A DNA stretch of 64,000 nt from assembly GCF_009689005.1 (NCBI RefSeq), contig NZ_AP021879.1, positions 496,001 through 560,000 on the forward strand, in the 5' to 3' direction. This document shows, in pieces, positions 1 to 64,000 of this stretch. The notes beneath the pieces were generated by a model that worked only from the letters and a program-made list of their open reading frames with translations, was not told where the DNA came from and did not search any database. Position 1 is the first letter of the stretch; each line of letters opens with the position of its first letter. The translations under genes were made by a program, and so were the position numbers. This stretch comes from Desulfosarcina ovata subsp. ovata. GTDB lineage: Bacteria > Desulfobacterota > Desulfobacteria > Desulfobacterales > Desulfosarcinaceae.

Positions 1-4
1 ACCA

Positions 5-2994
5 GTCGCTCCCTTCACGGGAGCGTGGATTGAAACATTCCCGGACCAGTAGAATTTGTAGACGTAGATTGTCGCTCCCTTCACGGGAGCGTGGATTGAA
101 ACAGTTCAACTATGATGATCTGACGTGGCGCGAGTGGTCGCTCCCTTCACGGGAGCGTGGATTGAAACAGACATTACGCGCGACCTACTGTTGCAATCAA
201 CGTCGCTCCCTTCACGGGAGCGTGGATTGAAACCGGGTTTCAAACGGCCAGAACTGATGGAAAGAGGGTCGCTCCCTTCACGGGAGCGTGGATTGAAACC
301 GGTAATACCGATGGGGCCGATTGATGGGATTCGTCGCTCCCTTCACGGGAGCGTGGATTGAAACTGAGATACACCTATTGATTCAAGCGCCTCACCAACC
401 GTCGCTCCCTTCACGGGAGCGTGGATTGAAACCACCTAACCATTGTGTTCACGCCCCGTGATCCAGGTCGCTCCCTTCACGGGAGCGTGGATTGAAACTT
501 GAGCCCGTCGAATAGTTCGTTGGAAAAACTCGTCGCTCCCTTCACGGGAGCGTGGATTGAAACAGAACCGGAAACACCGAAAACACGGTCACAAAGGTCG
601 CTCCCTTCACGGGAGCGTGGATTGAAACCTGGCTGCCGGCAGCAACCGTGTAAAGAGTCCCGTCGCTCCCTTCACGGGAGCGTGGATTGAAACGAATTGA
701 GATACTTCGCGCAAAGTCACCCAATGGTGTCGCTCCCTTCACGGGAGCGTGGATTGAAACTCAAATAATCCATTTTTATCTGCATGAACGCGTCAGTCGC
801 TCCCTTCACGGGAGCGTGGATTGAAACAACTTTTGTGAATCCTCCCGCGTATCCCATACGCGTCGCTCCCTTCACGGGAGCGTGGATTGAAACTTCCGCG
901 ATGGCGTCTAAAACGTCGTCGATGTCGTGTCGCTCCCTTCACGGGAGCGTGGATTGAAACTCTTGACGGCGTTGAAGACACACTCGATCAGCTCGTCGCT
1001 CCCTTCACGGGAGCGTGGATTGAAACAAATCGTGAGCTCCTCCCGATCCCAACTGGGTCTGTCGCTCCCTTCACGGGAGCGTGGATTGAAACAAGCGTCT
1101 GGAGCTTTTTCTCTGCGGTTGCCGTGTCGCTCCCTTCACGGGAGCGTGGATTGAAACGGTCATTGTTTCGATAGCCGTGGAATCCCATCCCGTCGCTCCC
1201 TTCACGGGAGCGTGGATTGAAACTCGCGTAGGATTGCATCGGTAACCCCATCTCCCGGGTCGCTCCCTTCACGGGAGCGTGGATTGAAACGATCCTACCG
1301 CAAGATAGCAATCATCGACGTGCGTCGCTCCCTTCACGGGAGCGTGGATTGAAACAGCATCGAAAAATCGAGCATAGAGTTTGCGCTCAGTCGCTCCCTT
1401 CACGGGAGCGTGGATTGAAACCGTAACATCGCCACTGAGGTCTGTTGACCCTGTAAGGTCGCTCCCTTCACGGGAGCGTGGATTGAAACAGTCGACTGGT
1501 AATCGATGGCCATTATGAGCCGCGTCGCTCCCTTCACGGGAGCGTGGATTGAAACGGAAATCCGCTCTTGATCCCGTCAAGCATGTTCGTCGCTCCCTTC
1601 ACGGGAGCGTGGATTGAAACCCTACCCGGTGCTTTTTAAGGACGCGGAAGGCGGTCGCTCCCTTCACGGGAGCGTGGATTGAAACCCAGAAGACATCGTC
1701 TCCATGGTGCAGGAATGGGTCGCTCCCTTCACGGGAGCGTGGATTGAAACATTGAACGCTTTACAGCGAACCCCTTATAGGATCGTCGCTCCCTTCACGG
1801 GAGCGTGGATTGAAACTGATGAGCCAACCTAACAGCAAAAACAAAGGAGAGTCGCTCCCTTCACGGGAGCGTGGATTGAAACATTTTTTTTTATCCCTCT
1901 CTTTCAAACTTGAAACGTCGCTCCCTTCACGGGAGCGTGGATTGAAACAATGATTGAGAACGGTTACAAGAACATCGGTAAACGTCGCTCCCTTCACGGG
2001 AGCGTGGATTGAAACAGTGGTTATCAATCAATCAATCCGACAAAGGAGAGTCGCTCCCTTCACGGGAGCGTGGATTGAAACTGATTGGCTTTGGATTTCG
2101 TTTCGCCCTTGCCAAGTCGCTCCCTTCACGGGAGCGTGGATTGAAACAAATTTATCAGGGAATTCAGCAACATAAGCGAAAGTCGCTCCCTTCACGGGAG
2201 CGTGGATTGAAACCCCTCATAAGGCACCGGATCTCGGGTGCTATAGGTCGTCGCTCACTTCACGGGAGCGTGGATTGAAACTGATTTCTTACCTTCGAGG
2301 ATGATCTTGATGTAGGTCGCTCCCTTCACGGGAGCGTGGATTGAAACCAGGGTAGCTATGATGTATCTGTGCTCGAATCCAGTCGCTCCCTTCACGGGAG
2401 CGTGGATTGAAACGCTGCAAGATTGAATCAATCGGGACGCTTGAGAGGTCGCTCCCTTCACGGGAGCGTGGATTGAAACTACGATCTTATGACCGGCAAG
2501 GACGATGTCTGGTGTCGCTCCCTTCACGGGAGCGTGGATTGAAACCGGATGGTGTCCAAGCCGTTGATGACGGCAATCGTCGCTCCCTTCACGGGAGCGT
2601 GGATTGAAACGATATTGTCCACCCACCAGAACGCCAGTGGGACGTCGCTCCCTTCACGGGAGCGTGGATTGAAACCGCTACCGGGACTATAACGCAGTCT
2701 GGGTCTAAGTCGCTCCCTTCACGGGAGCGTGGATTGAAACTACGTCCATATCACCTTAAGACCGGCCGAATTACGTCGCTCCCTTCACGGGGGCGTGGAC
2801 TGAAACATTGATACGACAATGATTTATGTGCGGGCCAGGCTGTCGGCCCTCATCACGAGGGCGTTTTTGTACGGGCGAAAAATTTTTCGCCCCTACGGCC
2901 CCCCATCACGGGAGTGTGGATTGAATCAGGTCGCCGGCGGCGGACAGCAGGAAGGTTACGAAGTCGCTCCCCTCACGAGGGCGTGGATTGAAAC
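5..2994 (+). CRISPR. CRISPR array, type I-C-like repeat, left end cut by window
   Basis: 43 copies of a 32-bp repeat (begins GTCGCTCCC, ends GTGGATTGAAAC; stem GCTCCC/GGGAGC around TTCAC) start at 5, 71, 137, 202 and so on to 2709 and 2775. They are separated by 42 spacers of 33-36 bp, mostly 34. The ATTGAAAC end and internal stem are typical of type I-C repeats, which places the leader to the left, outside the window. Copy 35 (2250) carries one C-to-A change and copy 43 (2775) two changes. Beyond it lie a half repeat (2842-2863), a degenerate repeat (2896-2927) and a last repeat with a divergent loop (2963-2994), as expected for the old trailer end. No two spacers look identical. The cas genes are presumably upstream. 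Confidence 0.98.
2869..2896. repeat. 28-bp near-perfect palindrome inside the CRISPR trailer
   Basis: Two 14-base arms (GTACGGGCGAAAAA and TTTTTCGCCCCTAC) are reverse complements with one mismatch. The palindrome sits just after a half repeat (2842-2863) and touches the next degenerate repeat. It seems to have replaced the 3' part of a repeat and part of a spacer. It resembles a small dispersed intergenic palindrome (REP-like), but no second copy is in the window. Confidence 0.7.
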
Positions 2995-3039
2995 TTGAAT
3001 GGCGGACGTTTACGCGTTGTGTTGGCCACAACGCCGGGT

Positions 3040-3195
3040 CTACCAAAGCGTGCGGATCGGATACTGCCGGATGAGGGAGTCGGGTGTCAGGATAGTTAAC
3101 GAACGTTCAATAGCCTGGCATACCAACATGCGGTCAAATGGATCCTTTTTCAAGATTACCCAGAGAAAAGCGCAGGTATCCAGAAGGAAACTCAT
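3040..3195 (-). pseudogene. VapC-type PIN-domain toxin, internally deleted remnant
   Basis: A 51-codon frame reads MSFLLDTCAFLW at its start and ends DPFDRMLVCQAIERSLTI then LTPDSLIRQYPIRTLW. The first part is the N-terminus of a PIN-domain RNase, with the metal-binding Asp in LLDTC. The second is the typical PIN C-terminus (DPFDRML, TPD, IRQYP). Intact toxins of this kind are about 125-130 residues, so roughly 75 central residues are missing and the two ends are joined in frame after residue 14. The start lies 3 bp from the insertion-sequence end at 3198, so any antitoxin gene that preceded it has been separated or lost. Its function is almost certainly gone. Confidence 0.72.
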
Positions 3196-3232
3196 TCATT
3201 TCGAGCTGTGCGGACGAAGATATCTTAAATGG

Positions 3233-4731
3233 TCAAGCAGCTAAGCTAAATTTTACTTCCTTATTGCTGAACCAATTGTGATATTCATCGTTGATTTTCA
3301 AAGTTGTGATAATAGCCAGATTGAGGGAACCTTTCTTCGCCCAACTCATTCCGTTCTTCTTTTGGCGATTTGAAACGACGAGGTCGTTCATCTTTTCACC
3401 CACATTACTTGAGTTCCGAAGATTTAACCGTTTGCGCATATCATAGTTGGGAATCGAGGATTTATTCCGACCCAAATAGTCAATGAGCTTTTGAATATGA
3501 TTCTCATCCTTGATTTCGGATGCCGGGATGTTTTCAAGATATGATATGGCCTTGTTTGTAAGGCCGTGCCACAACAACGGCATAACCGCGCGAAGCGTTT
3601 CATTTCTCAACTTTCTGCCTTTCATCCCCATGCTCAATTCTTCTTTGAACTTCTTGCATAGATGAAACCAATCAAGAACAATCTGCATATTATTGTACCA
3701 ACCAAATTGCTTGACGATGGCAGCATTTAGCGCCTTATGGCCGTCGGTAAAAATCTGAAGACGTTTGCCGAATAGAAAATTTGACAAAAGAAACGCGATT
3801 AGCAACCACAAGCATGATTTGGTGCCATCAGCTGCCAATACGTATTTTGGGCCTCCATGTTCAATGTGGCATACGGTATCATGTACATATTTTCGCGTAT
3901 GCTCAGTGATTTTTGGGCTTTCTCGTGTACCCTTCTGCCTTTTGGGGGTTACGTCGTCTATGCTTATGTTGACCGTTTGACTGGGTTCTTCGTAAATGAC
4001 GGGATTATTCAACAGTTCAATCGGATTATAGTCGAAAGATCCTTTAGAAAGGGCCTTGTGAACTTCATCCATGGGAATTGATATCGGTTCTCCGCCCCTG
4101 GGAATATCTGGGTTGATACAACATCCGTCAGCGCTGAAGTTGCCATGATTCAAATCATCGGCCTTTTGCTTTAAATGGTCGATCAATTCCCGACCTTCTT
4201 TCTGGGTCTGATCATGCAATGTGCGATGTGGCGTACCGCCTTCTATTTGGTGCCGTATGAAGTTGAGCCATTTTGATGTTTTCCGGAAGGATCCTTCCGT
4301 ATTACCCATAATCATGGCCCGTTCCTTAAAGCCCGTGGTCAAATAAAACTGATTCGTTCCTAATGGGGCAAATATCGATTGACTACTGTCAAACCGAACG
4401 CCATTTTCATCAAATGCGAAGTGGGTTTCAAACGCAAAACGCCCCACGGCGCCATCCACCAGATATGGGCTTTCATTTACCTCAATTTGATTAGCCCCAC
4501 TGAAAGTCAGGACTTTTTTTTAGACACCTTTTCCATGTGTCGTGCTATGGCGGCTCTTATTGCAGGGTATGCCGTATTTAAAATTGCTATTTCGCAGTCG
4601 TCTATATTTTCACCGGCATCAGCGTTTACAGTGTATTGATAACATCCATCTTCCAGTTCAATGGGCTTATCGTCCGTTTCCTCATCACATTCAACCAGGT
4701 TCACCATGACTTCGATTTTGTATTTGCTCAT
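3233..4731 (-). CDS. DDE transposase made by -1 programmed frameshifting (ORF A + ORF B)
   Basis: ORF A (4507-4731, 74 codons) starts at an ATG behind GGAGG. It ends with lysine codons in an A8 run followed by TCC TGA. ORF B (to 3233) has no ATG near its start and opens just after a TAA within the same run. A -1 slip on A AAA AAG joins them into a protein of about 495 residues. ORF B shows the order expected of a DDE enzyme: an Asp in VNISIDDVTPK, an Asp in IFTDGHKAL, then WFHLCKKF, and a Glu in SSNVGEKMND followed by NGMSWAKKGS. It catalyses movement of the surrounding element. The family is uncertain (ISKra4- or ISLre2-like features). Both frames look intact, so the element may be active. 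Confidence 0.8.
4513..4519 (-). other. Slippery heptamer A AAA AAG for -1 ribosomal frameshifting
   Basis: On the minus strand the ORF A frame reads TCT AAA AAA AAG TCC TGA, giving the canonical heptamer A AAA AAG. Slipping back one base leads into GTC CTG and the long ORF B. A Shine-Dalgarno-like AAAAGGTG lies just upstream, in the position where such a motif stimulates -1 shifting in dnaX-type sites. Downstream there is only a weak CTGA/TCAG hairpin. Confidence 0.75.
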
Positions 4732-4889
4732 TGGTAGCCTCCGTCTCGGGGTTTGAGATAGTGATCTACCAAAACATCGCATTTATCTTTAATGATGTCC
4801 AGTCAATTCCGAACCTATTTTCATATCTTAATTTTTGGTGAGCCCTTTGTGCAATATCCATCCTGGGCATGGTCCGCACAGCTCGAAAT

Positions 4890-5188
4890 TTTTTTATAAT
4901 GTCTGTTTTTTGCCGTGTTTCAAATCGTGATGCAGACACCGTATTAAAAACCGTGAGGGTCTCTCCTTTTGTCTCGGAGAGAATCCGAATATCGACTTGA
5001 TAGCACCAAATAGATAAGGTAAATGGATAATGGTCCGTGTTCCATTGTTCGTAATGGTCAACGGGGGCACGGGCCGTTCGATGTCTCTTTTTGACTGACC
5101 TGATGATTGACATGGAACAGTACGGCGGATCTTCCACAACGGCGGTGCCGGCCGTGCCCGGCAGGTACGCAAATCAAGGACCACGACC
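4890..5188. other. Intergenic region upstream of korD, no gene recognised
   Basis: About 300 bp between the insertion sequence and the ferredoxin gene. Frames here on both strands are short and resemble no family I know. The promoter of the kor-hdr cluster should lie here, but I see no convincing -35/-10 pair. The insertion may have altered the original upstream sequence. Confidence 0.4.
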
Positions 5189-5455
5189 ATGGAATTCTGG
5201 CGAGCCCCTCTGGATGCCCAGATTATCGACATCACCAAAGGCATCGTTCATATCATTGAAGACCGGTGCAAGGGATGCGGCTATTGCATCGAATTCTGTC
5301 CACGCAATATTTTGGCTTCATCCAAGCGGTTCAATAAAAAAGGATATCATCCGCCCGAAGTCACGGATCCGGAAGGCTGTGTCAATTGCCACTATTGCGA
5401 AATTATTTGCCCCGAATTCGCCATCTATTCGGTTTCCGATTCAACGCCCATTTAG
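5189..5455 (+). CDS. korD: 2-oxoacid:ferredoxin oxidoreductase, delta (ferredoxin) subunit
   Basis: An 88-residue protein with two complete 4Fe-4S motifs: Cys27-x2-Cys30-x2-Cys33-x3-Cys37 (CKGCGYCIEFCP) and Cys64-x2-Cys67-x2-Cys70-x3-Cys74. It is the small electron-transfer subunit that passes electrons from the TPP-containing beta subunit to external ferredoxin or to the Hdr proteins encoded downstream. The gene precedes korA by 19 bp, the usual korDABC order. The start is ATG with AAGGA about 10 bases upstream. Size and motif spacing match KorD/PorD. The substrate (2-oxoglutarate rather than another 2-oxoacid) is inferred from the alpha subunit. Confidence 0.9.
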   Translation: MEFWRAPLDAQIIDITKGIVHIIEDRCKGCGYCIEFCPRNILASSKRFNKKGYHPPEVTDPEGCVNCHYCEIICPEFAIYSVSDSTPI

Positions 5456-5474
5456 ATTACGGGGACGACATTCA

Positions 5475-6626
5475 ATGAACCACCGACCCGCTGTTTTAAC
5501 CGGAACGTACTACATGACCGGTGACGAGGCCTGTGCCGAAGGGGCCCTGGCCGCCGGATGCCGGTTCTTCGGTGCCTATCCGATCACGCCGGCAACCGAG
5601 ATTGCCGAGCACATGTCCATCCGGCTGCCCGAAGTCGGCGGCACATTCATCCAGATGGAAGACGAGATCGGAGCCATGGCATCCATTCTGGGGGCCGCCT
5701 GGTCGGGCCGGAAGAGCATGACCGCCACCTCGGGCCCCGGGTTCAGCCTGATGATGGAAAACATCGGACTGGGCGTGGTCACCGAAACCCCCTGCGTGGT
5801 GGTCAATGTGCAGCGCGGCGGCCCCTCCACGGGCCTGCCCACCATGACCGGCCAGGCCGACATGATGCAGGTGCGCTGGGGGTCCCACGGCGATTACGAG
5901 ATCATCGCCCTGGCCCCGGCCTCGGCCCAGGAAATTTTTTATCTGACCATCACGGCGTTTGACCTGAGCGAGACCTACCGCACACCGGTTTTCATCATGA
6001 CCGACGAAGTCATCGGTCACATGAGCGAAAAGGTGGTGATCCCGGAGGCGGCTGCCATCAAGCCGCGCACGCGTCCCAAACCCAAAGGGCGCAAGGACCG
6101 CTTCCTGCTCTACAAGCCGGATAAAAACGGCGTGGCGCCCATGCCAGCCGCCGGACAGGGCTACCATGTGCACGTCACCGGGCTGACCCACGACGAAAAA
6201 GGGTACCCGGTCATGGCTGTCGAGGCCCAGGAACAGATGATGGCGCGCCTGACCCGCAAGATCCTGGACAACCGTGCGGATATTATCCGGACCGAGGGCC
6301 AGCAGCTGGACGATGCCGAGATCGTGCTGGTCTCCTACGGCATTTCGGCCCGCACCAGCCGGGCCGCCATGGTCCAGGCCCGGGCCAGGGGGATGAAAGT
6401 GGGCCTGTTGCGCCTGATTACGGTCTGGCCGTTTTGCGAAAACCAGATCCGGGAGTTGTCCGAACGGGTCCGGGGATTTGTCACCGTTGAAATCAACCTG
6501 GGGCAGGTTCACCTGGAGGTGCAGCGGTGTGCCGGTGCCAGGGCGGCCTGCCATTTGGTGGGGCACGCCGGCGGCACGGTGATCACGCCGGAACAGGTCA
6601 TCGCCAAAATCGAGGAGGCGTTCTGA
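5475..6626 (+). CDS. korA: 2-oxoglutarate:ferredoxin oxidoreductase, alpha subunit
   Basis: 383 residues starting MNHRPAVLTG. The N-terminal pyruvate-flavodoxin/ferredoxin oxidoreductase domain carries GDEACAEGALAAGCRFFGAY, then the conserved stretch TSGPGFSLMMENIG. A middle and C-terminal transketolase-like region (VLVSYGISAR, LRLITVWPF) completes the subunit. Together with KorB it forms the catalytic TPP unit that oxidatively decarboxylates a 2-oxoacid with CoA, or runs in reverse. The overall layout fits the KorA (2-oxoglutarate) branch better than PorA, though VorB-like substrates cannot be excluded. Its stop overlaps the korB start (TGATG). A longer frame upstream from 5091 overlaps korD and is not the real start. 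Confidence 0.9.
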   Translation: MNHRPAVLTGTYYMTGDEACAEGALAAGCRFFGAYPITPATEIAEHMSIRLPEVGGTFIQMEDEIGAMASILGAAWSGRKSMTATSGPGFSLMMENIGLGVVTETPCVVVNVQRGGPSTGLPTMTGQADMMQVRWGSHGDYEIIALAPASAQEIFYLTITAFDLSETYRTPVFIMTDEVIGHMSEKVVIPEAAAIKPRTRPKPKGRKDRFLLYKPDKNGVAPMPAAGQGYHVHVTGLTHDEKGYPVMAVEAQEQMMARLTRKILDNRADIIRTEGQQLDDAEIVLVSYGISARTSRAAMVQARARGMKVGLLRLITVWPFCENQIRELSERVRGFVTVEINLGQVHLEVQRCAGARAACHLVGHAGGTVITPEQVIAKIEEAF

Positions 6627-7474
6627 TGGCAGGTGCCACGGCCCATGAAAAACAGACACTCGACATTGACACGCATCCCCTGGATGATCTGATCCGTACC
6701 GACCGTATTCCGCACATCTGGTGCCCGGGGTGTGGGATCGGCACGGCCTTTTCGGCCTGCCTGCGGAGCATGCGGAACAGCGGGATCGACCTTTCCAAGA
6801 CCTGTATGGTATCGGGCATCGGTTGCTCCGGACGGGCCGCGGGGTACATCAACCTGGATTCGTTCCACACCACCCACGGCCGGGCGATCCCGTTTGCCAC
6901 CGGACTCAAACTGGGCAATCCCGAACTCAATGTGGTGGTCTTCTCCGGTGACGGCGATCTCTTCGCCATCGGCGGCAACCATTTTATCCATGCCGCCCGC
7001 CGCAATATGGACCTGACCGTGATCTGCCTGAACAATTTGAATTACGGCATGACCGGTGGCCAGGTGGCGGCCACGACCCCGCACCAGGCCAAAACCACCA
7101 CGACCCAGAACGGCAATCCCGAGGCGCCCTTCAACCTGCCGCTGCTGGCCTTCGCGGCGGGGGCGACCTTTGTTGCCCGCTGGACCATCCTGCACACCCG
7201 GGAGCTGACCCAGTCCATTGAAAAGGCCCTGCTCAAGCCGGGCTTCTCTTTCATCGAGGTGCTGGGGCCGTGTCCGATCAATTACGGCCGCCGCAATCGG
7301 GAAAAGGCCATGGATACGTTGCGGCTCTATCAGGAGCGTACCATCATCGCCAACCACCCGGATATCACCGATCTGGATATCGATTTCCAAAAGCGAGTGA
7401 CCCTGGGTGAATTCGTGGACAAACAGCGGCCGACCTGTATCGAGGATTACGACCGGACGTGTCGGATGGTTTAG
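6626..7474 (+). CDS. korB: 2-oxoglutarate:ferredoxin oxidoreductase, beta (TPP-binding) subunit
   Basis: 282 residues starting MAGATAHEK, with GAGGAGG just upstream and an overlapping TGATG with korA. It has the CPGCG motif (Cys33, Cys36) that starts this subunit. The TPP/Mg motif follows as GDGD (residues 108-111) and NLNYGMTGGQ (about 137-146). A further Cys in GIGCSG may complete the cluster site. It binds thiamine diphosphate and a 4Fe-4S cluster and does the chemistry with KorA. Its length is normal for KorB. The gene is followed by a short run of near-tandem GGATAGG/GTAGGCT repeats before korC. Confidence 0.92.
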   Translation: MAGATAHEKQTLDIDTHPLDDLIRTDRIPHIWCPGCGIGTAFSACLRSMRNSGIDLSKTCMVSGIGCSGRAAGYINLDSFHTTHGRAIPFATGLKLGNPELNVVVFSGDGDLFAIGGNHFIHAARRNMDLTVICLNNLNYGMTGGQVAATTPHQAKTTTTQNGNPEAPFNLPLLAFAAGATFVARWTILHTRELTQSIEKALLKPGFSFIEVLGPCPINYGRRNREKAMDTLRLYQERTIIANHPDITDLDIDFQKRVTLGEFVDKQRPTCIEDYDRTCRMV

Positions 7475-7475
7475 G

Positions 7476-7513
7476 TGGATAGGTGGATAGGCTGTAGGCT
7501 GTAGGCTGAAATG
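7476..7513 (+). repeat. Short tandem-like repeat between korB and korC
   Basis: The 38 bp between the two genes are built from GTGGATAG x2 followed by GCTGTAG x2 units. The similar spacer at 11462-11525 uses CCATAGG/GATAG units. Both lie inside the same presumed transcript, so they may be simple-sequence expansions or spacing elements. No coding role is apparent. Confidence 0.6.
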
Positions 7514-7529
7514 GGTGAGGCAAAAAAAC

Positions 7530-8105
7530 ATGCAAAAGAAAATCGTGATCACCGGATTCGGCGGCCAGGGAGTTGTCCTGGCCGGTCGTATTGTGGGCAA
7601 GGCGGCGGCCATCCGTGACGGGCTGGAATCGACCCTGGTGCAGTCCTACGGGCCCGAATCCCGGGGAGGGGCCTGCAGCGCCCAGGTCACCATCGCCGAC
7701 AGACAGATTAACTACCCCTACATCCAGCATCCCGACATCCTGGTGGCCATGTCCCAGGCCGGGTATGAGAAATACAAGGCGCTGCTGATCCCGGAAGGCA
7801 TCCTGATTGTGGATCAGGATCTGGTAACGCCGGAAGCGGGGGCCGGTGGCTTCAGTGTTCCCAGTACACGGTTTGCCGAGGAGATGGGGCTGAAAATGAT
7901 CGCCAACATCATCATGGTCGGTTTTTTTACCGCCATCACCGATGCCATTACCCTGGAGGCGGCGCGGCAGACAGTGCGCGAATCGGTTCCCAAGGGGACC
8001 GAAGAGAAAAACCTGAAGGCCTTTGAGAAGGGCTGGGCCTATGGTCGCTCCAGCCTGAAAGCCCGTGCCAAGAAGGCGGCCGGCCAGATTGGAGCCTTTG
8101 CATGA
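7530..8105 (+). CDS. korC: 2-oxoglutarate:ferredoxin oxidoreductase, gamma subunit
   Basis: 191 residues starting MQKKIVITGFGGQGV, the diagnostic gamma-domain start, and then YGPESRGGACSAQVTI, also typical. An in-frame GTG at 7515 is possible, but GTGAGG lies where a ribosome-binding site for ATG 7530 should be. The gamma subunit contributes to CoA binding and the assembly of the KOR heterotetramer. Its ATGA overlap with the next gene (start 8102) implies that the large flavoprotein is made together with the oxidoreductase. Confidence 0.9.
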   Translation: MQKKIVITGFGGQGVVLAGRIVGKAAAIRDGLESTLVQSYGPESRGGACSAQVTIADRQINYPYIQHPDILVAMSQAGYEKYKALLIPEGILIVDQDLVTPEAGAGGFSVPSTRFAEEMGLKMIANIIMVGFFTAITDAITLEAARQTVRESVPKGTEEKNLKAFEKGWAYGRSSLKARAKKAAGQIGAFA

Positions 8106-11100
8106 AAAGTCCCAAGAACCGGCTGCACAGCGTGATGGTGGTGGGTGCCACCCCCGCGGGCGTGGCGGCGACCAACAAACTGGGAGAACTGGGCATTCCT
8201 GTCATCCTGGTGGACGCGGACGCCGATATCAACCGGCGACTGTCCGACGACGCCTATCGCCTGCCATCCGGGATTCCGCTGAATTTTGCCCATCGACCCG
8301 GCCTGATCCGTATCCTGCGCAATCCTGGGATTCGCTGTATCATGCCGGTCAGCGTTACCGGTGTGCGGCACAACCCCCAGGGGTTCGCCGTCAAAATCGA
8401 AACCACGCAGACCTTCGTGGACTCCAGCCGCTGCACCCTGTGCGGCCGCTGCGTGGCGGTCTGTCCCGGAGAAGCCGAAGCGGGATGCCGGCCGATCGCC
8501 TTTGAAAGCCGCATGGCGCTGCCGGGAAGGGCGGTGATCGACAAACGCCGGGAACCGCTTTGCCAGAACAGTTGCCCGTTGGGTGTCAATGCCCAGGGGT
8601 ATATCGCCCTGGCCAGAGCCGGCCGCTACGATAAGGCCCTGGCGCTGATCCGGCGCGACAACGTCCTGCCCGGCATCTGCGGGCGGGTCTGCCACCATCC
8701 CTGCGAAGAGGCCTGCCGGCGCGGCGAGGTGGATGGACCCCTGGCCATCCGGGACATCAAACGGTTCCTGGCCGATGTCGAGGCCCGGCAACCGCAGCCG
8801 GACGATGCCACGCCATCGGTGCCGTCTCCCACCCGGGCGGAAAAAATCGCCGTTGTCGGCTCGGGACCGGCCGGATTGGCCGCTGCCGCCGACCTGGCCC
8901 GGCAAGGCTTTGCAGTAACTATTTTTGAAAAAGAATCCCAGGCCGGCGGATTGCTGCGCTACGGCATCGGCCCCCACCGCTTGCCCAGAGCGATCCTGGA
9001 CCGGGAGCTTGACTATATCCGGCGGCTGGGGGTTGAAATCCAAACCGGCCAGCCGATCGACCTGGGCGGTGATTTCTCCGATCTGAAGAACCGTTTCGAT
9101 GCCGTACTTCTCACTGTGGGGTCATGGGCCGACCGGCGGCTCGGGATCACGGGCGAATCGCTGGATGGGGTGGACGGCTGTCTCGCACTTCTGCGGCAAT
9201 TTTACCGCGGTACGATCCAAGCCCTGGATGAAACGGTCGCGGTCATCGGTGACGGCAATGCCGCCTTTGACCTGGCGCGGGTACTGCACCGCCTGGGGGC
9301 CCGGGTGACCCTGATCTCCTGGTTCCCCATGGAGAAGATCCCCGCCGACGCCGAGGAGGTCGAGGCGGCCCTGGCCGAGGGAATCCCCATCGTTCACAGC
9401 CGACAGGTCACCGCGTTCAACGGTATCGAGGGGCGGCTTAAAGATCTCACCCTGATGCCCACCCGGCCGGGTGAAGCGGATGCCCAGGGCATTGCCTGGC
9501 CGGTCGTCGTCGATGGCGGTGCGGCCGAGTGGATGGCCGTGGACCGCGCCGTTGTGGCTATCGGCCAGACCGGCGCCTACACCGAAGGGCTGACCGCGAT
9601 CGCATCGACGCCCGGCGGTTATCTGGGGGTGGATGGTGACGGACGAACCCGCCTGCCGGGAGTATACGCTGCCGGGGATGCGGTTTCCGGTGCCAGTTCG
9701 GTGGTTCAGGCCATGGCCGGTGGACGGCTGGCCGCCGGGATCATCGCCAACGACCTGACGGGTGCTGATTGCGGTGTGGGCAGGGTGGCTACCGCGCGTC
9801 CTCCGGCGCGGGATTTTGTGCCCATCGATCCGGCCACGCCGACCTGTGAGCGCACTCCCATGGCGGAAATACCGCTGGCGGCTCGCCAAGCGAGCTTTGC
9901 CGAAGTGGCCTGCGGGTATGCTGAAAAGCAGGTGCAGCTGGAAGCGGCCCGCTGCCTGCAGTGCGCGGCCTGTGCCGAATGCCTGGAGTGTGTGAGTGCC
10001 TGCGGTGAGGTCCAGGCCATCCGGCACGATGAACCTGTGTTGTCAACCACCGAGAACGTCGGGGTGATGATTGTCGCCGATCCGGAACTGATCCCGTCGA
10101 TCCGTGGGGAAGACGTGATCCGTGCCTACGGTCCGGCGGCCGCCAAACCCGATGTGTTTGCCATGATCCTGCGCGGCCAGGCCGCTGCGGCCAAAGCCCT
10201 GGTACTGCTCAAAGGCGCCGCCGCCGGCCCCAAAGGACACGGCATTGCCTTCGTACCACCCGATCCGGGGCTGAACCCGGACATCCGGATGGGCGTATTT
10301 GCCTGCCGCTGTAACGACTCGCTTGGTTGGTCGGAAGGTATGGACGCCTATCTGCAGTGGCTTTACGACCGGCCGGAAATTGCCCATGCCGAGGCCGTGA
10401 ACGCGGCCTGCACCCCCGAGGGAATCGCCCATATCCTGGCCACCGTTCGGGAACTGGGCCTGACGCGGGTCGTGCTGGCGTCGTGCGTCTGCTGCCCGCT
10501 CGATTTCATCTGCAGCGCCTGCACCGACCAGCGCAGCCGGCTCAAGGTCGGACTCTTCAACGGCACCGGTATCAGCCGCGCCATGGTGCAGACCGTCAAC
10601 TTGCGCGGTGAAGTGCTGCGACTGATCAAGCAGCGGCCGGAACTGGCCCTGGAGCGGTTTACCGGGTTCATGGATCGGGCCATCAGCCATTCGGCCCATC
10701 TGCTGCCCTTTCCCGCGCCGGTCCGCAACTATAATTTCACTACCGCGGTGATCGGCGGCAACGAAGCGGCCCTGACGGCCGCAACGACTCTGGCCGAGGC
10801 CGGGCAGGATGTCATCCTGATCGGTGCCGATCCCCAAAACCGACAGCATCCCAATATTTACGCCCTGGCCGATACCCGGGTGACCGGCATCAGCGGAACC
10901 CTCGGCAATTTCGAGGTCCGCACCCACGGGCAATCAATGGATCGGACCTTTACCGTCGGGGGGATTATTCTGGGGGAAAAGACGCGTGATCTGTCGTTTT
11001 ACCACCGTCACGAGGGCCACCCGAATCACTTTCTGCACACCACCGCCCAGGATGGGAGGGATAATGGCACCCCCTTCCTTTATCCGGGGATGACCTCCAT

Positions 11101-11458
11101 CTCCGGTCTGTTTCTGGCCGATCCGTCCGGAGTGCCGATTTCCAAGCGGATCAAGGGGGCTGCTGCCGCTGTTCTGGCCGCCGCCGCCATGCCTATTGGG
11201 CCGCGACACAGCCGGGGCTTTTCCGTCAAGATCAAGGAAAACCAGTGTCGGGGCTGTGGCCGCTGCCTGGCGGTGTGCCCGTACCAGGCTATTGCCTTCA
11301 GGCCCAATGCCGTTGGCGGGTACTATGCCGAGGTGGACGATGCCCTGTGCAAGGGGTGCGGCAATTGTATCTCCGTCTGCCCGTCGGATGCGGCCGACAG
11401 TCCCTACCGCGACCATGTGTATCTGGAACAGACCGTGGAGAAACTGCTGGTGAGTTAG
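8102..11458 (+). CDS. Giant FAD/NAD(P)H iron-sulfur protein, HdrA-like with a GltD-type domain
   Basis: 1118 residues. Order of parts: Rossmann start VMVVGATPAGVAA (about 12); 4Fe-4S CTLCGRCVAVCP (about 111); GltD-like iron-sulfur region CQNSCPLG...CGRVCHHPCEEAC (about 154-205); FAD fold VVGSGPAGLAAAADLA (about 250); NAD(P)H fold AVIGDGNAAFDLA (about 379); GVYAAGDAVSGASS (about 520). Then come a Cys cluster CLQCAACAECLECVSAC (about 618), HdrA-like C-terminal parts FACRCN and LASCVCCPLDF, and a final 2x4Fe-4S ferredoxin (about 1049 and 1083). It resembles glutamate synthase small subunit/NfnB embedded in an HdrA-like protein, so I infer that it exchanges electrons between NAD(P)H and ferredoxin or KOR. 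The start overlaps korC. The exact nucleotide specificity cannot be read by eye. Confidence 0.85.
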   Translation: MKSPKNRLHSVMVVGATPAGVAATNKLGELGIPVILVDADADINRRLSDDAYRLPSGIPLNFAHRPGLIRILRNPGIRCIMPVSVTGVRHNPQGFAVKIETTQTFVDSSRCTLCGRCVAVCPGEAEAGCRPIAFESRMALPGRAVIDKRREPLCQNSCPLGVNAQGYIALARAGRYDKALALIRRDNVLPGICGRVCHHPCEEACRRGEVDGPLAIRDIKRFLADVEARQPQPDDATPSVPSPTRAEKIAVVGSGPAGLAAAADLARQGFAVTIFEKESQAGGLLRYGIGPHRLPRAILDRELDYIRRLGVEIQTGQPIDLGGDFSDLKNRFDAVLLTVGSWADRRLGITGESLDGVDGCLALLRQFYRGTIQALDETVAVIGDGNAAFDLARVLHRLGARVTLISWFPMEKIPADAEEVEAALAEGIPIVHSRQVTAFNGIEGRLKDLTLMPTRPGEADAQGIAWPVVVDGGAAEWMAVDRAVVAIGQTGAYTEGLTAIASTPGGYLGVDGDGRTRLPGVYAAGDAVSGASSVVQAMAGGRLAAGIIANDLTGADCGVGRVATARPPARDFVPIDPATPTCERTPMAEIPLAARQASFAEVACGYAEKQVQLEAARCLQCAACAECLECVSACGEVQAIRHDEPVLSTTENVGVMIVADPELIPSIRGEDVIRAYGPAAAKPDVFAMILRGQAAAAKALVLLKGAAAGPKGHGIAFVPPDPGLNPDIRMGVFACRCNDSLGWSEGMDAYLQWLYDRPEIAHAEAVNAACTPEGIAHILATVRELGLTRVVLASCVCCPLDFICSACTDQRSRLKVGLFNGTGISRAMVQTVNLRGEVLRLIKQRPELALERFTGFMDRAISHSAHLLPFPAPVRNYNFTTAVIGGNEAALTAATTLAEAGQDVILIGADPQNRQHPNIYALADTRVTGISGTLGNFEVRTHGQSMDRTFTVGGIILGEKTRDLSFYHRHEGHPNHFLHTTAQDGRDNGTPFLYPGMTSISGLFLADPSGVPISKRIKGAAAAVLAAAAMPIGPRHSRGFSVKIKENQCRGCGRCLAVCPYQAIAFRPNAVGGYYAEVDDALCKGCGNCISVCPSDAADSPYRDHVYLEQTVEKLLVS

Positions 11459-11530
11459 GAAGGTAGGGTGAGCGGCCATATTAGGCTATGGGCGATAGAC
11501 CATAGGTGATAGGCCATAGGAATTGAAACA
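11459..11530. repeat. Simple repeats in the gap before the hdrCB-mvhD gene
   Basis: The gap is made of CTATGGGCGATAG, ACCATAGG and GCCATAGG-like units that partly pair with each other. It lies inside a co-directional gene set, like the repeat at 7476-7513. No gene is present. Confidence 0.5.
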
Positions 11531-13120
11531 ATGCCTGACTATAAAATTATTGTCTTTCTCTGCAACTGGGGACCCCATGCCGCGTTTCAGCACCTCCAGG
11601 ATCAGGGCGCGGACATCCCGAGCGAAATCAAAATGATTCGCATTCCCTGCAGTGGCCGGATCACCAAGGCTCTGTTGCTGCGGTCCTTCGAGATGGGCGC
11701 CGACGGTGTAATGCTGCTGGGATGCCAGTCCGGCACCTGCCGTTATGGCAGCGGGACCCGCAGTGCCCACGGCAACACCTCCGAAACCTGCCGGATTCTC
11801 GACCTGATGGGGATCGGTGCCGATCGTCTGCAACTGGACAATTTTTTGCCGGACCGGCCCCAGGTCCTGCTCGCTCGCCTGCAGGCATTTGTCCGGCAGA
11901 TTTATGAAATGGGCCACAGCCCGATTTTGCCGCACGCGTCGGTCAGGGGCGAGGCGCCGGCCGCATTGACGCCCGAGGCCATTGTGGCGGCCCACGACGT
12001 CTTTGCCTGCCAGGACTGCGGCAAATGCACCTCGGCCTGTTCCCTGGCCCTGGCCGGCAAACCGTACTCGCCCCGCGAGATCGCCAATCGCATCATCGCC
12101 GGCCGGGCCGATGATCCGGACGTACGCCAGGCGGTCAATGCCTGCCTGACCTGTGGGCTCTGTTACGAGCGCTGTCCCTCGGCGGTCAATTTCCCGGCGT
12201 TCATCCGCTCCATGCGTGCCTATTACCATCACCACCGGCTGGTCGAAGCGCCAACCCACGGCGGTTTTTTCCAGAGCATGATGCGCGCCATGACCGCCGA
12301 GAACCTGTTGCCGCGGCGCTGGCGCGATCTGCCCGCGGAGATCCGCACCCGGGCTGGCGCTCCGGTGCTTTTTTTCGGGGGGTGCGCCCCGTATTTCGAC
12401 ATCTTTTTCAACCGGTTTCTCGGCGTACAGACCGCCCGGATCCTGGAGGACAGCCTGCGGTTGCTCAATTTTTTCGATGTGGAGCCGGCGGTGCTGGAAA
12501 ACGAGACCTGCTGCGGCCATGATCTGCTCTGGACCGGTGACCGGGAAAACTTCCTGCGCCTGGCCCGGCGCAATGCCCGGGCCTTTGCCGATTCCGGTGC
12601 CGGTGAGCTGGTTACCGCCTGCCCGGAGTGCTATCACACCCTGGCCCACGACTATCCGGAAAATGGTGTCCCGCTGCCTTTGACCGTGACCCACATTCAC
12701 GAATTTCTGGAGCGTGAGATCGACAAGGGGGCGGTGGGATTCAAGCCCCTCGGGGCCACGGTGACCTTCCAGGACGCGTGCCGCCAGAGCCGTTTCGACG
12801 GACGGTCCGACCTGCCCCGCAAACTGCTGGCACGCATGACCGGCACCGAGCTGCTCGAAATGCCGGAGTCGGGCAGTGGCGCCGTGTGCTGCGGCAACAG
12901 CGCCTGGACCGGCTGCGATGCCTATTCCAAGTCCCTGCAGGTCAAACGGATTACCAGCGCCCGGCAGACGGGCAGCGAGGTGATCCTCACTGCCTGCCCC
13001 AAGTGTCAGATCCACCTGCGCTGCGCCATGGAGGATGCCATGCGGGCCGAGGATCTGCAGCTGGAGACCATGGATCTGACCAGCGCCATCGCCCGGACGA
13101 TTTATTGGGAAGGGAGTTGA
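11531..13120 (+). CDS. MvhD-HdrC-HdrB fusion protein
   Basis: 529 residues. An N-terminal MvhD/FlpD-like 2Fe-2S domain (about 1-135) has CNWG (Cys11), CSGR (Cys40) and GCQSGTC (Cys65, Cys70). The family normally has CNWC, so the second Cys is Gly14 here. An HdrC-like part follows with two 4Fe-4S motifs, CQDCGKCTSAC (about 160) and CLTCGLCYERCP (about 205). The HdrB-like part carries two CCG modules: CCGHD with CPEC (about 327-367) and CCGNS with CPKC (about 453-492). In known heterodisulfide reductases these parts carry electrons from HdrA to a disulfide-like acceptor at the HdrB clusters. The acceptor in this organism is unknown. It stands between the GltD/HdrA-like protein and Sec-HdrA and presumably bridges them. 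Confidence 0.88.
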   Translation: MPDYKIIVFLCNWGPHAAFQHLQDQGADIPSEIKMIRIPCSGRITKALLLRSFEMGADGVMLLGCQSGTCRYGSGTRSAHGNTSETCRILDLMGIGADRLQLDNFLPDRPQVLLARLQAFVRQIYEMGHSPILPHASVRGEAPAALTPEAIVAAHDVFACQDCGKCTSACSLALAGKPYSPREIANRIIAGRADDPDVRQAVNACLTCGLCYERCPSAVNFPAFIRSMRAYYHHHRLVEAPTHGGFFQSMMRAMTAENLLPRRWRDLPAEIRTRAGAPVLFFGGCAPYFDIFFNRFLGVQTARILEDSLRLLNFFDVEPAVLENETCCGHDLLWTGDRENFLRLARRNARAFADSGAGELVTACPECYHTLAHDYPENGVPLPLTVTHIHEFLEREIDKGAVGFKPLGATVTFQDACRQSRFDGRSDLPRKLLARMTGTELLEMPESGSGAVCCGNSAWTGCDAYSKSLQVKRITSARQTGSEVILTACPKCQIHLRCAMEDAMRAEDLQLETMDLTSAIARTIYWEGS

Positions 13121-13159
13121 GAAACTGATTTTTACTATCAGAAATGTATAGGTATTTCT

Positions 13160-15613
13160 ATGACGACGCAAACGACCTTGACAGCTTCGGTCCCTTCCGC
13201 AGACAGCGCTCATGATGCCCTGCGCGTGGGCGTTTATGTGTGCCACTGCGGTCTGAACATTGCCCAGACCGTGGATTGTGACGGGATTGCCGAGAGAGCG
13301 ACCGGTCTGGCCGATGTGACCGTGGCCAAGGGCATCGGCTATGCCTGCAGCGAACCGGGCCAGCGGGAGATCCGGGACGACATTGCCGAGCACGGCTTGA
13401 ACCGCATTGTGGTGGCCTCATGCTCACCGCGCCTGCACGAGCCTACCTTCCGCCAGATGCTGAAAGACGCCGGGCTCAACCCCTACCTGCTGGAGATGGC
13501 CAACCTGCGTGAGCAATGCAGTTGGGTCCACATGCACGACAAGGGGGCGGCCACGGACAAGGCCTGGGACCTGATCAAGATGGCCGTGGCGCGGGTACGC
13601 CGACTGAGTGCTTTGAGCGAAACCCGGTTGCCCATGACCCAGCGGGCGCTGGTGATCGGCGGCGGCGTGGCCGGCATCCAGTCGGCACTGGACCTGGCCG
13701 ACAACGGCTATGATGTGGTCATGATAGAAAAGCAGCCCTCCATCGGCGGGGTCATGGCCCAGTTGGACAAGACCTTTCCCACCATGGACTGCTCCATCTG
13801 AATTCTGGGGCCCAAAATGACGGATGCCGGTCGGCATCCCCGCATCACCATCCACACCTTGAGCGAAGTGGTGGATGTCAACGGACACGTGGGCAGTTTT
13901 GACGTGCGAATCGTCAAGAAAGCCCGCTATGTGGATGAAACCGCGTGCACCGCCTGCGGCGACTGCGCCACGGTGTGCCCGGTGGTCCGGCCGGATGAAT
14001 TCAACATGGGGCTTTCCTCGCGCCGGGCGATCTACTCTCCCTTTCCCCAGGCCGTGCCATCGGCCTACGTGCTCAACCCCCACGAGTGCCTGGGCAACAA
14101 TCCCACGGTATGCACCAAGTGCCTGGAGGCCTGTGAGAAGAAGTGCATCGACTTCCACATGTCCGATCAGACCCTTACCGAGCGGGTCGGCACGATCGTG
14201 GTGGCCACCGGCCTGTCGCCCTTTGATCCGCGCAAACTGGATGAATACGGCTACACGCGCTTTGAGAACGTGCTTACCAGCCTGGAATTCGAACGTATGG
14301 TCAATGCCGGTGGCCCCACCCAGGGGGAACTGGTGCGCCCCACCGACCGGCGACGGCCCAAAAGCGTCGGTTTCGTGCAATGCGTAGGGTCCCGGTCGGC
14401 CCGGCGGGGAAAATCATACTGCTCCAACACCTGCTGCATGAATACGGTCAAAAGCACGCTGGTGCTCAAGGAGCACTACCCGGACATGGCGATCACGGTC
14501 TTTTACATTGACATCCGCGCCTTCGGCAAAGGCTTCGAGGATCTTTTCACCCGCAGCCGGCGTAAGGGCACGCATTATGTTCGCGGCCTGCCGGGCAATG
14601 TCGAACCGCTTCCCGATGGCAGCCTGCGGGTGGCCGTGGAGAACACCGCCACCGGCCGCCTGGATTATTACGATCTGGAGTTGCTGGTACTGGCCGTGGG
14701 AATGGAACCGGCCCCCGGCACCCAGCGCCTGCAGGAGATGCTGGGGTTGCAGCTGACGTCGGACGGATTCTTCCTGGAGGCCCATCCCAAGCTGCAGCCC
14801 GTGGATGCCGCCACTCGGGGGGTATTCTACGCCGGCTGCGCCGAAGGCCCCAAGGATATCAAGGAGAGCGTCACCCAGGCCTCGGCCGCCGCGGTGCGCG
14901 CCATCCGCCTGATGCATGCCGGGCACATCACTGCCGAGGCCATCACCGCCGAAGTGGTTCCCGAGTTGTGCAAGGCTTGCGGCAAGTGTGCCGAAGTGTG
15001 CCCTTATAATGCCATCAGCGTGGATGTCAAAGCGAAGCAGCCGGCCCGGATCACCGCTGCCGCCTGCAACGGCTGCGGCACCTGTGCGGCCGAGTGCCCC
15101 TTTGGTGCCATCGTCACCCACCATTTTACCGATCCCCAGATCATAGACCAGATCGACGCCCTGCTGGAAGAACGGCCCGAGGATAAGATTCTCACCTTTG
15201 CCTGCAACTGGTGCTCCTATGCCGGGGCCGACTATGCCGGGGTGTCCCGGCTGCAGTATCCGCCAAACGCGAGGCTGATCCGCACCATGTGTTCGGGGCG
15301 CGTGGACGACGCGTTCATCTGGCACGCGTTCAAAAAGGGCGCACCGGTGATCCTGGTCAGCGGCTGTCACATCGGCGACTGCCACTACATCGATGCCAAC
15401 CACTGGACGGAAAAACGCATCCAGAAGGTTCGTGCAAAAATGGAAAAACGCGGCATCCGGCCCGAGCGGCTCCAGCTGGAGTGGATCAGCGCCGCCGAGG
15501 GGGTACGGTTTGCCGAGGTGATGATCCGCATGGAATCCCTGCGCCAGTCCGTGAGCGCAGCGGAAATCGCCGAGACCGTCGCCATCCTCACTAAGGATCG
15601 GGAATTTTATTAA
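13160..15613 (+). CDS. hdrA: Selenocysteine-containing HdrA-MvhD fusion (in-frame UGA at codon 214)
   Basis: 817 residues if the TGA at 13799-13801 is read as selenocysteine. The frame continues unbroken on both sides (DCSI-U-ILGPKM), exactly where HdrA proteins have an iron-sulfur-ligand Cys. A SECIS-like hairpin follows. Parts: HdrA start VYVCHCG and ASCSPRLHEPTF; FAD fold VIGGGVAGIQSA (about 163); 4Fe-4S CTACGDCATVCP (about 262); C-terminal 2x4Fe-4S CKACGKCAEVCP and CNGCGTCAAECP (about 600-650); MvhD domain CNWCSY, CSGR, GCHIGDCHY (about 680-800). HdrA is the FAD-bearing electron-bifurcating subunit. The last residues (TKDREFY, stop) come from a palindromic repeat that covers the gene end. 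Gene callers will split it into two at the UGA. Confidence 0.9.
13799..13839 (+). promoter_or_regulatory. Bacterial SECIS element following the UGA codon of hdrA
   Basis: Downstream of UGA 13799-13801 lies a perfect 7-bp stem, GGATGCC (13822-13828) and GGCATCC (13833-13839), closing a GGUC tetraloop. The loop is the same tetraloop as in the E. coli fdhF SECIS as I know it. It sits 28-31 bases after the UGA, inside the distance range that bacterial SelB uses. This strongly favours Sec insertion over a frame-ending stop. Confidence 0.85.
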
Positions 15614-15646
15614 TTGCAGTAAATTAATTTCATCCCCACTCCTAAG
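15592..15646. repeat. Short derivative of the AAGGATCGGGAAT palindromic repeat, covering the hdrA 3' end
   Basis: AAGGATCGGGAATTTTATTA begins at 15593. It is identical to the left end of the full-length element at 35356-35522, through AATT at 15615. The right arm (AATTTCATCCCC...CTCCTAAG) is a degenerate reverse complement. Only about 8 bp separate the arms, so the centre has been lost. The arm encodes the final residues and TAA stop of hdrA and could also fold as a transcription terminator. Confidence 0.72.
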
Positions 15647-15692
15647 AAAAAGCGGGACTATCGGGGGTAGGGGGGCACCCATTAAAGGGCAG

Positions 15693-15712
15693 CACGGGGG
15701 CGCGGATTGAAA
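15693..15712 (+). repeat. Orphan CRISPR-repeat fragment
   Basis: CACGGGGGCGCGGATTGAAA matches the 3' two thirds of the array repeat at 18 of 20 positions and keeps the same strand sense. It lies 12.7 kb from the array, in the non-coding gap after hdrA. The 5' third of the repeat is not recognisable, and no second unit follows. Confidence 0.55.
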
Positions 15713-15767
15713 TTCCTTTTTGTCGGGAATCGGCGACAGTGGCTGAGTTGGTGCCCGTGAAATTTCG

Positions 15768-16127
15768 TCAAGAAATGCTGTTTTTATCTATTTTTATGGT
15801 GGATTGGGTCACATCCTGAAGATTCGCCGGAAATCGGCCGTCCTTTAACAGCCTCATTTCCATCGCTTCCTTGAACATCACGGCGAAACCCTCCGGATGG
15901 CTTCGTACGACCGTGCCCATGATGCTGAGCCGTCTTCCGAAGGCAAATACCGGAATTTGGATGTTGATGGTTCGTCCTTGTATGATTTTCCTCCGGGATC
16001 TGATAAATGCACCCCCGGCACCGATGTTTTGAATGAGATCGCGGAACGTTCCCTCTTTGACGGTATATTTGGTACTGAATACCGCGGTGTAACGGCTGAA
16101 CTGGCGTCGATGAGGTACCGCATTCAT
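15768..16127 (-). CDS. PilZ-domain protein
   Basis: 119 residues from the ATG at 16127, which overlaps the ihfA stop (ATGA) and suggests coupled translation. A longer start at 16163 would overlap ihfA by 40 bases. The N-terminus has HRRQFSRY, matching the RxxxR c-di-GMP-binding motif. The second motif reads NIGAGGAF instead of the usual (D/N)xSxxG, with Gly in the Ser place. The remainder (TINIQIPVF, RLSIMGTVVRSHPEGFAVMF) is the PilZ beta barrel. Probable role: single-domain c-di-GMP receptor; the changed motif may weaken binding. It lies downstream of ihfA and convergent with hdrA. Confidence 0.85.
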   Translation of the reverse strand: MNAVPHRRQFSRYTAVFSTKYTVKEGTFRDLIQNIGAGGAFIRSRRKIIQGRTINIQIPVFAFGRRLSIMGTVVRSHPEGFAVMFKEAMEMRLLKDGRFPANLQDVTQSTIKIDKNSIS

Positions 16128-16408
16128 TTCCCGTTTACCTTGTTTCTTAACTGTCCTGAGCATTTGAACGTTACCACCCGCCTTGGCCTCAGCATCAAAT
16201 CTTTACCGGTGGCGGGGTTGCGGCCTTTTCGTTCGTTTTTTTCTCTTACACAAAACTTGCCGAAGCCGGAGACCAGGACATCGTCGCCGGCCGATAGGGT
16301 CGATTTTATAAGCTCAAGCAAGTTTTCCGTGATTTCCGTGGATTGTTTTTTGGGAAAGCCAAGTTGAGAACAGATTCGTTCCGCAATATCCTGTTTGGTC
16401 AATGCCAT
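16124..16408 (-). CDS. ihfA: Integration host factor alpha-type DNA-bending protein
   Basis: 94 residues from MALTKQDIAERICSQLGF, with GGAG about 10 bases upstream. It shows the full HU/IHF fold, with the beta-arm RNPATGKDLMLRPRRVVTF carrying the RNP loop that intercalates DNA. The MALTK start and GFGKFCVREKNERKGRNP resemble IHF alpha more than HU. It would act as a nucleoid-associated DNA-bending protein and as a cofactor for recombination and transcription, and IHF also assists CRISPR spacer integration in some systems. The pairing with a PilZ gene appears to be an operon. Confidence 0.88.
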   Translation of the reverse strand: MALTKQDIAERICSQLGFPKKQSTEITENLLELIKSTLSAGDDVLVSGFGKFCVREKNERKGRNPATGKDLMLRPRRVVTFKCSGQLRNKVNGK

Positions 16409-16906
16409 GGGGCTTTTTCTCCGGTTTGGTTGTCCTGAATGTTCGGGTAAGACGCATACACGTTCGCAAAGATCGATTTGCTTGTCAAGGAATTGGTATG
16501 ACTTCACAAAACGGGAGTGCAACACCGATGATCGCTTCGCCCATTTTTCTGTTGTTGCAATGCCCGGTCGGCAGCGCTCCTCAGGATGGCCTGAGGTCTC
16601 TAAACCAGCGGCTTACAATAAATCGCCTTCCCGTCTCCCTGATGGTGTTGTGCTTAAATATGCCTATGGCGCATTGAAAATTTGAGTATTTCTACCAATT
16701 GTTATCTCTCATCTTCATATCTTATATAAAAGCTGGCAACAAATACCTGTCCGTTTGAATGTGCTGAAAGAAAAAATTGAACAAATTGATCGAGTAGGGC
16801 GGCCTCCCCGGATTCTGTGATGTGGCCAAGGGCCCTTTCGTCCCATTGGGCATCCGGCCGCCGGGGGTACCAAACCACCAAACCATTTGGGAAAGGATAA
16901 ACCGTC
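16409..16906. other. Non-coding stretch of about 500 bp
   Basis: No frame here shows a family signature or good initiation signals. It contains the first copy (16681-16728) of a direct repeat seen again at 17858-17905. The ihfA promoter should lie in the left part. Confidence 0.4.
16681..16728. repeat. Direct repeat, copy 1 (partner at 17858-17905)
   Basis: About 38 of 48 positions match the second copy. The shared core is ACCAATTGTTAT followed two to four bases later by TCATCTTCAT. The two copies bracket a 1.1-kb stretch holding one hypothetical gene and pseudogene debris. Confidence 0.65.
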
Positions 16907-17275
16907 ATGACAATTGAAGCCATAGACAATGGACAAAATGAGCGCCTGGAGGATTTCATCCGGTTGGCGATGGGTGGCCGGAAGGTTTCGCTCAAAATCA
17001 ACCTTTATCGCAACCTGGTGAAACAAGTAAGCCAGTCCGAATCAACGGATGACATTCCCATTGAAACAGACATGTGCCTGTTCATGGCCGATTTCATCCC
17101 GACGCCACTGATCCCGGGATACCCGGAGAAGATTACCAAGGTCTATGCCCTGTGTTCGATCAACGAAAGCGAAGTCAATGACAAAACCATCCGCCACATT
17201 GCCAATCAGCGGTTGGATATGGATTATGCGCGGCTTAAAAATGCCGGCATCGTTTTTGAGTCCTCCTATTTATGA
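16907..17275 (+). CDS. Conserved-looking hypothetical protein, 122 residues
   Basis: Starts MTIEAIDNGQNERLEDF, with AAAGGA about 12 bases upstream. It has no signal peptide, membrane segment or cysteine cluster, and is rich in acidic and basic residues with a mostly helical pattern. A motif-like stretch is DMCLFMADFIPTPLIPGYP. I do not recognise a family. Codon use resembles the neighbours, so it is probably real. It lies alone between two copies of a direct repeat and upstream of broken genes. Confidence 0.6.
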   Translation: MTIEAIDNGQNERLEDFIRLAMGGRKVSLKINLYRNLVKQVSQSESTDDIPIETDMCLFMADFIPTPLIPGYPEKITKVYALCSINESEVNDKTIRHIANQRLDMDYARLKNAGIVFESSYL

Positions 17276-17323
17276 TTCAATCGTTCGTTGATGATGGGGC
17301 GTGGCAGGAACGGGTAAACGGTT

Positions 17324-17500
17324 ATGTTGCAGAACCCACTAAGCACTCCATTTCAGCCCCGTGGGGCAGCCACCGGCATTGGAAGTCTGCCTTTTACGGA
17401 TACCCAAACGGCACTCTCCCTGATCGCCGAATATCTGCCTGAAATTCCCCACTGGCCGCAGCTGCCCCAGCGCGGTCGGTGTGAGCATTTCATTCACCGG
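17324..17500 (+). pseudogene. N-terminal fragment of a MetE/UROD-like protein
   Basis: The frame reads GAATGIGSLPFTDTQTALSLI and then EYLPEIPHWPQLPQRG, the characteristic start of the UROD/MetE-like family (usually about 340 residues). Only some 55 residues remain before the frame runs into unrelated PAS-domain sequence, so this is a truncated, probably non-functional remnant joined to debris by rearrangement. Confidence 0.6.
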
Positions 17501-17503
17501 TCC

Positions 17504-17863
17504 AGAAAGAAATCAGCTGGATGTTTCTCCACAAATGGCTGCAAATCGGAGATGAGAAACGTCTGGCGTGGATCCATCCGGATGACCGTGATCGCGTGCT
17601 GAAGCATTTCAGCGACGTCACCCATCTCAGGCCCGATCAGGTTCACGACGGCGCGCTGGTCTATTGCCTGTGAATCAAAGAGGATGGATACCGATGGTTG
17701 AGGGACCGTTTTGTTGTCATCTTCAACGAAAACGACCTGCCCCATGCCCTGATCGGCAGCCTCACCGATATCACGGTCGAGAAACAAGCTGAAAATACCC
17801 TGCAGACCTATGCGCACATTGTTTCGGCCTCGAGCGAGTACCTGGCACTGATCGATCTTTGAG
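17504..17863 (+). pseudogene. PAS/PAC sensor fragment with an in-frame stop
   Basis: Read in frame from AAA GAA ATC AGC TGG ATG, the sequence gives WIHPDDRDRVLKHF and, after a TGA at 17671, IKEDGYRWLRDRFVVIF and LIGSLTDITVEKQAEN, a complete PAS-PAC signature. It ends at TGA 17861-17863. A short HATPase remnant 0.7 kb downstream may be the other end of the same lost kinase gene. Confidence 0.65.
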
Positions 17864-17905
17864 CAGTTTTACCAATTGTTATGTGTCATCTTCATGTCAT
17901 ATTAA
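17858..17905. repeat. Direct repeat, copy 2 (partner at 16681-16728)
   Basis: It starts with the same TTTGAG and contains the same ACCAATTGTTAT core as copy 1. It overlaps the end of the PAS fragment. Confidence 0.65.
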
Positions 17906-18236
17906 TAGTCGTGGCGAGTGCTCCCCCTGATGCTTTCTGCGCCGGTGCGAAAAAATATACTTGGCCGATCGACCCAACAACGATAACGCACGTGAACAGC
18001 AAAAAAAGCATTTCAAAATCAGGCAACGGATGCATGACCATAAACCGAAATCGATCGTGTGGTTGCCGCCTCGGAAGTGGAGATGATGTAAGGATCGGGG
18101 TGGATTGCCTCTTTGTCGGACAGCCGGCGTTTCGCCATGAAGCATGCTATCGCCATGACGGCCCTGCATTTTTCGATCAATGTCAGCACCGACAACTTGA
18201 TTGATATCTATCAAACGGTCATCGCCGCCTGAGGTC

Positions 18237-18395
18237 AGGCGATTGGCGGAAAAGAATATACCAGGATGCGCCGGATTTTCATTCGTATTCAAGGCGGGCT
18301 TTTTTACGCATAGTGGGGCTATGTGTGGAAACGCCCAACGTAGAAGACGGATGAAAAGACAAGCAGGCGGGTATATTCTTTGACAGAAATCGCCT
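18237..18395. repeat. Long imperfect palindrome (MITE- or foldback-like), 159 bp
   Basis: The ends pair: AGGCGAT...AGAATATACC on the left and GGTATATTCT...ATCGCCT on the right. Inner segments pair too: TTTTCATTCGT with ACGGATGAAAA, GGCGGGC with GCCC, and CGCATAG with CTATGTG around a small central loop. The whole element would fold into one long hairpin. It lies inside a decayed sensor-kinase region. No second copy is in the window. Confidence 0.65.
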
Positions 18396-18588
18396 AACGA
18401 TTCAAAGCGCCGGCGAAATTCGAACAACGATCCGATTAGATCCCATTGCCGGCCCATCGCGATCTATCTGAAGTCGGCGATAAACGCGTTGTTACCCACT
18501 GCCAGAAGTGTACCGGAACGTCTTCGGAGACCTCCGTCATTTCCATGCAACGGGCGTCGGCGTTAACAACGCCATCCACGGGCTGATC

Positions 18589-18672
18589 CATGCAACCTTT
18601 TCCATTGACAATCAAACCGGTAAAGGCACGCATCTGACCATTCGTGTGCCTTGTACGCCGACAGGCTCCCCC
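18589..18672 (+). pseudogene. C-terminal fragment of a histidine kinase ATPase domain
   Basis: In frame with the response regulator that follows, the sequence reads FSIDNQTGKGTHLTIRVP, the usual end of a HATPase domain. No N-box or G-box precedes it, because the upstream sequence is replaced by the palindrome region. With the PAS fragment at 17504-17863 it suggests a deleted sensor kinase that once preceded the regulator gene. Confidence 0.55.
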
Positions 18673-19332
18673 ATGAACGACGAATACACGATCATTCTGG
18701 CCGACGATCACGCCATGATACGCGAGGGCGTTCGTAACCTGATCGAGGCGGTGGATGGGCTCAAGGTTATCGGCGAGACCGGAGATGGCCTCAAGCTGCT
18801 CAAACTGGTGCGGAAGAATCCTCCCCACATGGTGATTCTGGACATCACCATGCCTGGTATGCGGGGCATTGAAGCGGCCCGGGAAATCCTCACCCAGCAT
18901 CCCGATACCCATGTACTCATGTTGAGCATGCACAAGCGCGAGGACTTCCTCATCATGGCCTTGGAGGCCGGCGCCAAGGGGTACCTGCTCAAGGAGGATT
19001 CAGGAGAGGAACTGATCGAAGCCATCGACTGCATCCGCTCCGGCCAGACCTACCTGTCCAAAAAACTGGCCAACGAGTTCCCATCGGCCATCCTCTCTAT
19101 TTGTCGGGGCGATCCACAGGCCACCCAGACCCCCCTTACCCCCAGGGAACGGCAGGTGCTCCAACTGATCGTCGACGGCCACACTGACCGCCAGATCAGT
19201 GATAAGCTATGCATCAGCGTGCGCACCGTAAATCGCCATCACGCCAACATCCGATTCAAACTCAATCTCAAATGCACCGCCGATCTGGTGCGTTATGCCA
19301 TCTCCCAGGGATATGTGAACAACCAGTCATAA
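18673..19332 (+). CDS. NarL/FixJ-family response regulator
   Basis: 219 residues from MNDEYTIILADDHAMIREG. The receiver domain has the acidic pair Asp11/Asp12, phospho-acceptor Asp57 (VILDITMPG) and the later Lys in KGYLLKE. The LuxR-type helix-turn-helix occupies about 153-200 (LTPRERQVLQLIVDGHTD, then ISDKLCISVRTVNRHHANI). It would be a phosphorylation-controlled transcription factor. The cognate kinase gene immediately upstream appears to be lost (fragments at 17504-17863 and 18589-18672), so it may be orphaned or use one of the nearby kinases. The frame is open upstream of the start only through the HATPase remnant. Confidence 0.88.
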   Translation: MNDEYTIILADDHAMIREGVRNLIEAVDGLKVIGETGDGLKLLKLVRKNPPHMVILDITMPGMRGIEAAREILTQHPDTHVLMLSMHKREDFLIMALEAGAKGYLLKEDSGEELIEAIDCIRSGQTYLSKKLANEFPSAILSICRGDPQATQTPLTPRERQVLQLIVDGHTDRQISDKLCISVRTVNRHHANIRFKLNLKCTADLVRYAISQGYVNNQS

Positions 19333-19539
19333 ATACCGGCAGCGTTGTTCATCCGGCATGATCTGCTTTTGAATGCATCGATAGGCAAAACTGCCTATGC
19401 AAATGACGATTATGCCGTTGTCGTCCTTATCGACCGTACCGGTGATGGTCTCGTCCGCCGCCATGGCGCCGGTGGCGAGTAGCAGTCCCAATGCCAAGGT
19501 TAACGCCAGAATTTTGGTCATACTGATCTTTGTCTTCAT
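19327..19539 (-). CDS. Small secreted protein, C-terminus probably altered
   Basis: 70 residues starting MKTKISMTKILALTLALG after a strong GGAGG site. A clear signal peptide ends ATGAMA-ADET. The short mature part ETITGTVDKDDNGIIV looks like the start of a small periplasmic OB-like family in which the sequence would continue for some 50 further residues. Here it turns into VICIGSFAYRCIQKQ and stops, so a frameshift or deletion is likely. The gene converges on the NarL regulator and overlaps its stop region by a few bases. Confidence 0.55.
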   Translation of the reverse strand: MKTKISMTKILALTLALGLLLATGAMAADETITGTVDKDDNGIIVICIGSFAYRCIQKQIMPDEQRCRYL

Positions 19540-19883
19540 TTTTTCCTCCATTAAGTAGCTTGTTGAGAAATAGCCGATCGATCCGGCTGCCGTCTTTGGG
19601 TTGCCTCTATTGGCAAGTCCTTTTGTACACCCCGGCTGAGCGTCCGGGTAACAAAAGAGAACAAAAGTTGATTGACAATTCGCATTATTATGCACTTTTT
19701 TAAAGAAGACATGAGCATTTATACCAATGCATGCGTTTACCTCCTCCTTCATTAAAAACTACTTGATAAAAATAAGAATTTCTATTATTTCTCCATTGCA
19801 GATAGATCTGAAACGTTCATTATCTACCCCGCCTGACAACAAATAAAAACAATCCGCAAGCGCCAGTATAAGAAAGTTCCACG
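19540..19883. other. AT-rich divergent intergenic region
   Basis: 344 bp between the divergently transcribed secreted-protein gene and the CheB-CheR gene. It is distinctly AT-rich compared with the flanking genes. TTGATTGACAATTCGCATTA (19669-19688) contains a -35-like TTGACA but has no well-spaced -10. No gene was recognised. Confidence 0.4.
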
Positions 19884-22800
19884 ATGATTGATAAGATGAT
19901 TGATAAAAAGAACACCAAGCAATCCTCCCCGGGAAAGGCCAGGGCACCGGCCAGCCGGACCAAAAAGGCAAAGCCTTTAAAAAGGTCAGCTCCACTTTTC
20001 CCTATCGTCGGTCTGGGCGCCTCGGCCGGCGGATTGCAGGCCCTGAAAACCTTTTTCAGCCACGTGCCCGAAAACTGCGGCATGGCCTTTATCGTGCTGG
20101 TCCACATGACCCCCAAGCAGCCCAGCATGATGCCCGGCCTGCTGCAGAAAGTGACTTCCCTGCCGGTGGAGACCGCCCGGGACGGCCATTGCATTGAGGC
20201 CGATCACATCTACGTGATTCCGCCGGACAAGGAGATCAGTGTCTTCCGGGGCAAGATCCAACTCCTGGATGTGGTGGAACGGCACTCCATATTGCCCATC
20301 GATGCGTTCTTGAGGTCCCTGGCCCAGGACCAGGGACCCCGGGCCGTGGCCGTGGTGTTGTCCGGCACCGGCACGGACGGAACCCTGGGCATCAAAGAGA
20401 TCAAGGCCAACGACGGGCTGGTGCTGGTTCAATCGGAGACCTCGGCCGATTATGACGGCATGCCCCGCAGCGCCATTGCCACCGGCATGGCCGACATCAT
20501 CCTGCCGCCCGAAGAGATGCCGCGCCGGCTCAGCCAGTATTTTTCCCTGCATCCGGTTACGGCCAGGGGAACCGCCCTTGCCCGGAGCGGCCAGCAGGCC
20601 TGGCTGTATAAATTTTTGCCATCTTGCGCGCCCAGATCGGACACGATTTTTCCCAGTACAAGCTCAACACTCTGCTGCGCAGAATCAACCGCCGCATGGG
20701 CCTCAACCAGATCCAGGGCCACGAACAATACATCAGCCTGCTGCGTAAAAATCCCGAGGAAGTCGAAGCCCTGTTCCGCGAGTTGCTCATCGGGGTGACC
20801 AATTTTTTCCGCGACCCGGAGTCCTTCGACGCCCTTAAATATACGGTTCTGCCCGAGCTGTTCGATAAAATTCCGGAAGACGGCACCTTCCGGGCCTGGG
20901 TTCCGGGCTGCTCCACGGGCGAGGAGGTCTACTCCCTGGCCATGATCATCCGGGAGGTGCTGGACAAGAACCCCAAGCGCATCAGCGTGCAATTGTTCGG
21001 CACGGATATCGACGGTTTCGCCATCGACAAAGCCAGGGCCGGCCTCTACCCGGCCAGCATCGCCGCCGACGTGAGCGAAGAGCGCCTGAAACGGTTTTTC
21101 ATCAAGGAGGGAGATTCGTTTCATATCCGTCGGGAGATCCGGGATTTCGCCGTTTTCTCGGCCCAGGACCTGATCAAGGATCCGCCCTTTTCCCGGCTGC
21201 ACCTGCTCTGCTGCCGCAATCTGCTGATCTACCTAGACACCGAGGCCCAGAAAAAGCTGCTGCCCCTGTTCCACTATACCCTGCGCCCCGACGGCGTCCT
21301 GATGCTGGGTTCTTCCGAAACCATCGGCAGTTTCGCCAACCTGTTCGACGTCATGGACAAGAAGTGGAAGATCTTCCGGCGGGTCGAGGTGCCCCAGGAG
21401 CTGCGCCAGCAGATCGAATTTCCCAGCGGCCCGTCCACCACCGACATGGCCCTGGCCACCAACAAGCTGGCGCCGGGAGAGGAGCCCAAGGTCAACTTTT
21501 CCCTGCTCACCCAAAAGGCCATTCTCGACCAGTTTGCGCCCACCGCCCTTTTGGTGGACCCCAGAGGCCATATTTTGTACGTTCAGGGCCGCACCGGCAA
21601 ATATCTCGAGACCCCCAGCGGCCCGCCCACCCACAACATCCTGGACATGGCCCGGCAGGGGCTGCGCATCGAGCTCTCCTCGGCCCTGCGGGCGGCCAGG
21701 ACCTCCCATCAAACCGTGATCCGCAAGAGAATCGGTGTCAAAACCAATGGCGACACACAAATGATCACTCTGCATGTCAGCCCCCAGTATGTCCCCAAGG
21801 AACTGGCCGGCCGCTTCCTGGTGGTTTTCGAGGACGTGGAAAACCCGCCAGTACCCGGGCCCCAGAGCGGTGACCAGGCCATTCAGAAACACGAGGCCGC
21901 ACGTATCATCGCCCTGGAGCAGGAGCTGCAAAACACCCGGGAAAGCCACCAGACCACCATCGAGGAACTGGAATCTTCCAACGAGGAACTCAAATCCACC
22001 AACGAAGAACTGCAATCCTCCAACGAGGAACTGCAATCCACCAACGAGGAGTTGGAATCTTCCAAGGAGGAGCTGCAATCGCTCAACGAGGAGCTGCAGA
22101 CGGTCAACGCCGAACTCCAGAGCAAGGTGGAAGAGTTGTCCGCGGCCCATGACGATATGCGCAACCTGCTCAACAGCACCGAGATAGCAACTGTTTTCGT
22201 GGACAACAGCCTGCGGGTCAAGCGGTTCACTCCCCAGGCGACCGCCATCATCAACCTGATCCAGACCGACATCGGGCGTCCCCTGCAGCATGTGGCCACC
22301 AACCTGACCTACGCAGGCATGATCAGCGACCTGGAAACGGTCCTGAAGAACCTGGCCCCACAAAGAGCCGAGGTGCAAACCAACAGTGGGGACTGGTTCA
22401 AAATGCGCATCATCCCCTATCGCACCACGGACAACCGCATCGACGGCGCCGTACTCACCTTCACCACCATCAATGAGGAAAAGCAGGCCCAGGAGGTCCT
22501 GACCACGTCAAAAACAGAGCTGGAACAGGCCTGGCAACTGGTGCGCGATATTTTTGACATGAACGAAGAACCCATGGCCGTGCTGGACGCCAAAGGCAGG
22601 ATCGTTTTGGCCAATGCGGCCTTTTCCGATTTGATGAAACTGCCCGATGAAAAAATCGCCGGCCTTGACGTCCTTGACATCAAAAACGGTTTGCTGGCCG
22701 CAACCGATTTGAAGACCCGCCTGATGGACGCGGCTGAAAAAAAGAGGGATTTCACCATCACCGCCAGCGAGATCACCCAGGCCGACAGGGCCAATAAGTA

Positions 22801-22885
22801 TTTCATCAACGGACGGATCATCCGCACCGACGACGGAGAGGAGGAGGCCTACCGGATTTTATTGCAATTTGTCAAAGAGAAATAA
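19884..22885 (+). pseudogene. CheB-CheR-coiled-coil-PAS fusion with a one-base frameshift
   Basis: Two overlapping frames (19884 to about 20610, then to 22885) form one gene of about 1000 codons. CheB methylesterase: LGASAGGLQAL (Ser), VLVHMTP (His), GTGTDGTLG (Asp). CheR methyltransferase: GHDFSQYKLNTLLRRI, VPGCSTGEEVYSLAM (SAM site), LCCRNLLIYLD. Then comes a long coiled coil of repeated ESSNEEL/KSTNEEL units, followed by two PAS domains (ATVFVDNSLRVKRFTP and PMAVLDAKGRIVLANAAF). At TATAAATTTTTGCC the CheB frame loses the expected IFAILRAQIGHDF, and restoring one base joins the frames. Proteins of this type modify receptors or signal through PAS domains. Either a true frameshift mutation or a sequence error is possible. 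Both halves are otherwise unspoiled, so decay would be recent. Confidence 0.8.
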
Positions 22886-22900
22886 AAAGCATCTTGCCGG

Positions 22901-24313
22901 ATGCTGAAACCATTCCATAAGGTCGGTGAACGAATGCATCCTTCTCACAACCCGGGCAACAAATTCGACAGACTGCGCCGGCAGGCGGAAAAACTCATCC
23001 AGCGCAACCAACAGCAGGATATTCACTCCCCTGAGGATCTCCTTGAACTGATCCACGAACTTCGAATTCACCAGGTCGAACTGGAAATTCAAAACGAAGA
23101 GCTCAAGCGGGCGCAACAGGAACTTTCCGACTTACACCAAGCATACGAACGGCTTTACGAGTTCGCGCCATGCGGTTATGTCACCCTCAATCCGTTGGGT
23201 ATCATCACCCGCGTCAACCTGACCGGCGTCATTCTGCTGAGCGCGCCAAAGCCGTCTTTATTAGGGTCGGCCATGAGCCATTACATCGCCACCGGCTGGC
23301 AAGATACCTTTTGGGACACTTGCCACACCGCCGCTCGAACCGGTGAGAAACAGCGTCTGGAAATGCAACTGAAAAGCAGATCGGACCCACCGTTCTGGGC
23401 GCGGGCCGATATCACGGCCGACCGGGACGAGAACGGGGTGGCCGTCCAGTGGCGTGTGGTACTGACAGACATCAGCCGCGAAAAAGAAATTGAAGAAGAA
23501 AAACAACAGATGGCGGAGAATCTGCACCAAATCCAAAAGATGGAGACCCTCGGCACCCTTGCAGGCGGTGTAGCCCATGATTTCAATAACATCCTTGCCA
23601 TCATCCTTGGCAACTACGAGCTGATAAACGCTAAAATTTCCGAAGAGAGCCCGCTGAAAAACAAACTGGAGAGAATCCGATTGGCTGCCACGCGGGCCAA
23701 GGAAGTGGTTCGCCAATTGCTGACCTTTGCCCGAAAGGACGACATCCGGCAGGCGGTTTTGAACATCGCCGATGTGGTTCGGGAAACGTTGCCCCTGATT
23801 CGGTCCATTTTACCCGCCAACATCACGATCCAGGAGCACCTGGCATCAGATATCGCGCCCATTTTCGGCAACAGCACCCAGATCCATCAGATAATAATCA
23901 ACCTTTGCACCAACGCGGCCGATGCCATGCTGCCCATGGGCGGGCAGATTATCGTCAAGGTGGGAAACATCACTCTCGATAAAGCCGCTGCCGGACGCCA
24001 TGCCCGTCTGCAACCCGGCTCATATGTCAAGCTGGTGGTGGCCGACACCGGCTGCGGCATGGACGCCAATACACGCGAACGCATTTTTGATCCCTATTAC
24101 ACCACCAAACCATTCGGCAAGGGCACGGGCATCGGGTTGGCGGTGGTCCATGGCATTGTGGAGCAACACAACGGCGAGATCGCTGTGGAAAGCAACGTGG
24201 ACCAGGGAACGATTTTTACCGTTTTTTTTCCTGCTTTTTCAGGTCCAGTGCCGGATAGGGAAAAACGGCCTACCAATGTGGGTGCGGGCCTATATCACGG
24301 CCGATCGGGATGA
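22901..24313 (+). CDS. PAS-domain sensor histidine kinase
   Basis: 470 residues from 22901; an alternative start at 22934 (MHPSHNPGNKFDRLRRQ) aligns better with the paralogous remnant at 25102-25302. Layout: N-terminal helical segment with LIHELRIHQVELEIQNEEL (about 50-72), PAS/PAC (about 85-205, ADITADRDENG, LTDISREKEIE), HisKA with His in LAGGVAHDFNNIL (about 225), and HATPase with NAADAM, DTGCGMD and KGTGIGLAVVHGI. It is soluble, with no membrane segment. After the HATPase end (IFTVFFPAF) the last 25 residues run in the wrong frame through sequence resembling this gene's own PAC region, so the natural C-terminus (perhaps with a receiver domain) is probably lost. Confidence 0.8.
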   Translation: MLKPFHKVGERMHPSHNPGNKFDRLRRQAEKLIQRNQQQDIHSPEDLLELIHELRIHQVELEIQNEELKRAQQELSDLHQAYERLYEFAPCGYVTLNPLGIITRVNLTGVILLSAPKPSLLGSAMSHYIATGWQDTFWDTCHTAARTGEKQRLEMQLKSRSDPPFWARADITADRDENGVAVQWRVVLTDISREKEIEEEKQQMAENLHQIQKMETLGTLAGGVAHDFNNILAIILGNYELINAKISEESPLKNKLERIRLAATRAKEVVRQLLTFARKDDIRQAVLNIADVVRETLPLIRSILPANITIQEHLASDIAPIFGNSTQIHQIIINLCTNAADAMLPMGGQIIVKVGNITLDKAAAGRHARLQPGSYVKLVVADTGCGMDANTRERIFDPYYTTKPFGKGTGIGLAVVHGIVEQHNGEIAVESNVDQGTIFTVFFPAFSGPVPDREKRPTNVGAGLYHGRSG

Positions 24314-24480
24314 AGGGGAGGCCGTGGTTCAGTGGCGTATGGTACTGATGGACATCAGTCGGGAGAAAGAGGCGGAGAAGAAACTCCAAAAGCTCAACGA
24401 ATCCCTTGAACACCCCGTTCGCAGAGCCAGCTCCGCCTGGGCCGCTGAACTGATTACGACGTGGGCGGTTAGGCTTTCAT
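24270..24480 (+). pseudogene. PAC-domain fragment duplicated from the adjacent kinase type
   Basis: In the +1-shifted frame relative to the kinase tail the sequence reads MWVRAYITADRDEGEAV, QWRMVLMDISREKEAEKK. It closely parallels WARADITADRDENGVAV, QWRVVLTDISREKEIEEE of the intact kinase. The DNA at 24280-24380 is recognisably similar to 23399-23495. It is a piece of a second PAS kinase fused onto the tail of the first. Confidence 0.6.
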
Positions 24481-25302
24481 AACCCGAATGGTTCAGACGC
24501 AATTGATTGCTTCCCGATGACAGACCGGGTCGGCTTTTTAGGTTGGCGGCTGAATCGGATGATATCTCTGGGCACCGTCAGAACAATACTACTGCCTTTG
24601 CCGGGTTTGGTCGTGATCTGCATGGTGCCGCCGATAAACATCATGCGGTCCTCGATGCTATACAGCCCAAACCCCGGTTTACAGCCCTTGCAGTTCCTGA
24701 TCGCAGGGTAATCAAATCCTTTGCCTTTATCTGTCACGCTAATCCGAATTCGATTGTCTTGGCTGCGGACTTCAACCAGCGCTTCGTTCACACCGGCATG
24801 TTTGATCACATTTAACAGCAACTCTCTGATCGAACGGTACACAATCGAAGAGAGTACAGACGATGCCGGTTCGGCCCCGGCTTGGTTGCGCAGGACCACC
24901 GTCAACCCATGCTGGGTCTGCATATCCTTGGCCAGTACATTGAGAGCCGGCAGCAGGCCGCCGCGATGCAGGGCGGGCGGGTTGAGTGTATAGGCGAGAT
25001 TGCGCATTTTCTCAATATAGTCACCCGTGAACGCCGCCAGTCGCATAAGCTGTTGCCTCATGTCGGTGTCTGCCTGACGGGTCAGCCGGTTAAGCTCCAT
25101 TTTAACATAGGCGGCTTGCTGCTGATTGGATTTCCAGCTCGGCCTGGTGGATCTGAAGCTCGTGGATCAGTTCGAGGATATCGTCAGGGGGAGGGACATC
25201 CGCTGGCCTGTGTTGCCGGATGAGTTCCACCGCCTGGCGGCGCAGCCTGTCGAATTTGTCGGTCGGGTGGTGGGAGGCGATCATTTGTTTTTCCGCCTTC
25301 AT
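24477..25302 (-). pseudogene. Sensor histidine kinase, NarX/DegS type, deleted and frameshifted
   Basis: The 5' part (25302-25102) encodes FDRLRRQAVELIRQHR and ELIHELQIHQAELEIQ, the same N-terminal segment as the kinase at 22901, and then runs into TAA. The 3' part (25100-24477) encodes a dimerisation region (MELNRLTRQADTD, LNPPALHRGGLLPAL) and an HATPase (ELLLNVIKHAGVNEAL, DKGKGFDYP, GFGLYSIEDR). The frames differ at the joint, and the PAS domains expected between them are absent, so a deletion fused the ends. A restarted short protein from 25100 is conceivable but would lack the phospho-acceptor His. It converges on the intact kinase. Confidence 0.7.
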
Positions 25303-25567
25303 TGTGCGATAGGGCTACTCAATAGAACGAGTTTCAACCACGTTATGCTTGGAAGCTTCCAAAGATAGGGTTTGTTTAGAACAAAAGATGCTTCTAACAA
25401 AAGGCAGCAAGGGATATGCCAGTTCCTATGGAATATGGCAGGCATAATTCTATCTGTTTGTATCTTTATAAATTAATTAGATATCCTGAATAGACCGAAC
25501 CATTCGGACAGATAACAGTTTGTCAGTTTTTTTAACAGGTTGTAAAAAACCACAGTGATGTTTTACT
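25303..25567. other. Intergenic region, AT-rich, no gene recognised
   Basis: 265 bp between a broken kinase and a small membrane-peptide gene. Both neighbours are on the minus strand. I see no convincing terminator or reading frame. Confidence 0.4.
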
Positions 25568-25678
25568 TTATAAGATGAGCATTCTAATCAAAGGATTGAC
25601 CGTACTGGCCAGCAGCGACAGAACAACGAACGAAACAACGTCCACGACCCAAAGCTTCATGTTTTTTTGCGTCGCCAT
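25568..25678 (-). CDS. 36-residue membrane peptide
   Basis: ATG at 25678 is preceded by AGGAGG at the right distance. The peptide begins MATQKNMKLWVVDVVSFVV and ends NPLIRMLIL. A basic start, one hydrophobic segment (about 9-24) and a short tail make it a plausible single-pass small membrane protein. It is below the size usually reported by gene callers. It follows the ATP-grasp gene after about 100 bp on the same strand. Its function is unknown. Confidence 0.55.
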   Translation of the reverse strand: MATQKNMKLWVVDVVSFVVLSLLASTVNPLIRMLIL

Positions 25679-25780
25679 GACCAAACACCTCCTGTTTTCG
25701 TCGTCATCGTTCGCTGCCGACGACGATATCGTGAACGATGGCGACTTTCATCAGGCGGCTCCGTGCAGCGTGGCATTTTG

Positions 25781-26767
25781 TCAGATGCGGGTGGCCGCCG
25801 AATCGACGATCCAGCCGATCAGGTCGCGGTAGGCGATGCCCAGGTGGTTGCAGATGATCGGCAGGTCCGAATGTTCCGGATGAATGCCGGCCAAGGGATT
25901 TACCTCGATGAACTGGGGATGGCCGTCGTGGTTGCAGCGCAGATCGATGCGCCCGGCATCCCGGCAGCCCAGGGCGCGCCAGGCAGCCAGGGCCACGGAC
26001 TCGGCCGCCGCCACCACCGGGTCGTCAGACGGCCGCACCAGTCGGTAAAGAACGCGCGATTCGCACTCCTCCTTGTTGACGTAGGAATAGACTCCGGCCT
26101 CGGCCGTTTCCAGAAGATGCACCTCGATGGTACCGATCGCCCGGGCGTTTGGACCCGTACCGACGATGCCGGTGGTGAACTCGCGGCCGGGAAGATAGGG
26201 CTCGACGATCACCGGTTGCCGGAAGGTCTCGATCAGGCGCAGGCAAACCGCTTCGAGGTCGCTGCGGTTGCGCACGATGGAGTCCGGCGTGACCCCCTTG
26301 CCGGTTCCCTCGGCCACCGGTTTGACGAAATAGGGCGCTGCGAAGCCGACCGCACGGGCATCGGATGCGGTTTCGGCCACCAGAAATTCGCTGGTCGGCA
26401 CACCGGCGTCGCGGATGACGTGTTTGGTCATACCCTTATGCAGGGTCAGGCTCATCACCAGCGGGTCCGAAAAGGTGTAGGGAATCCGGTACATATCCAG
26501 AAGCGCCGGCACCTGGGCTTCCCGGCCGATCCCGTACATGCCTTCGGCGATGTTGAAGACCAGGTCCCAGCGCCGGCCGGCCACCAGGGCCTCAGCCAGT
26601 TGGCGGCCGTGGCCGATGCGTTCGGTACGGTGGCCCAGTGACTGGAGGGTCGATTCGATGGCCGCCACCGTATCGTCACGATCGAATTCGGCGGTCGCTT
26701 CTTCGGTGAAACCCTCGGCCAGATAGGCCGAGCGCAGGTCATAGGTCAGTCCGATGGTCAGGGACAT
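25781..26767 (-). CDS. D-alanine-D-alanine ligase-like ATP-grasp enzyme
   Basis: 328 residues from MSLTIGLTYDLRSAY, with GGAGATGG upstream; a start 36 bases earlier is less likely. It shows the ATP-grasp order: an N-terminal Rossmann-like part (WDLVFNIAEGMYG), then SLTLHKGMTKHVIRDAGVPT, FVKPVAEGTGKGV (ATP-lysine region), VEPYLPGREFTTGIVG, and the metal site IDLRCNHDGHPQFIEVNPLAG with Asp, Glu and Asn ligands. It joins a carboxylate to an amine at the cost of ATP. It is not a normal Ddl, because it lacks cell-wall gene neighbours. It follows a KamA-type aminomutase by 41 bp, so the substrate may be a beta-amino acid. That link is inference. Confidence 0.85.
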   Translation of the reverse strand: MSLTIGLTYDLRSAYLAEGFTEEATAEFDRDDTVAAIESTLQSLGHRTERIGHGRQLAEALVAGRRWDLVFNIAEGMYGIGREAQVPALLDMYRIPYTFSDPLVMSLTLHKGMTKHVIRDAGVPTSEFLVAETASDARAVGFAAPYFVKPVAEGTGKGVTPDSIVRNRSDLEAVCLRLIETFRQPVIVEPYLPGREFTTGIVGTGPNARAIGTIEVHLLETAEAGVYSYVNKEECESRVLYRLVRPSDDPVVAAAESVALAAWRALGCRDAGRIDLRCNHDGHPQFIEVNPLAGIHPEHSDLPIICNHLGIAYRDLIGWIVDSAATRI

Positions 26768-26808
26768 GGATACCATCTCCTCACAGGTGTAAGGGACATG
26801 CAACCCAT

Positions 26809-28110
26809 TCAGCGGTTGCAGGGTTCGGGGTAGCGGTAGTGCTTGTTCTCGTAATTTCTCAATATCAGGGCATCGTCTTCGCGGCCGACCACATAGTCGG
26901 GCATCAGCGGAATCTTGCCGCCACCGCCGGGAGCGTCGATCACATAGGTGGGCAAGGCGTACCCGCTGGTGAATCCGCGCAGGCCGCGGATGATCGAAAG
27001 GCCGGTCTCAACGGGCGTACGAAAATGGGCGGAACCGGTGATCGGATCGCACTGATACAGATAGTAGGGGCGCACGCGCATCTTGAGCAGTTTGTGCACG
27101 AGCTCGCGCATGGTCTCCAGGTTGTCGTTGACGCCTTTGAGCAGCACGGTCTGGGAACCCAGGGGGATTCCCGCATCGGCCAGCATGGCGCAGGCGCGCG
27201 AGGCCTCGGGCGTACACTCGTCCGGGTGGGTGAAGTGCAGGCTCATCCACAACGGGTGAAACTGACGCAGCATGCGCACCAGGCGCGCCGTGATACGCTG
27301 GGGCAGTACGGCCGGCACCTTGGTTCCGATGCGCACGATCTCCACATGGGGGATCTGACGCAGCCGTGAAAGTACCCAGGCGAGTTTCTCCTCACCGAGC
27401 ATCAGCGGGTCACCGCCGGAGATCAGCACATCCCTCACGGCAGGCGTCTGCTCGATGTAGGCGAAGGCACGCTCCAGCCGGTTACGGCTGGGGTGGATGG
27501 CGCCATGGCCGACCACCCGTGAGCGCGTGCAGTAACGGCAATAGGTGGAGCAGAAGTCAGACAAGAGCAAGAGCACACGGTCCGGGTAGCGATGCACCAG
27601 GCCCGGCACCGGGCTCATGGCATCCTCGCCCAGCGGATCGTCGGCTTCACCGGTGGTATGCACGGTCTCGTGTATGGTTGGAATCACCGTGCGCCGGATG
27701 GGCTGATCCGGATTGTCCGGTGAAACCAGACTCATGTAATAGGGCGTAATTCCCAGCGGCAGGGTGGTCCCGGACTGCTCAAAGGCTGCCCGCTCCACGT
27801 CAGAGAGCACGATCATCTTCTCCAACTGGTTCAGGCTGCGGATACGGTGGCTGGTCTGCCACTGCCAGTCGTTCCAGAGTTTGGTGGTGATGCCGGGAAA
27901 ATGCTTCTTGCGGAACGATCTGACTGCCGGGTTGAGAATTCCGGCGCGATGGGTGGGAAACCGGACAATGCGTCCGGCACGTTTGGGGATGGATAGGGCG
28001 GGCGTTCCCGCCAGGCAAGAGCCGGGGTCGGGAGGTTCGTCATCCCCTTCCTGGGCGGCCGCTGACGGAACGGAAATCTGCTGTTCGTTCTTTTTAATGG
28101 TGACGTGCAT
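26809..28110 (-). CDS. KamA-family radical SAM aminomutase
   Basis: 433 residues. The radical SAM cluster motif is Cys187-x3-Cys191-x2-Cys194 in CSTYCRYCTRSRVVGH. Other family marks are FAYIEQTPAVRDVLISGGDP, RIGTKVPAVLPQRI, HFTHPDEC and LYQCDPITGSAHFRT. These are typical of lysine 2,3-aminomutase relatives that use PLP and SAM to move an amino group from C2 to C3. The PLP Lys is expected in the C-terminal region (YVIDAPGGGGKIP). The length agrees with the family. Substrate (lysine, glutamate or another amino acid) cannot be decided by eye. It forms a likely operon with the ATP-grasp gene. Confidence 0.88.
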   Translation of the reverse strand: MHVTIKKNEQQISVPSAAAQEGDDEPPDPGSCLAGTPALSIPKRAGRIVRFPTHRAGILNPAVRSFRKKHFPGITTKLWNDWQWQTSHRIRSLNQLEKMIVLSDVERAAFEQSGTTLPLGITPYYMSLVSPDNPDQPIRRTVIPTIHETVHTTGEADDPLGEDAMSPVPGLVHRYPDRVLLLLSDFCSTYCRYCTRSRVVGHGAIHPSRNRLERAFAYIEQTPAVRDVLISGGDPLMLGEEKLAWVLSRLRQIPHVEIVRIGTKVPAVLPQRITARLVRMLRQFHPLWMSLHFTHPDECTPEASRACAMLADAGIPLGSQTVLLKGVNDNLETMRELVHKLLKMRVRPYYLYQCDPITGSAHFRTPVETGLSIIRGLRGFTSGYALPTYVIDAPGGGGKIPLMPDYVVGREDDALILRNYENKHYRYPEPCNR

Positions 28111-28423
28111 GGCGTCTGTTTTCCTTTATCAAGATGGTTGTCTCTGAATTGCCCCAAACCCGTATTTGGCGGGGGGCTGCTCGGATATTTTCGGTGGCCG
28201 TTTGGCGCGAATATATGTATTTTCGACATAAATGCAAGAAAAAAGAGAGGGGGACTGAAAAAAAATAATAATAATTAAATCAATATGTTAAAATGTTATT
28301 GAGAGTGGCGTCCCTTTACGGAGCATGATCAATGAGAAATTTTTGTTGGGCGACGATTGAAAAATGTTTAAAAAGTATTAAAAATCAATCCAATCCCCTA
28401 TCGCCAACTAAAAGCGAGGCAGA
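28111..28423. other. Divergent promoter region, AT-rich
   Basis: 313 bp between the kamA-like gene and the nucleotidyltransferase gene. The stretch 28250-28390 is unusually AT-rich (runs such as AAAAAAAATAATAATAATTA). Promoters for both directions should lie here. No gene was recognised. Confidence 0.45.
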
Positions 28424-29242
28424 ATGACGCAGACGGACAATGACCGTAAAGTGGCTTCCATCATCATGGCTGCCGGCCGGGGCAGCCGGATGAAAGGATA
28501 TGACGGTAACAAAACCCTCCTGCCGCTGGTTCCCGAAGCCAGCCTGTTTGAGGGACGGCAGCCCATCATCCTGCATCTTTTCGAACAGCTTCCCCAAGGC
28601 CCCAAGGCCCTGATCGTCAACCACCGCAAGGATGATGTGGTGCGCCTGACCGCAGAGACCGGTGCCGTCTATATCGATCAGCCGGTGCTCAACGGCACCG
28701 GCGGTGCCATCCTGGCGGCCGCCGGTTTCGTGGATGCCGCCCCCGCCGAGCAGGTGGTGATCACCATGGGCGACGTTCCGTTTGTCAACGGTTCGAGCTA
28801 CGCGACCCTGGTGGCGGGTTTGGCCACCAACGACCTGATGATCCTCGGTTTCTCGCCGGCCGACAAAAAACAGTACGGTGTGCTGGAGATTGCCGACGGT
28901 CAGGTCAGGAAAATCACCGAGTGGAAATACTGGCGGGAGTATCCCGCCGGACGCCAGGCGGAACTGACCGTCTGCAATTCGGGTATCTATGCGGTCCGTC
29001 GTGAGTCCCTGGCCCATTACCTGCCCATTCTGGCGTCACGTCCGCAGATCGTTCAAAAAGAGGTTGACGGGCGCCTGACCGACATCGAGGAGTTCTTTTT
29101 CACCGACCTGATCGAATATATGGTTCAGGACGGCCGGCCGGTGAGCTATCATGTGGTCGACGACGAGGTCGAGACCATGGGAATCGACGATGTGGATGCC
29201 CTGCAAAAGGCCCAGGCGATCTATTCCGCCAGGATCCGATGA
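28424..29242 (+). CDS. Nucleotidyltransferase, GlmU-N/sugar-nucleotide type
   Basis: 272 residues. The N-terminal nucleotide-binding signature IIMAAGRGSRMKGYDGNKTLLPL is followed by QPVLNGTGGAILAA and the metal-binding ITMGDVPFV. ELTVCNSGIYAVRRE and the C-terminal LTDIEEFFFTDLIEYM with VDDEVETMGIDDVDAL also match GlmU-like UTP transfer domains. No left-handed beta-helix acetyltransferase part is present. It makes an NDP-sugar, probably for cell envelope or storage. Its 3' end overlaps the convergent membrane-protein gene by 22 bp. Confidence 0.82.
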   Translation: MTQTDNDRKVASIIMAAGRGSRMKGYDGNKTLLPLVPEASLFEGRQPIILHLFEQLPQGPKALIVNHRKDDVVRLTAETGAVYIDQPVLNGTGGAILAAAGFVDAAPAEQVVITMGDVPFVNGSSYATLVAGLATNDLMILGFSPADKKQYGVLEIADGQVRKITEWKYWREYPAGRQAELTVCNSGIYAVRRESLAHYLPILASRPQIVQKEVDGRLTDIEEFFFTDLIEYMVQDGRPVSYHVVDDEVETMGIDDVDALQKAQAIYSARIR

Positions 29243-29760
29243 GCATCCCGGCAGGCCTGCTCGAAAGGATCGGCGTCCGGTTCCTGCTTCTTGCTGCGCT
29301 TGGCAGCCGGAACGATAAAGAAATAGAGGCACTGGATCAGGAAAAAAAGCCAAATGCAGATGGCCCAGACCATGGCCGATGACGGTTTGAAAAGGGCCAC
29401 CAGCCCGATTCCGCCGGCCAGGCAGATCGTTTCGGCCGCTATCGACCGCAGGGGCGTGGACCCAAAGCAGATCCCGCTGCGGATCCAGGCCAGCACGCCG
29501 ACGCTCAGAAAGAAGAACCCCGTATACACACCGGGCCAAAGGGCCGCCCCCAACAGCAGAACCATGGGGAAAAGAACGGCGGCCGGGTGCCGGCCGCCCC
29601 ACCGGGTCAGCAGCAGGGCGTAAAAGAGCAGGTCCAGCCACACGATGAGCTTAAACGCCGTGGATCCGCCAATGGGACCGGCCAGCCATCCCACGGCAGG
29701 CATGGCGGCCAGTGCGCTGATCAATCCGAATACCAGGGTGGTGCGAACCGGTGGTTTCAT
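29221..29760 (-). CDS. Membrane protein with about five to six transmembrane segments
   Basis: 179 residues with hydrophobic stretches at about 8-28 (TTLVFGLISALAAMPAVGWL), 36-52, 60-75, 80-95, 108-125 and 129-151, and a charged C-terminal tail RSKKQEPDADPFEQAC. I do not recognise a family. Its start overlaps the stop of the PspA-like gene (ATGA), so the two are translationally coupled. This suggests a membrane partner of the PspA-like protein. Confidence 0.7.
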   Translation of the reverse strand: MKPPVRTTLVFGLISALAAMPAVGWLAGPIGGSTAFKLIVWLDLLFYALLLTRWGGRHPAAVLFPMVLLLGAALWPGVYTGFFFLSVGVLAWIRSGICFGSTPLRSIAAETICLAGGIGLVALFKPSSAMVWAICIWLFFLIQCLYFFIVPAAKRSKKQEPDADPFEQACRDAHRILAE

Positions 29761-30317
29761 GGGGTGTCTCCCTTCTGCATGGCCGTTTTGCGCCGCAAGA
29801 GTTCCAGCTCAATGGCTTCATCGCTGGCCTCGGCAGGATAGACGGCAATGGGAAAATCCCGGGCCGACTGCTCGAAGCAGCCGTCTTCTGACCGTTGGCA
29901 ATAGCGGTCGGCCTTGGTTTTGAGGGCTTCGAACTGAAGCTGCTGCTGAGACAGGATTTCGTTCAGCCCGGTTTTCTCGCGGGTCAGGGTGGCCAACTGT
30001 TCGTCCAGATGTCGCACGGTGGCTTCAAGGGTGCGGCGCCGGCGGATCAGCATGCGGGCGATGTCGTCCTTGGCCTTCTCCAGGGCCAGATTCAGGTCCG
30101 GCTCGATGTTCTGGATCTCCTCGGCGTGGCAGGCCATTTGTGATTGCAGGCGCTCTTTACGCTCGGTTAGGCCGGCCAGTTGCCGGGACTTATGATCGAG
30201 GCTGGCTTCCATCTCTCTCAGGTACTGCCGGAGAAGCAGCCCCTTGTCCTCAAGCTGGTCCATGACGCCATGGACGTCGGCTTTGCAAAGCCTCAACAGG
30301 CGGGTCATGATGCTCAT
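29757..30317 (-). CDS. PspA/IM30-like coiled-coil protein
   Basis: 186 residues, almost wholly helical: MTRLLRLCKADVHGVMDQLEDK at the start, then RQYLREMEASLDHKSRQLA and long heptad-rich coils (LNLALEKAKDDIARMLIRRR, HLDEQLATLTREKTG). The start MSIMTRLLRLCKADVHGVMDQ parallels the amphipathic helix and first helices of PspA. The C-terminal part is shorter than in E. coli PspA (222 residues). Proteins of this type polymerise on stressed membranes. The gene lies 12 bp downstream of a VWA gene and overlaps a membrane-protein gene, which makes a compact envelope-stress-like operon. Confidence 0.78.
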   Translation of the reverse strand: MSIMTRLLRLCKADVHGVMDQLEDKGLLLRQYLREMEASLDHKSRQLAGLTERKERLQSQMACHAEEIQNIEPDLNLALEKAKDDIARMLIRRRRTLEATVRHLDEQLATLTREKTGLNEILSQQQLQFEALKTKADRYCQRSEDGCFEQSARDFPIAVYPAEASDEAIELELLRRKTAMQKGDTP

Positions 30318-30329
30318 GGGAAATCTCCT

Positions 30330-31754
30330 TTATTTTTTGTCTCTTCGTTTCTGATAGCTTTCGTACTGCAGGGATTTGGAGACCTGTTTCTTTTTCTCGG
30401 CAACGGCCGCCGGCGGTCCGGCGAAGGTGTCGGCAACGCTTTTGCGTAAGGCGCTTACATCGCTGTCCAGGTTTTCGGACACTTTGCCGGAGCCGACGAC
30501 ACGGTTGATGGAGGCCTGTTTGGTGGTGTAAGCTTGAATGCGCTGCTCGGCGCGGGCCTTTTTGCCATCGCGGATATCAGCGGCCACGGCTTCCTTGAGC
30601 TGGTTGAACTCCTCCTGGACCACCTGATCGGCCCAGGTCTCTTTTTTGATGCTGGCCATGACCGCTGCCTCGTCGGCCACACAGGCGATCGTGAGCGGTC
30701 GGGGCAGGGTGATCTTATGCGGCTGGCCTTCCACCGTATATTCGGTCTGGAGTCGGCCCAGGTTGATTTTCTGTTCACTGGTCGTGGGGACTTGAAAGGT
30801 GAGGAAAAGGGTCCGCTGCTGGCCGGAAAGAAGGTCGCCGGGGTGGACCACGGCCGCCCCATTTTCATGACGGATCGGGTAGCCTCCGGCACCGATCAAT
30901 TGGACACCCGGTTCCAGGGGAATGCGGATTTTGACATCGGCGGCGGCCACCTGACGGCTGGCCGACAGCTCGGCCTCGAACACCTTGGCAAAGGCCTGGG
31001 GATTCTCCAGAAAATGATAACTGCCGGCACCATGGTCGGCGATGGCCGTCATCAGCATTTCATTGAAGTCGAGGCCGACACCCACGGTGCTGATGGAAAA
31101 CCGGTTCTCCACGGCAGCCGATGCCATGCGCCCCAGTGCGGTCGGATCGGTAATTCCTTGGTTGGCCAGCCCGTCGGAGATAAGGATCACCTTGCGTTGC
31201 CGTTCAGCACCCGGTGTCTGCAGCAGGAGATGGATGCCCTGCTTCATCCCGCCGCCCAGGTTGGTTCCGCCGCCAGCCATGACGGTGTTGACCAGTGCGC
31301 GCAACTGCCGGTGGTTGGCGGCCGTGATGGGAATCAGGGGAGAGGGCGTCTGAACGCCATCGGAATAGGTCACCAGGGCCAGGCGATCGTCGGGACCGAG
31401 CCGGTCCAGCAGTTGGATCACTGCCTGGCGCGCGTCGTCGAGTTTCCGGCCATCCATGGAACCGCTGCGGTCCAGGACGATAACCAGGTCGGCGGCTGGC
31501 GCCGGCGATTGCCCCTCCTGGGCAAGGCGGTCCGCGGCAAGGCTGAGGGCCACGGTGACGCGACCATCACCCCCCTTGAGCACCTTTTCCTGAACCACTT
31601 CTCCGGAAACCGAAAGGCCGGCGCCACTGGCGGCTGTGCCTTGGGTCGGCGTTGGTGGGGTGTCGGTCTCCCTTGCCGCCATGGCGGTCAATGCCGCCGT
31701 GGTACCGATGATCAGGCCGATAATGGTCAAAAGACTTTTTTTGGTGGGGGACAT
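30330..31754 (-). CDS. Secreted or membrane-anchored VWA-domain protein
   Basis: 474 residues. It starts with a membrane segment or signal (LLTIIGLIIGTTAALTAMAA, about 8-27). The VWA domain runs about 89-270 with the MIDAS motif DRSGSM (95-100), the Thr in GGGTNLGGG and ISDGLANQG. A beta-rich region follows (KVFEAELSASRQVAAADVKI, TLFLTFQVPTTS), then a helical C-terminus. The layout matches YfbK/Ca-activated-channel-homologue-like proteins that act in protein interaction at the cell envelope. GGAGGC precedes the ATG at a usable distance. The 12-bp gap to the PspA-like gene supports a shared transcript, and the two-component system is divergent. Confidence 0.82.
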   Translation of the reverse strand: MSPTKKSLLTIIGLIIGTTAALTAMAARETDTPPTPTQGTAASGAGLSVSGEVVQEKVLKGGDGRVTVALSLAADRLAQEGQSPAPAADLVIVLDRSGSMDGRKLDDARQAVIQLLDRLGPDDRLALVTYSDGVQTPSPLIPITAANHRQLRALVNTVMAGGGTNLGGGMKQGIHLLLQTPGAERQRKVILISDGLANQGITDPTALGRMASAAVENRFSISTVGVGLDFNEMLMTAIADHGAGSYHFLENPQAFAKVFEAELSASRQVAAADVKIRIPLEPGVQLIGAGGYPIRHENGAAVVHPGDLLSGQQRTLFLTFQVPTTSEQKINLGRLQTEYTVEGQPHKITLPRPLTIACVADEAAVMASIKKETWADQVVQEEFNQLKEAVAADIRDGKKARAEQRIQAYTTKQASINRVVGSGKVSENLDSDVSALRKSVADTFAGPPAAVAEKKKQVSKSLQYESYQKRRDKK

Positions 31755-31951
31755 GCGGTGCCTCCTTTGGGATGGGGTGGTTGATTATTTTTGATCGCGA
31801 TCGGTCATGACTCGGATTGTATGGGAACCGGGAAAAAATACAATTCAAACAAATGCAAAAGGTTAGACCGCTTTTTTTGCATAACTTTTACTTTTCCGGG
31901 ACGCAGTCATGGTGTAAGACAGAACGGACTTTGCTAACAAAAGGAGCGTGC
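31755..31951. other. Divergent promoter region between the VWA operon and the two-component system
   Basis: 197 bp. The response regulator gene has AAAAGGAG just before its start. Because the two transcription units face away from each other, this is a natural place for the OmpR-type regulator to bind, but I found no clear direct repeat. Confidence 0.4.
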
Positions 31952-32650
31952 ATGGCGCAGCCAAAAGCCACGGTGTTGGTGGTGGAAGACGACCCGGCCA
32001 TTTCCCGGGGCCTATGTGATGTGCTGGTGTTCAACGGCTACGCGGCCCATGGGGTTGCCGACGGAACCGACGGATGCCGGATGGCCTTGAGCGGCGCGTA
32101 TGACCTGGTGCTCCTAGATGTGATGCTGCCCGGGATGGACGGCTTTGCCATCTGCCGCGAGGTCCGCCGGCAGCGGCCGACCCAGCCGGTGATCATTCTT
32201 ACGGCCAAGGGTTCCGAGGACGATGTGGTGACCGGCTTTGGCGCCGGCGCCGACGATTATGTGAGCAAGCCCTTTTCCTTGCGGGAACTGATGGTGCGGG
32301 TGGAGGCGGTGCTGCGGCGCAGCGGCAAGCCGGTGGGCGACGAGCAGATCCACATCGGTGGCATCCGCTTTGACGGCGCCAACCTGCAGGCGTTTGCCGG
32401 AGACCGCAGTGAACCCCTGACGCGGCGGGAGATGGACATCATCGTTTACCTGTTTCGCCACCAGGATCGCATCGTTTCCAAGGCGGAACTGCTCACCGAT
32501 GTGTGGCATTACACCGACCCGGCGGTGGAGACGCGGACCGTGGATATCCACATTCTCAAACTGAGGAAAAAGATCGTCACCCTGACCGGCGGCGCGGAAT
32601 TGATCCATACGGTCCGTGGTCAGGGCTATCGCCTGGAGGCCGATCGGTGA
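31952..32650 (+). CDS. OmpR/PhoB-family response regulator
   Basis: 232 residues from MAQPKATVLVVEDDPAIS, with AAGGAG upstream. The receiver domain has Glu12/Asp13/Asp14 and phospho-acceptor Asp56 (LVLLDVMLPG), plus LTAKGSEDDVVTG and YVSKPFS (Lys). The winged helix is at about 135-230 (PLTRREMDIIVYLFRHQD, TRTVDIHILKLRKKI, IHTVRGQGYRLE). Its stop overlaps the kinase start (GTGA), a typical two-component operon. Likely targets include the divergent VWA-PspA operon, by position only. Confidence 0.92.
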   Translation: MAQPKATVLVVEDDPAISRGLCDVLVFNGYAAHGVADGTDGCRMALSGAYDLVLLDVMLPGMDGFAICREVRRQRPTQPVIILTAKGSEDDVVTGFGAGADDYVSKPFSLRELMVRVEAVLRRSGKPVGDEQIHIGGIRFDGANLQAFAGDRSEPLTRREMDIIVYLFRHQDRIVSKAELLTDVWHYTDPAVETRTVDIHILKLRKKIVTLTGGAELIHTVRGQGYRLEADR

Positions 32651-34599
32651 AACGGCTGCGCGGGTATATGATCCTCTTTGGCGTGCTGCTCACGCTGCCC
32701 CTGGCGTTCGTGGCCTGGCGCACCTATGGCGCCCTGGATCGGGAGGCCGAGGCCCAGGTACGGTTTTTCGCCGATCGGCTTCTGGACGATATGGAGGCCG
32801 AGATGGCTGACCTGGTTCAGCAGGAAGAGCGCCGCGCTGTTGACGAGTATCGCCATACCATGATCCAAAAGGGGCGACCGGTCATCTCCCCCCTGGCCCG
32901 GCAAGCGCAACAGCCGTTTATCCTGGGCTATTTTCAGAACAACCCGGACGGTTCCTTTCAGACGCCCCTGGTTGCCGATGCGGCCCATGCGCCGGACGGG
33001 ATTGCCGACCGGGTACGGCAGCTCGAAGCCATCAACGCCATTTTCAACCAACGCAAATGGCGGGTGGCCAGCCCGCCGGCCAAAAAAGCAACAAAGACAG
33101 GCGAAAAGCCGGTTACCGTGGCCAAAAAGGAGCAGGCCGCCTTTGCCGACCGCTACCTCAATACCTCTGAGCGCAAGAAAAGCAAACGCGTGCTCGGCCA
33201 GACCAAAACCAGGGTGGAGGAGATTACTGCGGGCCAGGCCAGGCAGATGGTCCAGTCGGAGGCGGCTCCGCCGGCCCCTGCCTGGACCGACGGCTCCCCT
33301 GACGGTATTGGATCCAATCGGACCGCTTCCGATGCAGCTGCGCCACCGGCCCAACCTATCGATGGTATCGCTTCGTTCGGTGCAGCTCAGAGAATAACCC
33401 CGGGCTTGGGGCAGCAGGCCCTGTCATCCATGCCACCGAACCATGCGACAGATCGCTTCCAGGTGGAAGTGGCCCCCCTGCAGGCCGTGACCATCAATAA
33501 CGGCCGTGTGTTTGTCTTCCGGCGGGTCGGGATCGACGGCCAGATTTACCGGCAGGGATTTGTTTTGGACGTTCAACCTTTTCTGGACCACCTGCTGGCA
33601 CGCCACTACGATCCGCAGCCCATTGCCCGCTACACCCGCATCCGCTTGCGGGCGAGCGGAGTCAGCGCCGTGCGCTTGCCCGATGACAACGTGCAGGATT
33701 TTGCAGGCGGAGCTTTGCTGGCCGCAAGGGCCTTTCCGGCGCCCTTTGGTTTCATGCTTGCCGACATGCATGGCGTGCGGTTACCGGTATCGCCGGCACG
33801 GCAGACCCTGACCCTGGCGCTGATCATCGTGGGTGGGGTGATGATCGCCGGGCTGGTCAGTATTTATTACGGCACCCGGTCGGTGCTGGATCTTTCCGAG
33901 CGGCGTTCGCGTTTTGTGTCTGCGGTGACCCATGAACTCAAGACGCCGCTGACCAACATCCGCATGTACGTCGAAATGCTCGAGCAGGGGATCGCCGCCA
34001 CGCCTGAACGGGAGCAGGCGTACCTGGGGGTTCTTTCCTCGGAAAGTGCCCGGCTGTCCGGATTGATCAACAACGTTCTGGAGTTGTCAAGACTGGAGAA
34101 GAAAACCCGCCAGTTCCGGCTTATGGAGGGGGATCTGAGCGATGTCCTGACCGATGTTCAGGCCGTTATGGCCGAAAGCCTGGCCCGGGAAGGGTTCGAT
34201 CTGACGATCCACACCGAGGATCTGCCGCGGTTTGCCTATGATCGTGAAGTTCTGGTTCAGGTCCTGATCAACCTTATGGAAAACAGCATCAAATTCGGCC
34301 GTCATCTGCCCGAAAAACGGATTGCCATTATGGCCAGGTCGGTGGATGGATCGGTTGAACTGACCGTCAGCGATACCGGTCCGGGGGTTCCCCGGCGATC
34401 CCTGGGACGTGTGTTTGATGACTTCTATCGGGTGGAAAACGACCTGACCCGCACCACCGGCGGAACCGGGATCGGCCTGGCGCTGGTGAAAAAGTTCGTC
34501 CTGGCCATGGGCGGCCGGGTCCGGGCGGCCAACAACAAAGGGGCCGGCTGTTCCATAACGATCAGTCTGCCAATTGAGCGGCAGCAGCGTAACACGTAA
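32647..34599 (+). CDS. Membrane sensor histidine kinase
   Basis: 650 residues from GTG 32647, which overlaps the regulator stop. TM1 is near residues 7-24 (MILFGVLLTLPLAFVAW) and TM2 near 385-408 (LALIIVGGVMIAGLVSIYYG). Between them lies a large extracytoplasmic domain of about 350 residues with a low-complexity Lys/Ala/Pro middle. HisKA: FVSAVTHELKTPLTNI (His near 429). HATPase: NLMENSIKF, DTGPGVP and GGTGIGLALVKKF. The periplasmic part matches no named sensor domain that I know. It should phosphorylate the regulator at 31952. Confidence 0.9.
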   Translation: MKRLRGYMILFGVLLTLPLAFVAWRTYGALDREAEAQVRFFADRLLDDMEAEMADLVQQEERRAVDEYRHTMIQKGRPVISPLARQAQQPFILGYFQNNPDGSFQTPLVADAAHAPDGIADRVRQLEAINAIFNQRKWRVASPPAKKATKTGEKPVTVAKKEQAAFADRYLNTSERKKSKRVLGQTKTRVEEITAGQARQMVQSEAAPPAPAWTDGSPDGIGSNRTASDAAAPPAQPIDGIASFGAAQRITPGLGQQALSSMPPNHATDRFQVEVAPLQAVTINNGRVFVFRRVGIDGQIYRQGFVLDVQPFLDHLLARHYDPQPIARYTRIRLRASGVSAVRLPDDNVQDFAGGALLAARAFPAPFGFMLADMHGVRLPVSPARQTLTLALIIVGGVMIAGLVSIYYGTRSVLDLSERRSRFVSAVTHELKTPLTNIRMYVEMLEQGIAATPEREQAYLGVLSSESARLSGLINNVLELSRLEKKTRQFRLMEGDLSDVLTDVQAVMAESLAREGFDLTIHTEDLPRFAYDREVLVQVLINLMENSIKFGRHLPEKRIAIMARSVDGSVELTVSDTGPGVPRRSLGRVFDDFYRVENDLTRTTGGTGIGLALVKKFVLAMGGRVRAANNKGAGCSITISLPIERQQRNT

Positions 34600-34605
34600 G
34601 GTGCC

Positions 34606-35211
34606 ATGGAAACCAAAAAGGACCAATTGCAACGGATTTACGACGATTTCGAAAAAGCGGCCGCACCATACAAGACCGAAGCGGCCTGCGGCAAAGGCTG
34701 CGCATTTTGCTGCAGCGATGCGGGCCGCATCGATATCACCACCCTGGAAGGGCTGGTGATTCGTGACCGCATTGCCATTATGCCCCGGCAGCGTCAGGTG
34801 TCCATAAAAAAGGCACTGGCGGCAGACATGAAGCGACGCGAACGGAAACTGGCCTCGGCCTGTCCGTTTCTGATGAAAAACCGGGCCTGCATGATTTATG
34901 CGGCGCGTCCCTTCGCCTGCCGGCGCATTTACTCGCTCAAGGTCTGCAGCCACGATCAGCACCCCCTGCTCAGTCGCCAGGTGATGGATCTGGGGGCCGA
35001 GGCCATCCGGGCGTTACAGCGGCTCGACGATACCGGTTACAGCGGCCACCTTGCCTTCATTTTGCACATGTTAGATACACCGGCTTTTTTAAACGTCTAC
35101 CTCGCCGGTGAGTATCGGCCCGAGGCGGTGATGGCATTTGGCAAAACCCACAACATCGGAATCAATCGGGTCCTGGTGGCCGGGTCGGAGAACGACAGCG
35201 AAAGGTCTTGA
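34606..35211 (+). CDS. YkgJ-family cysteine-cluster protein
   Basis: 201 residues from METKKDQLQRIYDDFEKAA. The Cys cluster reads CGKGCAFCC (Cys28, 32, 35, 36), followed by ACPFLMKNRACMIYAARPFACRRI, as in the UPF0153/YkgJ zinc- or iron-chelating family. The domain may hold a metal cluster, but no reaction is established for most members. It starts 6 bp after the kinase gene and is the last gene before a strong terminator, so it belongs to the two-component transcript. Confidence 0.82.
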   Translation: METKKDQLQRIYDDFEKAAAPYKTEAACGKGCAFCCSDAGRIDITTLEGLVIRDRIAIMPRQRQVSIKKALAADMKRRERKLASACPFLMKNRACMIYAARPFACRRIYSLKVCSHDQHPLLSRQVMDLGAEAIRALQRLDDTGYSGHLAFILHMLDTPAFLNVYLAGEYRPEAVMAFGKTHNIGINRVLVAGSENDSERS

Positions 35212-35275
35212 GCATTGTCATATGCCCATGGGCCATGCCCCTGTGTTGGGACGTACAGGGCATAACTGGAAAGCA

Positions 35276-35313
35276 AAAGGGGCGTTAACCGGATGCCGGC
35301 AACGCCCCTTTTT
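35276..35313 (+). terminator. Rho-independent terminator after the YkgJ-like gene
   Basis: AAAGGGGCGTT (35276-35286) pairs with AACGCCCCTTTTT (35301-35313), with a loop that itself contains CCGG...CCGG, followed by T residues. A second hairpin just upstream (ATGCCCCTGT with ACAGGGCAT, 35235-35263) may assist. It ends the 31952-35211 operon. Confidence 0.85.
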
Positions 35314-35355
35314 AAATAACGCGGTTGATTCTCGTCAAACCTGTTACAAAACAGA

Positions 35356-35522
35356 TTAAGGATCGGGAATTTTATTAATTAAACGAAATTGCTTGTTCTT
35401 GCGCCCGTCTTCCGCGTTGCATCAACGGCCACATACTCCCGGTATGCAACCGTTGATGCGCCTTGAAGACGAACACAAGCCCGGCGCAATTACGTTCAAT
35501 TCATTTCATTCCCGATCCTAAG
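35356..35522. repeat. Full-length palindromic element, 167 bp, AAGGATCGGGAAT family
   Basis: The ends TTAAGGATCGGGAAT and ATTCCCGATCCTAAG are inverted repeats that extend about 36 bp inward with few mismatches. The centre contains a second strong hairpin: CGTCTTC with GAAGACG, and GCATCAACGG with CCGTTGATGC, around CATACTCCCGGTATG. Its outer arm is identical over about 23 bp to the hdrA 3' end (15593-15615). The right tip supplies the TAG stop of the small gene at 35518. It has no coding capacity, so it is MITE- or REP-like. Confidence 0.82.
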
Positions 35523-35640
35523 CCGCTTTTTTGAGTGCTTTTTTCAGGTTCTTAAGTTTGCCTTGCTGTTTGGCGACCTTGGCTTTTCTGGCTTTCATCT
35601 CTTTTTTAATCGCTTTTACTTTTTTGCTTACTTTAGCCAT
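35518..35640 (-). CDS. 40-residue lysine-rich basic protein
   Basis: ATG 35640 is preceded by AAGGAG seven bases upstream. The product, MAKVSKKVKAIKKEMKAR and on through QQGKLKNLKKALKKAA, has about 17 lysines, no acidic stretch and a helical pattern, reminiscent of histone H1-like or ribosome- or nucleic-acid-associated mini proteins. Its TAG stop lies in the tip of the palindromic element. Too short for standard gene lists, but initiation signals and composition support it. Confidence 0.7.
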   Translation of the reverse strand: MAKVSKKVKAIKKEMKARKAKVAKQQGKLKNLKKALKKAA

Positions 35641-35744
35641 TTTTATTCTCCTTTTCTGATATCGGGTTGTGTGAACCCACACGCATCGGCCATGGACGGC
35701 ACCCCGTTACAAAAGGCGCCTTTGTGGCCACGGGATTAATTGGA

Positions 35745-35924
35745 TCACGACTGTTCAGTGCTTTCGTGCTCTTTTAAAAAACGTCCGATGAACTTTCGTA
35801 TTTCCCTGGCGGCGCTGGTGTCAAGCTCTTCACACCGCAAGACAAAACGATCACGCTGCTCACCATTGATACGAATCAATAACTGACTGTCCTTTTTGAC
35901 TTTTTTACTATTTTTCTTGGCCAT
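35745..35924 (-). CDS. 59-residue ribbon-helix-helix-like DNA-binding protein
   Basis: MAKKNSKKVKKDSQLLIRI starts with a lysine-rich arm. A candidate beta strand (QLLIRIN) and two helices (EQRDRFVLRCEELD and SAAREIRKFIGRFLKEH) follow, the layout of Arc/CopG-type dimers. It resembles the lone antitoxin or repressor halves of such families, but no toxin gene is next to it. The ribosome-binding site is weak. It shares the MAK..KK start with the 40-residue gene 104 bp downstream. Confidence 0.6.
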   Translation of the reverse strand: MAKKNSKKVKKDSQLLIRINGEQRDRFVLRCEELDTSAAREIRKFIGRFLKEHESTEQS

Positions 35925-36118
35925 TTGACGTGTTGCCCAGGCTAATGCCCATAGTTAAACGGTAAAATATTATGCATATGCAATGTATATACATATAATA
36001 TACAAAATATCATGCTGTCAACTCTTTTTTATGGGATGCGATTCCTCAGGAGAGAAAAGCGGATTTGTATCATCCGGGTCTTCAACCGCAGTTATCGTTT
36101 TCGGGTAGGAGGATTCTG

Positions 36119-39100
36119 CTACTCATCGACTGGCTTCCTGCGATTGCCGATCCTTTCTATTTGCCGACGGATTTTGATGAAAAGCCGCTTGAGGGGGATG
36201 GTCACCCTGTTCGCGGTCAACGATTCCCTGTGGCGGAAAATTTCCTCCAGGGAGAGATGCGGATCCCTGGCCGGGCTTCTCAGGTAACGCCTGAGGGCAG
36301 ACAATCGGTTCTTGATCTCCTTTTCCGCCCGGATTTTGAGAATCTCCTTCTTTCTTAGAATTGTCTCTTTGACTGCCTCATCAGGACGATGGCCCTGGTG
36401 CTTGTCCAGTTTGTAGCGGATGCGGACGGAAATGAGTTCCTGCAGCTGCTGTTCGTATTCCGGATCCAGGCAGATCACCTCCGGTACCAGGTCGCCGAAA
36501 TGGGTCACGCCCAGGATGTCCTTGTCCTGATTCCAGTAGTTGACCAGAAATTCCGGCTCCAAGTCCATATAATTTTTCAGCGGCATGTACATGCGGCGCA
36601 GATACATGAGTACCTTTTCGGTCTTTTTGCGTTGGCCGCCGATGATCACGGAGCCGCCCACCTCGCCGCGTTTGACGCCCTTGGTCCACGGGGCGCCGGT
36701 GATGCCGAAGTCGTTGTAGACCGGAATGTGCATCAGGGCCGACAGCGTGTTGATGGCCAGGGCGTACCCGGCAGAGGGGCCGCCCACATTGTATGACGCC
36801 GAAAGGAGCTGGTGATGGATGGTGTAGTTTTCCAGGAATTCGCCCAAAAGGCGTGCCGTGCTGACTTTTGGGTCCATGTCCTGAAGGTAGTTCTTGACCA
36901 TGGTCAGGGCCTCATGGGCACTTTGCTGGGTCATCTGGACGGCCATCTCCATCTGCGCGCCGGCCGACGAGGATGATGACACCGCACCGGTGACCATCAC
37001 TTTTTCCGAGGATAGGCTGTAGGTCAGGCTGGTGGCGATGGGCAGCAGTACGCCGGTGACATCATTGGCGCCCACACCGATGATAAATCCCACTTGGGGC
37101 TCCTGGCTCAATTCGGCCTCGAGAAATTCGTCCAGCACCACCTTGCCTTTTTTCGTGGGGCTTTCCGAAATTTCATGGCGGGCCGACTTGAGATGGCTGG
37201 GAACCATCGGATAGTCATCTGGTGATTCGATCGGTTCCAGCAGGCCGAGCAGGGTTTCATAATGGTCGATGAACAGCTCCGGCGTATTGCGTACCATGCT
37301 TTTCAGCTGATTGCCGGTATCAACGGCCTCCAGAATTCCCAGAAGCGTTTTAAAGTTGAATTTGATGAAATTCTCGCGGGCTTTCAGGGGATCATGGCGG
37401 ATCTGGCGCAGCCGCTGGATCACCTCGTACTCCGTATTTCTCAGTGCGCGGGCTTTTTCCACAAAGGCGGCATAATCGGCCGGGGTGTTGCAAACCCCCT
37501 TGGCCGACTCGACGATGCGGCCGGTATTCAGTTCATCGGACAGGGGAATGCCCTCAAGGGCGTTGTCAACGATGCGGGTAATGTCGTCTTTGTTCAAGAG
37601 TCCCTTGATTTCCATCACTTTGAGGCGTTTGGATCGAATCAGGGCGGGGTCGAGGATGTCCAGCCGGTTGGTGGTGAGCACGGTGAATACCTTGTGCAGG
37701 GGCGTTTCGCCGTCGATGAGGTTGAGGAATTTGTTGGTCAGTTTGTCCGACGGGTTACCGCCGGTGCCGCTGCGTTTGGGCGCCAGGGCATCGCCTTCGT
37801 CAAAAAACACCACGGTCGGTGCGATCATTTTGGCGATGTCGTAGACCTTTTCCATATTGTCCACCGCGCCATCCACGGGGTTGGACGGGTCCTGAAGGGC
37901 GCTGGCGCTGGTGGCAATGTCGTGGACATCGGTGTTTTCGCTGAGCCAGGTGCGCACCAGAAAGGTCTTGCCGCTTCCCGGCGGGCCGTTGAGCACCACG
38001 CCTTTCTCCTCGCTGACATTGTAGTAGAGGCAGTTGTTGGTCATCTCCGAGAAGACATCCTTGACGCTACCCACATAGGCTTCCCACTTGACGTCACGAT
38101 CCATGCGGCCGACCACTTTTTTGTAAAGATCGCCGTAGGAATTCTGTGCCACCAGCTCGAAGGCATTTCTGACGAGCATGGAATCGTCCAGATAGGCCGC
38201 GGAAAAATCGCCCTTGATCTCAATGATCGAGTGGATCAGCTTGCGCACATAGGAGGGTATCACCTTGAGAGTCCGCTCCCGGAAGATGGCGTACAATTTG
38301 TCCACGGTCTTGGACACATCCTCGGGCGAGAGGCAACGGGCCGTCTGGCAGACATCCCCGTTATACCGGGAAAGCACCAGGATGTCGTTGCGCAAGAGCT
38401 CGAGGCGGACGACTTCGCGCAGGTTTTCCGGGTTGGTCCAGTAGTCGGAGATGTTGATGATGCGGCCTTTTTCAACAAACCGTCGGTAAACCGCCCCATC
38501 GAACCGTTCGGGCTGATCGGTGGTGGCGATGAGCAGGCAGTCCCGTTTGCCGCTGATGATTTCGTCCAGCACGATATTCGATGTGTCCACCAGGGTCCGC
38601 TGCTGGCGGGTAACGCCGGAATCCCGACCGGTGGCTTTGCCGAAAGCACTGTGGGCCTCCTCGATATGCCGGATGGAGGTTCGGCGGGGGTCGCCCAGGG
38701 CCTTTTTGAAATAGTTGCCCGGCTCACCGGCCAGGGCGGTTTGGAAATCGTTGGGCGTAACCATGGCATAGTCCACCCAGATGCCCTGTTCCTCCAGCTT
38801 GGCCAGCCCCTGTCCGATCTTTCTTTTCAGGATCAGCTTCACCAGCGGGATGCGTGAAAGGCGTTTGTAGAACCGGACCTTATTGCGCCGGGAGATTTCC
38901 ACCGCCAGGGTCGGGTCGATCTCTTCGATGGTTTTCCAAAAGGGCTCATTTGCCAGGGCGTCCTCTTTCTTGCGCTGAAGATCGACTTCGGGCCGGACAT
39001 CGTTTCCGAAAATGATCCGCTCGATGGCATGGTTGACGGTGGACGTTTTTCCGCTGCCCGAGGGACCCACAAAAAGCAGCAGGGCGGCTTTGGGCACGCT

Positions 39101-39553
39101 GGCATCCGATACGTATTCCTTACGAAGGTGGGCGCGGTAAACTTTTTCAAACAGTTCATGGAGTTCCACCGGAATGTGGACGTCGACCAGTTCTTTTTCC
39201 AACAGGGAGAGCAGGTAACGGTAGTCCCTGGCCGAGACCTCTTTTTCCAGAATTTTGTTCCACGCCTCCTGGGGATTGGTATGGCCGGAAATCTCGAAGC
39301 GTTTCTGCCAGTCGGTGAGGATGTCGGGATCCTTGAGGACGTTGAAATGCTTTTCCGGCGCATCCATGAAAAAGGAGAGGACGGTTTCCAGGATAGTGTT
39401 GAAAATCCCGCGGGGCGGACGGTACTGGTTCAGGCGGGCACGCATGAACGCCTTGGTTTCCTGAGGCCAGGCCGTAACCAATTCGTTGATTTCACGAATC
39501 CGGTTTTCCGGCAGTTGGACGTAGGTAATTTTTCTAGTCAGCCGTTTGGCCAT
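36119..39553 (-). CDS. Double-AAA+ ATPase with C-terminal Lon-type serine protease domain
   Basis: 1144 residues from MAKRLTRKITYVQL (GGAGGGAGG upstream); the start lies inside the 3' end of the SPFH gene. First ATPase: FVGPSGSGKTSTVNH near 160. It is followed by a PrkA-serine-kinase-like arrangement (FWKTIEEIDPTLAVE, IISGKRDCLLIATTD). Second ATPase: GPPGSGKTFLVRT near 523, Walker B VVFFDEGDAL near 582 and a sensor TTNR. The Lon protease domain near 840-1010 has catalytic Ser in NVGGPSAGYALAIN (about 923) and Lys in GGQRKKTEKVL (about 977). Classical Lon has one ATPase; two make this unusual. It is predicted to unfold and degrade membrane or stress-damaged proteins, perhaps steered by the SPFH partner. 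No membrane segment is evident. Confidence 0.85.
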   Translation of the reverse strand: MAKRLTRKITYVQLPENRIREINELVTAWPQETKAFMRARLNQYRPPRGIFNTILETVLSFFMDAPEKHFNVLKDPDILTDWQKRFEISGHTNPQEAWNKILEKEVSARDYRYLLSLLEKELVDVHIPVELHELFEKVYRAHLRKEYVSDASVPKAALLLFVGPSGSGKTSTVNHAIERIIFGNDVRPEVDLQRKKEDALANEPFWKTIEEIDPTLAVEISRRNKVRFYKRLSRIPLVKLILKRKIGQGLAKLEEQGIWVDYAMVTPNDFQTALAGEPGNYFKKALGDPRRTSIRHIEEAHSAFGKATGRDSGVTRQQRTLVDTSNIVLDEIISGKRDCLLIATTDQPERFDGAVYRRFVEKGRIINISDYWTNPENLREVVRLELLRNDILVLSRYNGDVCQTARCLSPEDVSKTVDKLYAIFRERTLKVIPSYVRKLIHSIIEIKGDFSAAYLDDSMLVRNAFELVAQNSYGDLYKKVVGRMDRDVKWEAYVGSVKDVFSEMTNNCLYYNVSEEKGVVLNGPPGSGKTFLVRTWLSENTDVHDIATSASALQDPSNPVDGAVDNMEKVYDIAKMIAPTVVFFDEGDALAPKRSGTGGNPSDKLTNKFLNLIDGETPLHKVFTVLTTNRLDILDPALIRSKRLKVMEIKGLLNKDDITRIVDNALEGIPLSDELNTGRIVESAKGVCNTPADYAAFVEKARALRNTEYEVIQRLRQIRHDPLKARENFIKFNFKTLLGILEAVDTGNQLKSMVRNTPELFIDHYETLLGLLEPIESPDDYPMVPSHLKSARHEISESPTKKGKVVLDEFLEAELSQEPQVGFIIGVGANDVTGVLLPIATSLTYSLSSEKVMVTGAVSSSSSAGAQMEMAVQMTQQSAHEALTMVKNYLQDMDPKVSTARLLGEFLENYTIHHQLLSASYNVGGPSAGYALAINTLSALMHIPVYNDFGITGAPWTKGVKRGEVGGSVIIGGQRKKTEKVLMYLRRMYMPLKNYMDLEPEFLVNYWNQDKDILGVTHFGDLVPEVICLDPEYEQQLQELISVRIRYKLDKHQGHRPDEAVKETILRKKEILKIRAEKEIKNRLSALRRYLRSPARDPHLSLEEIFRHRESLTANRVTIPLKRLFIKIRRQIERIGNRRKPVDE

Positions 39554-40496
39554 CTTTGCCTCCCTCCGGTTCCTTGGCGGCATTGAATGCGGGAAGGGCG
39601 ATTGCCGGCGTGTTTCCCTGGGTATTCTGGATGACAACGGTGTTCTGGCCCTGTTGTTGTTTTTCGTAGGCCGTGGCCCATTTCTGCTGGGTCAGGAATT
39701 CGAGCAGGGCCGTATCGGATGATCCGTCAGCATGGCCGAGGGCCTGCTGGAGGTCTCTGATCCCATGCAAATAGGCGGCATAGAGTTTGCGGATTCGGCT
39801 GGCTTCCTGATCGGCGGCGTAGTTTTCGGCCTCGGCAATCAATTCCCGGCGTTTCTTTTCTTCTGAGGCCGCCGCCAGCTTGTCGCCGAAACGGGTCTCC
39901 TTGAGAACGAAACTGACCACTTCGACACCGTATTTTTTTTCGATGGTCGGACCGCCCACATTGATGGGGCGGGATTTCAGTGCTGTGAAGATCGCTTCCT
40001 TGATGGTTTCGCGGTCGCTGATCAGGCGATCCACCACCTGGGCCTGGAGGATATCCTTGACGATGCCATCGTAGTCTCCCTGCAGCAGATCAAGGGGATT
40101 GAGGTTTTCGATGGCCCAACGGTGCAGGTCACGGATCCGGTAGGTCAGTACGCCGGAGGTCCACAGGGCCACGTTGCCTTTGGAGATGATTCGCATGGGT
40201 GCCGGCGTGCCGCCCAACTGCATGGTCTGATTCATCAACGGGACTTCCTGCTCAATGCGGGTGAAGTAGGGCAGCCGGGCATGCCAGCCGACATCGGTCA
40301 CGGCCTGGCGAACCCCGCCGAAACGTTCCAGGACCACGGCATAATTCATCTTGACCTTGAAGATGGTTTTTGTGGCATAGACGATGGCGATCAGCCCGTA
40401 GATCAATCCGATGACCGTGAGCAGGGCGATCAGCCGACGCAAAACGGTTTTGACAAAAGAACGCCGCAACATTTGATTGGGTAAGGGGGTGGCCAT
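39534..40496 (-). CDS. SPFH/Band-7 domain membrane protein
   Basis: 320 residues with GGAG upstream. One N-terminal transmembrane segment (LIALLTVIGLIYGLIAIVYA, about 23-42) is followed by a prohibitin/HflK-like domain: NYAVVLERFGGVRQAV, GWHARLPYFTRIEQEVPLMN and DILQAQVVDRLISDRETI. It ends in the coiled AEAENYAADQEASRIRKLY and a Gln-rich tail. Such proteins build ring or cage scaffolds around membrane proteases (HflKC-FtsH). The 20-bp overlap with the downstream AAA-Lon gene strongly suggests a protease-scaffold pair. Confidence 0.87.
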   Translation of the reverse strand: MATPLPNQMLRRSFVKTVLRRLIALLTVIGLIYGLIAIVYATKTIFKVKMNYAVVLERFGGVRQAVTDVGWHARLPYFTRIEQEVPLMNQTMQLGGTPAPMRIISKGNVALWTSGVLTYRIRDLHRWAIENLNPLDLLQGDYDGIVKDILQAQVVDRLISDRETIKEAIFTALKSRPINVGGPTIEKKYGVEVVSFVLKETRFGDKLAAASEEKKRRELIAEAENYAADQEASRIRKLYAAYLHGIRDLQQALGHADGSSDTALLEFLTQQKWATAYEKQQQGQNTVVIQNTQGNTPAIALPAFNAAKEPEGGKDGQTAD

Positions 40497-40858
40497 GTTC
40501 AGCTCCTTTTGGGGTTCGAAAAAGATGCCCGCCGTGGCATCGTTTTGCCGGGCATGCCGTTTGTGGCAACACCTGCCATGTCAATGGAAATGCAGCCAAC
40601 CAACAGCGGCAGGCAAAAGTGAAACTTGGGACGTTGGCGAAACGGATAACAACGGGTTTGTGATGAACGGAGCCAACCGGAAAAGCTGTTATGCGCGGTA
40701 GAATCTGCCCCGTTCGGCCTGAAATTGATATCGTCCGGCACAAGGCCGATGTTCAGTGCGCATGGGGTTGATGGTTGAGTTTATTCAACCATGAAAAAAG
40801 GACCCTTTCAAGGGTAAATCGTCTGGGCGAAGATGGGGTAACCGCTTTTATTTAATGC
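40497..40858. other. Intergenic stretch, no gene recognised
   Basis: 360 bp upstream of the SPFH gene. It contains a short hairpin, GGACCCTTTCAAGGGTAA near 40800-40817. The promoter of the SPFH-Lon pair should be here. Frames present have no coding character. Confidence 0.4.
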
Positions 40859-40991
40859 CCATCCAGAAATGACCAATTTGCCCGATATCTTTGTTGCGCG
40901 AAAAATTTTATCCTCGGAATATCAACCATATGCCTGTGGTAAAATTTTTCGGGCGCCTTGATCTCAACCAAATTTGCCTATTTCTGGATGG
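40859..40991. repeat. Long imperfect palindrome, CCATCCAGAAAT family, 133 bp
   Basis: CCATCCAGAAAT (40859-40870) is the exact reverse complement of ATTTCTGGATGG (40980-40991). Inner parts pair as well: CGAAAAATTTTA with TAAAATTTTTCG, and GATATC with GATCTC-like bases. The arms are about 65 bp long. It ends 11 bp from the stop of the zinc-ribbon gene at 41003, so it may serve as its terminator. Confidence 0.7.
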
Positions 40992-41002
40992 ACACCACTT
41001 AT

Positions 41003-42286
41003 TTAAAGATTTCCGGCCAGGGCCAACTGGTTGCGGTTGACGGCAATTTTAAAATCAGGCTGGACCAGGTCGTGATGGCGCACCTCGAAAGGCAGGTAGA
41101 CCAGCAGATAGCGTGCGGCCTTGGCCTGAATCTGGTCAATGCGTTCCTCGACGATTTTCCGGGGTCGGATGAAACCGGCCAGATTCAGTTTCAGGGTTTC
41201 CGCCGATTCGGAAACCGGCAGGTTGACCGGATGCATGGCGCCGTCGGGAATCCGGGGCACCAGGGTATCGCGTGGCTGGGAGAGGGTCACCTGGTGGGTG
41301 AGGCGCAAAAAACTCTGGGGCCGGACCTTGAATGCCGGTCCCCAGAAATGAAAGGGAATCCGCGTCCAACCCGGTTGGGGGACTCGCGGCAGGTTGGCCG
41401 TTTTAACCAGATCGGCATAACTGTTAAGTTCGATACCGGATACATGGGCGCGAATCCGCCAGAAGGGCAGGTATAGAATCTCGACGTCGTCGGACGCGGG
41501 CATGTGGGCCACATTGACCTTTGCCAGCCCCTGCTTGCCCGCCTGCCACATGGATGCGCAATTGGCGCAGTGCAGAACCAGCGTGTCCCTGCGGCCGACC
41601 AGGTCCCAGCCGCAGTTGGGGCATAAAGTCGGGATGAACCGGATTTTCCAGCGGGCCGGCCCTCCGGGATAGCGATTGGCGTCGATGGGCTCATCCTGTT
41701 CCGTAGAGACCGGCTGGTTGAGCACTGCGTCCATGATTTTGTTTTTATCGGCATAAAATGGCGCGTAGATCAGGCTCAGGGACTCGCCGATATGGGCCTG
41801 ATGGAGAATCGGCCCACGCATGCTGCCGTTGAAGCGGTCCAGAAAGGTTTGCATGACATTTCGAAACGGCAGGGTCGGTTTGATGAACCACCCCTCGGTT
41901 TCCGGACTGACAAACTTCAGCGCCATGGCCTGGCTGCGCAAGCCCACCGATATTGGGAAGTCGGGGGCAGCAGCGGCCTGCTGACTGGCATCCAGAAACC
42001 GATCCCGGATGCCAGATGGCAGGCAGGAGAAGAGCATGCCCTTGAAACGCCAGTAGGGGAAATAAACCAGTTCTTTGCCTTGGGGGGCACGATTGGGCAG
42101 CAGATAGCGAAAAAAGTGATCCGCCATCAGGTAGGATTTGACCTTGCAATAGGCGCACTCGACCAATCGGTCCGTTTCGCTGAGCGTTGCCGGAGCACCG
42201 CATTGCGGGCATTGATGGTCAATCGTAAGGTTAATATTTTTCTCCGCACTGGTTGCAGAAGCGTGCACCGGCAAGGTTTTCAGCAC
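41003..42286 (-). CDS. Large zinc-ribbon protein, function unknown
   Basis: 427 residues from a GTG that overlaps the upstream gene by 56 bp; the true start is uncertain, and reinitiation near 42240 is possible. Zinc ribbons are CPQCGAPATLSE...CAYC (about 26-48) and CPNCGWDLVGRR...CANC (about 223-244). The rest is beta-rich with LVYFPYWRFKG, LIYAPFY, ILYLPFWRI and LLVYLPFEVRHHDL, a repeated 'YxPF/YW' pattern seen in paired soluble domains. No membrane segment. It is tightly coupled to the SPFH-zinc-ribbon gene, so the two probably work together at the membrane. Confidence 0.72.
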   Translation of the reverse strand: MLKTLPVHASATSAEKNINLTIDHQCPQCGAPATLSETDRLVECAYCKVKSYLMADHFFRYLLPNRAPQGKELVYFPYWRFKGMLFSCLPSGIRDRFLDASQQAAAAPDFPISVGLRSQAMALKFVSPETEGWFIKPTLPFRNVMQTFLDRFNGSMRGPILHQAHIGESLSLIYAPFYADKNKIMDAVLNQPVSTEQDEPIDANRYPGGPARWKIRFIPTLCPNCGWDLVGRRDTLVLHCANCASMWQAGKQGLAKVNVAHMPASDDVEILYLPFWRIRAHVSGIELNSYADLVKTANLPRVPQPGWTRIPFHFWGPAFKVRPQSFLRLTHQVTLSQPRDTLVPRIPDGAMHPVNLPVSESAETLKLNLAGFIRPRKIVEERIDQIQAKAARYLLVYLPFEVRHHDLVQPDFKIAVNRNQLALAGNL

Positions 42287-43373
42287 CGCATTTGGGGCAA
42301 TGGATGGCCCTGGGTTTCTCCTCGGCCGGATGACCGCAACGGGAACAGAACCGGGCGTTGGGGGCCAGGTTTTTGCCGCAGTGGCTACACTGGCTGAAAA
42401 TCAGCTGCTGGTGACCGCACATGGGACAGAATTTGGCCGTTATGGGGATACTGGCCTGGCATTCGGCGCAGGTGGTTTGCTGGGTATCCGGTGGCGGTGG
42501 CGGGCCTCCCTGGGACTGGTTTCCCGCCTGGTTGAAATACTGGGCGAACATGGCCGGCATCATCAGGCCCAGGCTGGTCCCCATGCCCATGGCGCCTTCG
42601 CCATCGGTTTCGGATGCCTTTTCCATGGCCATGGCCGCTTTCATCTGCATGAGTTTGTTCATGTCATCGAAAACCCCCATGCGGCTGCGGTCATCAATGG
42701 CTTTCTGCACCTCCGGCGGTGGGGTGATGGCATTGGTGTAGAGGTGGGTGAGCCCCAATCCGAAATGCTTGAAATCTTCCCGCAGGCGCTCGGTCAGGCC
42801 GGAGGAAAGTTCATCGTACCGGGCCGGCAAGTTTAAAATAGAATCGATGGTCTCGCCCATGAAATCGTTGAACCGGGAAACGATTACCCGATTCAGGTAC
42901 TCCTCGATCTCTTGGGTAGTGAACATGCCCTGGGTCCCCACCATGGTGTTGATGAACAGCACCGGCTGAACCACCTGCAGATTGAAAACCCCGAAGGCCC
43001 TTAGCCGGACCAGCCCCAGTTCACTGTCCTTGAACGCCACCGGGTCCCGGGTGCCCCACTTCAGGTTGGTGAACACCTTCATGTTGACAAGGTACATCTC
43101 GGCCCGTAAGGGGCTGTTCATTCCCCAGGGAAGGCTGGCAATCTTGGTGAGGATGGGAATGTTACCGGTTTTCAGTGTGTGGCGGCCCGGACCGAAGGCC
43201 TCCACCGCCCTGCCTTTGTAAAAGAAGACACCGGCCTGACTCTCTCTTACGGTGAGTTGGGCGCCCCATTTGATTTCTCCGGAACCTTTTTCAGGAAGTC
43301 GGTGAACCAGTTCACGGCCACTTTCGTCAAACCACTCCAGATTTTCAAGAAAGACACGGTTGTCACCTTGCAT
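42231..43373 (-). CDS. SPFH-domain protein with C-terminal triple zinc ribbon
   Basis: 380 residues. A soluble SPFH/virion-core-like domain fills about 30-260 (IKWGAQLTVRESQAGVFFYK, EAFGPGRHTLKTGNIPIL, TTQEIEEYLNRVIVSRFND). A Met/Ala-rich linker follows (GAMGMGTSLGLMMPAMFAQY), then three zinc ribbons: CAECQAS...CPMCG, CSHCGKN...CSRCG and CPKCGAE...CNQCG. This is the layout of bacterial SPFH-zinc-ribbon proteins related to YdjI, which are found with Psp- or toroid-like membrane-remodelling systems. It lacks a transmembrane segment and presumably binds membranes through a partner. Confidence 0.85.
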   Translation of the reverse strand: MQGDNRVFLENLEWFDESGRELVHRLPEKGSGEIKWGAQLTVRESQAGVFFYKGRAVEAFGPGRHTLKTGNIPILTKIASLPWGMNSPLRAEMYLVNMKVFTNLKWGTRDPVAFKDSELGLVRLRAFGVFNLQVVQPVLFINTMVGTQGMFTTQEIEEYLNRVIVSRFNDFMGETIDSILNLPARYDELSSGLTERLREDFKHFGLGLTHLYTNAITPPPEVQKAIDDRSRMGVFDDMNKLMQMKAAMAMEKASETDGEGAMGMGTSLGLMMPAMFAQYFNQAGNQSQGGPPPPPDTQQTTCAECQASIPITAKFCPMCGHQQLIFSQCSHCGKNLAPNARFCSRCGHPAEEKPRAIHCPKCGAENLAGARFCNQCGEKY

Positions 43374-43568
43374 GGAATATTTCCTCCTTCATCGATATCG
43401 TGTTACCCCAATATCGGTTGTGGCATGAAAAACCTGAGGATTTCCTCATGGGTCCCTTTTCCTTATGGGCAGATCTGGAAAAAGCAGTCGGGGGTACGGG
43501 AAATCCCTTAAATAGGATCCCTGGACGGGGAAACGCCGGACATTTCTGCTGGATGGGCGCCCAAAATT

Positions 43569-44078
43569 TTATTCGGCGGCTGAAACATCCGGTTCGGAAG
43601 GCTCCGGTGGGGTGGCCGGTTCCGGCAATGGCGTGGAGGGCGTCTGTGGTGCTGGTGGTGTGGGCGAAACCTCCGGCAACGCAGGATTGTCGGTGTGCAC
43701 CGTTTTCATTCGATTAAGCTCCAGCCTTGAGGCGGCCAGTTCCTTTTGGGTTTGCTCAAGTGACTTGCGGGTGGCGGAAAGCTGCTTGCGAAGGTCGTCA
43801 GAACCGGCTTTCTCGGCATTCAGGTTTTTCTGAAGGGTTTCGATTTCCGTGCCGGCCGCGTTCAGCTGGGTCTGCAGTGTAGCGATGGCATCCGTTTTCG
43901 ATGATGTTTTGGCCCTGACCGTCTCTAGGGACTGTGTGTGGAGGGTGGATGCCCGGTTGCCGGCAAAAAGTGAGCAGAGCGCGAAGATCAGGGTCGCAAT
44001 GGCGCATAAAATAGCCACCTTTGGTAATAATGGTCGGGACGCAGGCGCGTTTCGCTGAAGTGTCGGATCTGGTGTCAT
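43569..44078 (-). CDS. Single-pass membrane coiled-coil protein with proline-rich tail
   Basis: 169 residues. A transmembrane segment lies at about 21-40 (VAILCAIATLIFALCSLFAG). An extracytoplasmic or cytoplasmic coiled coil follows at about 48-125 (IATLQTQLNAAGTEIETLQK, RKQLSATRKSLEQTQKELA), and then a Pro/Glu/Thr tail (PTPPAPQTPSTPLPEPATP). No family was recognised. It lies in a run of minus-strand genes with another membrane coiled-coil protein and the SPFH-zinc-ribbon pair. Confidence 0.68.
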   Translation of the reverse strand: MTPDPTLQRNAPASRPLLPKVAILCAIATLIFALCSLFAGNRASTLHTQSLETVRAKTSSKTDAIATLQTQLNAAGTEIETLQKNLNAEKAGSDDLRKQLSATRKSLEQTQKELAASRLELNRMKTVHTDNPALPEVSPTPPAPQTPSTPLPEPATPPEPSEPDVSAAE

Positions 44079-44166
44079 GGCTTAGTTTCCAGGCATATTC
44101 CCAATCGCATGCCGATCGGGAGGTTGTGAATCCGGTTGATGGACTTGATGAACGAAAGGAGGACAC

Positions 44167-45057
44167 TCAATCATCAACAAGGCCGACAATGACGGACAGT
44201 GACCATTCCCGGTATTTTTTATCGATTTTTGCGGATACCGTCAGGCCGATGGTTGAAAATACCCGTTGCAGGAACGAGGCATAGGAGGGTGCGGTCTCTT
44301 TGCTGTTCACCACCAGAAGAAGCCCTTTGTGCGGATTGGCAAACGCACTTTTGGCAACACCATTGGTCTTCCACCCGTCCGCAGCCAGAACCGCTTCAAT
44401 CTGTTTGGCGGTCAGTTCGGAGTTTTCGTTGCCCATCACACAAAAGATATCCAGATTGCCCTTGGGACCTGGATCCAAAAGGTCGATGAGATGTTCTCGC
44501 TGGTTTTCCGATAGACCGGCTTCAAATTCCAGTTCCAGATCAAGCGTGACGCCATCGGCGGCTGATTCTGGCTCATTTTCAAAAGGGTCGATCTCAGGTT
44601 CTGGTGTTTGCACAAGCTTATTGGCGTTCGTTGTCGCAACGGCCGGTGCCGCTTTTTCAGACATCTCGGTGGCTTCGGAAGATGCCGCTTTTTCAGCTGC
44701 CTCACGGGCCTTGACGGCGGTCTCGGCGATCTCCAGCCGTTTGCGGGCATCCAGCAGCGCCTGCCGCAGTTCTTCGGCTGATGACTTGCTGGTTTTCAAT
44801 TTGAGTTGATCGATATCCTGATGCTGCTTTGCTTCAAGCAGTTCCTTGCGAATGGCCTCAGCCATTTTTTCTAGGCTTTTGATTTGTTTCTGCGCATCCG
44901 ATAATTTCTTCGACAGTTGGGTGGTACTCTGGCTGCTTTTTTTGGCGTTTAAAAAAATCAGGGTCCCTGTCAGAGTGGAAAAAAACACTGTCGCCATCAG
45001 CATAAACCCTTGCAGCGCAACAATCGATTCAAAGTTGGTCCACCAGGACAGCATCAT
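44167..45057 (-). CDS. Membrane coiled-coil protein with C-terminal globular domain
   Basis: 296 residues from MMLSWWTNFESI, with AAAGG seven bases upstream; a start at 45129 lacks such a site. One transmembrane segment lies at about 13-36 (ALQGFMLMATVFFSTLTGTL). A coiled coil follows at about 45-135, then an acidic linker, then a folded end (LDIFCVMGNENSELTAKQIE, NPHKGLLLVVNSKETAPSYA). I know no family for the C-terminal domain. It is divergent from the TerB-DnaJ gene, and both fit a membrane stress theme. Confidence 0.68.
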   Translation of the reverse strand: MMLSWWTNFESIVALQGFMLMATVFFSTLTGTLIFLNAKKSSQSTTQLSKKLSDAQKQIKSLEKMAEAIRKELLEAKQHQDIDQLKLKTSKSSAEELRQALLDARKRLEIAETAVKAREAAEKAASSEATEMSEKAAPAVATTNANKLVQTPEPEIDPFENEPESAADGVTLDLELEFEAGLSENQREHLIDLLDPGPKGNLDIFCVMGNENSELTAKQIEAVLAADGWKTNGVAKSAFANPHKGLLLVVNSKETAPSYASFLQRVFSTIGLTVSAKIDKKYREWSLSVIVGLVDD

Positions 45058-45264
45058 TGGCAACCTTTCAAAAGGTGGGGGATTCGGATAATCCGTATAT
45101 GAATGCAACTTTTGATAATACAAAGGCAATCAAGAATGTTCAAGCCATTTTAGTGATTTCGACGAACTCAGGCAGTTGGCAACCCACCTGATTTTGTGCT
45201 ACGGGAAAATCACCTGGTTCGTGCAAGAGGTGCTGGAAATCATAACAAACAGGAGAAAATCCCC

Positions 45265-46020
45265 ATGGGATGGATGGGAAAACTGGTTGGCGGAACCATT
45301 GGTTTCGCAATTGGCGGACCGTTGGGCGCCATTTTTGGCGCGGCTTTTGGTCATGCTTTTGATAGCGGTGCGGAACTTGATGAAAAAAGCGGCCGGCAGC
45401 GGTTGTCGACGAACGAACAACATCAGTTGACGTTTTTTGTGGCGGCTTTTTCAATGTTGGCCAAACTGGTCCAGACCGATGGAAAGGTGTCACCGGAAGA
45501 AATTGACTCGATTGAAGGTTTCATGGAAAGAGACCTGCGGCTGACACCGCAAAGCCGCAATGTGGCCGTTAATATTTTTCGTACCGCGTTGAACGCGCCG
45601 GGAACATTTGATGATTTTGCCCACCAGTTTCACAACCGGTTCCACAATCAGCCCCAGATGCAGGAGGTGATGATCGATATTCTGCTGCGTGTGGCAGTTT
45701 CCGATGGCAGCATGACCACATCCGAAGAAAATTTGATTCTCTCTGCAGTGAAGATTTTCAATTTCAGCCAAGTGCGATACGAACAGTTGAAATCCCAATA
45801 TGTGCAAACGGCCGATAAGGCATACGCGGTGCTGGGGTGTCATCCGGACGATTCGGACGACCAGGTGAAACGGTGTTATCGCCAGCGGGTTCAGGAGTAT
45901 CATCCGGATAAAATTGCCGCCAAAGGATTGCCCGATGAGTTCACCCGTTTTGCTCAGGATAAATTCCGTGAAATTCAGGACGCGTGGGATCAGATTAAGG
46001 CGGCCCGGGGGATTAAATAA
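45265..46020 (+). CDS. djlA: DjlA-like TerB-DnaJ co-chaperone
   Basis: 251 residues from MGWMGKLVGGTIGFAIGGPL, with AGGAG upstream. The Gly-rich hydrophobic N-terminus resembles the membrane-spanning segment of DjlA. A TerB-like helical domain occupies about 55-165 (AAFSMLAKLVQTDGKVSPEE). The C-terminal J-domain (about 185-251) contains the essential HPD in VQEYHPDKIAAKG. E. coli DjlA is 271 residues with the same order. It would stimulate DnaK at the inner membrane. It faces away from the SPFH/coiled-coil genes. Confidence 0.88.
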   Translation: MGWMGKLVGGTIGFAIGGPLGAIFGAAFGHAFDSGAELDEKSGRQRLSTNEQHQLTFFVAAFSMLAKLVQTDGKVSPEEIDSIEGFMERDLRLTPQSRNVAVNIFRTALNAPGTFDDFAHQFHNRFHNQPQMQEVMIDILLRVAVSDGSMTTSEENLILSAVKIFNFSQVRYEQLKSQYVQTADKAYAVLGCHPDDSDDQVKRCYRQRVQEYHPDKIAAKGLPDEFTRFAQDKFREIQDAWDQIKAARGIK

Positions 46021-46232
46021 TATCATCTGTTCAATGAGAAATGCCAAATGGTGGTATTCCGTCCACTTATAATCGACTGGATCCTTATAAGGGATTCTCT
46101 TCCGGCTTGACTTTACAAACAAAATCAAAGAAACATACTCGGTTTGCGTTTTAACGAATCCGTCAATTTTAAAAACGCGTCTGTATTTTGTGGCGCATTT
46201 CAGCGAACCTGCAGGGGAAGGAGGAGAAGGAA

Positions 46233-47816
46233 ATGCTCAAGGTGCTGGTCAGCGACGTCCTCGGTGATGCGGGAATTCAGATATTCCGCGATCATGCGGA
46301 AATCGAGGTTGATGTTAAAACGGGGCTTGCTCCCGAGGAACTGATAGCGATCATTGGTGAATACGACGCCCTGGTAATTCGCAGTGCCACCAGGGTGACC
46401 GAAGCGGTCCTTGAGGCCGGAAAAAAACTGAAAGTGGTTGGCCGGGCCGGCATCGGACTGGACAATGTCGACATCCCCGCTGCCACCAAACGGGGCGTCG
46501 TGGTGATGAACACCCCCACCGGTAACGTCGTGACCACGGCCGAGCATGCCATCGCCATGATGATGGCTCTGACCCGCAATATTCCCCAGGGCACCCTGTC
46601 GCTGAAGGAAGGACGCTGGGACAAGAAGAAACTGCAGGGCCGTGAGGTGTTCAACAAAACCCTGGGCGTGGTCGGTTTCGGTAAAATCGGTTCCATTGTC
46701 GCCGACCGGGCCAAGGGCCTGCGGATGAAGGTGGTGATTTATGACCCCTTTGTTACCCCCGAACAGATTCAAAAATCCGGTTTCGAGAGTGTTTCCTTGG
46801 ATGAACTCTATGCCCGGGCGGACTATATTTCGGTTCATGTCCCCAAGCTCAAAGAGACCACGGGGCTTCTGAACAAGGCTGCTTTTGATAAGATGAAAGA
46901 TGGTGTGATGATCGTCAATTGCGCCAGGGGCGGTATTGTTGATGAGGACGACCTTCAGGATGCTATCCAGTCGGGGAAGGTGGCCGGGGCGGCCCTGGAT
47001 GTGTTTGAAACCGAACCGCCGGGTGAGTGCCGGCTACTGGAAATGGACCGCTTGATCTGTACTCCCCATCTGGGTGCCTCCACCCGGGAGGCCCAGACCA
47101 ATGTGGCCGTGGCCGTGGCCCATCAGATTATCGACTATATCGTCGATGGCACCGTGGTCAATGCCGTCAACGTTCCTTCGGTGGCCGGTGACCTGCTTAA
47201 AAAAATCGGTCCTTACATGGAAGTGGGCGATCGAATGGGTTGCCTGCAGGCGCAACTGGCCAGCGGCCCGGTCAAAGCGGTGATCATCGAGTATACCGGT
47301 GACTTCAAGGGCATGGACATGGCACCGGTATCAACGGCGATCCTGAAGGGGCTGCTCACTCCGATGGTCAAATATGCGGTTAATTTCGTCAATGCCCCCA
47401 TTGTGGCCAAAGAGATGGGGATCAAGGTCACGGAATCCACCACCTCGGAAGCCGAAGACTACACCCATCTGATCACGTTGCGCGTGATTACCGACGCCGG
47501 CGAAAACCTGGTGGCCGGTACGATTATCGGCCGCAGCGACCTGAAAGTGGTCAAGATCAACGATTTTCGCCTGGAACTGGTCCCCGAAGGCCACATCCTG
47601 CTGATCTTCAACCAGGATCAACCGGGGGCCATCGGCGGTATCGGCACCACGTTGGGAAATCACGATATCAACATCGGCCGCATGCAGGTGGGACAGGATA
47701 AGGATGGTGAGCACAATATCATTTTTCTGCAGACCGATACGCCGGTCCCTGCGGAAGTGATCGAAACCTTGCGTACGGCGCAGATGGTCAACTCGGTGAC
47801 ACCGCTGGAGTTATAG
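46233..47816 (+). CDS. serA: D-3-phosphoglycerate dehydrogenase
   Basis: 527 residues from MLKVLVSDVLGDAGIQIF, behind GGAGGAGAAGG. It is the long form of the enzyme: substrate domain, NAD fold GVVGFGKIGSIVADRAKG (about 146), catalytic Arg in NCARGGIVDEDDL, Glu, and His in CTPHLGASTREAQTN. An intervening allosteric domain (about 320-450) and a C-terminal ACT domain (LLIFNQDQPGAIGGIGTTL) complete it. It commits 3-phosphoglycerate to serine synthesis and is expected to be serine-inhibited through the ACT domain. It is a single-gene unit closed by a strong terminator. Confidence 0.95.
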   Translation: MLKVLVSDVLGDAGIQIFRDHAEIEVDVKTGLAPEELIAIIGEYDALVIRSATRVTEAVLEAGKKLKVVGRAGIGLDNVDIPAATKRGVVVMNTPTGNVVTTAEHAIAMMMALTRNIPQGTLSLKEGRWDKKKLQGREVFNKTLGVVGFGKIGSIVADRAKGLRMKVVIYDPFVTPEQIQKSGFESVSLDELYARADYISVHVPKLKETTGLLNKAAFDKMKDGVMIVNCARGGIVDEDDLQDAIQSGKVAGAALDVFETEPPGECRLLEMDRLICTPHLGASTREAQTNVAVAVAHQIIDYIVDGTVVNAVNVPSVAGDLLKKIGPYMEVGDRMGCLQAQLASGPVKAVIIEYTGDFKGMDMAPVSTAILKGLLTPMVKYAVNFVNAPIVAKEMGIKVTESTTSEAEDYTHLITLRVITDAGENLVAGTIIGRSDLKVVKINDFRLELVPEGHILLIFNQDQPGAIGGIGTTLGNHDINIGRMQVGQDKDGEHNIIFLQTDTPVPAEVIETLRTAQMVNSVTPLEL

Positions 47817-47826
47817 TGATGCTAAA

Positions 47827-47856
47827 CTGGGCGGGGTTTTCCCGCCCAGCTTAATT
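47827..47856 (+). terminator. Rho-independent terminator of serA
   Basis: CTGGGCGGG (47827-47835) and CCCGCCCAG (47841-47849) form a perfect 9-bp GC-rich stem with a short loop, followed by CTTAATTT. It begins 10 bp after the serA stop. Confidence 0.88.
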
Positions 47857-47884
47857 TGATGAACTCGTAAAAAGTCGCATTTCC

Positions 47885-48007
47885 GACGGATTCGTAAGAA
47901 GCCCGAGATCAAGGCTTGCGAATCCTGAGGAATGAGGCGTACTGAGCGTACTCCGCAGTGACGAAGGATACGCGTAACGCCGATATCGGGTTTCTTACGA
48001 ATCCGTC
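47885..48007. repeat. Palindromic element, GACGGATTCGTAAGAA family, 123 bp
   Basis: GACGGATTCGTAAGAAGCCC at the left end matches the reverse complement of the right end (GACGGATTCGTAAGAAACCC) with one mismatch over 20 bp. The similarity continues inward into CGAGAT/CGATAT. The inner GAGGCGTACTGAGCGTACTCCGC folds again. A lone end of the same family lies at 57906-57926. The right tip touches the stop codon (48008-48010) of the hydrolase gene. Confidence 0.82.
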
Positions 48008-48721
48008 TTAATTGGTTTCGTCGATAACACTGTTTCTCAGCACACCAATCCCCTCAATTTCCACTTCCACAACATCCCCTTGAGATAGCGGACCCACCCC
48101 GGCGGGGGTGCCGGTAAGGATGATGTCTCCGGGCATCAGGGTGAAATTTTTGGAAACAAAGGCGATGATTTCGGGAATTGTGAAAATCATCTGGCTGGTG
48201 TTGCTTTCCTGCACGGTTTTGCCGTTGAGCCGGCAGCGGATATCAAGGTTCTGCGGGTCGGGCACATCCTCGGCCAGCACCACCTGCGGGCCGATGGGAC
48301 CAAAGGTATCCAACGATTTTCCCCGGTACCAGCCGGTACGGTCCCCATTTTGGAGATTGCGCTGGCTGACATCGTTCATGCAGGTATATCCGAAAACATG
48401 CTCCAGGGCCTGATCCACCGAGGCATCCTTGCAGCGTGTGCCAATGATCAGCGCCAGTTCCGCCTCGTAATCGGTACGCGGGGTTCTGAATCCGTATGAT
48501 TTTAAGAATTTCGGGATAACGATGGATTCGCCAGGCCCGATTAGCACGTTGGGGGTTTTGGGGAAAAGCAGGGGCTCGGACGGAACCTCGTCGGTAAAGC
48601 CCTTGACCTTCATCGAAACGCTTTCAGCAATGTGGGCGCGATAGTTCAGGCCCAGCGCGATCAGCTTGGTCGGCTGAACGGGGTAGGTCTCTGAACGGTT
48701 TTTAATGGGAAGCTGGATCAT
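48008..48721 (-). CDS. Fumarylacetoacetase-family hydrolase coupled to the megasynthase
   Basis: 237 residues; its start overlaps the stop of the 6.7-kb synthase gene (ATGA). The FAH fold is complete: LIALGLNYRAHIAE, LLFPKTPNVLIGPGESI, TDYEAELALIIGTRCKD with the metal-binding Glu residues, GYTCMNDVSQRNLQNGD, KSLDTFGPIGP, and MPGDIILTGTPAGVGPLSQG. Known relatives cleave acylpyruvates, oxaloacetate or related beta-diketone-like acids. Here the coupling suggests a role in releasing or trimming the synthase product. That is inference; it could simply be a cotranscribed housekeeping hydrolase. Confidence 0.85.
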   Translation of the reverse strand: MIQLPIKNRSETYPVQPTKLIALGLNYRAHIAESVSMKVKGFTDEVPSEPLLFPKTPNVLIGPGESIVIPKFLKSYGFRTPRTDYEAELALIIGTRCKDASVDQALEHVFGYTCMNDVSQRNLQNGDRTGWYRGKSLDTFGPIGPQVVLAEDVPDPQNLDIRCRLNGKTVQESNTSQMIFTIPEIIAFVSKNFTLMPGDIILTGTPAGVGPLSQGDVVEVEIEGIGVLRNSVIDETN

Positions 48722-51700
48722 GAGTGATCTCCGTTGATAACGGATGGTAACCCGTTATTCTTAAAGGCATGCATGAGGGCCTGGTCGATGGTGGCTTCAT
48801 AACCGCTCAGGGTGGCGACCACTTGGTTGTCCTCGTCCAGGAAGGTGAAATCGGCCACCATTTTACGGGAATGGTGGGCGGTGACCTGCATCACCGTACT
48901 GACCCCGGAAGATGGGAATACCGACCGATACTGGCGGTAGGCTCGGGCATAACTGGGCAGGCAGACCTTGCCGGTCTGCTCGAAACACCACACAATGGCC
49001 ATCTGAAACGCGCCGTCCAGCACCATGGGATCGGCGGTCCAGCGCTCGTGAATGGGATCTTGCATCCACGCTTCAGGCTTGGGTGCCGCCACCAGACGGG
49101 CGGTCATCCCGTGATCGGAATAGTCGTCGATGGACTGAATCGCCCGCAGACGCTCACCGTGGAACAGGATGTCACCGTAAATCTGTTTCAGGTCACGAGG
49201 GTAGGGATGGCTTCCATTTTTACCGTTGCCACTGAACGTCGGCGCCTCGGGAAAATGGTCAACCAGAAGTGCCTTGGCCCTGGAATGGATCACATCCTTA
49301 CCGTTTTTCACACCGTTGCGCAGTTCCACGTCAACCTGCCAGGCATCACCGTTCTTTGTGGCTTTGCCGGCCATCAGGCGTACCAGTTTATCACCCTGTT
49401 CGATGCGAATGCCGCTGAGCAGGCGGAAATCATCGATTCCGTGGAGGGCGTACCCAGGGTTTTCCTTGAGCGCGCCATGGCCGATCCACTCGGAGATCAG
49501 GGCAAAAGGAACCACCGGTCGGCCGCCAATGACATGGGACGCCAGTACCGGGTAGCGTTCAATATTCAGTTCACGCCGTTCTAAAAGTGCCAGCGGCGAC
49601 GGTGAGGCCAACTCGGTATTTTCCATTTCAGTGGTCAGCATGCTGCCGATGATCACTTCCACGGGACTGGCTTCGGCATTTTTCATCTCAGCCACCATCA
49701 TCCGGGCGCCGGTTTCCACAGGGATCAGGGCAATCTGCATGTCGCCAAAGGCTTTTTTCAGCGACGTCGTGACCATCCCGCCATCCCACGGTCCCCAGTT
49801 GATGGCCGTGACCCGACAGTCGCTGCGCTGCTGGGCTTCCAGGCGGGCCATTTTGTTGAGCACCTCGTTGGCCATGGCATAGTCACACTGGCCGGTATTG
49901 CCTGTACGGGCACTGACCGATGAAAAGAGAGTCAGATACTTGAGATCATCGTTTTTTGTGGCGGACAACAGGTTTTGTAATCCCGCCACCTTGGTGTTGT
50001 ACACGTCACGGAACTGATTCAGGGTTTTATCCCCGATCAAACGGTCGTGAAGCACACCGGCACCGTGGATGATCGCGGTGATGGGGCCCATCTGACTGCG
50101 AATCGCATCAAGGGCATTTTGAAGGCTTGCCGGATGGGTGACATCGGCACTGAAATAGGCCGTTTTGACGCCGGCTTGCTGCATCGCCTCAAGGGTGCCC
50201 GTGATGGCACGGCTGGCCGCGTAACTGCGGTAGGCTGTTTCCAGTTCCTTGGGGGTGGGACGTAATCCGGCAAATCCGTGAACGGAAATGGCCTTTTTCA
50301 TGCCCGCTTCATCCTCGATGCCCTTGAGCCAGTCGGGAATCTGAGCCGGGGCTGCGGACCGGCCGACAAGCGCCATGCAGGCACCTGTGGAACGGGCCAG
50401 GGCCAGGGCGCAGGCCGCCGTCACCCCGCGGGCACCACCGGTGACCACCACGACATCCTGATTGTTCAGGGTTATGGATCCTTCGGGTATTTCTGCAGGC
50501 ACTGTCGTCAGCGTGATCCGGCGGTCCTGCCACAGCCCGATCTCTATGGGGTCCGTTGCCGAAAGCGTCGTCAATTCGTCGACCACCAGACAGGCGGCGG
50601 CGCTGGTGTCGGCGGCGATTGTTGCAGAAAGATCAATGGCCCGGCAGTGAACGGCCTCCCATTCCAATCCGGCTGTCTTGGCCAGACCCGGAAGGGCGCC
50701 CTGCTCGGGACGGGGGAAGGCATTGCCGGTAAATCCAAAGGCCCCGTCCATGGCGGTGATGGCCGCAAAGAGCGCATCGCCTGTCTGGGATGCGGAGAGC
50801 AGTGCCTGGGCGCTGTTTTTTGCGGCCATAAAAGCGGCCTCCGGGGGCACATCCGGGCAGAGGATGACCCCGCCCGCCTCGTCGAACGGTTCCGGTCCGG
50901 TGACTGTTTCGGCCATGATCGCGCGTGCCGGGATACCTTTGCCATGGAACTGTTCGACCAGTGCGGCGGCCAGATCCGTGCCGCCATGAACCACCACCAC
51001 CGTGCGATCGCTATCCATGCTAAACGGACGTCCCGGCATCTTGGGTGCACTGACGATATCGACGATCTGACGGGAGATGACCGTCTCCGCGGGAGGTGCC
51101 TTGGATACGGCCGGCGGGACCGTTTCAGGGGGCTTGCAGGAAGTTTCAGATTCGGCAGGTGTGCCGGCCAGAAAATCACCGATCTGTCCGAGGGTTTTCA
51201 GGGTTCCGACCATGTCCGGGGTGACCTGGGGGAGGTGGGGCATGCGCTCTTCCATGGCCGAAAGGATCTCCACGCGCTTGATGGAGTCGATGCCCAGGTC
51301 GGCCTCGATATCCATCTCCAGCCCCAGCATCTCTTCGGGATAACCGGTCAACTCGGCAACGATTTTGATGAGCGTGGATTGAATAGCGGCTTCGTCAACT
51401 GCAGAAGACGGATTCAGGGTATCGTTTCGCACCGCCGCCGGCGGGCCCGCTTGATCCGATGGCCCTCCGGCGGCCAGAAAGTCACCGATCTGTCCGAGGG
51501 TTTTCAGGGTTCCGACCATGTCCGGGGTGACTTGGGGGAGGTGGGGCATGCGTTCTTCCATGGCCGAAAGGATCTCCACGCGCTTGATGGAGTCGATGCC
51601 CAGGTCGGCCTCGATATCCATCTCCAGCCCCAGCATCTCTTCGGGATAGCCGGTCAGTTCAGCAACGATTTTGATGAGCGTGGATTGAATAGCGGCTTCG

Positions 51701-54700
51701 TCAGCTGCAGAAGACGGATTCAGGGCATCGTTTCGCACCGCCGCCGGCACCGGGCCCGTTTTATCCAATTTCCCTCCGGCGGCCAGAAAGTCACCGATCT
51801 GTCCGAGGGTTTTCAGGGTTCCGACCATGTCCGGGGTGACCTGGGGGAGGTGGGGCATGCGTTCTTCCATGGCCGAAAGGATTTCCACGCGCTTGATGGA
51901 GTCGATGCCCAGGTCGGCCTCGATATCCATCTCCAGCCCCAGCATCTCTTCGGGATAGCCGGTCAGTTCAGCAACGATTTTGATGAGCGTGGATGCAATG
52001 GCATCTGCAGGTCCGTCACCGGTTTCAGGGGGAGTCTCTTTTTCTCCAGACGGTGAAGCGGCAACGGGAGGACTGGACACCACCGGTGATGCGACCGCCC
52101 TGGCAGGCGCTGCCTGTTGCGGTACTGGCGTCGCCGGATTGGGCGTAGCCGGTGTTAAGGCGGCAACCGGCTGGCGATCGGCTTGAGGAAACATCGGTTG
52201 ATCCGGTGTTGCCGGAATTCCCCCTCCCATGGCGGATTCAACGAAGATGCGCGTGCTGTTCATCATCGCTTCAAGGGTGCGACCGGCCTGGGCCTGGGTC
52301 TCGAGAAATTTCTGATGGGTCTGAGCGGTCTGCTGATGGAGGGACTGGATCGATTCCAGTCCCTTGCGGACAATGGCCAGGGCGTCGTCCATTCCGGCGG
52401 CGGCGGGCTGACGAGGGGTCGCCGGCGTGGTGGACGGATGGTCGTTGGGTGTTTTTTGTGGCATGGCGTTTTTCGTTGAAGTAGGGCTGTTGATGGGGGT
52501 GTTTGAGCGGGCCTGGACAGGGGCCACGTTCGCCCGAACGAGCGGTTTGGTTTCAATCGGGTCAGCGGGTTTTGGCGCTGGCGATACTGGTGGTGACGGC
52601 CGGGAAGATCGGTAGTTGGCGCCTGACAAGGGGATGACCATCTTGTGCGGGCGCTGTTCAGGAAGCGCGCGTTCCCAACGAGTCAGTTCCGGTTTGCCGC
52701 CAAGCGCGGCCAGTTGTCCGATGGTGTGGGCAAGGTCAAGCATGCCCGTATCTTTTCCGGCCAGACGGTCCAGAGCAATGACCGATATGTCGTCTGTTTT
52801 TAGGGTTGCACGTACCAGTCCGGAGAGCACGGCTTTGGGGCCGACCTCGATGAATGAACGCACGCCGGCGGCATACAGGTTTTCAATCGTCTGTTGGAAA
52901 CGGACCGGCGAGGTGAGCTGCCGCCCAAGCAAATCGGCCGCCTGGGACGGATCCTCAGGGTAGGGTGACGCCGTCAGGTTGGCATACACGGGTATCGCTG
53001 TTGGTGAAAACGAGGCTTTTGCCACCGCTTCAGAAAACGGCGCCTGGGCCCCCTGGACCAAGGGGCTGTGAAAAGCGGCGGCCACGGGCAGCAAAATGCT
53101 TTTGTAGCCTTTTTGCTTACAGGCTTCTGCTGCTGCTTCAATGGCTTTTTTCGAGCCGGAAAGCACCCCCTGCTCAGGACTGTTGAGGTTGGCCAGGACC
53201 ACACCGGGAAGGCTTGCCGCCAGTTTCTCGAGGGCATTGATGGGTGCCCGTACGGCCAGCATGGTTCCCGCATCCTTGTTACTGCCGGCCTCGGCCATCA
53301 ATCGCCCTCGAAGTGTGCTGAGGCGTAAGAGGGTTTCCCGGTCGATCCATCCCGCGGCGTGCAGGGCCGGCAGTTCCCCGTAACTGTGGCCGCAAGTGAC
53401 ATCCGGTTTAACCCCGAAAGTATCCAGAACGGACAGCATGGCCAGACTGATCGCCCCAATGGCCGGTTGGGCCACGTCCGTGCGGCGCAGGGCGTCGGCC
53501 TGCTGCTGGTGCCGGGCATCGGAAAGGGCCGGCTGCGGAAAGATCATCGCCCAGAGCGGAGGGTCGTGGTCGAACGCGTCGCTGGCTGCCTGGACAGCCG
53601 TCATGGCTTCCGGGAAACGGTTGGTCAGATCCCTGCCCATATCGGGATACTGGCTCCCCTGGCCGGGAAACAGGAAAGCGAGTTTTCCGGCAGTCCTGTC
53701 GCCGGCCACATAATAGAGACCTTGAGGGGGGGATAGGACGGTACGACCAATGCCGACCGTATCCACGGCCGATTTTAATTGATCCACAATGGTTTTATGG
53801 TCCTGGCGGCAGTCCACAACCAGCACCAGCCGGTACGGGTGATCGGGGTTGAAATCGGCGCGCAACCGCCTTGCCGCCCGGCTGGGCCACACCGGGTCGG
53901 TGGCATCGGCAAATTGGTTGGCAAACTCGGTCAGATGGTCGGCAATCGAGCGATGATCGGCGCCGGAAAAAGCCAGTAGTTCGACGGAGCCGTCCCAGGC
54001 GACTTCGCATTTTTCAGGCTGGTACTCTTCGAGCACCACGTGAAAGTTGCTGCCGCCGAACCCGAAGGCGCTGACGCCGCTGCGTCGCGGATGGCCGTTG
54101 GCTTTGAACCAGGGACGGGCGGTGGTGTTGAGGTAAAACGGGCTGTTCTCGATATCCAGCTTCGGATCAGGTGTGCCGACTTTCAGTGTTGGCGGCATCA
54201 CTTTATGGTAGAGGGCCAGGGTGGCTTTGATCATTCCGGCAGCACCCGCCGCCGCCTTGGCGTGCCCGATCATCGATTTGACCGATCCCAGGGCACAGCG
54301 ATGCCCATTGGAAATTTTGCTGAACACGTCCCTTAAGGCACTGAACTCCACCCCGTCGCCCACCCGGGTGCCGGTGCCATGGGCTTCGATGAGATCGACG
54401 GTCTCGGGCCCAATGCCGGCATTGTGGTACGCCTCCGTCAGGGCCCGTGCCTGACCATCGGACAGGGGGGCGTAAATGCTTTGGGATTTTCCGTCGCTGG
54501 CGGAACCGATCCCGCGAATCACGGCGTAAATGCGGTCTCCATCCCGTTCGGCATCGGCGAGGCGTTTGAGCACCAGGATGCCGATCCCCTCGCCAAGCAC
54601 GGTGCCATCGGCCTGGCTGGAAAACGGCCGTGCATCCCCACTGTGGGAAAGCACCCCGGTTTTGGAAAAACACATGTGCATGAAAATATCGTTGAGTGTA

Positions 54701-55416
54701 TCGACACCGCCGGTTACCGCCATGTTGCTTTTGCCGGTATGCAGCTCCATCAGGGATAGATGGATGGCGCTGAGGCTGCTGGCGCAAGCCGCATCCACGA
54801 CGCAGTTGGTGCCGCCAAGGTTCAGTCGATTGCAGATCCGGCCCGCGACCACATTGCCCAGCAGTCCGGGAAAGGAGCTTTCCTGCCAGGGGACGTAACT
54901 ATCTGAAATTTCACTGATAATATCGAATTTCTGCTGGTCGCTGAGGCCTTTGTTGTCAAGGGCCCTGCGCCAGAAGGGGTGTCCCAGCCGCGATCCCAGC
55001 GAAATGACGAGTTCCTGGGTGCCAGTGACGCCGAGAATGACCGATGTGCCCTGTCGATCGAATTCGCGATTGTCCCCATACCCCGCATCCTGAAGGGCCA
55101 TTTTGGCACCGACGAGTCCTAACAACTGGGAGGTGTCGGTGGCCTCGATGGCCGCCGGGGGGATTCCGAATTCGGTCGGGTCAAACGGCAGGGTCGGCAG
55201 AAACCCACCTCGCTTGCAGTAGATATGGTCCTGCCGTTTGGGGTCTGGATCGAAGCAGGCGTTCAGTTGACCGTGGCTGGCCGGCGGATCGCTGATACAG
55301 TCAATCCCGTTGACAAGGGTCCGCCAATAGGCCTTCAGATTTTCCGATTGGGCAAACATGCCACCCATGCCAATAATAGCGATCAACGGATGCGCAGGCT
55401 TTTTTTCTTTTTTCAT
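48718..55416 (-). CDS. Iterative type I polyketide/lipid synthase: KS-AT-ACPx3-KR-DH (PfaA-like)
   Basis: 2232 residues. KS (about 8-465): VVDAACASSLS (Cys211), EAHGTGT (His346), GHAKAAAGAAG (His385). AT (about 578-880): FLFPGQGSQYPDMG and GHSYG (Ser678), with AAFHSPLV downstream, the malonyl-CoA type. A Pro/Ala-rich linker precedes three nearly identical ACPs, each with LGIDSIKRVEIL (phosphopantetheine Ser near 1176, 1277, 1378). KR (about 1650-1850): VVVVTGGARGVTA and SVSARTGNTGQCDYAM (Tyr). A PKS-type DH (about 1950-2220) has HVIGGRPVVP (HxxxGxxxxP) and LDGAFQ. No ER or thioesterase is fused; the PfaD-type gene at 56248 can supply ER. It would build a partly reduced acyl chain by repeated cycles. 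No ribosome-binding site is obvious before the ATG. Confidence 0.92.
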   Translation of the reverse strand: MKKEKKPAHPLIAIIGMGGMFAQSENLKAYWRTLVNGIDCISDPPASHGQLNACFDPDPKRQDHIYCKRGGFLPTLPFDPTEFGIPPAAIEATDTSQLLGLVGAKMALQDAGYGDNREFDRQGTSVILGVTGTQELVISLGSRLGHPFWRRALDNKGLSDQQKFDIISEISDSYVPWQESSFPGLLGNVVAGRICNRLNLGGTNCVVDAACASSLSAIHLSLMELHTGKSNMAVTGGVDTLNDIFMHMCFSKTGVLSHSGDARPFSSQADGTVLGEGIGILVLKRLADAERDGDRIYAVIRGIGSASDGKSQSIYAPLSDGQARALTEAYHNAGIGPETVDLIEAHGTGTRVGDGVEFSALRDVFSKISNGHRCALGSVKSMIGHAKAAAGAAGMIKATLALYHKVMPPTLKVGTPDPKLDIENSPFYLNTTARPWFKANGHPRRSGVSAFGFGGSNFHVVLEEYQPEKCEVAWDGSVELLAFSGADHRSIADHLTEFANQFADATDPVWPSRAARRLRADFNPDHPYRLVLVVDCRQDHKTIVDQLKSAVDTVGIGRTVLSPPQGLYYVAGDRTAGKLAFLFPGQGSQYPDMGRDLTNRFPEAMTAVQAASDAFDHDPPLWAMIFPQPALSDARHQQQADALRRTDVAQPAIGAISLAMLSVLDTFGVKPDVTCGHSYGELPALHAAGWIDRETLLRLSTLRGRLMAEAGSNKDAGTMLAVRAPINALEKLAASLPGVVLANLNSPEQGVLSGSKKAIEAAAEACKQKGYKSILLPVAAAFHSPLVQGAQAPFSEAVAKASFSPTAIPVYANLTASPYPEDPSQAADLLGRQLTSPVRFQQTIENLYAAGVRSFIEVGPKAVLSGLVRATLKTDDISVIALDRLAGKDTGMLDLAHTIGQLAALGGKPELTRWERALPEQRPHKMVIPLSGANYRSSRPSPPVSPAPKPADPIETKPLVRANVAPVQARSNTPINSPTSTKNAMPQKTPNDHPSTTPATPRQPAAAGMDDALAIVRKGLESIQSLHQQTAQTHQKFLETQAQAGRTLEAMMNSTRIFVESAMGGGIPATPDQPMFPQADRQPVAALTPATPNPATPVPQQAAPARAVASPVVSSPPVAASPSGEKETPPETGDGPADAIASTLIKIVAELTGYPEEMLGLEMDIEADLGIDSIKRVEILSAMEERMPHLPQVTPDMVGTLKTLGQIGDFLAAGGKLDKTGPVPAAVRNDALNPSSAADEAAIQSTLIKIVAELTGYPEEMLGLEMDIEADLGIDSIKRVEILSAMEERMPHLPQVTPDMVGTLKTLGQIGDFLAAGGPSDQAGPPAAVRNDTLNPSSAVDEAAIQSTLIKIVAELTGYPEEMLGLEMDIEADLGIDSIKRVEILSAMEERMPHLPQVTPDMVGTLKTLGQIGDFLAGTPAESETSCKPPETVPPAVSKAPPAETVISRQIVDIVSAPKMPGRPFSMDSDRTVVVVHGGTDLAAALVEQFHGKGIPARAIMAETVTGPEPFDEAGGVILCPDVPPEAAFMAAKNSAQALLSASQTGDALFAAITAMDGAFGFTGNAFPRPEQGALPGLAKTAGLEWEAVHCRAIDLSATIAADTSAAACLVVDELTTLSATDPIEIGLWQDRRITLTTVPAEIPEGSITLNNQDVVVVTGGARGVTAACALALARSTGACMALVGRSAAPAQIPDWLKGIEDEAGMKKAISVHGFAGLRPTPKELETAYRSYAASRAITGTLEAMQQAGVKTAYFSADVTHPASLQNALDAIRSQMGPITAIIHGAGVLHDRLIGDKTLNQFRDVYNTKVAGLQNLLSATKNDDLKYLTLFSSVSARTGNTGQCDYAMANEVLNKMARLEAQQRSDCRVTAINWGPWDGGMVTTSLKKAFGDMQIALIPVETGARMMVAEMKNAEASPVEVIIGSMLTTEMENTELASPSPLALLERRELNIERYPVLASHVIGGRPVVPFALISEWIGHGALKENPGYALHGIDDFRLLSGIRIEQGDKLVRLMAGKATKNGDAWQVDVELRNGVKNGKDVIHSRAKALLVDHFPEAPTFSGNGKNGSHPYPRDLKQIYGDILFHGERLRAIQSIDDYSDHGMTARLVAAPKPEAWMQDPIHERWTADPMVLDGAFQMAIVWCFEQTGKVCLPSYARAYRQYRSVFPSSGVSTVMQVTAHHSRKMVADFTFLDEDNQVVATLSGYEATIDQALMHAFKNNGLPSVINGDHS
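51179..52010. repeat. Three tandem ACP-coding repeats, unit about 306-309 bp
   Basis: The block beginning GATCTGTCCGAGGGTTTTCA occurs at 51181, 51487 and 51796, and the following 200 bp are almost identical at DNA level. The linkers also carry copies (CTTCGTC, CTGCAGAAGACGG). Such near-identity implies recent duplication or ongoing gene conversion. Confidence 0.9.
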
Positions 55417-55575
55417 TTCAAAATATTAAGATCGGGTTAGGGTAATGGGGTTGGGCAGGGGGACGCCCCTTTCAAAACGTTTTTTGTTGCATGGCAGCCA
55501 CCCGGATGATGAATCAGGGGCCAAATATAGATCATTGACCGTTAAATTACAAGAGATTGACATGGATGATTTTAC

Positions 55576-55595
55576 TTGTTAGATCGATATAACAA
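55576..55595. promoter_or_regulatory. Candidate operator dyad in the synthase/regulator divergent region
   Basis: TTGTTAGATCGATATAACAA is an inverted repeat (TTGTTA-N8-TAACAA). It lies 19 bp upstream of the regulator start and overlaps the -10 of a possible promoter, TTGACA (55557-55562) - 17 bp - TAGATC (55580-55585). Position and symmetry suggest autoregulation by the product of the 55614 gene. Confidence 0.45.
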
Positions 55596-55613
55596 CATGA
55601 CAGGCTAATCTCC

Positions 55614-56186
55614 ATGATTCATTACTATACCAATCGGGAAATCTCCGAAAAACTTGAAATCAACCTGGCCCGCTGGAAGCGTTGGTCAAGATCGTTTCTG
55701 CCACCGGATCCGCTGGGTGGCATGCAGTCGGGCTATGCGCGCCAGTATGTTTACAAGGATTTGTTCAAGGTTTTTCTGGGTGGGCATCTGCTTTCCCACC
55801 TGAAACTGAGCGTTGCCGAAAGCCAGCAGGTGATTGAGGATTTAACCCCATGGCTGAAAAGATGGGGATTTTTAGATCTGAAGACCAATGGATCCAAAGG
55901 GGCGACGGAGCAGTATCGGGCTGCCATGGATTACATACGGGTCTTTTTTCATGCATTGCCGGAAAGTGGCCCGAAGGCAGTCATCGGTTTTCGATACCTG
56001 GTTCAGCAAATTGTGGACGTACAGCAAGAGACCGTGGAAAATCGGCGGTATCTGACCCAGAGAATCGAAGAAACCCTCATCCATGGGGATGCGGCAGAAA
56101 CAAATTCTTTTTATGCGCATCCGGGCGTCCACATGCTCAACCTTTCCGCCCTCGCCGGCCGGTTGGTTCAGCGGTTGCGTGGATAG
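55614..56186 (+). CDS. MerR-like DNA-binding regulator of the synthase locus
   Basis: 190 residues. The N-terminus (MIHYYTNREISEKLEINLAR, WKRWSRSFLPP, YARQYVYKDLFKVFLGGHLL) has a MerR-like winged helix pattern with helices for DNA reading and a Tyr/Arg-rich wing. The rest is helical (QQIVDVQQETVENRRYLTQR) and could dimerise. It carries no metal-binding Cys. Divergent to the PKS gene and convergent with the PfaD gene, it probably controls the locus and itself. The exact family is uncertain. Confidence 0.65.
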   Translation: MIHYYTNREISEKLEINLARWKRWSRSFLPPDPLGGMQSGYARQYVYKDLFKVFLGGHLLSHLKLSVAESQQVIEDLTPWLKRWGFLDLKTNGSKGATEQYRAAMDYIRVFFHALPESGPKAVIGFRYLVQQIVDVQQETVENRRYLTQRIEETLIHGDAAETNSFYAHPGVHMLNLSALAGRLVQRLRG

Positions 56187-56247
56187 CCGTCTGAATGAAG
56201 ACTTCTTGAACATGGGGATTTCCCGGAAAAACGAGGCAAGCCGCTTT

Positions 56248-57876
56248 TTACGAGACCGTCAAGCGTTGAATGTCTTCCTCGTTGACAGGATCGAGAAGCC
56301 GGTAAATCGACGGGATACGGATGCCCTGGTTTTTTAAACCGGCCAGGCGGGTCATCACCGCGGCACCGTAAAGCAGGTTTATGGCCACACCGACAGTGGT
56401 GCGCTTTTCCGGCGCTTCCAGGTAACTGCCATTGACCCACTCATTGAAAGCACCCATGGCCGGTCCGCACCAGATCTGGTAATCGATGGCCCGGTCGGCG
56501 GCACCATGCTTGGCCCACAGGGAGGCCCGCCCCAGATAGGACCTGAACACCAGCGCCATTTGATGCTTGGGATCTTTTTCCGCCCGTTCGACCTGGCTTT
56601 GATCGCGCTGCATGAAAAAGGTGCGCGTGTTGGCCCATTCCTGTTCAAACGTGCATTTCAAAAACGAGCCCTCGACCAGTTTGCGCTGGTCCTGCGGCAC
56701 TTCGTCAAAACGGTCGTAAGTCCGATAGATCTCATATAATTTGGCTCCCCGCATGGAAAACATGGTTCCCCGTTTGAGCACCTGGACCTTGACGCCCATC
56801 TCGAACATGTCCGCTGCCGGGGCCATGGTGATATCGGCCTGACGGGCTTCGGCCAGCATTTTTTTAACCAATGGCGAAGTGTCCGCTTCGACGCAGGACT
56901 GGTTGATCGAACCGGTCAAAATCCAGGCTGCCCCCATGGCAAAGGCCGCAGCTGCCGATTCGGGGGTGGCGATGCCACCGGCAAGCCCGACCCGGAGAGG
57001 GACATCAAAGGCATGCTGCGCGGCGATTTCATCCCGCAGGGCCGTGAGGGTGGGGAAAAGACAAAGCGCCGGGCGATTGTCGGTGTGTCCGCCCGAGTCG
57101 GCTTCGGCAGTCAGGTCCTGGGCCATGGGGATCTTTCGCGCCAGTTCCGCCTGTTCAGCGGTGATGTTGCCGTTTTCGAGCAGGCGCTGCAGGTGCTTTT
57201 CCGCAGGTGGCGAAAAAAACTTGCGGGCCACCTCTTCGCGGGAAACCTTGGCAATGATTCGGTTGGGGCAGACAATCCGTCCCTCTGCATCACGATGAAT
57301 GCCATGCAGGCGAAATTGCACCAGGGGGGTGGTCAGGTCCAGATAGGCGGAGGCCGAAACCAGGCGAACGCCTTTGGCGATGTAAAGGTCCACGGTTTTC
57401 TGTTCCAGGGCCATGTCGTTCGGGCTGTGGATCAGGTTGAAACCATGGGGAATATTGCCGAGATGCGCCTGCAGGGTGTCAATGGCCGCCTCGATTTGGT
57501 CGATGGAGAGTCCGCCGGCACCGAAAAAACCGATCATACCGGCCCGTCCGGCAGCCTCCACCATGGCCGTGGAGGTGATGCCGTTGGCCATGGCACCGCA
57601 GATGTAGGCGAATTTGAGTCCATGATCGGCTTTGAAGCCCGGGTCACCGAGCGACGCCGGTGAAAAGACCGGCAACCAGCCCAACAAGGGATAGGTGTCC
57701 GGGTCACCGGTGGATTGCGCTGACAGCGTGGCGATACCATCCTGCACCACACCTGGCATGCCGCCGACGTCAACCACAAAAAGCGGTCTGGAAAGATCAC
57801 GAAGGGCCTGACGCCATGCGGCGTTTCCGGTCCCCGGCAGTTGACGCTCCGCTTTCCAGCAGCCGTAATTGATCAT
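56248..57876 (-). CDS. pfaD: PfaD-family trans-acting enoyl reductase
   Basis: 542 residues. It is a TIM-barrel FMN oxidoreductase of the 2-nitropropane dioxygenase superfamily in the PfaD branch: LFVVDVGGMPGVVQDG, YICGAMANGITSTAMVEAAG, MIGFFGAGGLSIDQIEAAID, GFNLIHSPND, RVGLAGGIATPESAAAAFAM and AAWILTGSINQSCVEA. The C-terminal PfaD-specific region follows (KRGTMFSMRGAKLYEIYRTY, YQIWCGPAMGAFNEW). PfaD supplies double-bond reduction to Pfa-type synthases that lack a cis ER, which fits the KS-AT-ACP-KR-DH neighbour. It lies on the same strand as the synthase but upstream, beyond the divergent regulator. Confidence 0.92.
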   Translation of the reverse strand: MINYGCWKAERQLPGTGNAAWRQALRDLSRPLFVVDVGGMPGVVQDGIATLSAQSTGDPDTYPLLGWLPVFSPASLGDPGFKADHGLKFAYICGAMANGITSTAMVEAAGRAGMIGFFGAGGLSIDQIEAAIDTLQAHLGNIPHGFNLIHSPNDMALEQKTVDLYIAKGVRLVSASAYLDLTTPLVQFRLHGIHRDAEGRIVCPNRIIAKVSREEVARKFFSPPAEKHLQRLLENGNITAEQAELARKIPMAQDLTAEADSGGHTDNRPALCLFPTLTALRDEIAAQHAFDVPLRVGLAGGIATPESAAAAFAMGAAWILTGSINQSCVEADTSPLVKKMLAEARQADITMAPAADMFEMGVKVQVLKRGTMFSMRGAKLYEIYRTYDRFDEVPQDQRKLVEGSFLKCTFEQEWANTRTFFMQRDQSQVERAEKDPKHQMALVFRSYLGRASLWAKHGAADRAIDYQIWCGPAMGAFNEWVNGSYLEAPEKRTTVGVAINLLYGAAVMTRLAGLKNQGIRIPSIYRLLDPVNEEDIQRLTVS

Positions 57877-57905
57877 TTGCGCGTCCTATGGGAATCATTT
57901 TTTAA

Positions 57906-57926
57906 CGGGCTTCTTACGAATCCGTC
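57906..57926. repeat. Solo end of the GACGGATTCGTAAGAA palindromic family
   Basis: CGGGCTTCTTACGAATCCGT begins here and GTC follows. Read on the minus strand it equals the left end of the 47885-48007 element over 21 bp. No matching partner arm follows within 150 bp, so this is a half element just upstream of the PfaD gene start. Confidence 0.75.
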
Positions 57927-58032
57927 ATTCTTTACGCTGTGGTCCGCTCATTAGCCAACCTGGGCGCCCCTGTCAAGCCGATGCCCGAACAGTCTGCTAA
58001 AAGGCGACGACGGCAGACGGTTTGCCCCCAGT

Positions 58033-58812
58033 TCATGGGGTTGCCGAGGCCACCTTCGCCATCACCACTGACACCGCGCCTTGCACGGCCGCATTATCCG
58101 GTAGTGAATCGGCAATCACACGCAGGTCACCACGCTTTCCCGCCTGAACCAGGGTCTCTATAAACTGAATGTCGAACACCCAGCTGAGTTGCAGCAATTT
58201 AAAATCGTTGATGCTCCGCATATGCTGAAACTTGGCCATGCGGTGCTGGCCGATGGCATCGATGATGGCGTCCGAGCAAGCCGGGGTATCGGCCAGGTAC
58301 TGGACGATGGCCGGTTCGGGAACCTGGTCGTGCCGATAATAGTCGGCAAAAACCTTCCAGATGTCCAGCTTGTCGGCATCCCGGATCAGGCGCATGAACA
58401 GCGTGGTTTCCGCCGGTTTGTTGCCGGGCAGGGCCGGGGCGTTGTGGAAGCGGATGGCATCCAGGAGCAGTGCCCGACGATCGCCGTCCAGCCGGTCAAG
58501 AACGTTGGCGGTTTCCAGTACCTTTACGCCCAATGCCGCGTGGTTTACGGACTTATGATCATTGAAGGTGCCAAATCGTTGGTATTGCTCAAAACGGCCC
58601 ACATCGTGAAAAAGCCCCACGGCCTCGGCCATGCGCTGCTGCCGCTCGGTCATGCCGATGGACCGGGCCAAATGGCAGATGTTTTCACAGACCCGTGCCG
58701 TATGGTCGATTTTAAGCGTATGCGGTCCGTCCGCCTCCGCGTCACCGGTCAGAAAATCGTGACTGTAAGTGTGAAACCAACTTTTCAGATGAATCAGTTG
58801 ATCGTTCAACAT
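58033..58812 (-). CDS. HD-domain phosphohydrolase-like protein
   Basis: 259 residues. The HD-domain metal ligands are in KIDHTARVCENICHLAR, AVGLFHDVGRFEQY (HD pair) and FMRLIRDADKLDIW (Asp). AIRFHNAP may add a ligand. There is no nearby GYP motif, so it is not obviously a c-di-GMP phosphodiesterase; nucleotide phosphohydrolase activity is possible. It is the last of three co-directional genes (Xaa-Pro peptidase, recombinase, HD protein) with 3-9 bp gaps, so cotranscription is likely. Confidence 0.82.
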   Translation of the reverse strand: MLNDQLIHLKSWFHTYSHDFLTGDAEADGPHTLKIDHTARVCENICHLARSIGMTERQQRMAEAVGLFHDVGRFEQYQRFGTFNDHKSVNHAALGVKVLETANVLDRLDGDRRALLLDAIRFHNAPALPGNKPAETTLFMRLIRDADKLDIWKVFADYYRHDQVPEPAIVQYLADTPACSDAIIDAIGQHRMAKFQHMRSINDFKLLQLSWVFDIQFIETLVQAGKRGDLRVIADSLPDNAAVQGAVSVVMAKVASATP

Positions 58813-58821
58813 GGGTGTGAT

Positions 58822-59727
58822 CTATCCTCGTGGATGATATTTTTTATGGGCGGCCAGCAGCTGCCTTTGAGCCACATGTGTATAAATCTGGGTGGTGGCG
58901 ATATCGGCGTGGCCCAGCATCATCTGAACCGCCCGCAGATCAGCGCCGCCTTCCAGTAAATGGGTAGCAAAAGAGTGCCTTAGGCTGTGAGGGGTAATCT
59001 TTTGCTTTAACCCGCATTGGCGCCCATAGCGGCCGATCAGATACCAGAATCCCTGGCGGGTCATGGCACTGCCCCGCCGGGTGACAAACAGCGCGCTGCA
59101 GGTTCGCGCTTTGAGCAATACCGGCCTGGCATGCGCCAGATAGTTGCGGATTGCCGCCAGGGCCACCCGGCCGACCGGAACGATCCGTTCTCTGGACCCC
59201 TTGCCGAACACGCGCACGAAACCGGCGTCCAGGTTGACGGCGTTGATTTCCATCCCGATCAGCTCGGAAACCCGCAACCCGGCGCCGTAAAGCATCTCGA
59301 GCATGGCGGTGTCGCGCAGCCCCTCGGGTTTGGCGGAGTCCGGCGCGCTCAACAGGGCCTCCACGTCGGCCACCGTCAGCACATCGGGAAGCTGCAGGCC
59401 GGTCTTGGGTAGATCGATCCGCTGGGCCGGATTTTGATCGATGATTTTTTCTTGGGTCAGAAACTTGAAAAAACCCCGCAGGCTGACCAGGTGCCGGGCC
59501 CGGGAACGGGCACCCAACCCAGCTTGGCGAAGCTCGATCAGGTATTTCAGAACCATGGCGGTGTCGATGCGGCCAACCGAAGCGATTTGTTGCTGCTCAA
59601 TAAACCGGCCGAAACGCACCAAATCCGTCGTGTATGCGGAAATGGTTTTTTTGCTGAGCCCTTTTTCAACGGTCAGAAAGGCCAGGTACTGTTCCACCCG
59701 CTGGTCGTAATCGCCACCCGCCACCAT
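58822..59727 (-). CDS. xerD: Tyrosine recombinase XerC/XerD
   Basis: 301 residues, normal for Xer proteins. The N-terminal core-binding domain (YLAFLTVEKGLSKKTISAY) is followed by the catalytic domain with Arg in GAGLRVSELIG, the HxxR motif HSLRHSFATHLLEGG, His in LGHADIATTQIYTHV, and the nucleophile Tyr in the last motif. It would resolve chromosome dimers at dif, with FtsK and a second Xer or alone. The lack of phage or integron neighbours and the housekeeping context argue for XerD rather than an element-borne integrase. Confidence 0.92.
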   Translation of the reverse strand: MVAGGDYDQRVEQYLAFLTVEKGLSKKTISAYTTDLVRFGRFIEQQQIASVGRIDTAMVLKYLIELRQAGLGARSRARHLVSLRGFFKFLTQEKIIDQNPAQRIDLPKTGLQLPDVLTVADVEALLSAPDSAKPEGLRDTAMLEMLYGAGLRVSELIGMEINAVNLDAGFVRVFGKGSRERIVPVGRVALAAIRNYLAHARPVLLKARTCSALFVTRRGSAMTRQGFWYLIGRYGRQCGLKQKITPHSLRHSFATHLLEGGADLRAVQMMLGHADIATTQIYTHVAQRQLLAAHKKYHPRG

Positions 59728-59730
59728 GGA

Positions 59731-60849
59731 TTAAATCTTCAGGATCGGATCAAAGGGGGCCGGGTCGTTGAGTACCCGGGCACCGTCCTCAGCGACCACG
59801 ACCTGGTTTTCCATGCGGATGCCTCCCCATCCGGGCAGGTAGATTCCCGGTTCCACGGTGACGATCATGCCGGTCTCCAGGCGTTCATCCTTGATGGGAC
59901 TCAAGCGCGGTGATTCATGGACGGCCAGGCCGGTGCCATGCCCCAAACTGTGTCCGAATCGGTCGACGAATCCGCTGCTGTGGATATAATCCCTGGCGAC
60001 CCGGTCTACATCCATGCCGCTGGCGCCGGCACGGATGGCGGCAGTGGCCTTGTCACGGGCGGTGACCACGGTATCGAACACTTTTCTGAACCGGTCATCC
60101 GGCTGACCCATGACCACGGTACGGGTGGTGTCGGAACAATATTCGTTAAGGCGGGCCCCCCAGTCGAAAAGGATCGGCTCACCGGTGCTCAGTGGCCGAT
60201 CCGTGGGAATGGCGTGGGGCAGGGCGCTGTTGGGACCCGAGGCGACGATTACCGGGAAGGATAGGCCCTGGGCACCGGCTTCGCGCATGGCCTTTTCCAT
60301 GGACCAGGCCACCTGCTTTTCGGTCAATCCCGGTCGAAGACCGTCCAGTACCTGCACGAATGCCTTCTCGGCCAACCGCAGGGCGCTCACCGTGCGCGCC
60401 ACCTCATCGTCGCTTTTGATTTTGCGCAGATTTTCAATCAGGTTTTCCGTCGGCACCAGTTCCATCGGCGGACTCACGGTGTTGAGGGCCTTGGCAAACG
60501 CGGCGTACTGCTTGTGGGACAAGCGCGCGCTTTCAAACCCCATCCGACGGATGCCCAGCGAATCGGCAATTCCGGGCAGTTCCTGCTCAAGGCCTTTTTT
60601 ATAAATGACAACCTCATACCCGGCGGCTTCGCTTTTGGCCTGCAGGTCGTAACGGCTGTCCGTGGCCAGCACCAGACGGGTAGGGGTGATGATCAGCACA
60701 CCGGCGGATTCGTCAAACTGGGTATCCTCACCGGTAAAACCACTCAGGTAAAAGCGGTTTTCCTGAACGGAAACCATCAGGCCATCCAAATCGTTTTTCG
60801 CCAGTGCGGCTCTGGTTTTCTCGATACGATTGGAAATAATGGGGGTCAC
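59731..60849 (-). CDS. Xaa-Pro aminopeptidase/dipeptidase, M24 family
   Basis: 372 residues from the GTG at 60849 (AAAGGAG six bases upstream); an upstream ATG at 60924 lacks a site. A creatinase-like N-terminal domain precedes the pita-bread fold. Metal ligands: Asp in ILFDWGARLNEYCSDTTRT (two), His in RFGHSLGHGTGLAVHE, Glu in MIVTVEPGIYLPG and Glu in GIRMENQVVV. It removes N-terminal residues before proline in the cytoplasm. It is the first gene of the three-gene unit with xerD and the HD protein. Confidence 0.9.
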   Translation of the reverse strand: MTPIISNRIEKTRAALAKNDLDGLMVSVQENRFYLSGFTGEDTQFDESAGVLIITPTRLVLATDSRYDLQAKSEAAGYEVVIYKKGLEQELPGIADSLGIRRMGFESARLSHKQYAAFAKALNTVSPPMELVPTENLIENLRKIKSDDEVARTVSALRLAEKAFVQVLDGLRPGLTEKQVAWSMEKAMREAGAQGLSFPVIVASGPNSALPHAIPTDRPLSTGEPILFDWGARLNEYCSDTTRTVVMGQPDDRFRKVFDTVVTARDKATAAIRAGASGMDVDRVARDYIHSSGFVDRFGHSLGHGTGLAVHESPRLSPIKDERLETGMIVTVEPGIYLPGWGGIRMENQVVVAEDGARVLNDPAPFDPILKI

Positions 60850-61094
60850 CTTTTTCTCCTTTGCATTGGCTGGCCTGCTTTTACGCAATCCATTGACAGG
60901 CCTGTTCCTCTTTATTATGATCAAAGCGACTTTTCAAGCCACGCCCGTATAATTCATCCACCTTCACGCTTTCTATAGTGTTTAAGATAATGTTTTTTGT
61001 AATGTTCATACCCATCGTCAGATTGATCAGGTTTTGTACGGGAAACCCCTTTTTTGTTTTAGATAAACATGTACTTAGTTGAAAGGATTGTGAC

Positions 61095-61751
61095 ATGACC
61101 CATAACGTTGGAGTGCTGCTTTCCGGTTGCGGGGTGTTCGACGGTTCGGAAATCCATGAAGCGGTGTTGACCCTGCTTTTTTTGGACCGGGCCGGTGCGA
61201 CGGTTCAGTGCATGGCACCGGATGCAGAGCAGTTGCATGTGATCGATCACCTGACCCAGACGCCCAGTGAAGAATCGCGGAATGTCCTGGTCGAATCGGC
61301 GCGTATCGCCAGGGGCGAAATCAAGGGTGTGGCCGCCGTTGGTGCGGATGATATCGATGCTCTGATCATTCCCGGTGGGTTCGGTGCGGCAAAAAACCTC
61401 AGCGACTTCGCTGTAAACGGACCGGAGGCAACGGTTCATCCCGACGTACAGCGCCTGCTCGATGAGATGGTTGCCAAATCCAAACCCATTGGGGCGATCT
61501 GCATTGCCCCGGCCACCCTGACCCGTGCCCTGGGAAGCCATTCGCCCCAGGTCACCATCGGCAATGATGTGGGCACGGCAGCGGCGATCCAGGCCATGGG
61601 CGGCACGCACAAGGAATGCCGGGTTGACCAGATCTGTGTGGATGAAGCCAACCGGCTGGTGACCACACCGGCCTACATGCTTGGGCCCGGCATTAAGGAT
61701 GTGGCCATCGGTATCGAAAAGCTGGTCGAAAAAGTGCTCTCCCTATGCTGA
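61095..61751 (+). CDS. elbB: ElbB, DJ-1/PfpI-superfamily glyoxalase-like protein
   Basis: 218 residues. MTHNVGVLLSGCGVFDGSEI with HEAV at the start is specific to ElbB (isoprenoid-biosynthesis-associated protein). DALIIPGGFGAAKNLSDFA and the nucleophile Cys in KPIGAICIAPATL follow the DJ-1 superfamily pattern. Glyoxalase III-like activity has been reported for ElbB, but the physiological role is not settled. GAAAGGA lies upstream of the ATG. It is 16 bp upstream of the aldehyde oxidoreductase gene, so the two may be an operon for aldehyde handling. Confidence 0.9.
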   Translation: MTHNVGVLLSGCGVFDGSEIHEAVLTLLFLDRAGATVQCMAPDAEQLHVIDHLTQTPSEESRNVLVESARIARGEIKGVAAVGADDIDALIIPGGFGAAKNLSDFAVNGPEATVHPDVQRLLDEMVAKSKPIGAICIAPATLTRALGSHSPQVTIGNDVGTAAAIQAMGGTHKECRVDQICVDEANRLVTTPAYMLGPGIKDVAIGIEKLVEKVLSLC

Positions 61752-61767
61752 AGATGGATGTTATCCG

Positions 61768-64000
61768 ATGAGCACCATTGTCGGAACCAGCAATCGCATC
61801 ATCGAAATCAATCTGTCGACGTCGGAGATTGACGAATTCGAGGTGACCGAGAACGATCGCAGACAGTACCTGGGCGGTAAGGGCCTTGGGCTGAAACTGC
61901 TCTACGAGCGGATTCAGCAAGGGGCCGAGCCGCTGGGTGAGGAGAACTGGCTGGCTTTCATGATGGGCGTGCTCATGGGCACGGGTGCGCCGTGCAGCGG
62001 GCGCTTTAGCGTGGTCACCAAATCGCCGCTTACCGGCATCATGCTCAGCGCCTCCTGTGGCGGCCCTTTCGGCATGGCTTACAAAACCGCCGGTTACGAC
62101 GGCCTGCTGATTACCGGCAAGGCGACCTCGCCGGTGGTTGTGGTAGTGGATGAAGACGGGGCCAGAATCTCGAACGGCAGCCATTTGTGGGGACTGAATA
62201 CCCAAGACACCCAGCAGCGGGTCAACCCGGAAGGAAAGGCCGGCGTCCTGGCCATCGGACCGGCCGGTGAGAACGGTGTGCGATTTGCCAACGTTGCCTC
62301 CGGTCACCGGTTTGTGGGGCGTGGTGGCGTGGGCGCGGTGATGGGCGCCAAAAATCTCAAGGCCATCGTTGCCCGGGGCAAACATTGCAAGATCGTTCCC
62401 GCCGATCCGAAACGTTTTGTCAAAGCCAAAAAACGGGCGTCCGCCTACATTGCCAGGAACCCAACGACAGCCGATGACTACCGCCATTTCGGGACGGCCA
62501 GCCACGTCAAGTGGTGTAACGCCGCCGGTATTCTGCCGGTACGCAATTTCAGCCGGGGAAGCCACCCGCAGGCGGATCAGGTCTCCGGTGAAACCATGCG
62601 CCAGCGCTACAACAGTCGCCCGCGGACTTGCAAACCCTGCTCGATTATGTGTGGCCACAAAGGGACCCTGCCCGACGGGACCACCTGCCAGGTTCCGGAA
62701 TATGAAAGCCTCGGCCTTCTGGGGCCCAACCTGGGAATCTTCGAGCCGGATGCCATTGCTCGGCTCAACGAGCGATGCGGCCTGCTGGGCCTGGATACCA
62801 TTTCAGCGGGAGCGGTCCTGGCCTGGTGTATGGAGGCCGGTGAAAAGGGGCTGATCCAAACCGAACTGAAGTTCGGCAGTGTTGACGGCCTCCACCAGGC
62901 CCTGGACGACATGGCCCACCGTAACGGCTGGGGCGATCAGATGGCCGATGGCACCCGGTGCCTTGCCGAAAGGTACGGCGGCAGCGATTTTGCCATCCAT
63001 GTCAAGGGACTGGAAGTGCCGGCCTATGATCCCCGGGGCTCGTGGGGACAGGGATTGGCCTATGCCGTGGCCAATCGCGGTGCCTGCCACCTCTCTGCGG
63101 GCATGTTTGCCCTGGAGGTGACCTTTGGCCTGCTCGATCCGTATACTCCCCGCGGCAAGGCCCGATTTGTCCGATTTTTCGAAAACCTCTATGCCGCGGT
63201 CAACTCCCTGGTCACCTGCCAGTTTACCGCCTTCGCTTACACGCTGGAGCCGCCGGTGGTGAAATACACCCCTGCCTGGCTCCTTCGCTGGATCATGCGG
63301 TACCTGCCGTGGCTCGCCATCGGACTCACCGATGTCAGTGTCTATTCGGCGCTCTGGCGGTCGGTCACCGGTGAAAAACTGAACCAGTGGCAGCTTCTTT
63401 CCGCCGGTGCCCGCATCCATGTGCTGGAACGTCTGATGAATACCGGTGATGGCATTTCGCGCAAGGACGACACCCTTCCGCAACGGATGCTGACCCAGGC
63501 GCGCGGCGACGATCCCGAAGGCCGCACGGTTCCGCTGCAGTCCATGCTGGACGACTACTACCGGTTGCGCGGATACGACCTGCTGGGAATCCCGACGAAG
63601 AAAATCCTCTCACGACTGGGCATCGAGCCCAAATGGGAACGCCACACCGATTCCCGGATCGCGCATTTCAAACTGACCCGTCCCAAGGGCAAACGGCTGA
63701 AGCGGCTCTATCTGAGCGTGTTGTTCTGGTTTGTCGGCCGGGCCGTTGAGGCGGGGCCAAGGGTGGACCGTGACGTCCGCCAGATCTGTGCCGCCCTTCC
63801 CGAGGGATTGACTTTTTCCCTGGGAGTCGCGCCGGACGGCCCGGCCATGATCGTGGGCAAGGACCGGCGGGGTAAAATTCGCTACTGGGGAGGTGACACC
63901 ACCGACCGCCTCATCGACGTCAAACTGACCATCAAGAATATCGAAGCGGCCATGCTGCTCTTCACATTCCGGGAAGCCACCACCACTGCCGTGGCCCGAA
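61768..64000 (+). CDS. Aldehyde:ferredoxin oxidoreductase with C-terminal extension, 3' end cut by window
   Basis: At least 744 residues in one unbroken frame from MSTIVGTSNRIIEINLS. The AOR N-terminal domain (YLGGKGLGLKLLYERI, APCSGRFSVVTKSPLTG) binds tungsto- or molybdopterin. The 4Fe-4S ligands are Cys288, Cys291, Cys295 (CKPCSIMC) and probably Cys484. The normal AOR end (DDYYRLRGYDLLGIPTKKIL, SRLGIE) is near residue 620. Instead of stopping there, over 120 further residues follow, with LFWFVGRAVEAG, LTFSLGVAPDGPAMIVGKD and DVKLTIKNIEAAMLLF, resembling an SCP2/sterol-carrier-like domain. It would oxidise aldehydes to acids with ferredoxin, or reduce acids. The extension may bind a lipid-like substrate; this is inference. 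Confidence 0.9.
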   Translation, partial: MSTIVGTSNRIIEINLSTSEIDEFEVTENDRRQYLGGKGLGLKLLYERIQQGAEPLGEENWLAFMMGVLMGTGAPCSGRFSVVTKSPLTGIMLSASCGGPFGMAYKTAGYDGLLITGKATSPVVVVVDEDGARISNGSHLWGLNTQDTQQRVNPEGKAGVLAIGPAGENGVRFANVASGHRFVGRGGVGAVMGAKNLKAIVARGKHCKIVPADPKRFVKAKKRASAYIARNPTTADDYRHFGTASHVKWCNAAGILPVRNFSRGSHPQADQVSGETMRQRYNSRPRTCKPCSIMCGHKGTLPDGTTCQVPEYESLGLLGPNLGIFEPDAIARLNERCGLLGLDTISAGAVLAWCMEAGEKGLIQTELKFGSVDGLHQALDDMAHRNGWGDQMADGTRCLAERYGGSDFAIHVKGLEVPAYDPRGSWGQGLAYAVANRGACHLSAGMFALEVTFGLLDPYTPRGKARFVRFFENLYAAVNSLVTCQFTAFAYTLEPPVVKYTPAWLLRWIMRYLPWLAIGLTDVSVYSALWRSVTGEKLNQWQLLSAGARIHVLERLMNTGDGISRKDDTLPQRMLTQARGDDPEGRTVPLQSMLDDYYRLRGYDLLGIPTKKILSRLGIEPKWERHTDSRIAHFKLTRPKGKRLKRLYLSVLFWFVGRAVEAGPRVDRDVRQICAALPEGLTFSLGVAPDGPAMIVGKDRRGKIRYWGGDTTDRLIDVKLTIKNIEAAMLLFTFREATTTAVAR

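Follow-up and report, generated by a model that had tools for sequence, protein, structure and literature searches.

HdrABC complexes are known with a range of partner enzymes. In methanogens, MvhADG-HdrABC and FdhAB-HdrABC combine a hydrogenase or a formate dehydrogenase with MvhD, HdrC, HdrB and an HdrA whose FAD is accompanied by a Lys/Glu pair. In Desulfobacterota and other anaerobes, FlxABCD-HdrABC and MetFV-HdrABC have been described, in which NAD(P)H or a carbon enzyme is coupled to Hdr (PMC10553843, PMC5736913). Desulfobacterium autotrophicum HRM2 has HdrL, a fusion of HdrA with glutamate synthase encoded next to mvhD, in some cases with selenocysteine (PMC2702500), and archaeal type III HdrA has been described with GltD inserted in an HdrA-like chain, for which NADH use was proposed (PMC12054007). 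A GltD module is also part of the StnABC and NfnABC transhydrogenases, where it acts as a shuttle to a separate bifurcating flavin, as established for Stn. With regard to 2-oxoacid oxidoreductases (KOR), the NADH-dependent phenylglyoxylate dehydrogenase (Pad) unites such an enzyme and an NADH module. The 2-oxoglutarate oxidoreductase (OGOR) of Thermococcus kodakarensis co-purifies in a larger redox assembly (PMC12016516), whose partners, in the part of that source drawn on here, are MBS and FDH. The literature matches listed contained no earlier description of a pairing between KOR and Hdr.

Such a pairing is found in Desulfosarcina ovata subsp. ovata (GCF_009689005.1). All coordinates given here are positions in the window, the 64,000-nt stretch of DNA that was analysed (NZ_AP021879.1, 496,001-560,000). 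Positions 5189-15613 of the plus strand carry seven genes in the order korD-korA-korB-korC, hdrL', mvhD-hdrC-hdrB and hdrA-mvhD (Table 1). This arrangement on one strand had been proposed in a first-pass annotation, and Pfam and NCBIfam profile searches returned domains that match its calls. The annotation had also reported the lack of a hydrogenase, formate dehydrogenase or Flx/Nuo partner, which agrees with our scan: the window has 37 non-overlapping ORFs of at least 110 aa outside the cluster, and the 10 of them that were scanned gave no match to these families, none of which appears as a conserved neighbour either. An alternative GTG start for korC is present at 7515.

Table 1. Features of the seven-gene cluster, with positions in the window.
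Feature	Position	Strand	Description
korD	5189..5455	+	88-aa delta subunit, 2x[4Fe-4S] ferredoxin
korA	5475..6626	+	alpha subunit of 2-oxoacid oxidoreductase; POR_N, PFOR_II, YPITP motif
korB	6626..7474	+	beta subunit; TPP, one [4Fe-4S]; TPP_enzyme_C
korC	7530..8105	+	gamma subunit; POR; stop overlaps the hdrL' start by 4 bp
hdrL'	8102..11458	+	1118-aa HdrA/GltD protein; GltD, HdrA-like segments, ferredoxin domains
mvhD-hdrC-hdrB fusion	11531..13120	+	529 aa; FlpD + Fer4 + 2xCCG
hdrA-mvhD fusion	13160..15613	+	817 aa, selenoprotein; HdrA2 + FlpD
Selenocysteine codon TGA, residue U214	13799..13801	+	in frame; context CSI-U-ILGPKM
SECIS hairpin GGATGCC-GGTC-GGCATCC	13822..13839	+	conserved, covarying

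The unit shares HdrA, MvhD, HdrC and HdrB with the methanogen complexes, but has KOR and a GltD module instead of hydrogenase or formate dehydrogenase. It contains no Flx or Met genes: its NAD(P)H site lies inside HdrL' and its carbon enzyme is KOR. Unlike the OGOR assemblies of T. kodakarensis, for which no Hdr partner is named in the part of the source drawn on here, it includes Hdr. It resembles the HdrL described from D. autotrophicum HRM2 in having an HdrA/GltD-type fusion beside mvhD and a selenocysteine. HdrL' nevertheless forms a separate group, with about 35-40% identity to other HdrL frames, which are mostly about 1100-1550 aa. The reading towards which we lean, with little more than even confidence, is that the products of the seven genes make up a single soluble multi-subunit oxidoreductase that would couple KOR, NAD(P)H and a disulfide via the HdrA flavin.

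The linkage of the genes is conserved. In a sample of 395 genomes of the phylum, own genome excluded, HdrL' is present in 41, about one tenth. Among the 40 loci picked via HdrL' alone, homologues of all seven genes occur in the same order in each of the 34 that are not cut by a contig end (30 called full by script, together with L130, L150, L151 and L158, which carry all seven genes plus one extra weak match), and none of these 34 is a unit without KOR. The conserved synteny outside this genome on which the first-pass annotation had staked its proposal is thus present, and chance juxtaposition of the genes can be dismissed, since the order recurs in all untruncated loci. A second set comprised the best 80 of at least 579 named HdrL-type loci, divided into a family set of 47 (L039-L082, L084, L092, L097) and a control set of 33; it shares genomes with the sampled loci, and the counts of the two sets are not independent. 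Within these best 80, KOR adjoins HdrL' and is rare beside the weaker HdrL loci (2 of 35, or 2 of 22 when upstream sequence of more than 3.4 kb is required). The two exceptions, L092 (a long HdrL) and L097 (cut), were placed in the family set for having KOR, their HdrL matches being as weak as those of the controls. Also among the best 80 is one Anaerolineae bin that carries the unit beyond the phylum, with HdrA 4.8 kb further on in its locus (L080), while L055 has no HdrA within 6.2 kb past mvhD-hdrCB. In a tree of 31 HdrL' rows, the window adjoins two Desulfatitalea rows, and the two from Anaerolineae branch together. The available flanks of 40 loci, short in many cases, showed no conserved gene beyond the seven, so that the unit looks self-contained. 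An eighth partner such as succinyl-CoA synthetase or dsrC was sought; the sole flank family common to at least four loci occurs in 10, at varied distance, and looks like a PAS-type sensor/regulator group. Scans for repeats, promoters and terminators gave nothing informative.

It is possible, if somewhat doubtful, that KOR and Hdr are separate co-regulated enzymes, in which KOR uses or makes soluble ferredoxin and a free HdrL'/HdrABC exchanges ferredoxin with NAD(P)H and the disulfide, the operon serving to match their amounts. Four-subunit KORs normally operate with soluble ferredoxin, the ferredoxin domains of HdrA retain their cysteines, and five of the six junctions show gaps of ordinary length (medians from 3 to 29 bp), all of which would suit this arrangement. 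The sixth junction, korC-hdrL', is however the tightest (median -4 bp, n=63), with an overlap in 42 of 63 loci and a distance within 20 bp in 62 of 63, and thus the overlap falls exactly at the meeting point of the KOR and Hdr halves; the retention of the order beyond the phylum and the absence of complete loci without KOR also argue for a single complex. Pairwise-identity correlations between subunits (36 loci), which carry little weight without an unlinked control, are 0.78-0.92 among six of the proteins and 0.49-0.61 with korD.

The KOR half fits a four-subunit TPP enzyme, given the YPITP motif and the clusters of KorB and KorD. All eight cluster cysteines of KorD are conserved across 60 distinct rows, the window among them, and C33, C36, C67 and C216 of KorB in 66 of 66. 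The enzyme would interconvert 2-oxoacid and CoA with acyl-CoA and CO2, most likely as 2-oxoglutarate and succinyl-CoA. Another substrate, such as 2-oxobutyrate or a branched or aromatic 2-oxoacid, would fit any mechanism and has a lesser yet appreciable chance of being the true one. KorA passes a single model, the general 2-oxoacid PRK08659 (566 bits, cut-off 411), and its best PDB match is 1yd7, a 2-keto acid:ferredoxin oxidoreductase alpha subunit (376 bits). The four subunits all score below the cut-offs of the NCBIfam 2-oxoglutarate-specific models OorA, OorB, OorC, OorD and OGOR_delta, the last being the best model for KorD (62 bits, cut-off 125). Among solved structures, on the other hand, KorB is closest to the beta subunit of a 2-oxoglutarate ferredoxin oxidoreductase (8ys5, 217 bits). 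At the position of Lys49b of StOFOR it has Arg, like the 2-oxoglutarate enzyme 8ys5 and 6n2n; the K49R mutant of StOFOR is reported to prefer pyruvate (PMC5020499). The unit is unlike Pad, as the PadE, F, G and I models score far under their cut-offs (about 25-72 bits against 150-700), PadH is absent from the 25 matches listed for HdrL', and Hdr is added. A second korDABC, unlinked to the Hdr unit, is present in the own genome, and one or more further KorA-like genes occur in 15 of 16 carriers tested; 2-oxoacid chemistry therefore does not depend on the seven-gene unit alone.

The HdrA part of the seventh protein scores 1187 bits against NCBIfam HdrA2 (cut-off 1100) and has a FAD motif of the GxGxxG type. 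Its residues K431 and E378, which correspond to K409 and E356 of M. thermolithotrophicus HdrA, form the Lys/Glu pair that has been proposed to tell bifurcating from non-bifurcating HdrA (PMC12054007). All 59 distinct HdrA rows keep the pair, in line with the bifurcation-type FAD site assumed in the first-pass annotation. HdrB keeps two CCG cysteine sets for noncubane clusters and is the candidate disulfide site: C285, C327, C328, C364 and C417, C453, C454, C489, C492 are conserved in 58 of 58 rows, and C367 in 88%, window included. The HdrC part has 2x[4Fe-4S], and the FlpD domain fused to HdrCB has four of the five cysteines of the HdrA-fused FlpD. That missing cysteine would be consistent with one complex that does not bifurcate, a hub where electrons from the 2-oxoacid would simply flow downhill to NAD(P)+ and the disulfide, and such flow from about -0.5 V is thermodynamically easy; the invariant Lys/Glu pair speaks against such a hub, which we consider unlikely.

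The HdrA-MvhD fusion itself was recognised in the first-pass annotation, in which the in-frame TGA went unmentioned. Plain ORF calling splits the gene into 13160-13801 and 13817-15613, with the frame continuous through the TGA, which is common to every relative with a readable HdrA. Among 61 distinct segments, 59 have GGTC and 2 have GGTA as the loop of the downstream hairpin; one stem pair varies between CG (28), TA (23) and TG (10), the five inner pairs are invariant and the outermost is broken in 6. A tRNA-Sec gene was found in the own genome. On these sequence features, HdrA-MvhD is a selenoprotein, and a frameshift or pseudogene is ruled out by the universal in-frame TGA and the conserved hairpin. 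The subunit proposed to bifurcate thus carries a selenocysteine throughout, whose role is open to experiment.

HdrL' has motifs for GltD-type FAD and NAD(P) sites, several [4Fe-4S] clusters and a C-terminal 2x[4Fe-4S]. Structure comparison places the GltD fold at residues 148-633, with StnC and NfnABC as the closest folds (NfnI chain L, 5jca_L: Z 35.4, rmsd 2.4 over 402 residues); GltD-type proteins fill the list of structure matches, and the HdrA-like parts did not appear as such. The HdrA-type Rossmann segments are degenerate, and matches to HdrA models lie further along the chain than the GltD core. HdrL' shares with type III HdrA, as far as the latter is described in the source, a GltD domain within an HdrA-like chain, but differs in having GxGxxA, not GxGxxG (68 of 68), in showing no Lys/Glu pair when the alignment is read without structural superposition, and in that a separate HdrA holds the putative bifurcating site. 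The two sequence criteria, YRR and GxGxxA, disagree on NADPH or NADH, with the NADPH-type YRR missing from 58 of 68. Residue K220 aligns with StnC K170, which ligates the FAD-proximal cluster (PMC10482914), and is invariant in 32 of 32 rows; the module resembles the non-bifurcating NADPH module of StnC, whose bifurcating partner is HydBC-like rather than HdrA. That the GltD flavin itself bifurcates like NfnB, giving a complex with two such sites, is highly improbable, since the NfnI fold match and the nearly invariant R286 of the GGLLRYG motif are countered by this StnC-type Lys where NfnB (4ylf_B) has Glu. HdrL' probably has the GltD flavin as its only working flavin site, so that bifurcation should take place in the product of the seventh gene rather than that of the fifth.

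In the bifurcating complex that we favour, low-potential electrons of KorABCD would pass via KorB and KorD, and HdrL', as a shuttle like StnC, would use its GltD-type FAD to exchange electrons with NAD(P)H and would relay them along iron-sulfur clusters. The FAD of HdrA-MvhD would split these mid-potential electrons, one branch running through the HdrA ferredoxin domains to KorD and the other through HdrC to the CCG clusters of HdrB and the disulfide. The overall balance would be 2 NAD(P)H + disulfide + succinyl-CoA + CO2 = 2 NAD(P)+ + 2 thiols + 2-oxoglutarate + CoA. With potentials that we take to be about -0.52, -0.32 and -0.15 V, this reaction is near equilibrium and could go either way; in sulfate reducers, the NAD(P)H-driven reductive direction is weakly favoured. 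DsrC as the obligatory acceptor is unsupported, as it was found in 16 of 23 carriers, all seven negatives being MAGs.

A bolder proposal, which we offer tentatively and at less than even confidence, is a self-contained CO2-fixing 2-oxoacid synthase that is driven by NAD(P)H and needs no ferredoxin, with KorD as the built-in low-potential acceptor of HdrA bifurcation. NAD(P)H would reduce succinyl-CoA and CO2 to 2-oxoglutarate at the expense of the disulfide; run in reverse, the energy of 2-oxoacid oxidation would be captured as NAD(P)H. If so, it would be, to our knowledge, the first case of electron bifurcation hard-wired to a 2-oxoacid oxidoreductase.

KOR would join hydrogenase, formate dehydrogenase, Flx and MetFV as partners of HdrABC. 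The formation of 2-oxoglutarate from succinyl-CoA requires electrons of very low potential. How reduced ferredoxin is supplied when carbon is fixed through the reductive TCA cycle has been called still unresolved (PMC10052474). A complex that makes low-potential electrons in place from NAD(P)H or stores the electrons of 2-oxoacid oxidation would, if true, give a direct answer to this question in another group of anaerobes, and it could explain how some anaerobes drive a difficult step of carbon metabolism.

The gene unit is solid: the seven genes that the first-pass annotation had placed in one cluster are contiguous and on one strand, and domain searches confirmed their identity (see table). 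With regard to the surroundings, the flanks available for 40 loci contained no conserved gene family adjoining the unit, and the one flank family that recurs, in ten loci, resembles sensor proteins. Elsewhere in the window lies a PfaA-type/PfaD gene pair, in a genome that appears to be that of a sulfate reducer.

Features of the window in and around the KOR-Hdr unit
Feature	Position	Strand	Description	Basis
Whole unit	5189-15613	+	Seven contiguous genes	
KorD, KorA, KorB, KorC		+	Four-subunit 2-oxoacid oxidoreductase	Pfam, NCBIfam
HdrL'		+	1118 aa; GltD core with HdrA-like and ferredoxin segments	Pfam, NCBIfam
FlpD/MvhD-HdrC-HdrB		+	Fusion	Pfam, NCBIfam
HdrA-FlpD/MvhD		+	HdrA2-type HdrA fused to FlpD/MvhD, last gene of unit	Pfam, NCBIfam
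Pyridine-nucleotide pocket	9248-9325		HdrL' residues 383-408; three alternative motifs among this protein and its relatives	
In-frame TGA	13799-13801		Read through in last gene; motif DCSI-U-ILGPKM	
Low G+C flanks	2000-5100; 16000-18500		About 0.49-0.50; third-position GC of ORFs mostly low	
Flank ORFs	3236-4315; 15897-16364		No Pfam match in these two	Pfam
PfaA-type synthase, PfaD-family protein	48718-57876	-	Polyunsaturated fatty acid/polyketide synthase and PfaD	TIGR02813, 1629 bits (cut-off 1010); TIGR02814, 606 bits (cut-off 449)

The proposal of a functional cluster called for synteny outside this genome, and this was found. The 40 sampled HdrL' loci (41 minus that of the own genome) were taken with flanks of up to 8 kb. 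Thirty were scored complete by script; four more (L130, L150, L151, L158) hold all seven genes in order plus an extra weak match that kept them outside the script's count, and the remaining six end at contig ends and are consistent with the unit order over the sequence present. All seven genes therefore occur in order in 34 of 34 untruncated sampled loci. In nine of these 34, a more distant set (e.g. L157, L159), MvhD and HdrCB are separate matches and probably separate genes. The best 80 of at least 579 HdrL matches yielded 47 family loci, of which 23 are complete, as is a further one from Zixibacteria (L092), whose HdrL is long and which has additional HdrA modules, and 23 are cut by contig ends. 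These cut loci, which include KOR and an HdrL followed by the contig end in an Abyssobacteria (L097) and an Anaerolineae (L079) locus, agree with the unit over the sequence present in 22 cases. The exception is L055 (3613-11347), where HdrA is absent from the 6.2 kb after mvhD-hdrCB, through real loss, relocation or misassembly; in another Anaerolineae locus (L080), HdrA lies 4.8 kb past HdrCB. In the Zixibacteria locus (7048-22002), korDABC is followed by the long HdrL, by additional HdrA modules, by MvhD and HdrCB (matched separately) and by HdrA-MvhD; two selenocysteine-type HdrA sites are present. As a control, the 35 weaker HdrL loci among the same best 80 showed KOR in two (L092 and L097, which also stand among the 47 family loci) and in none of the other 33; more than 3.4 kb of upstream sequence was available for 22 of the 35, with KOR in 2 of the 22.

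The tightest junction is the one where KOR meets Hdr, korC-hdrL', with a median of -4 bp, an overlap in 42 of 63 cases and a distance of at most 20 bp in 62 of 63, which suggests that the two halves are translationally coupled; at the remaining five, the medians lie between 3 and 29 bp (n 15 to 73). Some genomes are counted twice in these figures.

HdrL' is a distinct group, other HdrL proteins matching it over about 60% of its length only. Most Desulfobacterota members are about 47-60% identical to the window protein; for a more distant set, in which KOR still adjoins, the figure is 32-36%. HdrL' was detected at E <= 1e-200 in 41 of 395 genomes sampled from the phylum, and the unit is patchy, since among 12 relatives from the same genus a clear orthologue occurs in G006 only (a fragment, 81% identity). 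The own genome also encodes at least four other HdrL paralogues (2900858, 2935979, 3333448, 3880539; open frames of 1222-1515 aa); an in-frame TGA occurs in one of them.

The cluster cysteines kept across the unit are those of KorD (8 of 8, 60 rows), the four of KorB (66 rows), the eight of HdrC (58 rows) and both CCG sets of HdrB, save C367 at 88%. A 2025 survey describes K409/E356 as a proposed discriminator between bifurcating and non-bifurcating HdrA (PMC12054007), and the equivalent Lys and Glu are each present in 59 of 59 HdrA sequences of the unit. The GltD FAD motif is conserved in HdrL'. Most members have degenerate versions of the protein's own HdrA-type Rossmann segments, and the DCSI-U motif was not seen by eye in its N-terminal part. 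The AlphaFold2 model of HdrL' is good (mean pLDDT 83.5, pTM 0.78) and is closest to StnC and NfnABC among solved folds (Z 41-44, 467-472 residues, rmsd 2.7-3.2). In Stn, the GltD flavin is described as having lost bifurcation and serving only as an electron shuttle to a separate bifurcating module (PMC10482914). The StnC lysine ligating the FAD-proximal cluster aligns with HdrL' K220, invariant in 32 rows; Lys is likewise present here in the two NfnABC chains, and Glu in NfnB (4ylf_B). The HdrA Lys/Glu pair, together with the StnC-like fold and K220, would place bifurcation at the HdrA flavin, with HdrL' acting as an electron shuttle.

With regard to the substrate, the nearest solved structure to KorB is a 2-oxoglutarate oxidoreductase (8ys5), the 2-oxoglutarate-specific NCBIfam cut-offs were not reached, and mutants are reported to show that specificity is easily shifted (PMC5020499). 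In the nucleotide pocket, 10 of 68 HdrL' rows retain the YRR seen in NADPH-binding GltD relatives, as do two relatives outside these rows (L014 and L017); 51 have an SWF-type and 7 an acidic AIE/GIE alternative, which suggests cofactor switches within one conserved unit. All 68 rows retain GxGxxA, which has been read as NADP-type (PMC12054007). As to the disulfide, three DsrC-family genes occur in the own genome, but DsrC was not found in 7 of 23 carriers, these seven including the Zixibacteria bin and the two from Anaerolineae.

The unit is also present at 0.32 Mb (L169) in a 4.46-Mb single-contig genome (G034), probably that of Desulfococcus multivorans. A proteome study of this species places HdrA1 at 0.32 Mbp, adjoining mvhD1 and a pyridine nucleotide oxidoreductase, and reports it only in cells on n-butanol, 1-propanol or butanoate; the words kor and oxoglutarate are absent from its main text (PMC5109826). 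This growth dependence would fit an NADH-rich state, without proving direction. Another carrier, available in culture, is Desulfoprunum benzoelyticum (L084). At least one further KorA-like gene was found in 15 of 16 carriers tested, and the own genome has other KOR-like genes, among them another korDABC at 1.57 Mb (L178, 1566000-1582000; no Hdr gene in these 16 kb), whose neighbours look by sequence like TRAP-transporter and CoA-transferase genes.

Selenocysteine in HdrA was known earlier from D. autotrophicum (PMC2702500), and both solved methanogen HdrAs aligned have Cys at the position of the in-frame TGA, read here as selenocysteine (U214). All 36 sequences compared, from the window and 35 named loci, have a stop there (TGA by pattern in 33, by eye in L072, L073 and L080), and each of the 59 distinct near-full-length HdrA proteins has U. 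A hairpin begins 23 nt past the T of the TGA in 61 distinct 48-nt segments, for which a literal TGA was required, from 72 of 87 sources scanned (the other 15 lacked an hdrA match). The hairpin loop reads GGTC in 59 segments and GGTA in the other 2, five inner pairs are invariant and the outermost is broken in 6; one stem pair varies (CG 28, TA 23, TG 10), its 5' base changing Ala to Val and its 3' base being silent in an Arg codon. Additionally, the own genome contains a tRNA-Sec (75.4 bits, above cut-off).

No earlier description of a KOR-Hdr pairing was found among the literature matches listed. We consider it slightly favoured that the products of the conserved operon would assemble into one bifurcating complex. 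In mechanism this would be a new variant among Hdr-type bifurcating complexes, in which a 2-oxoacid enzyme replaces the hydrogenase or formate dehydrogenase.
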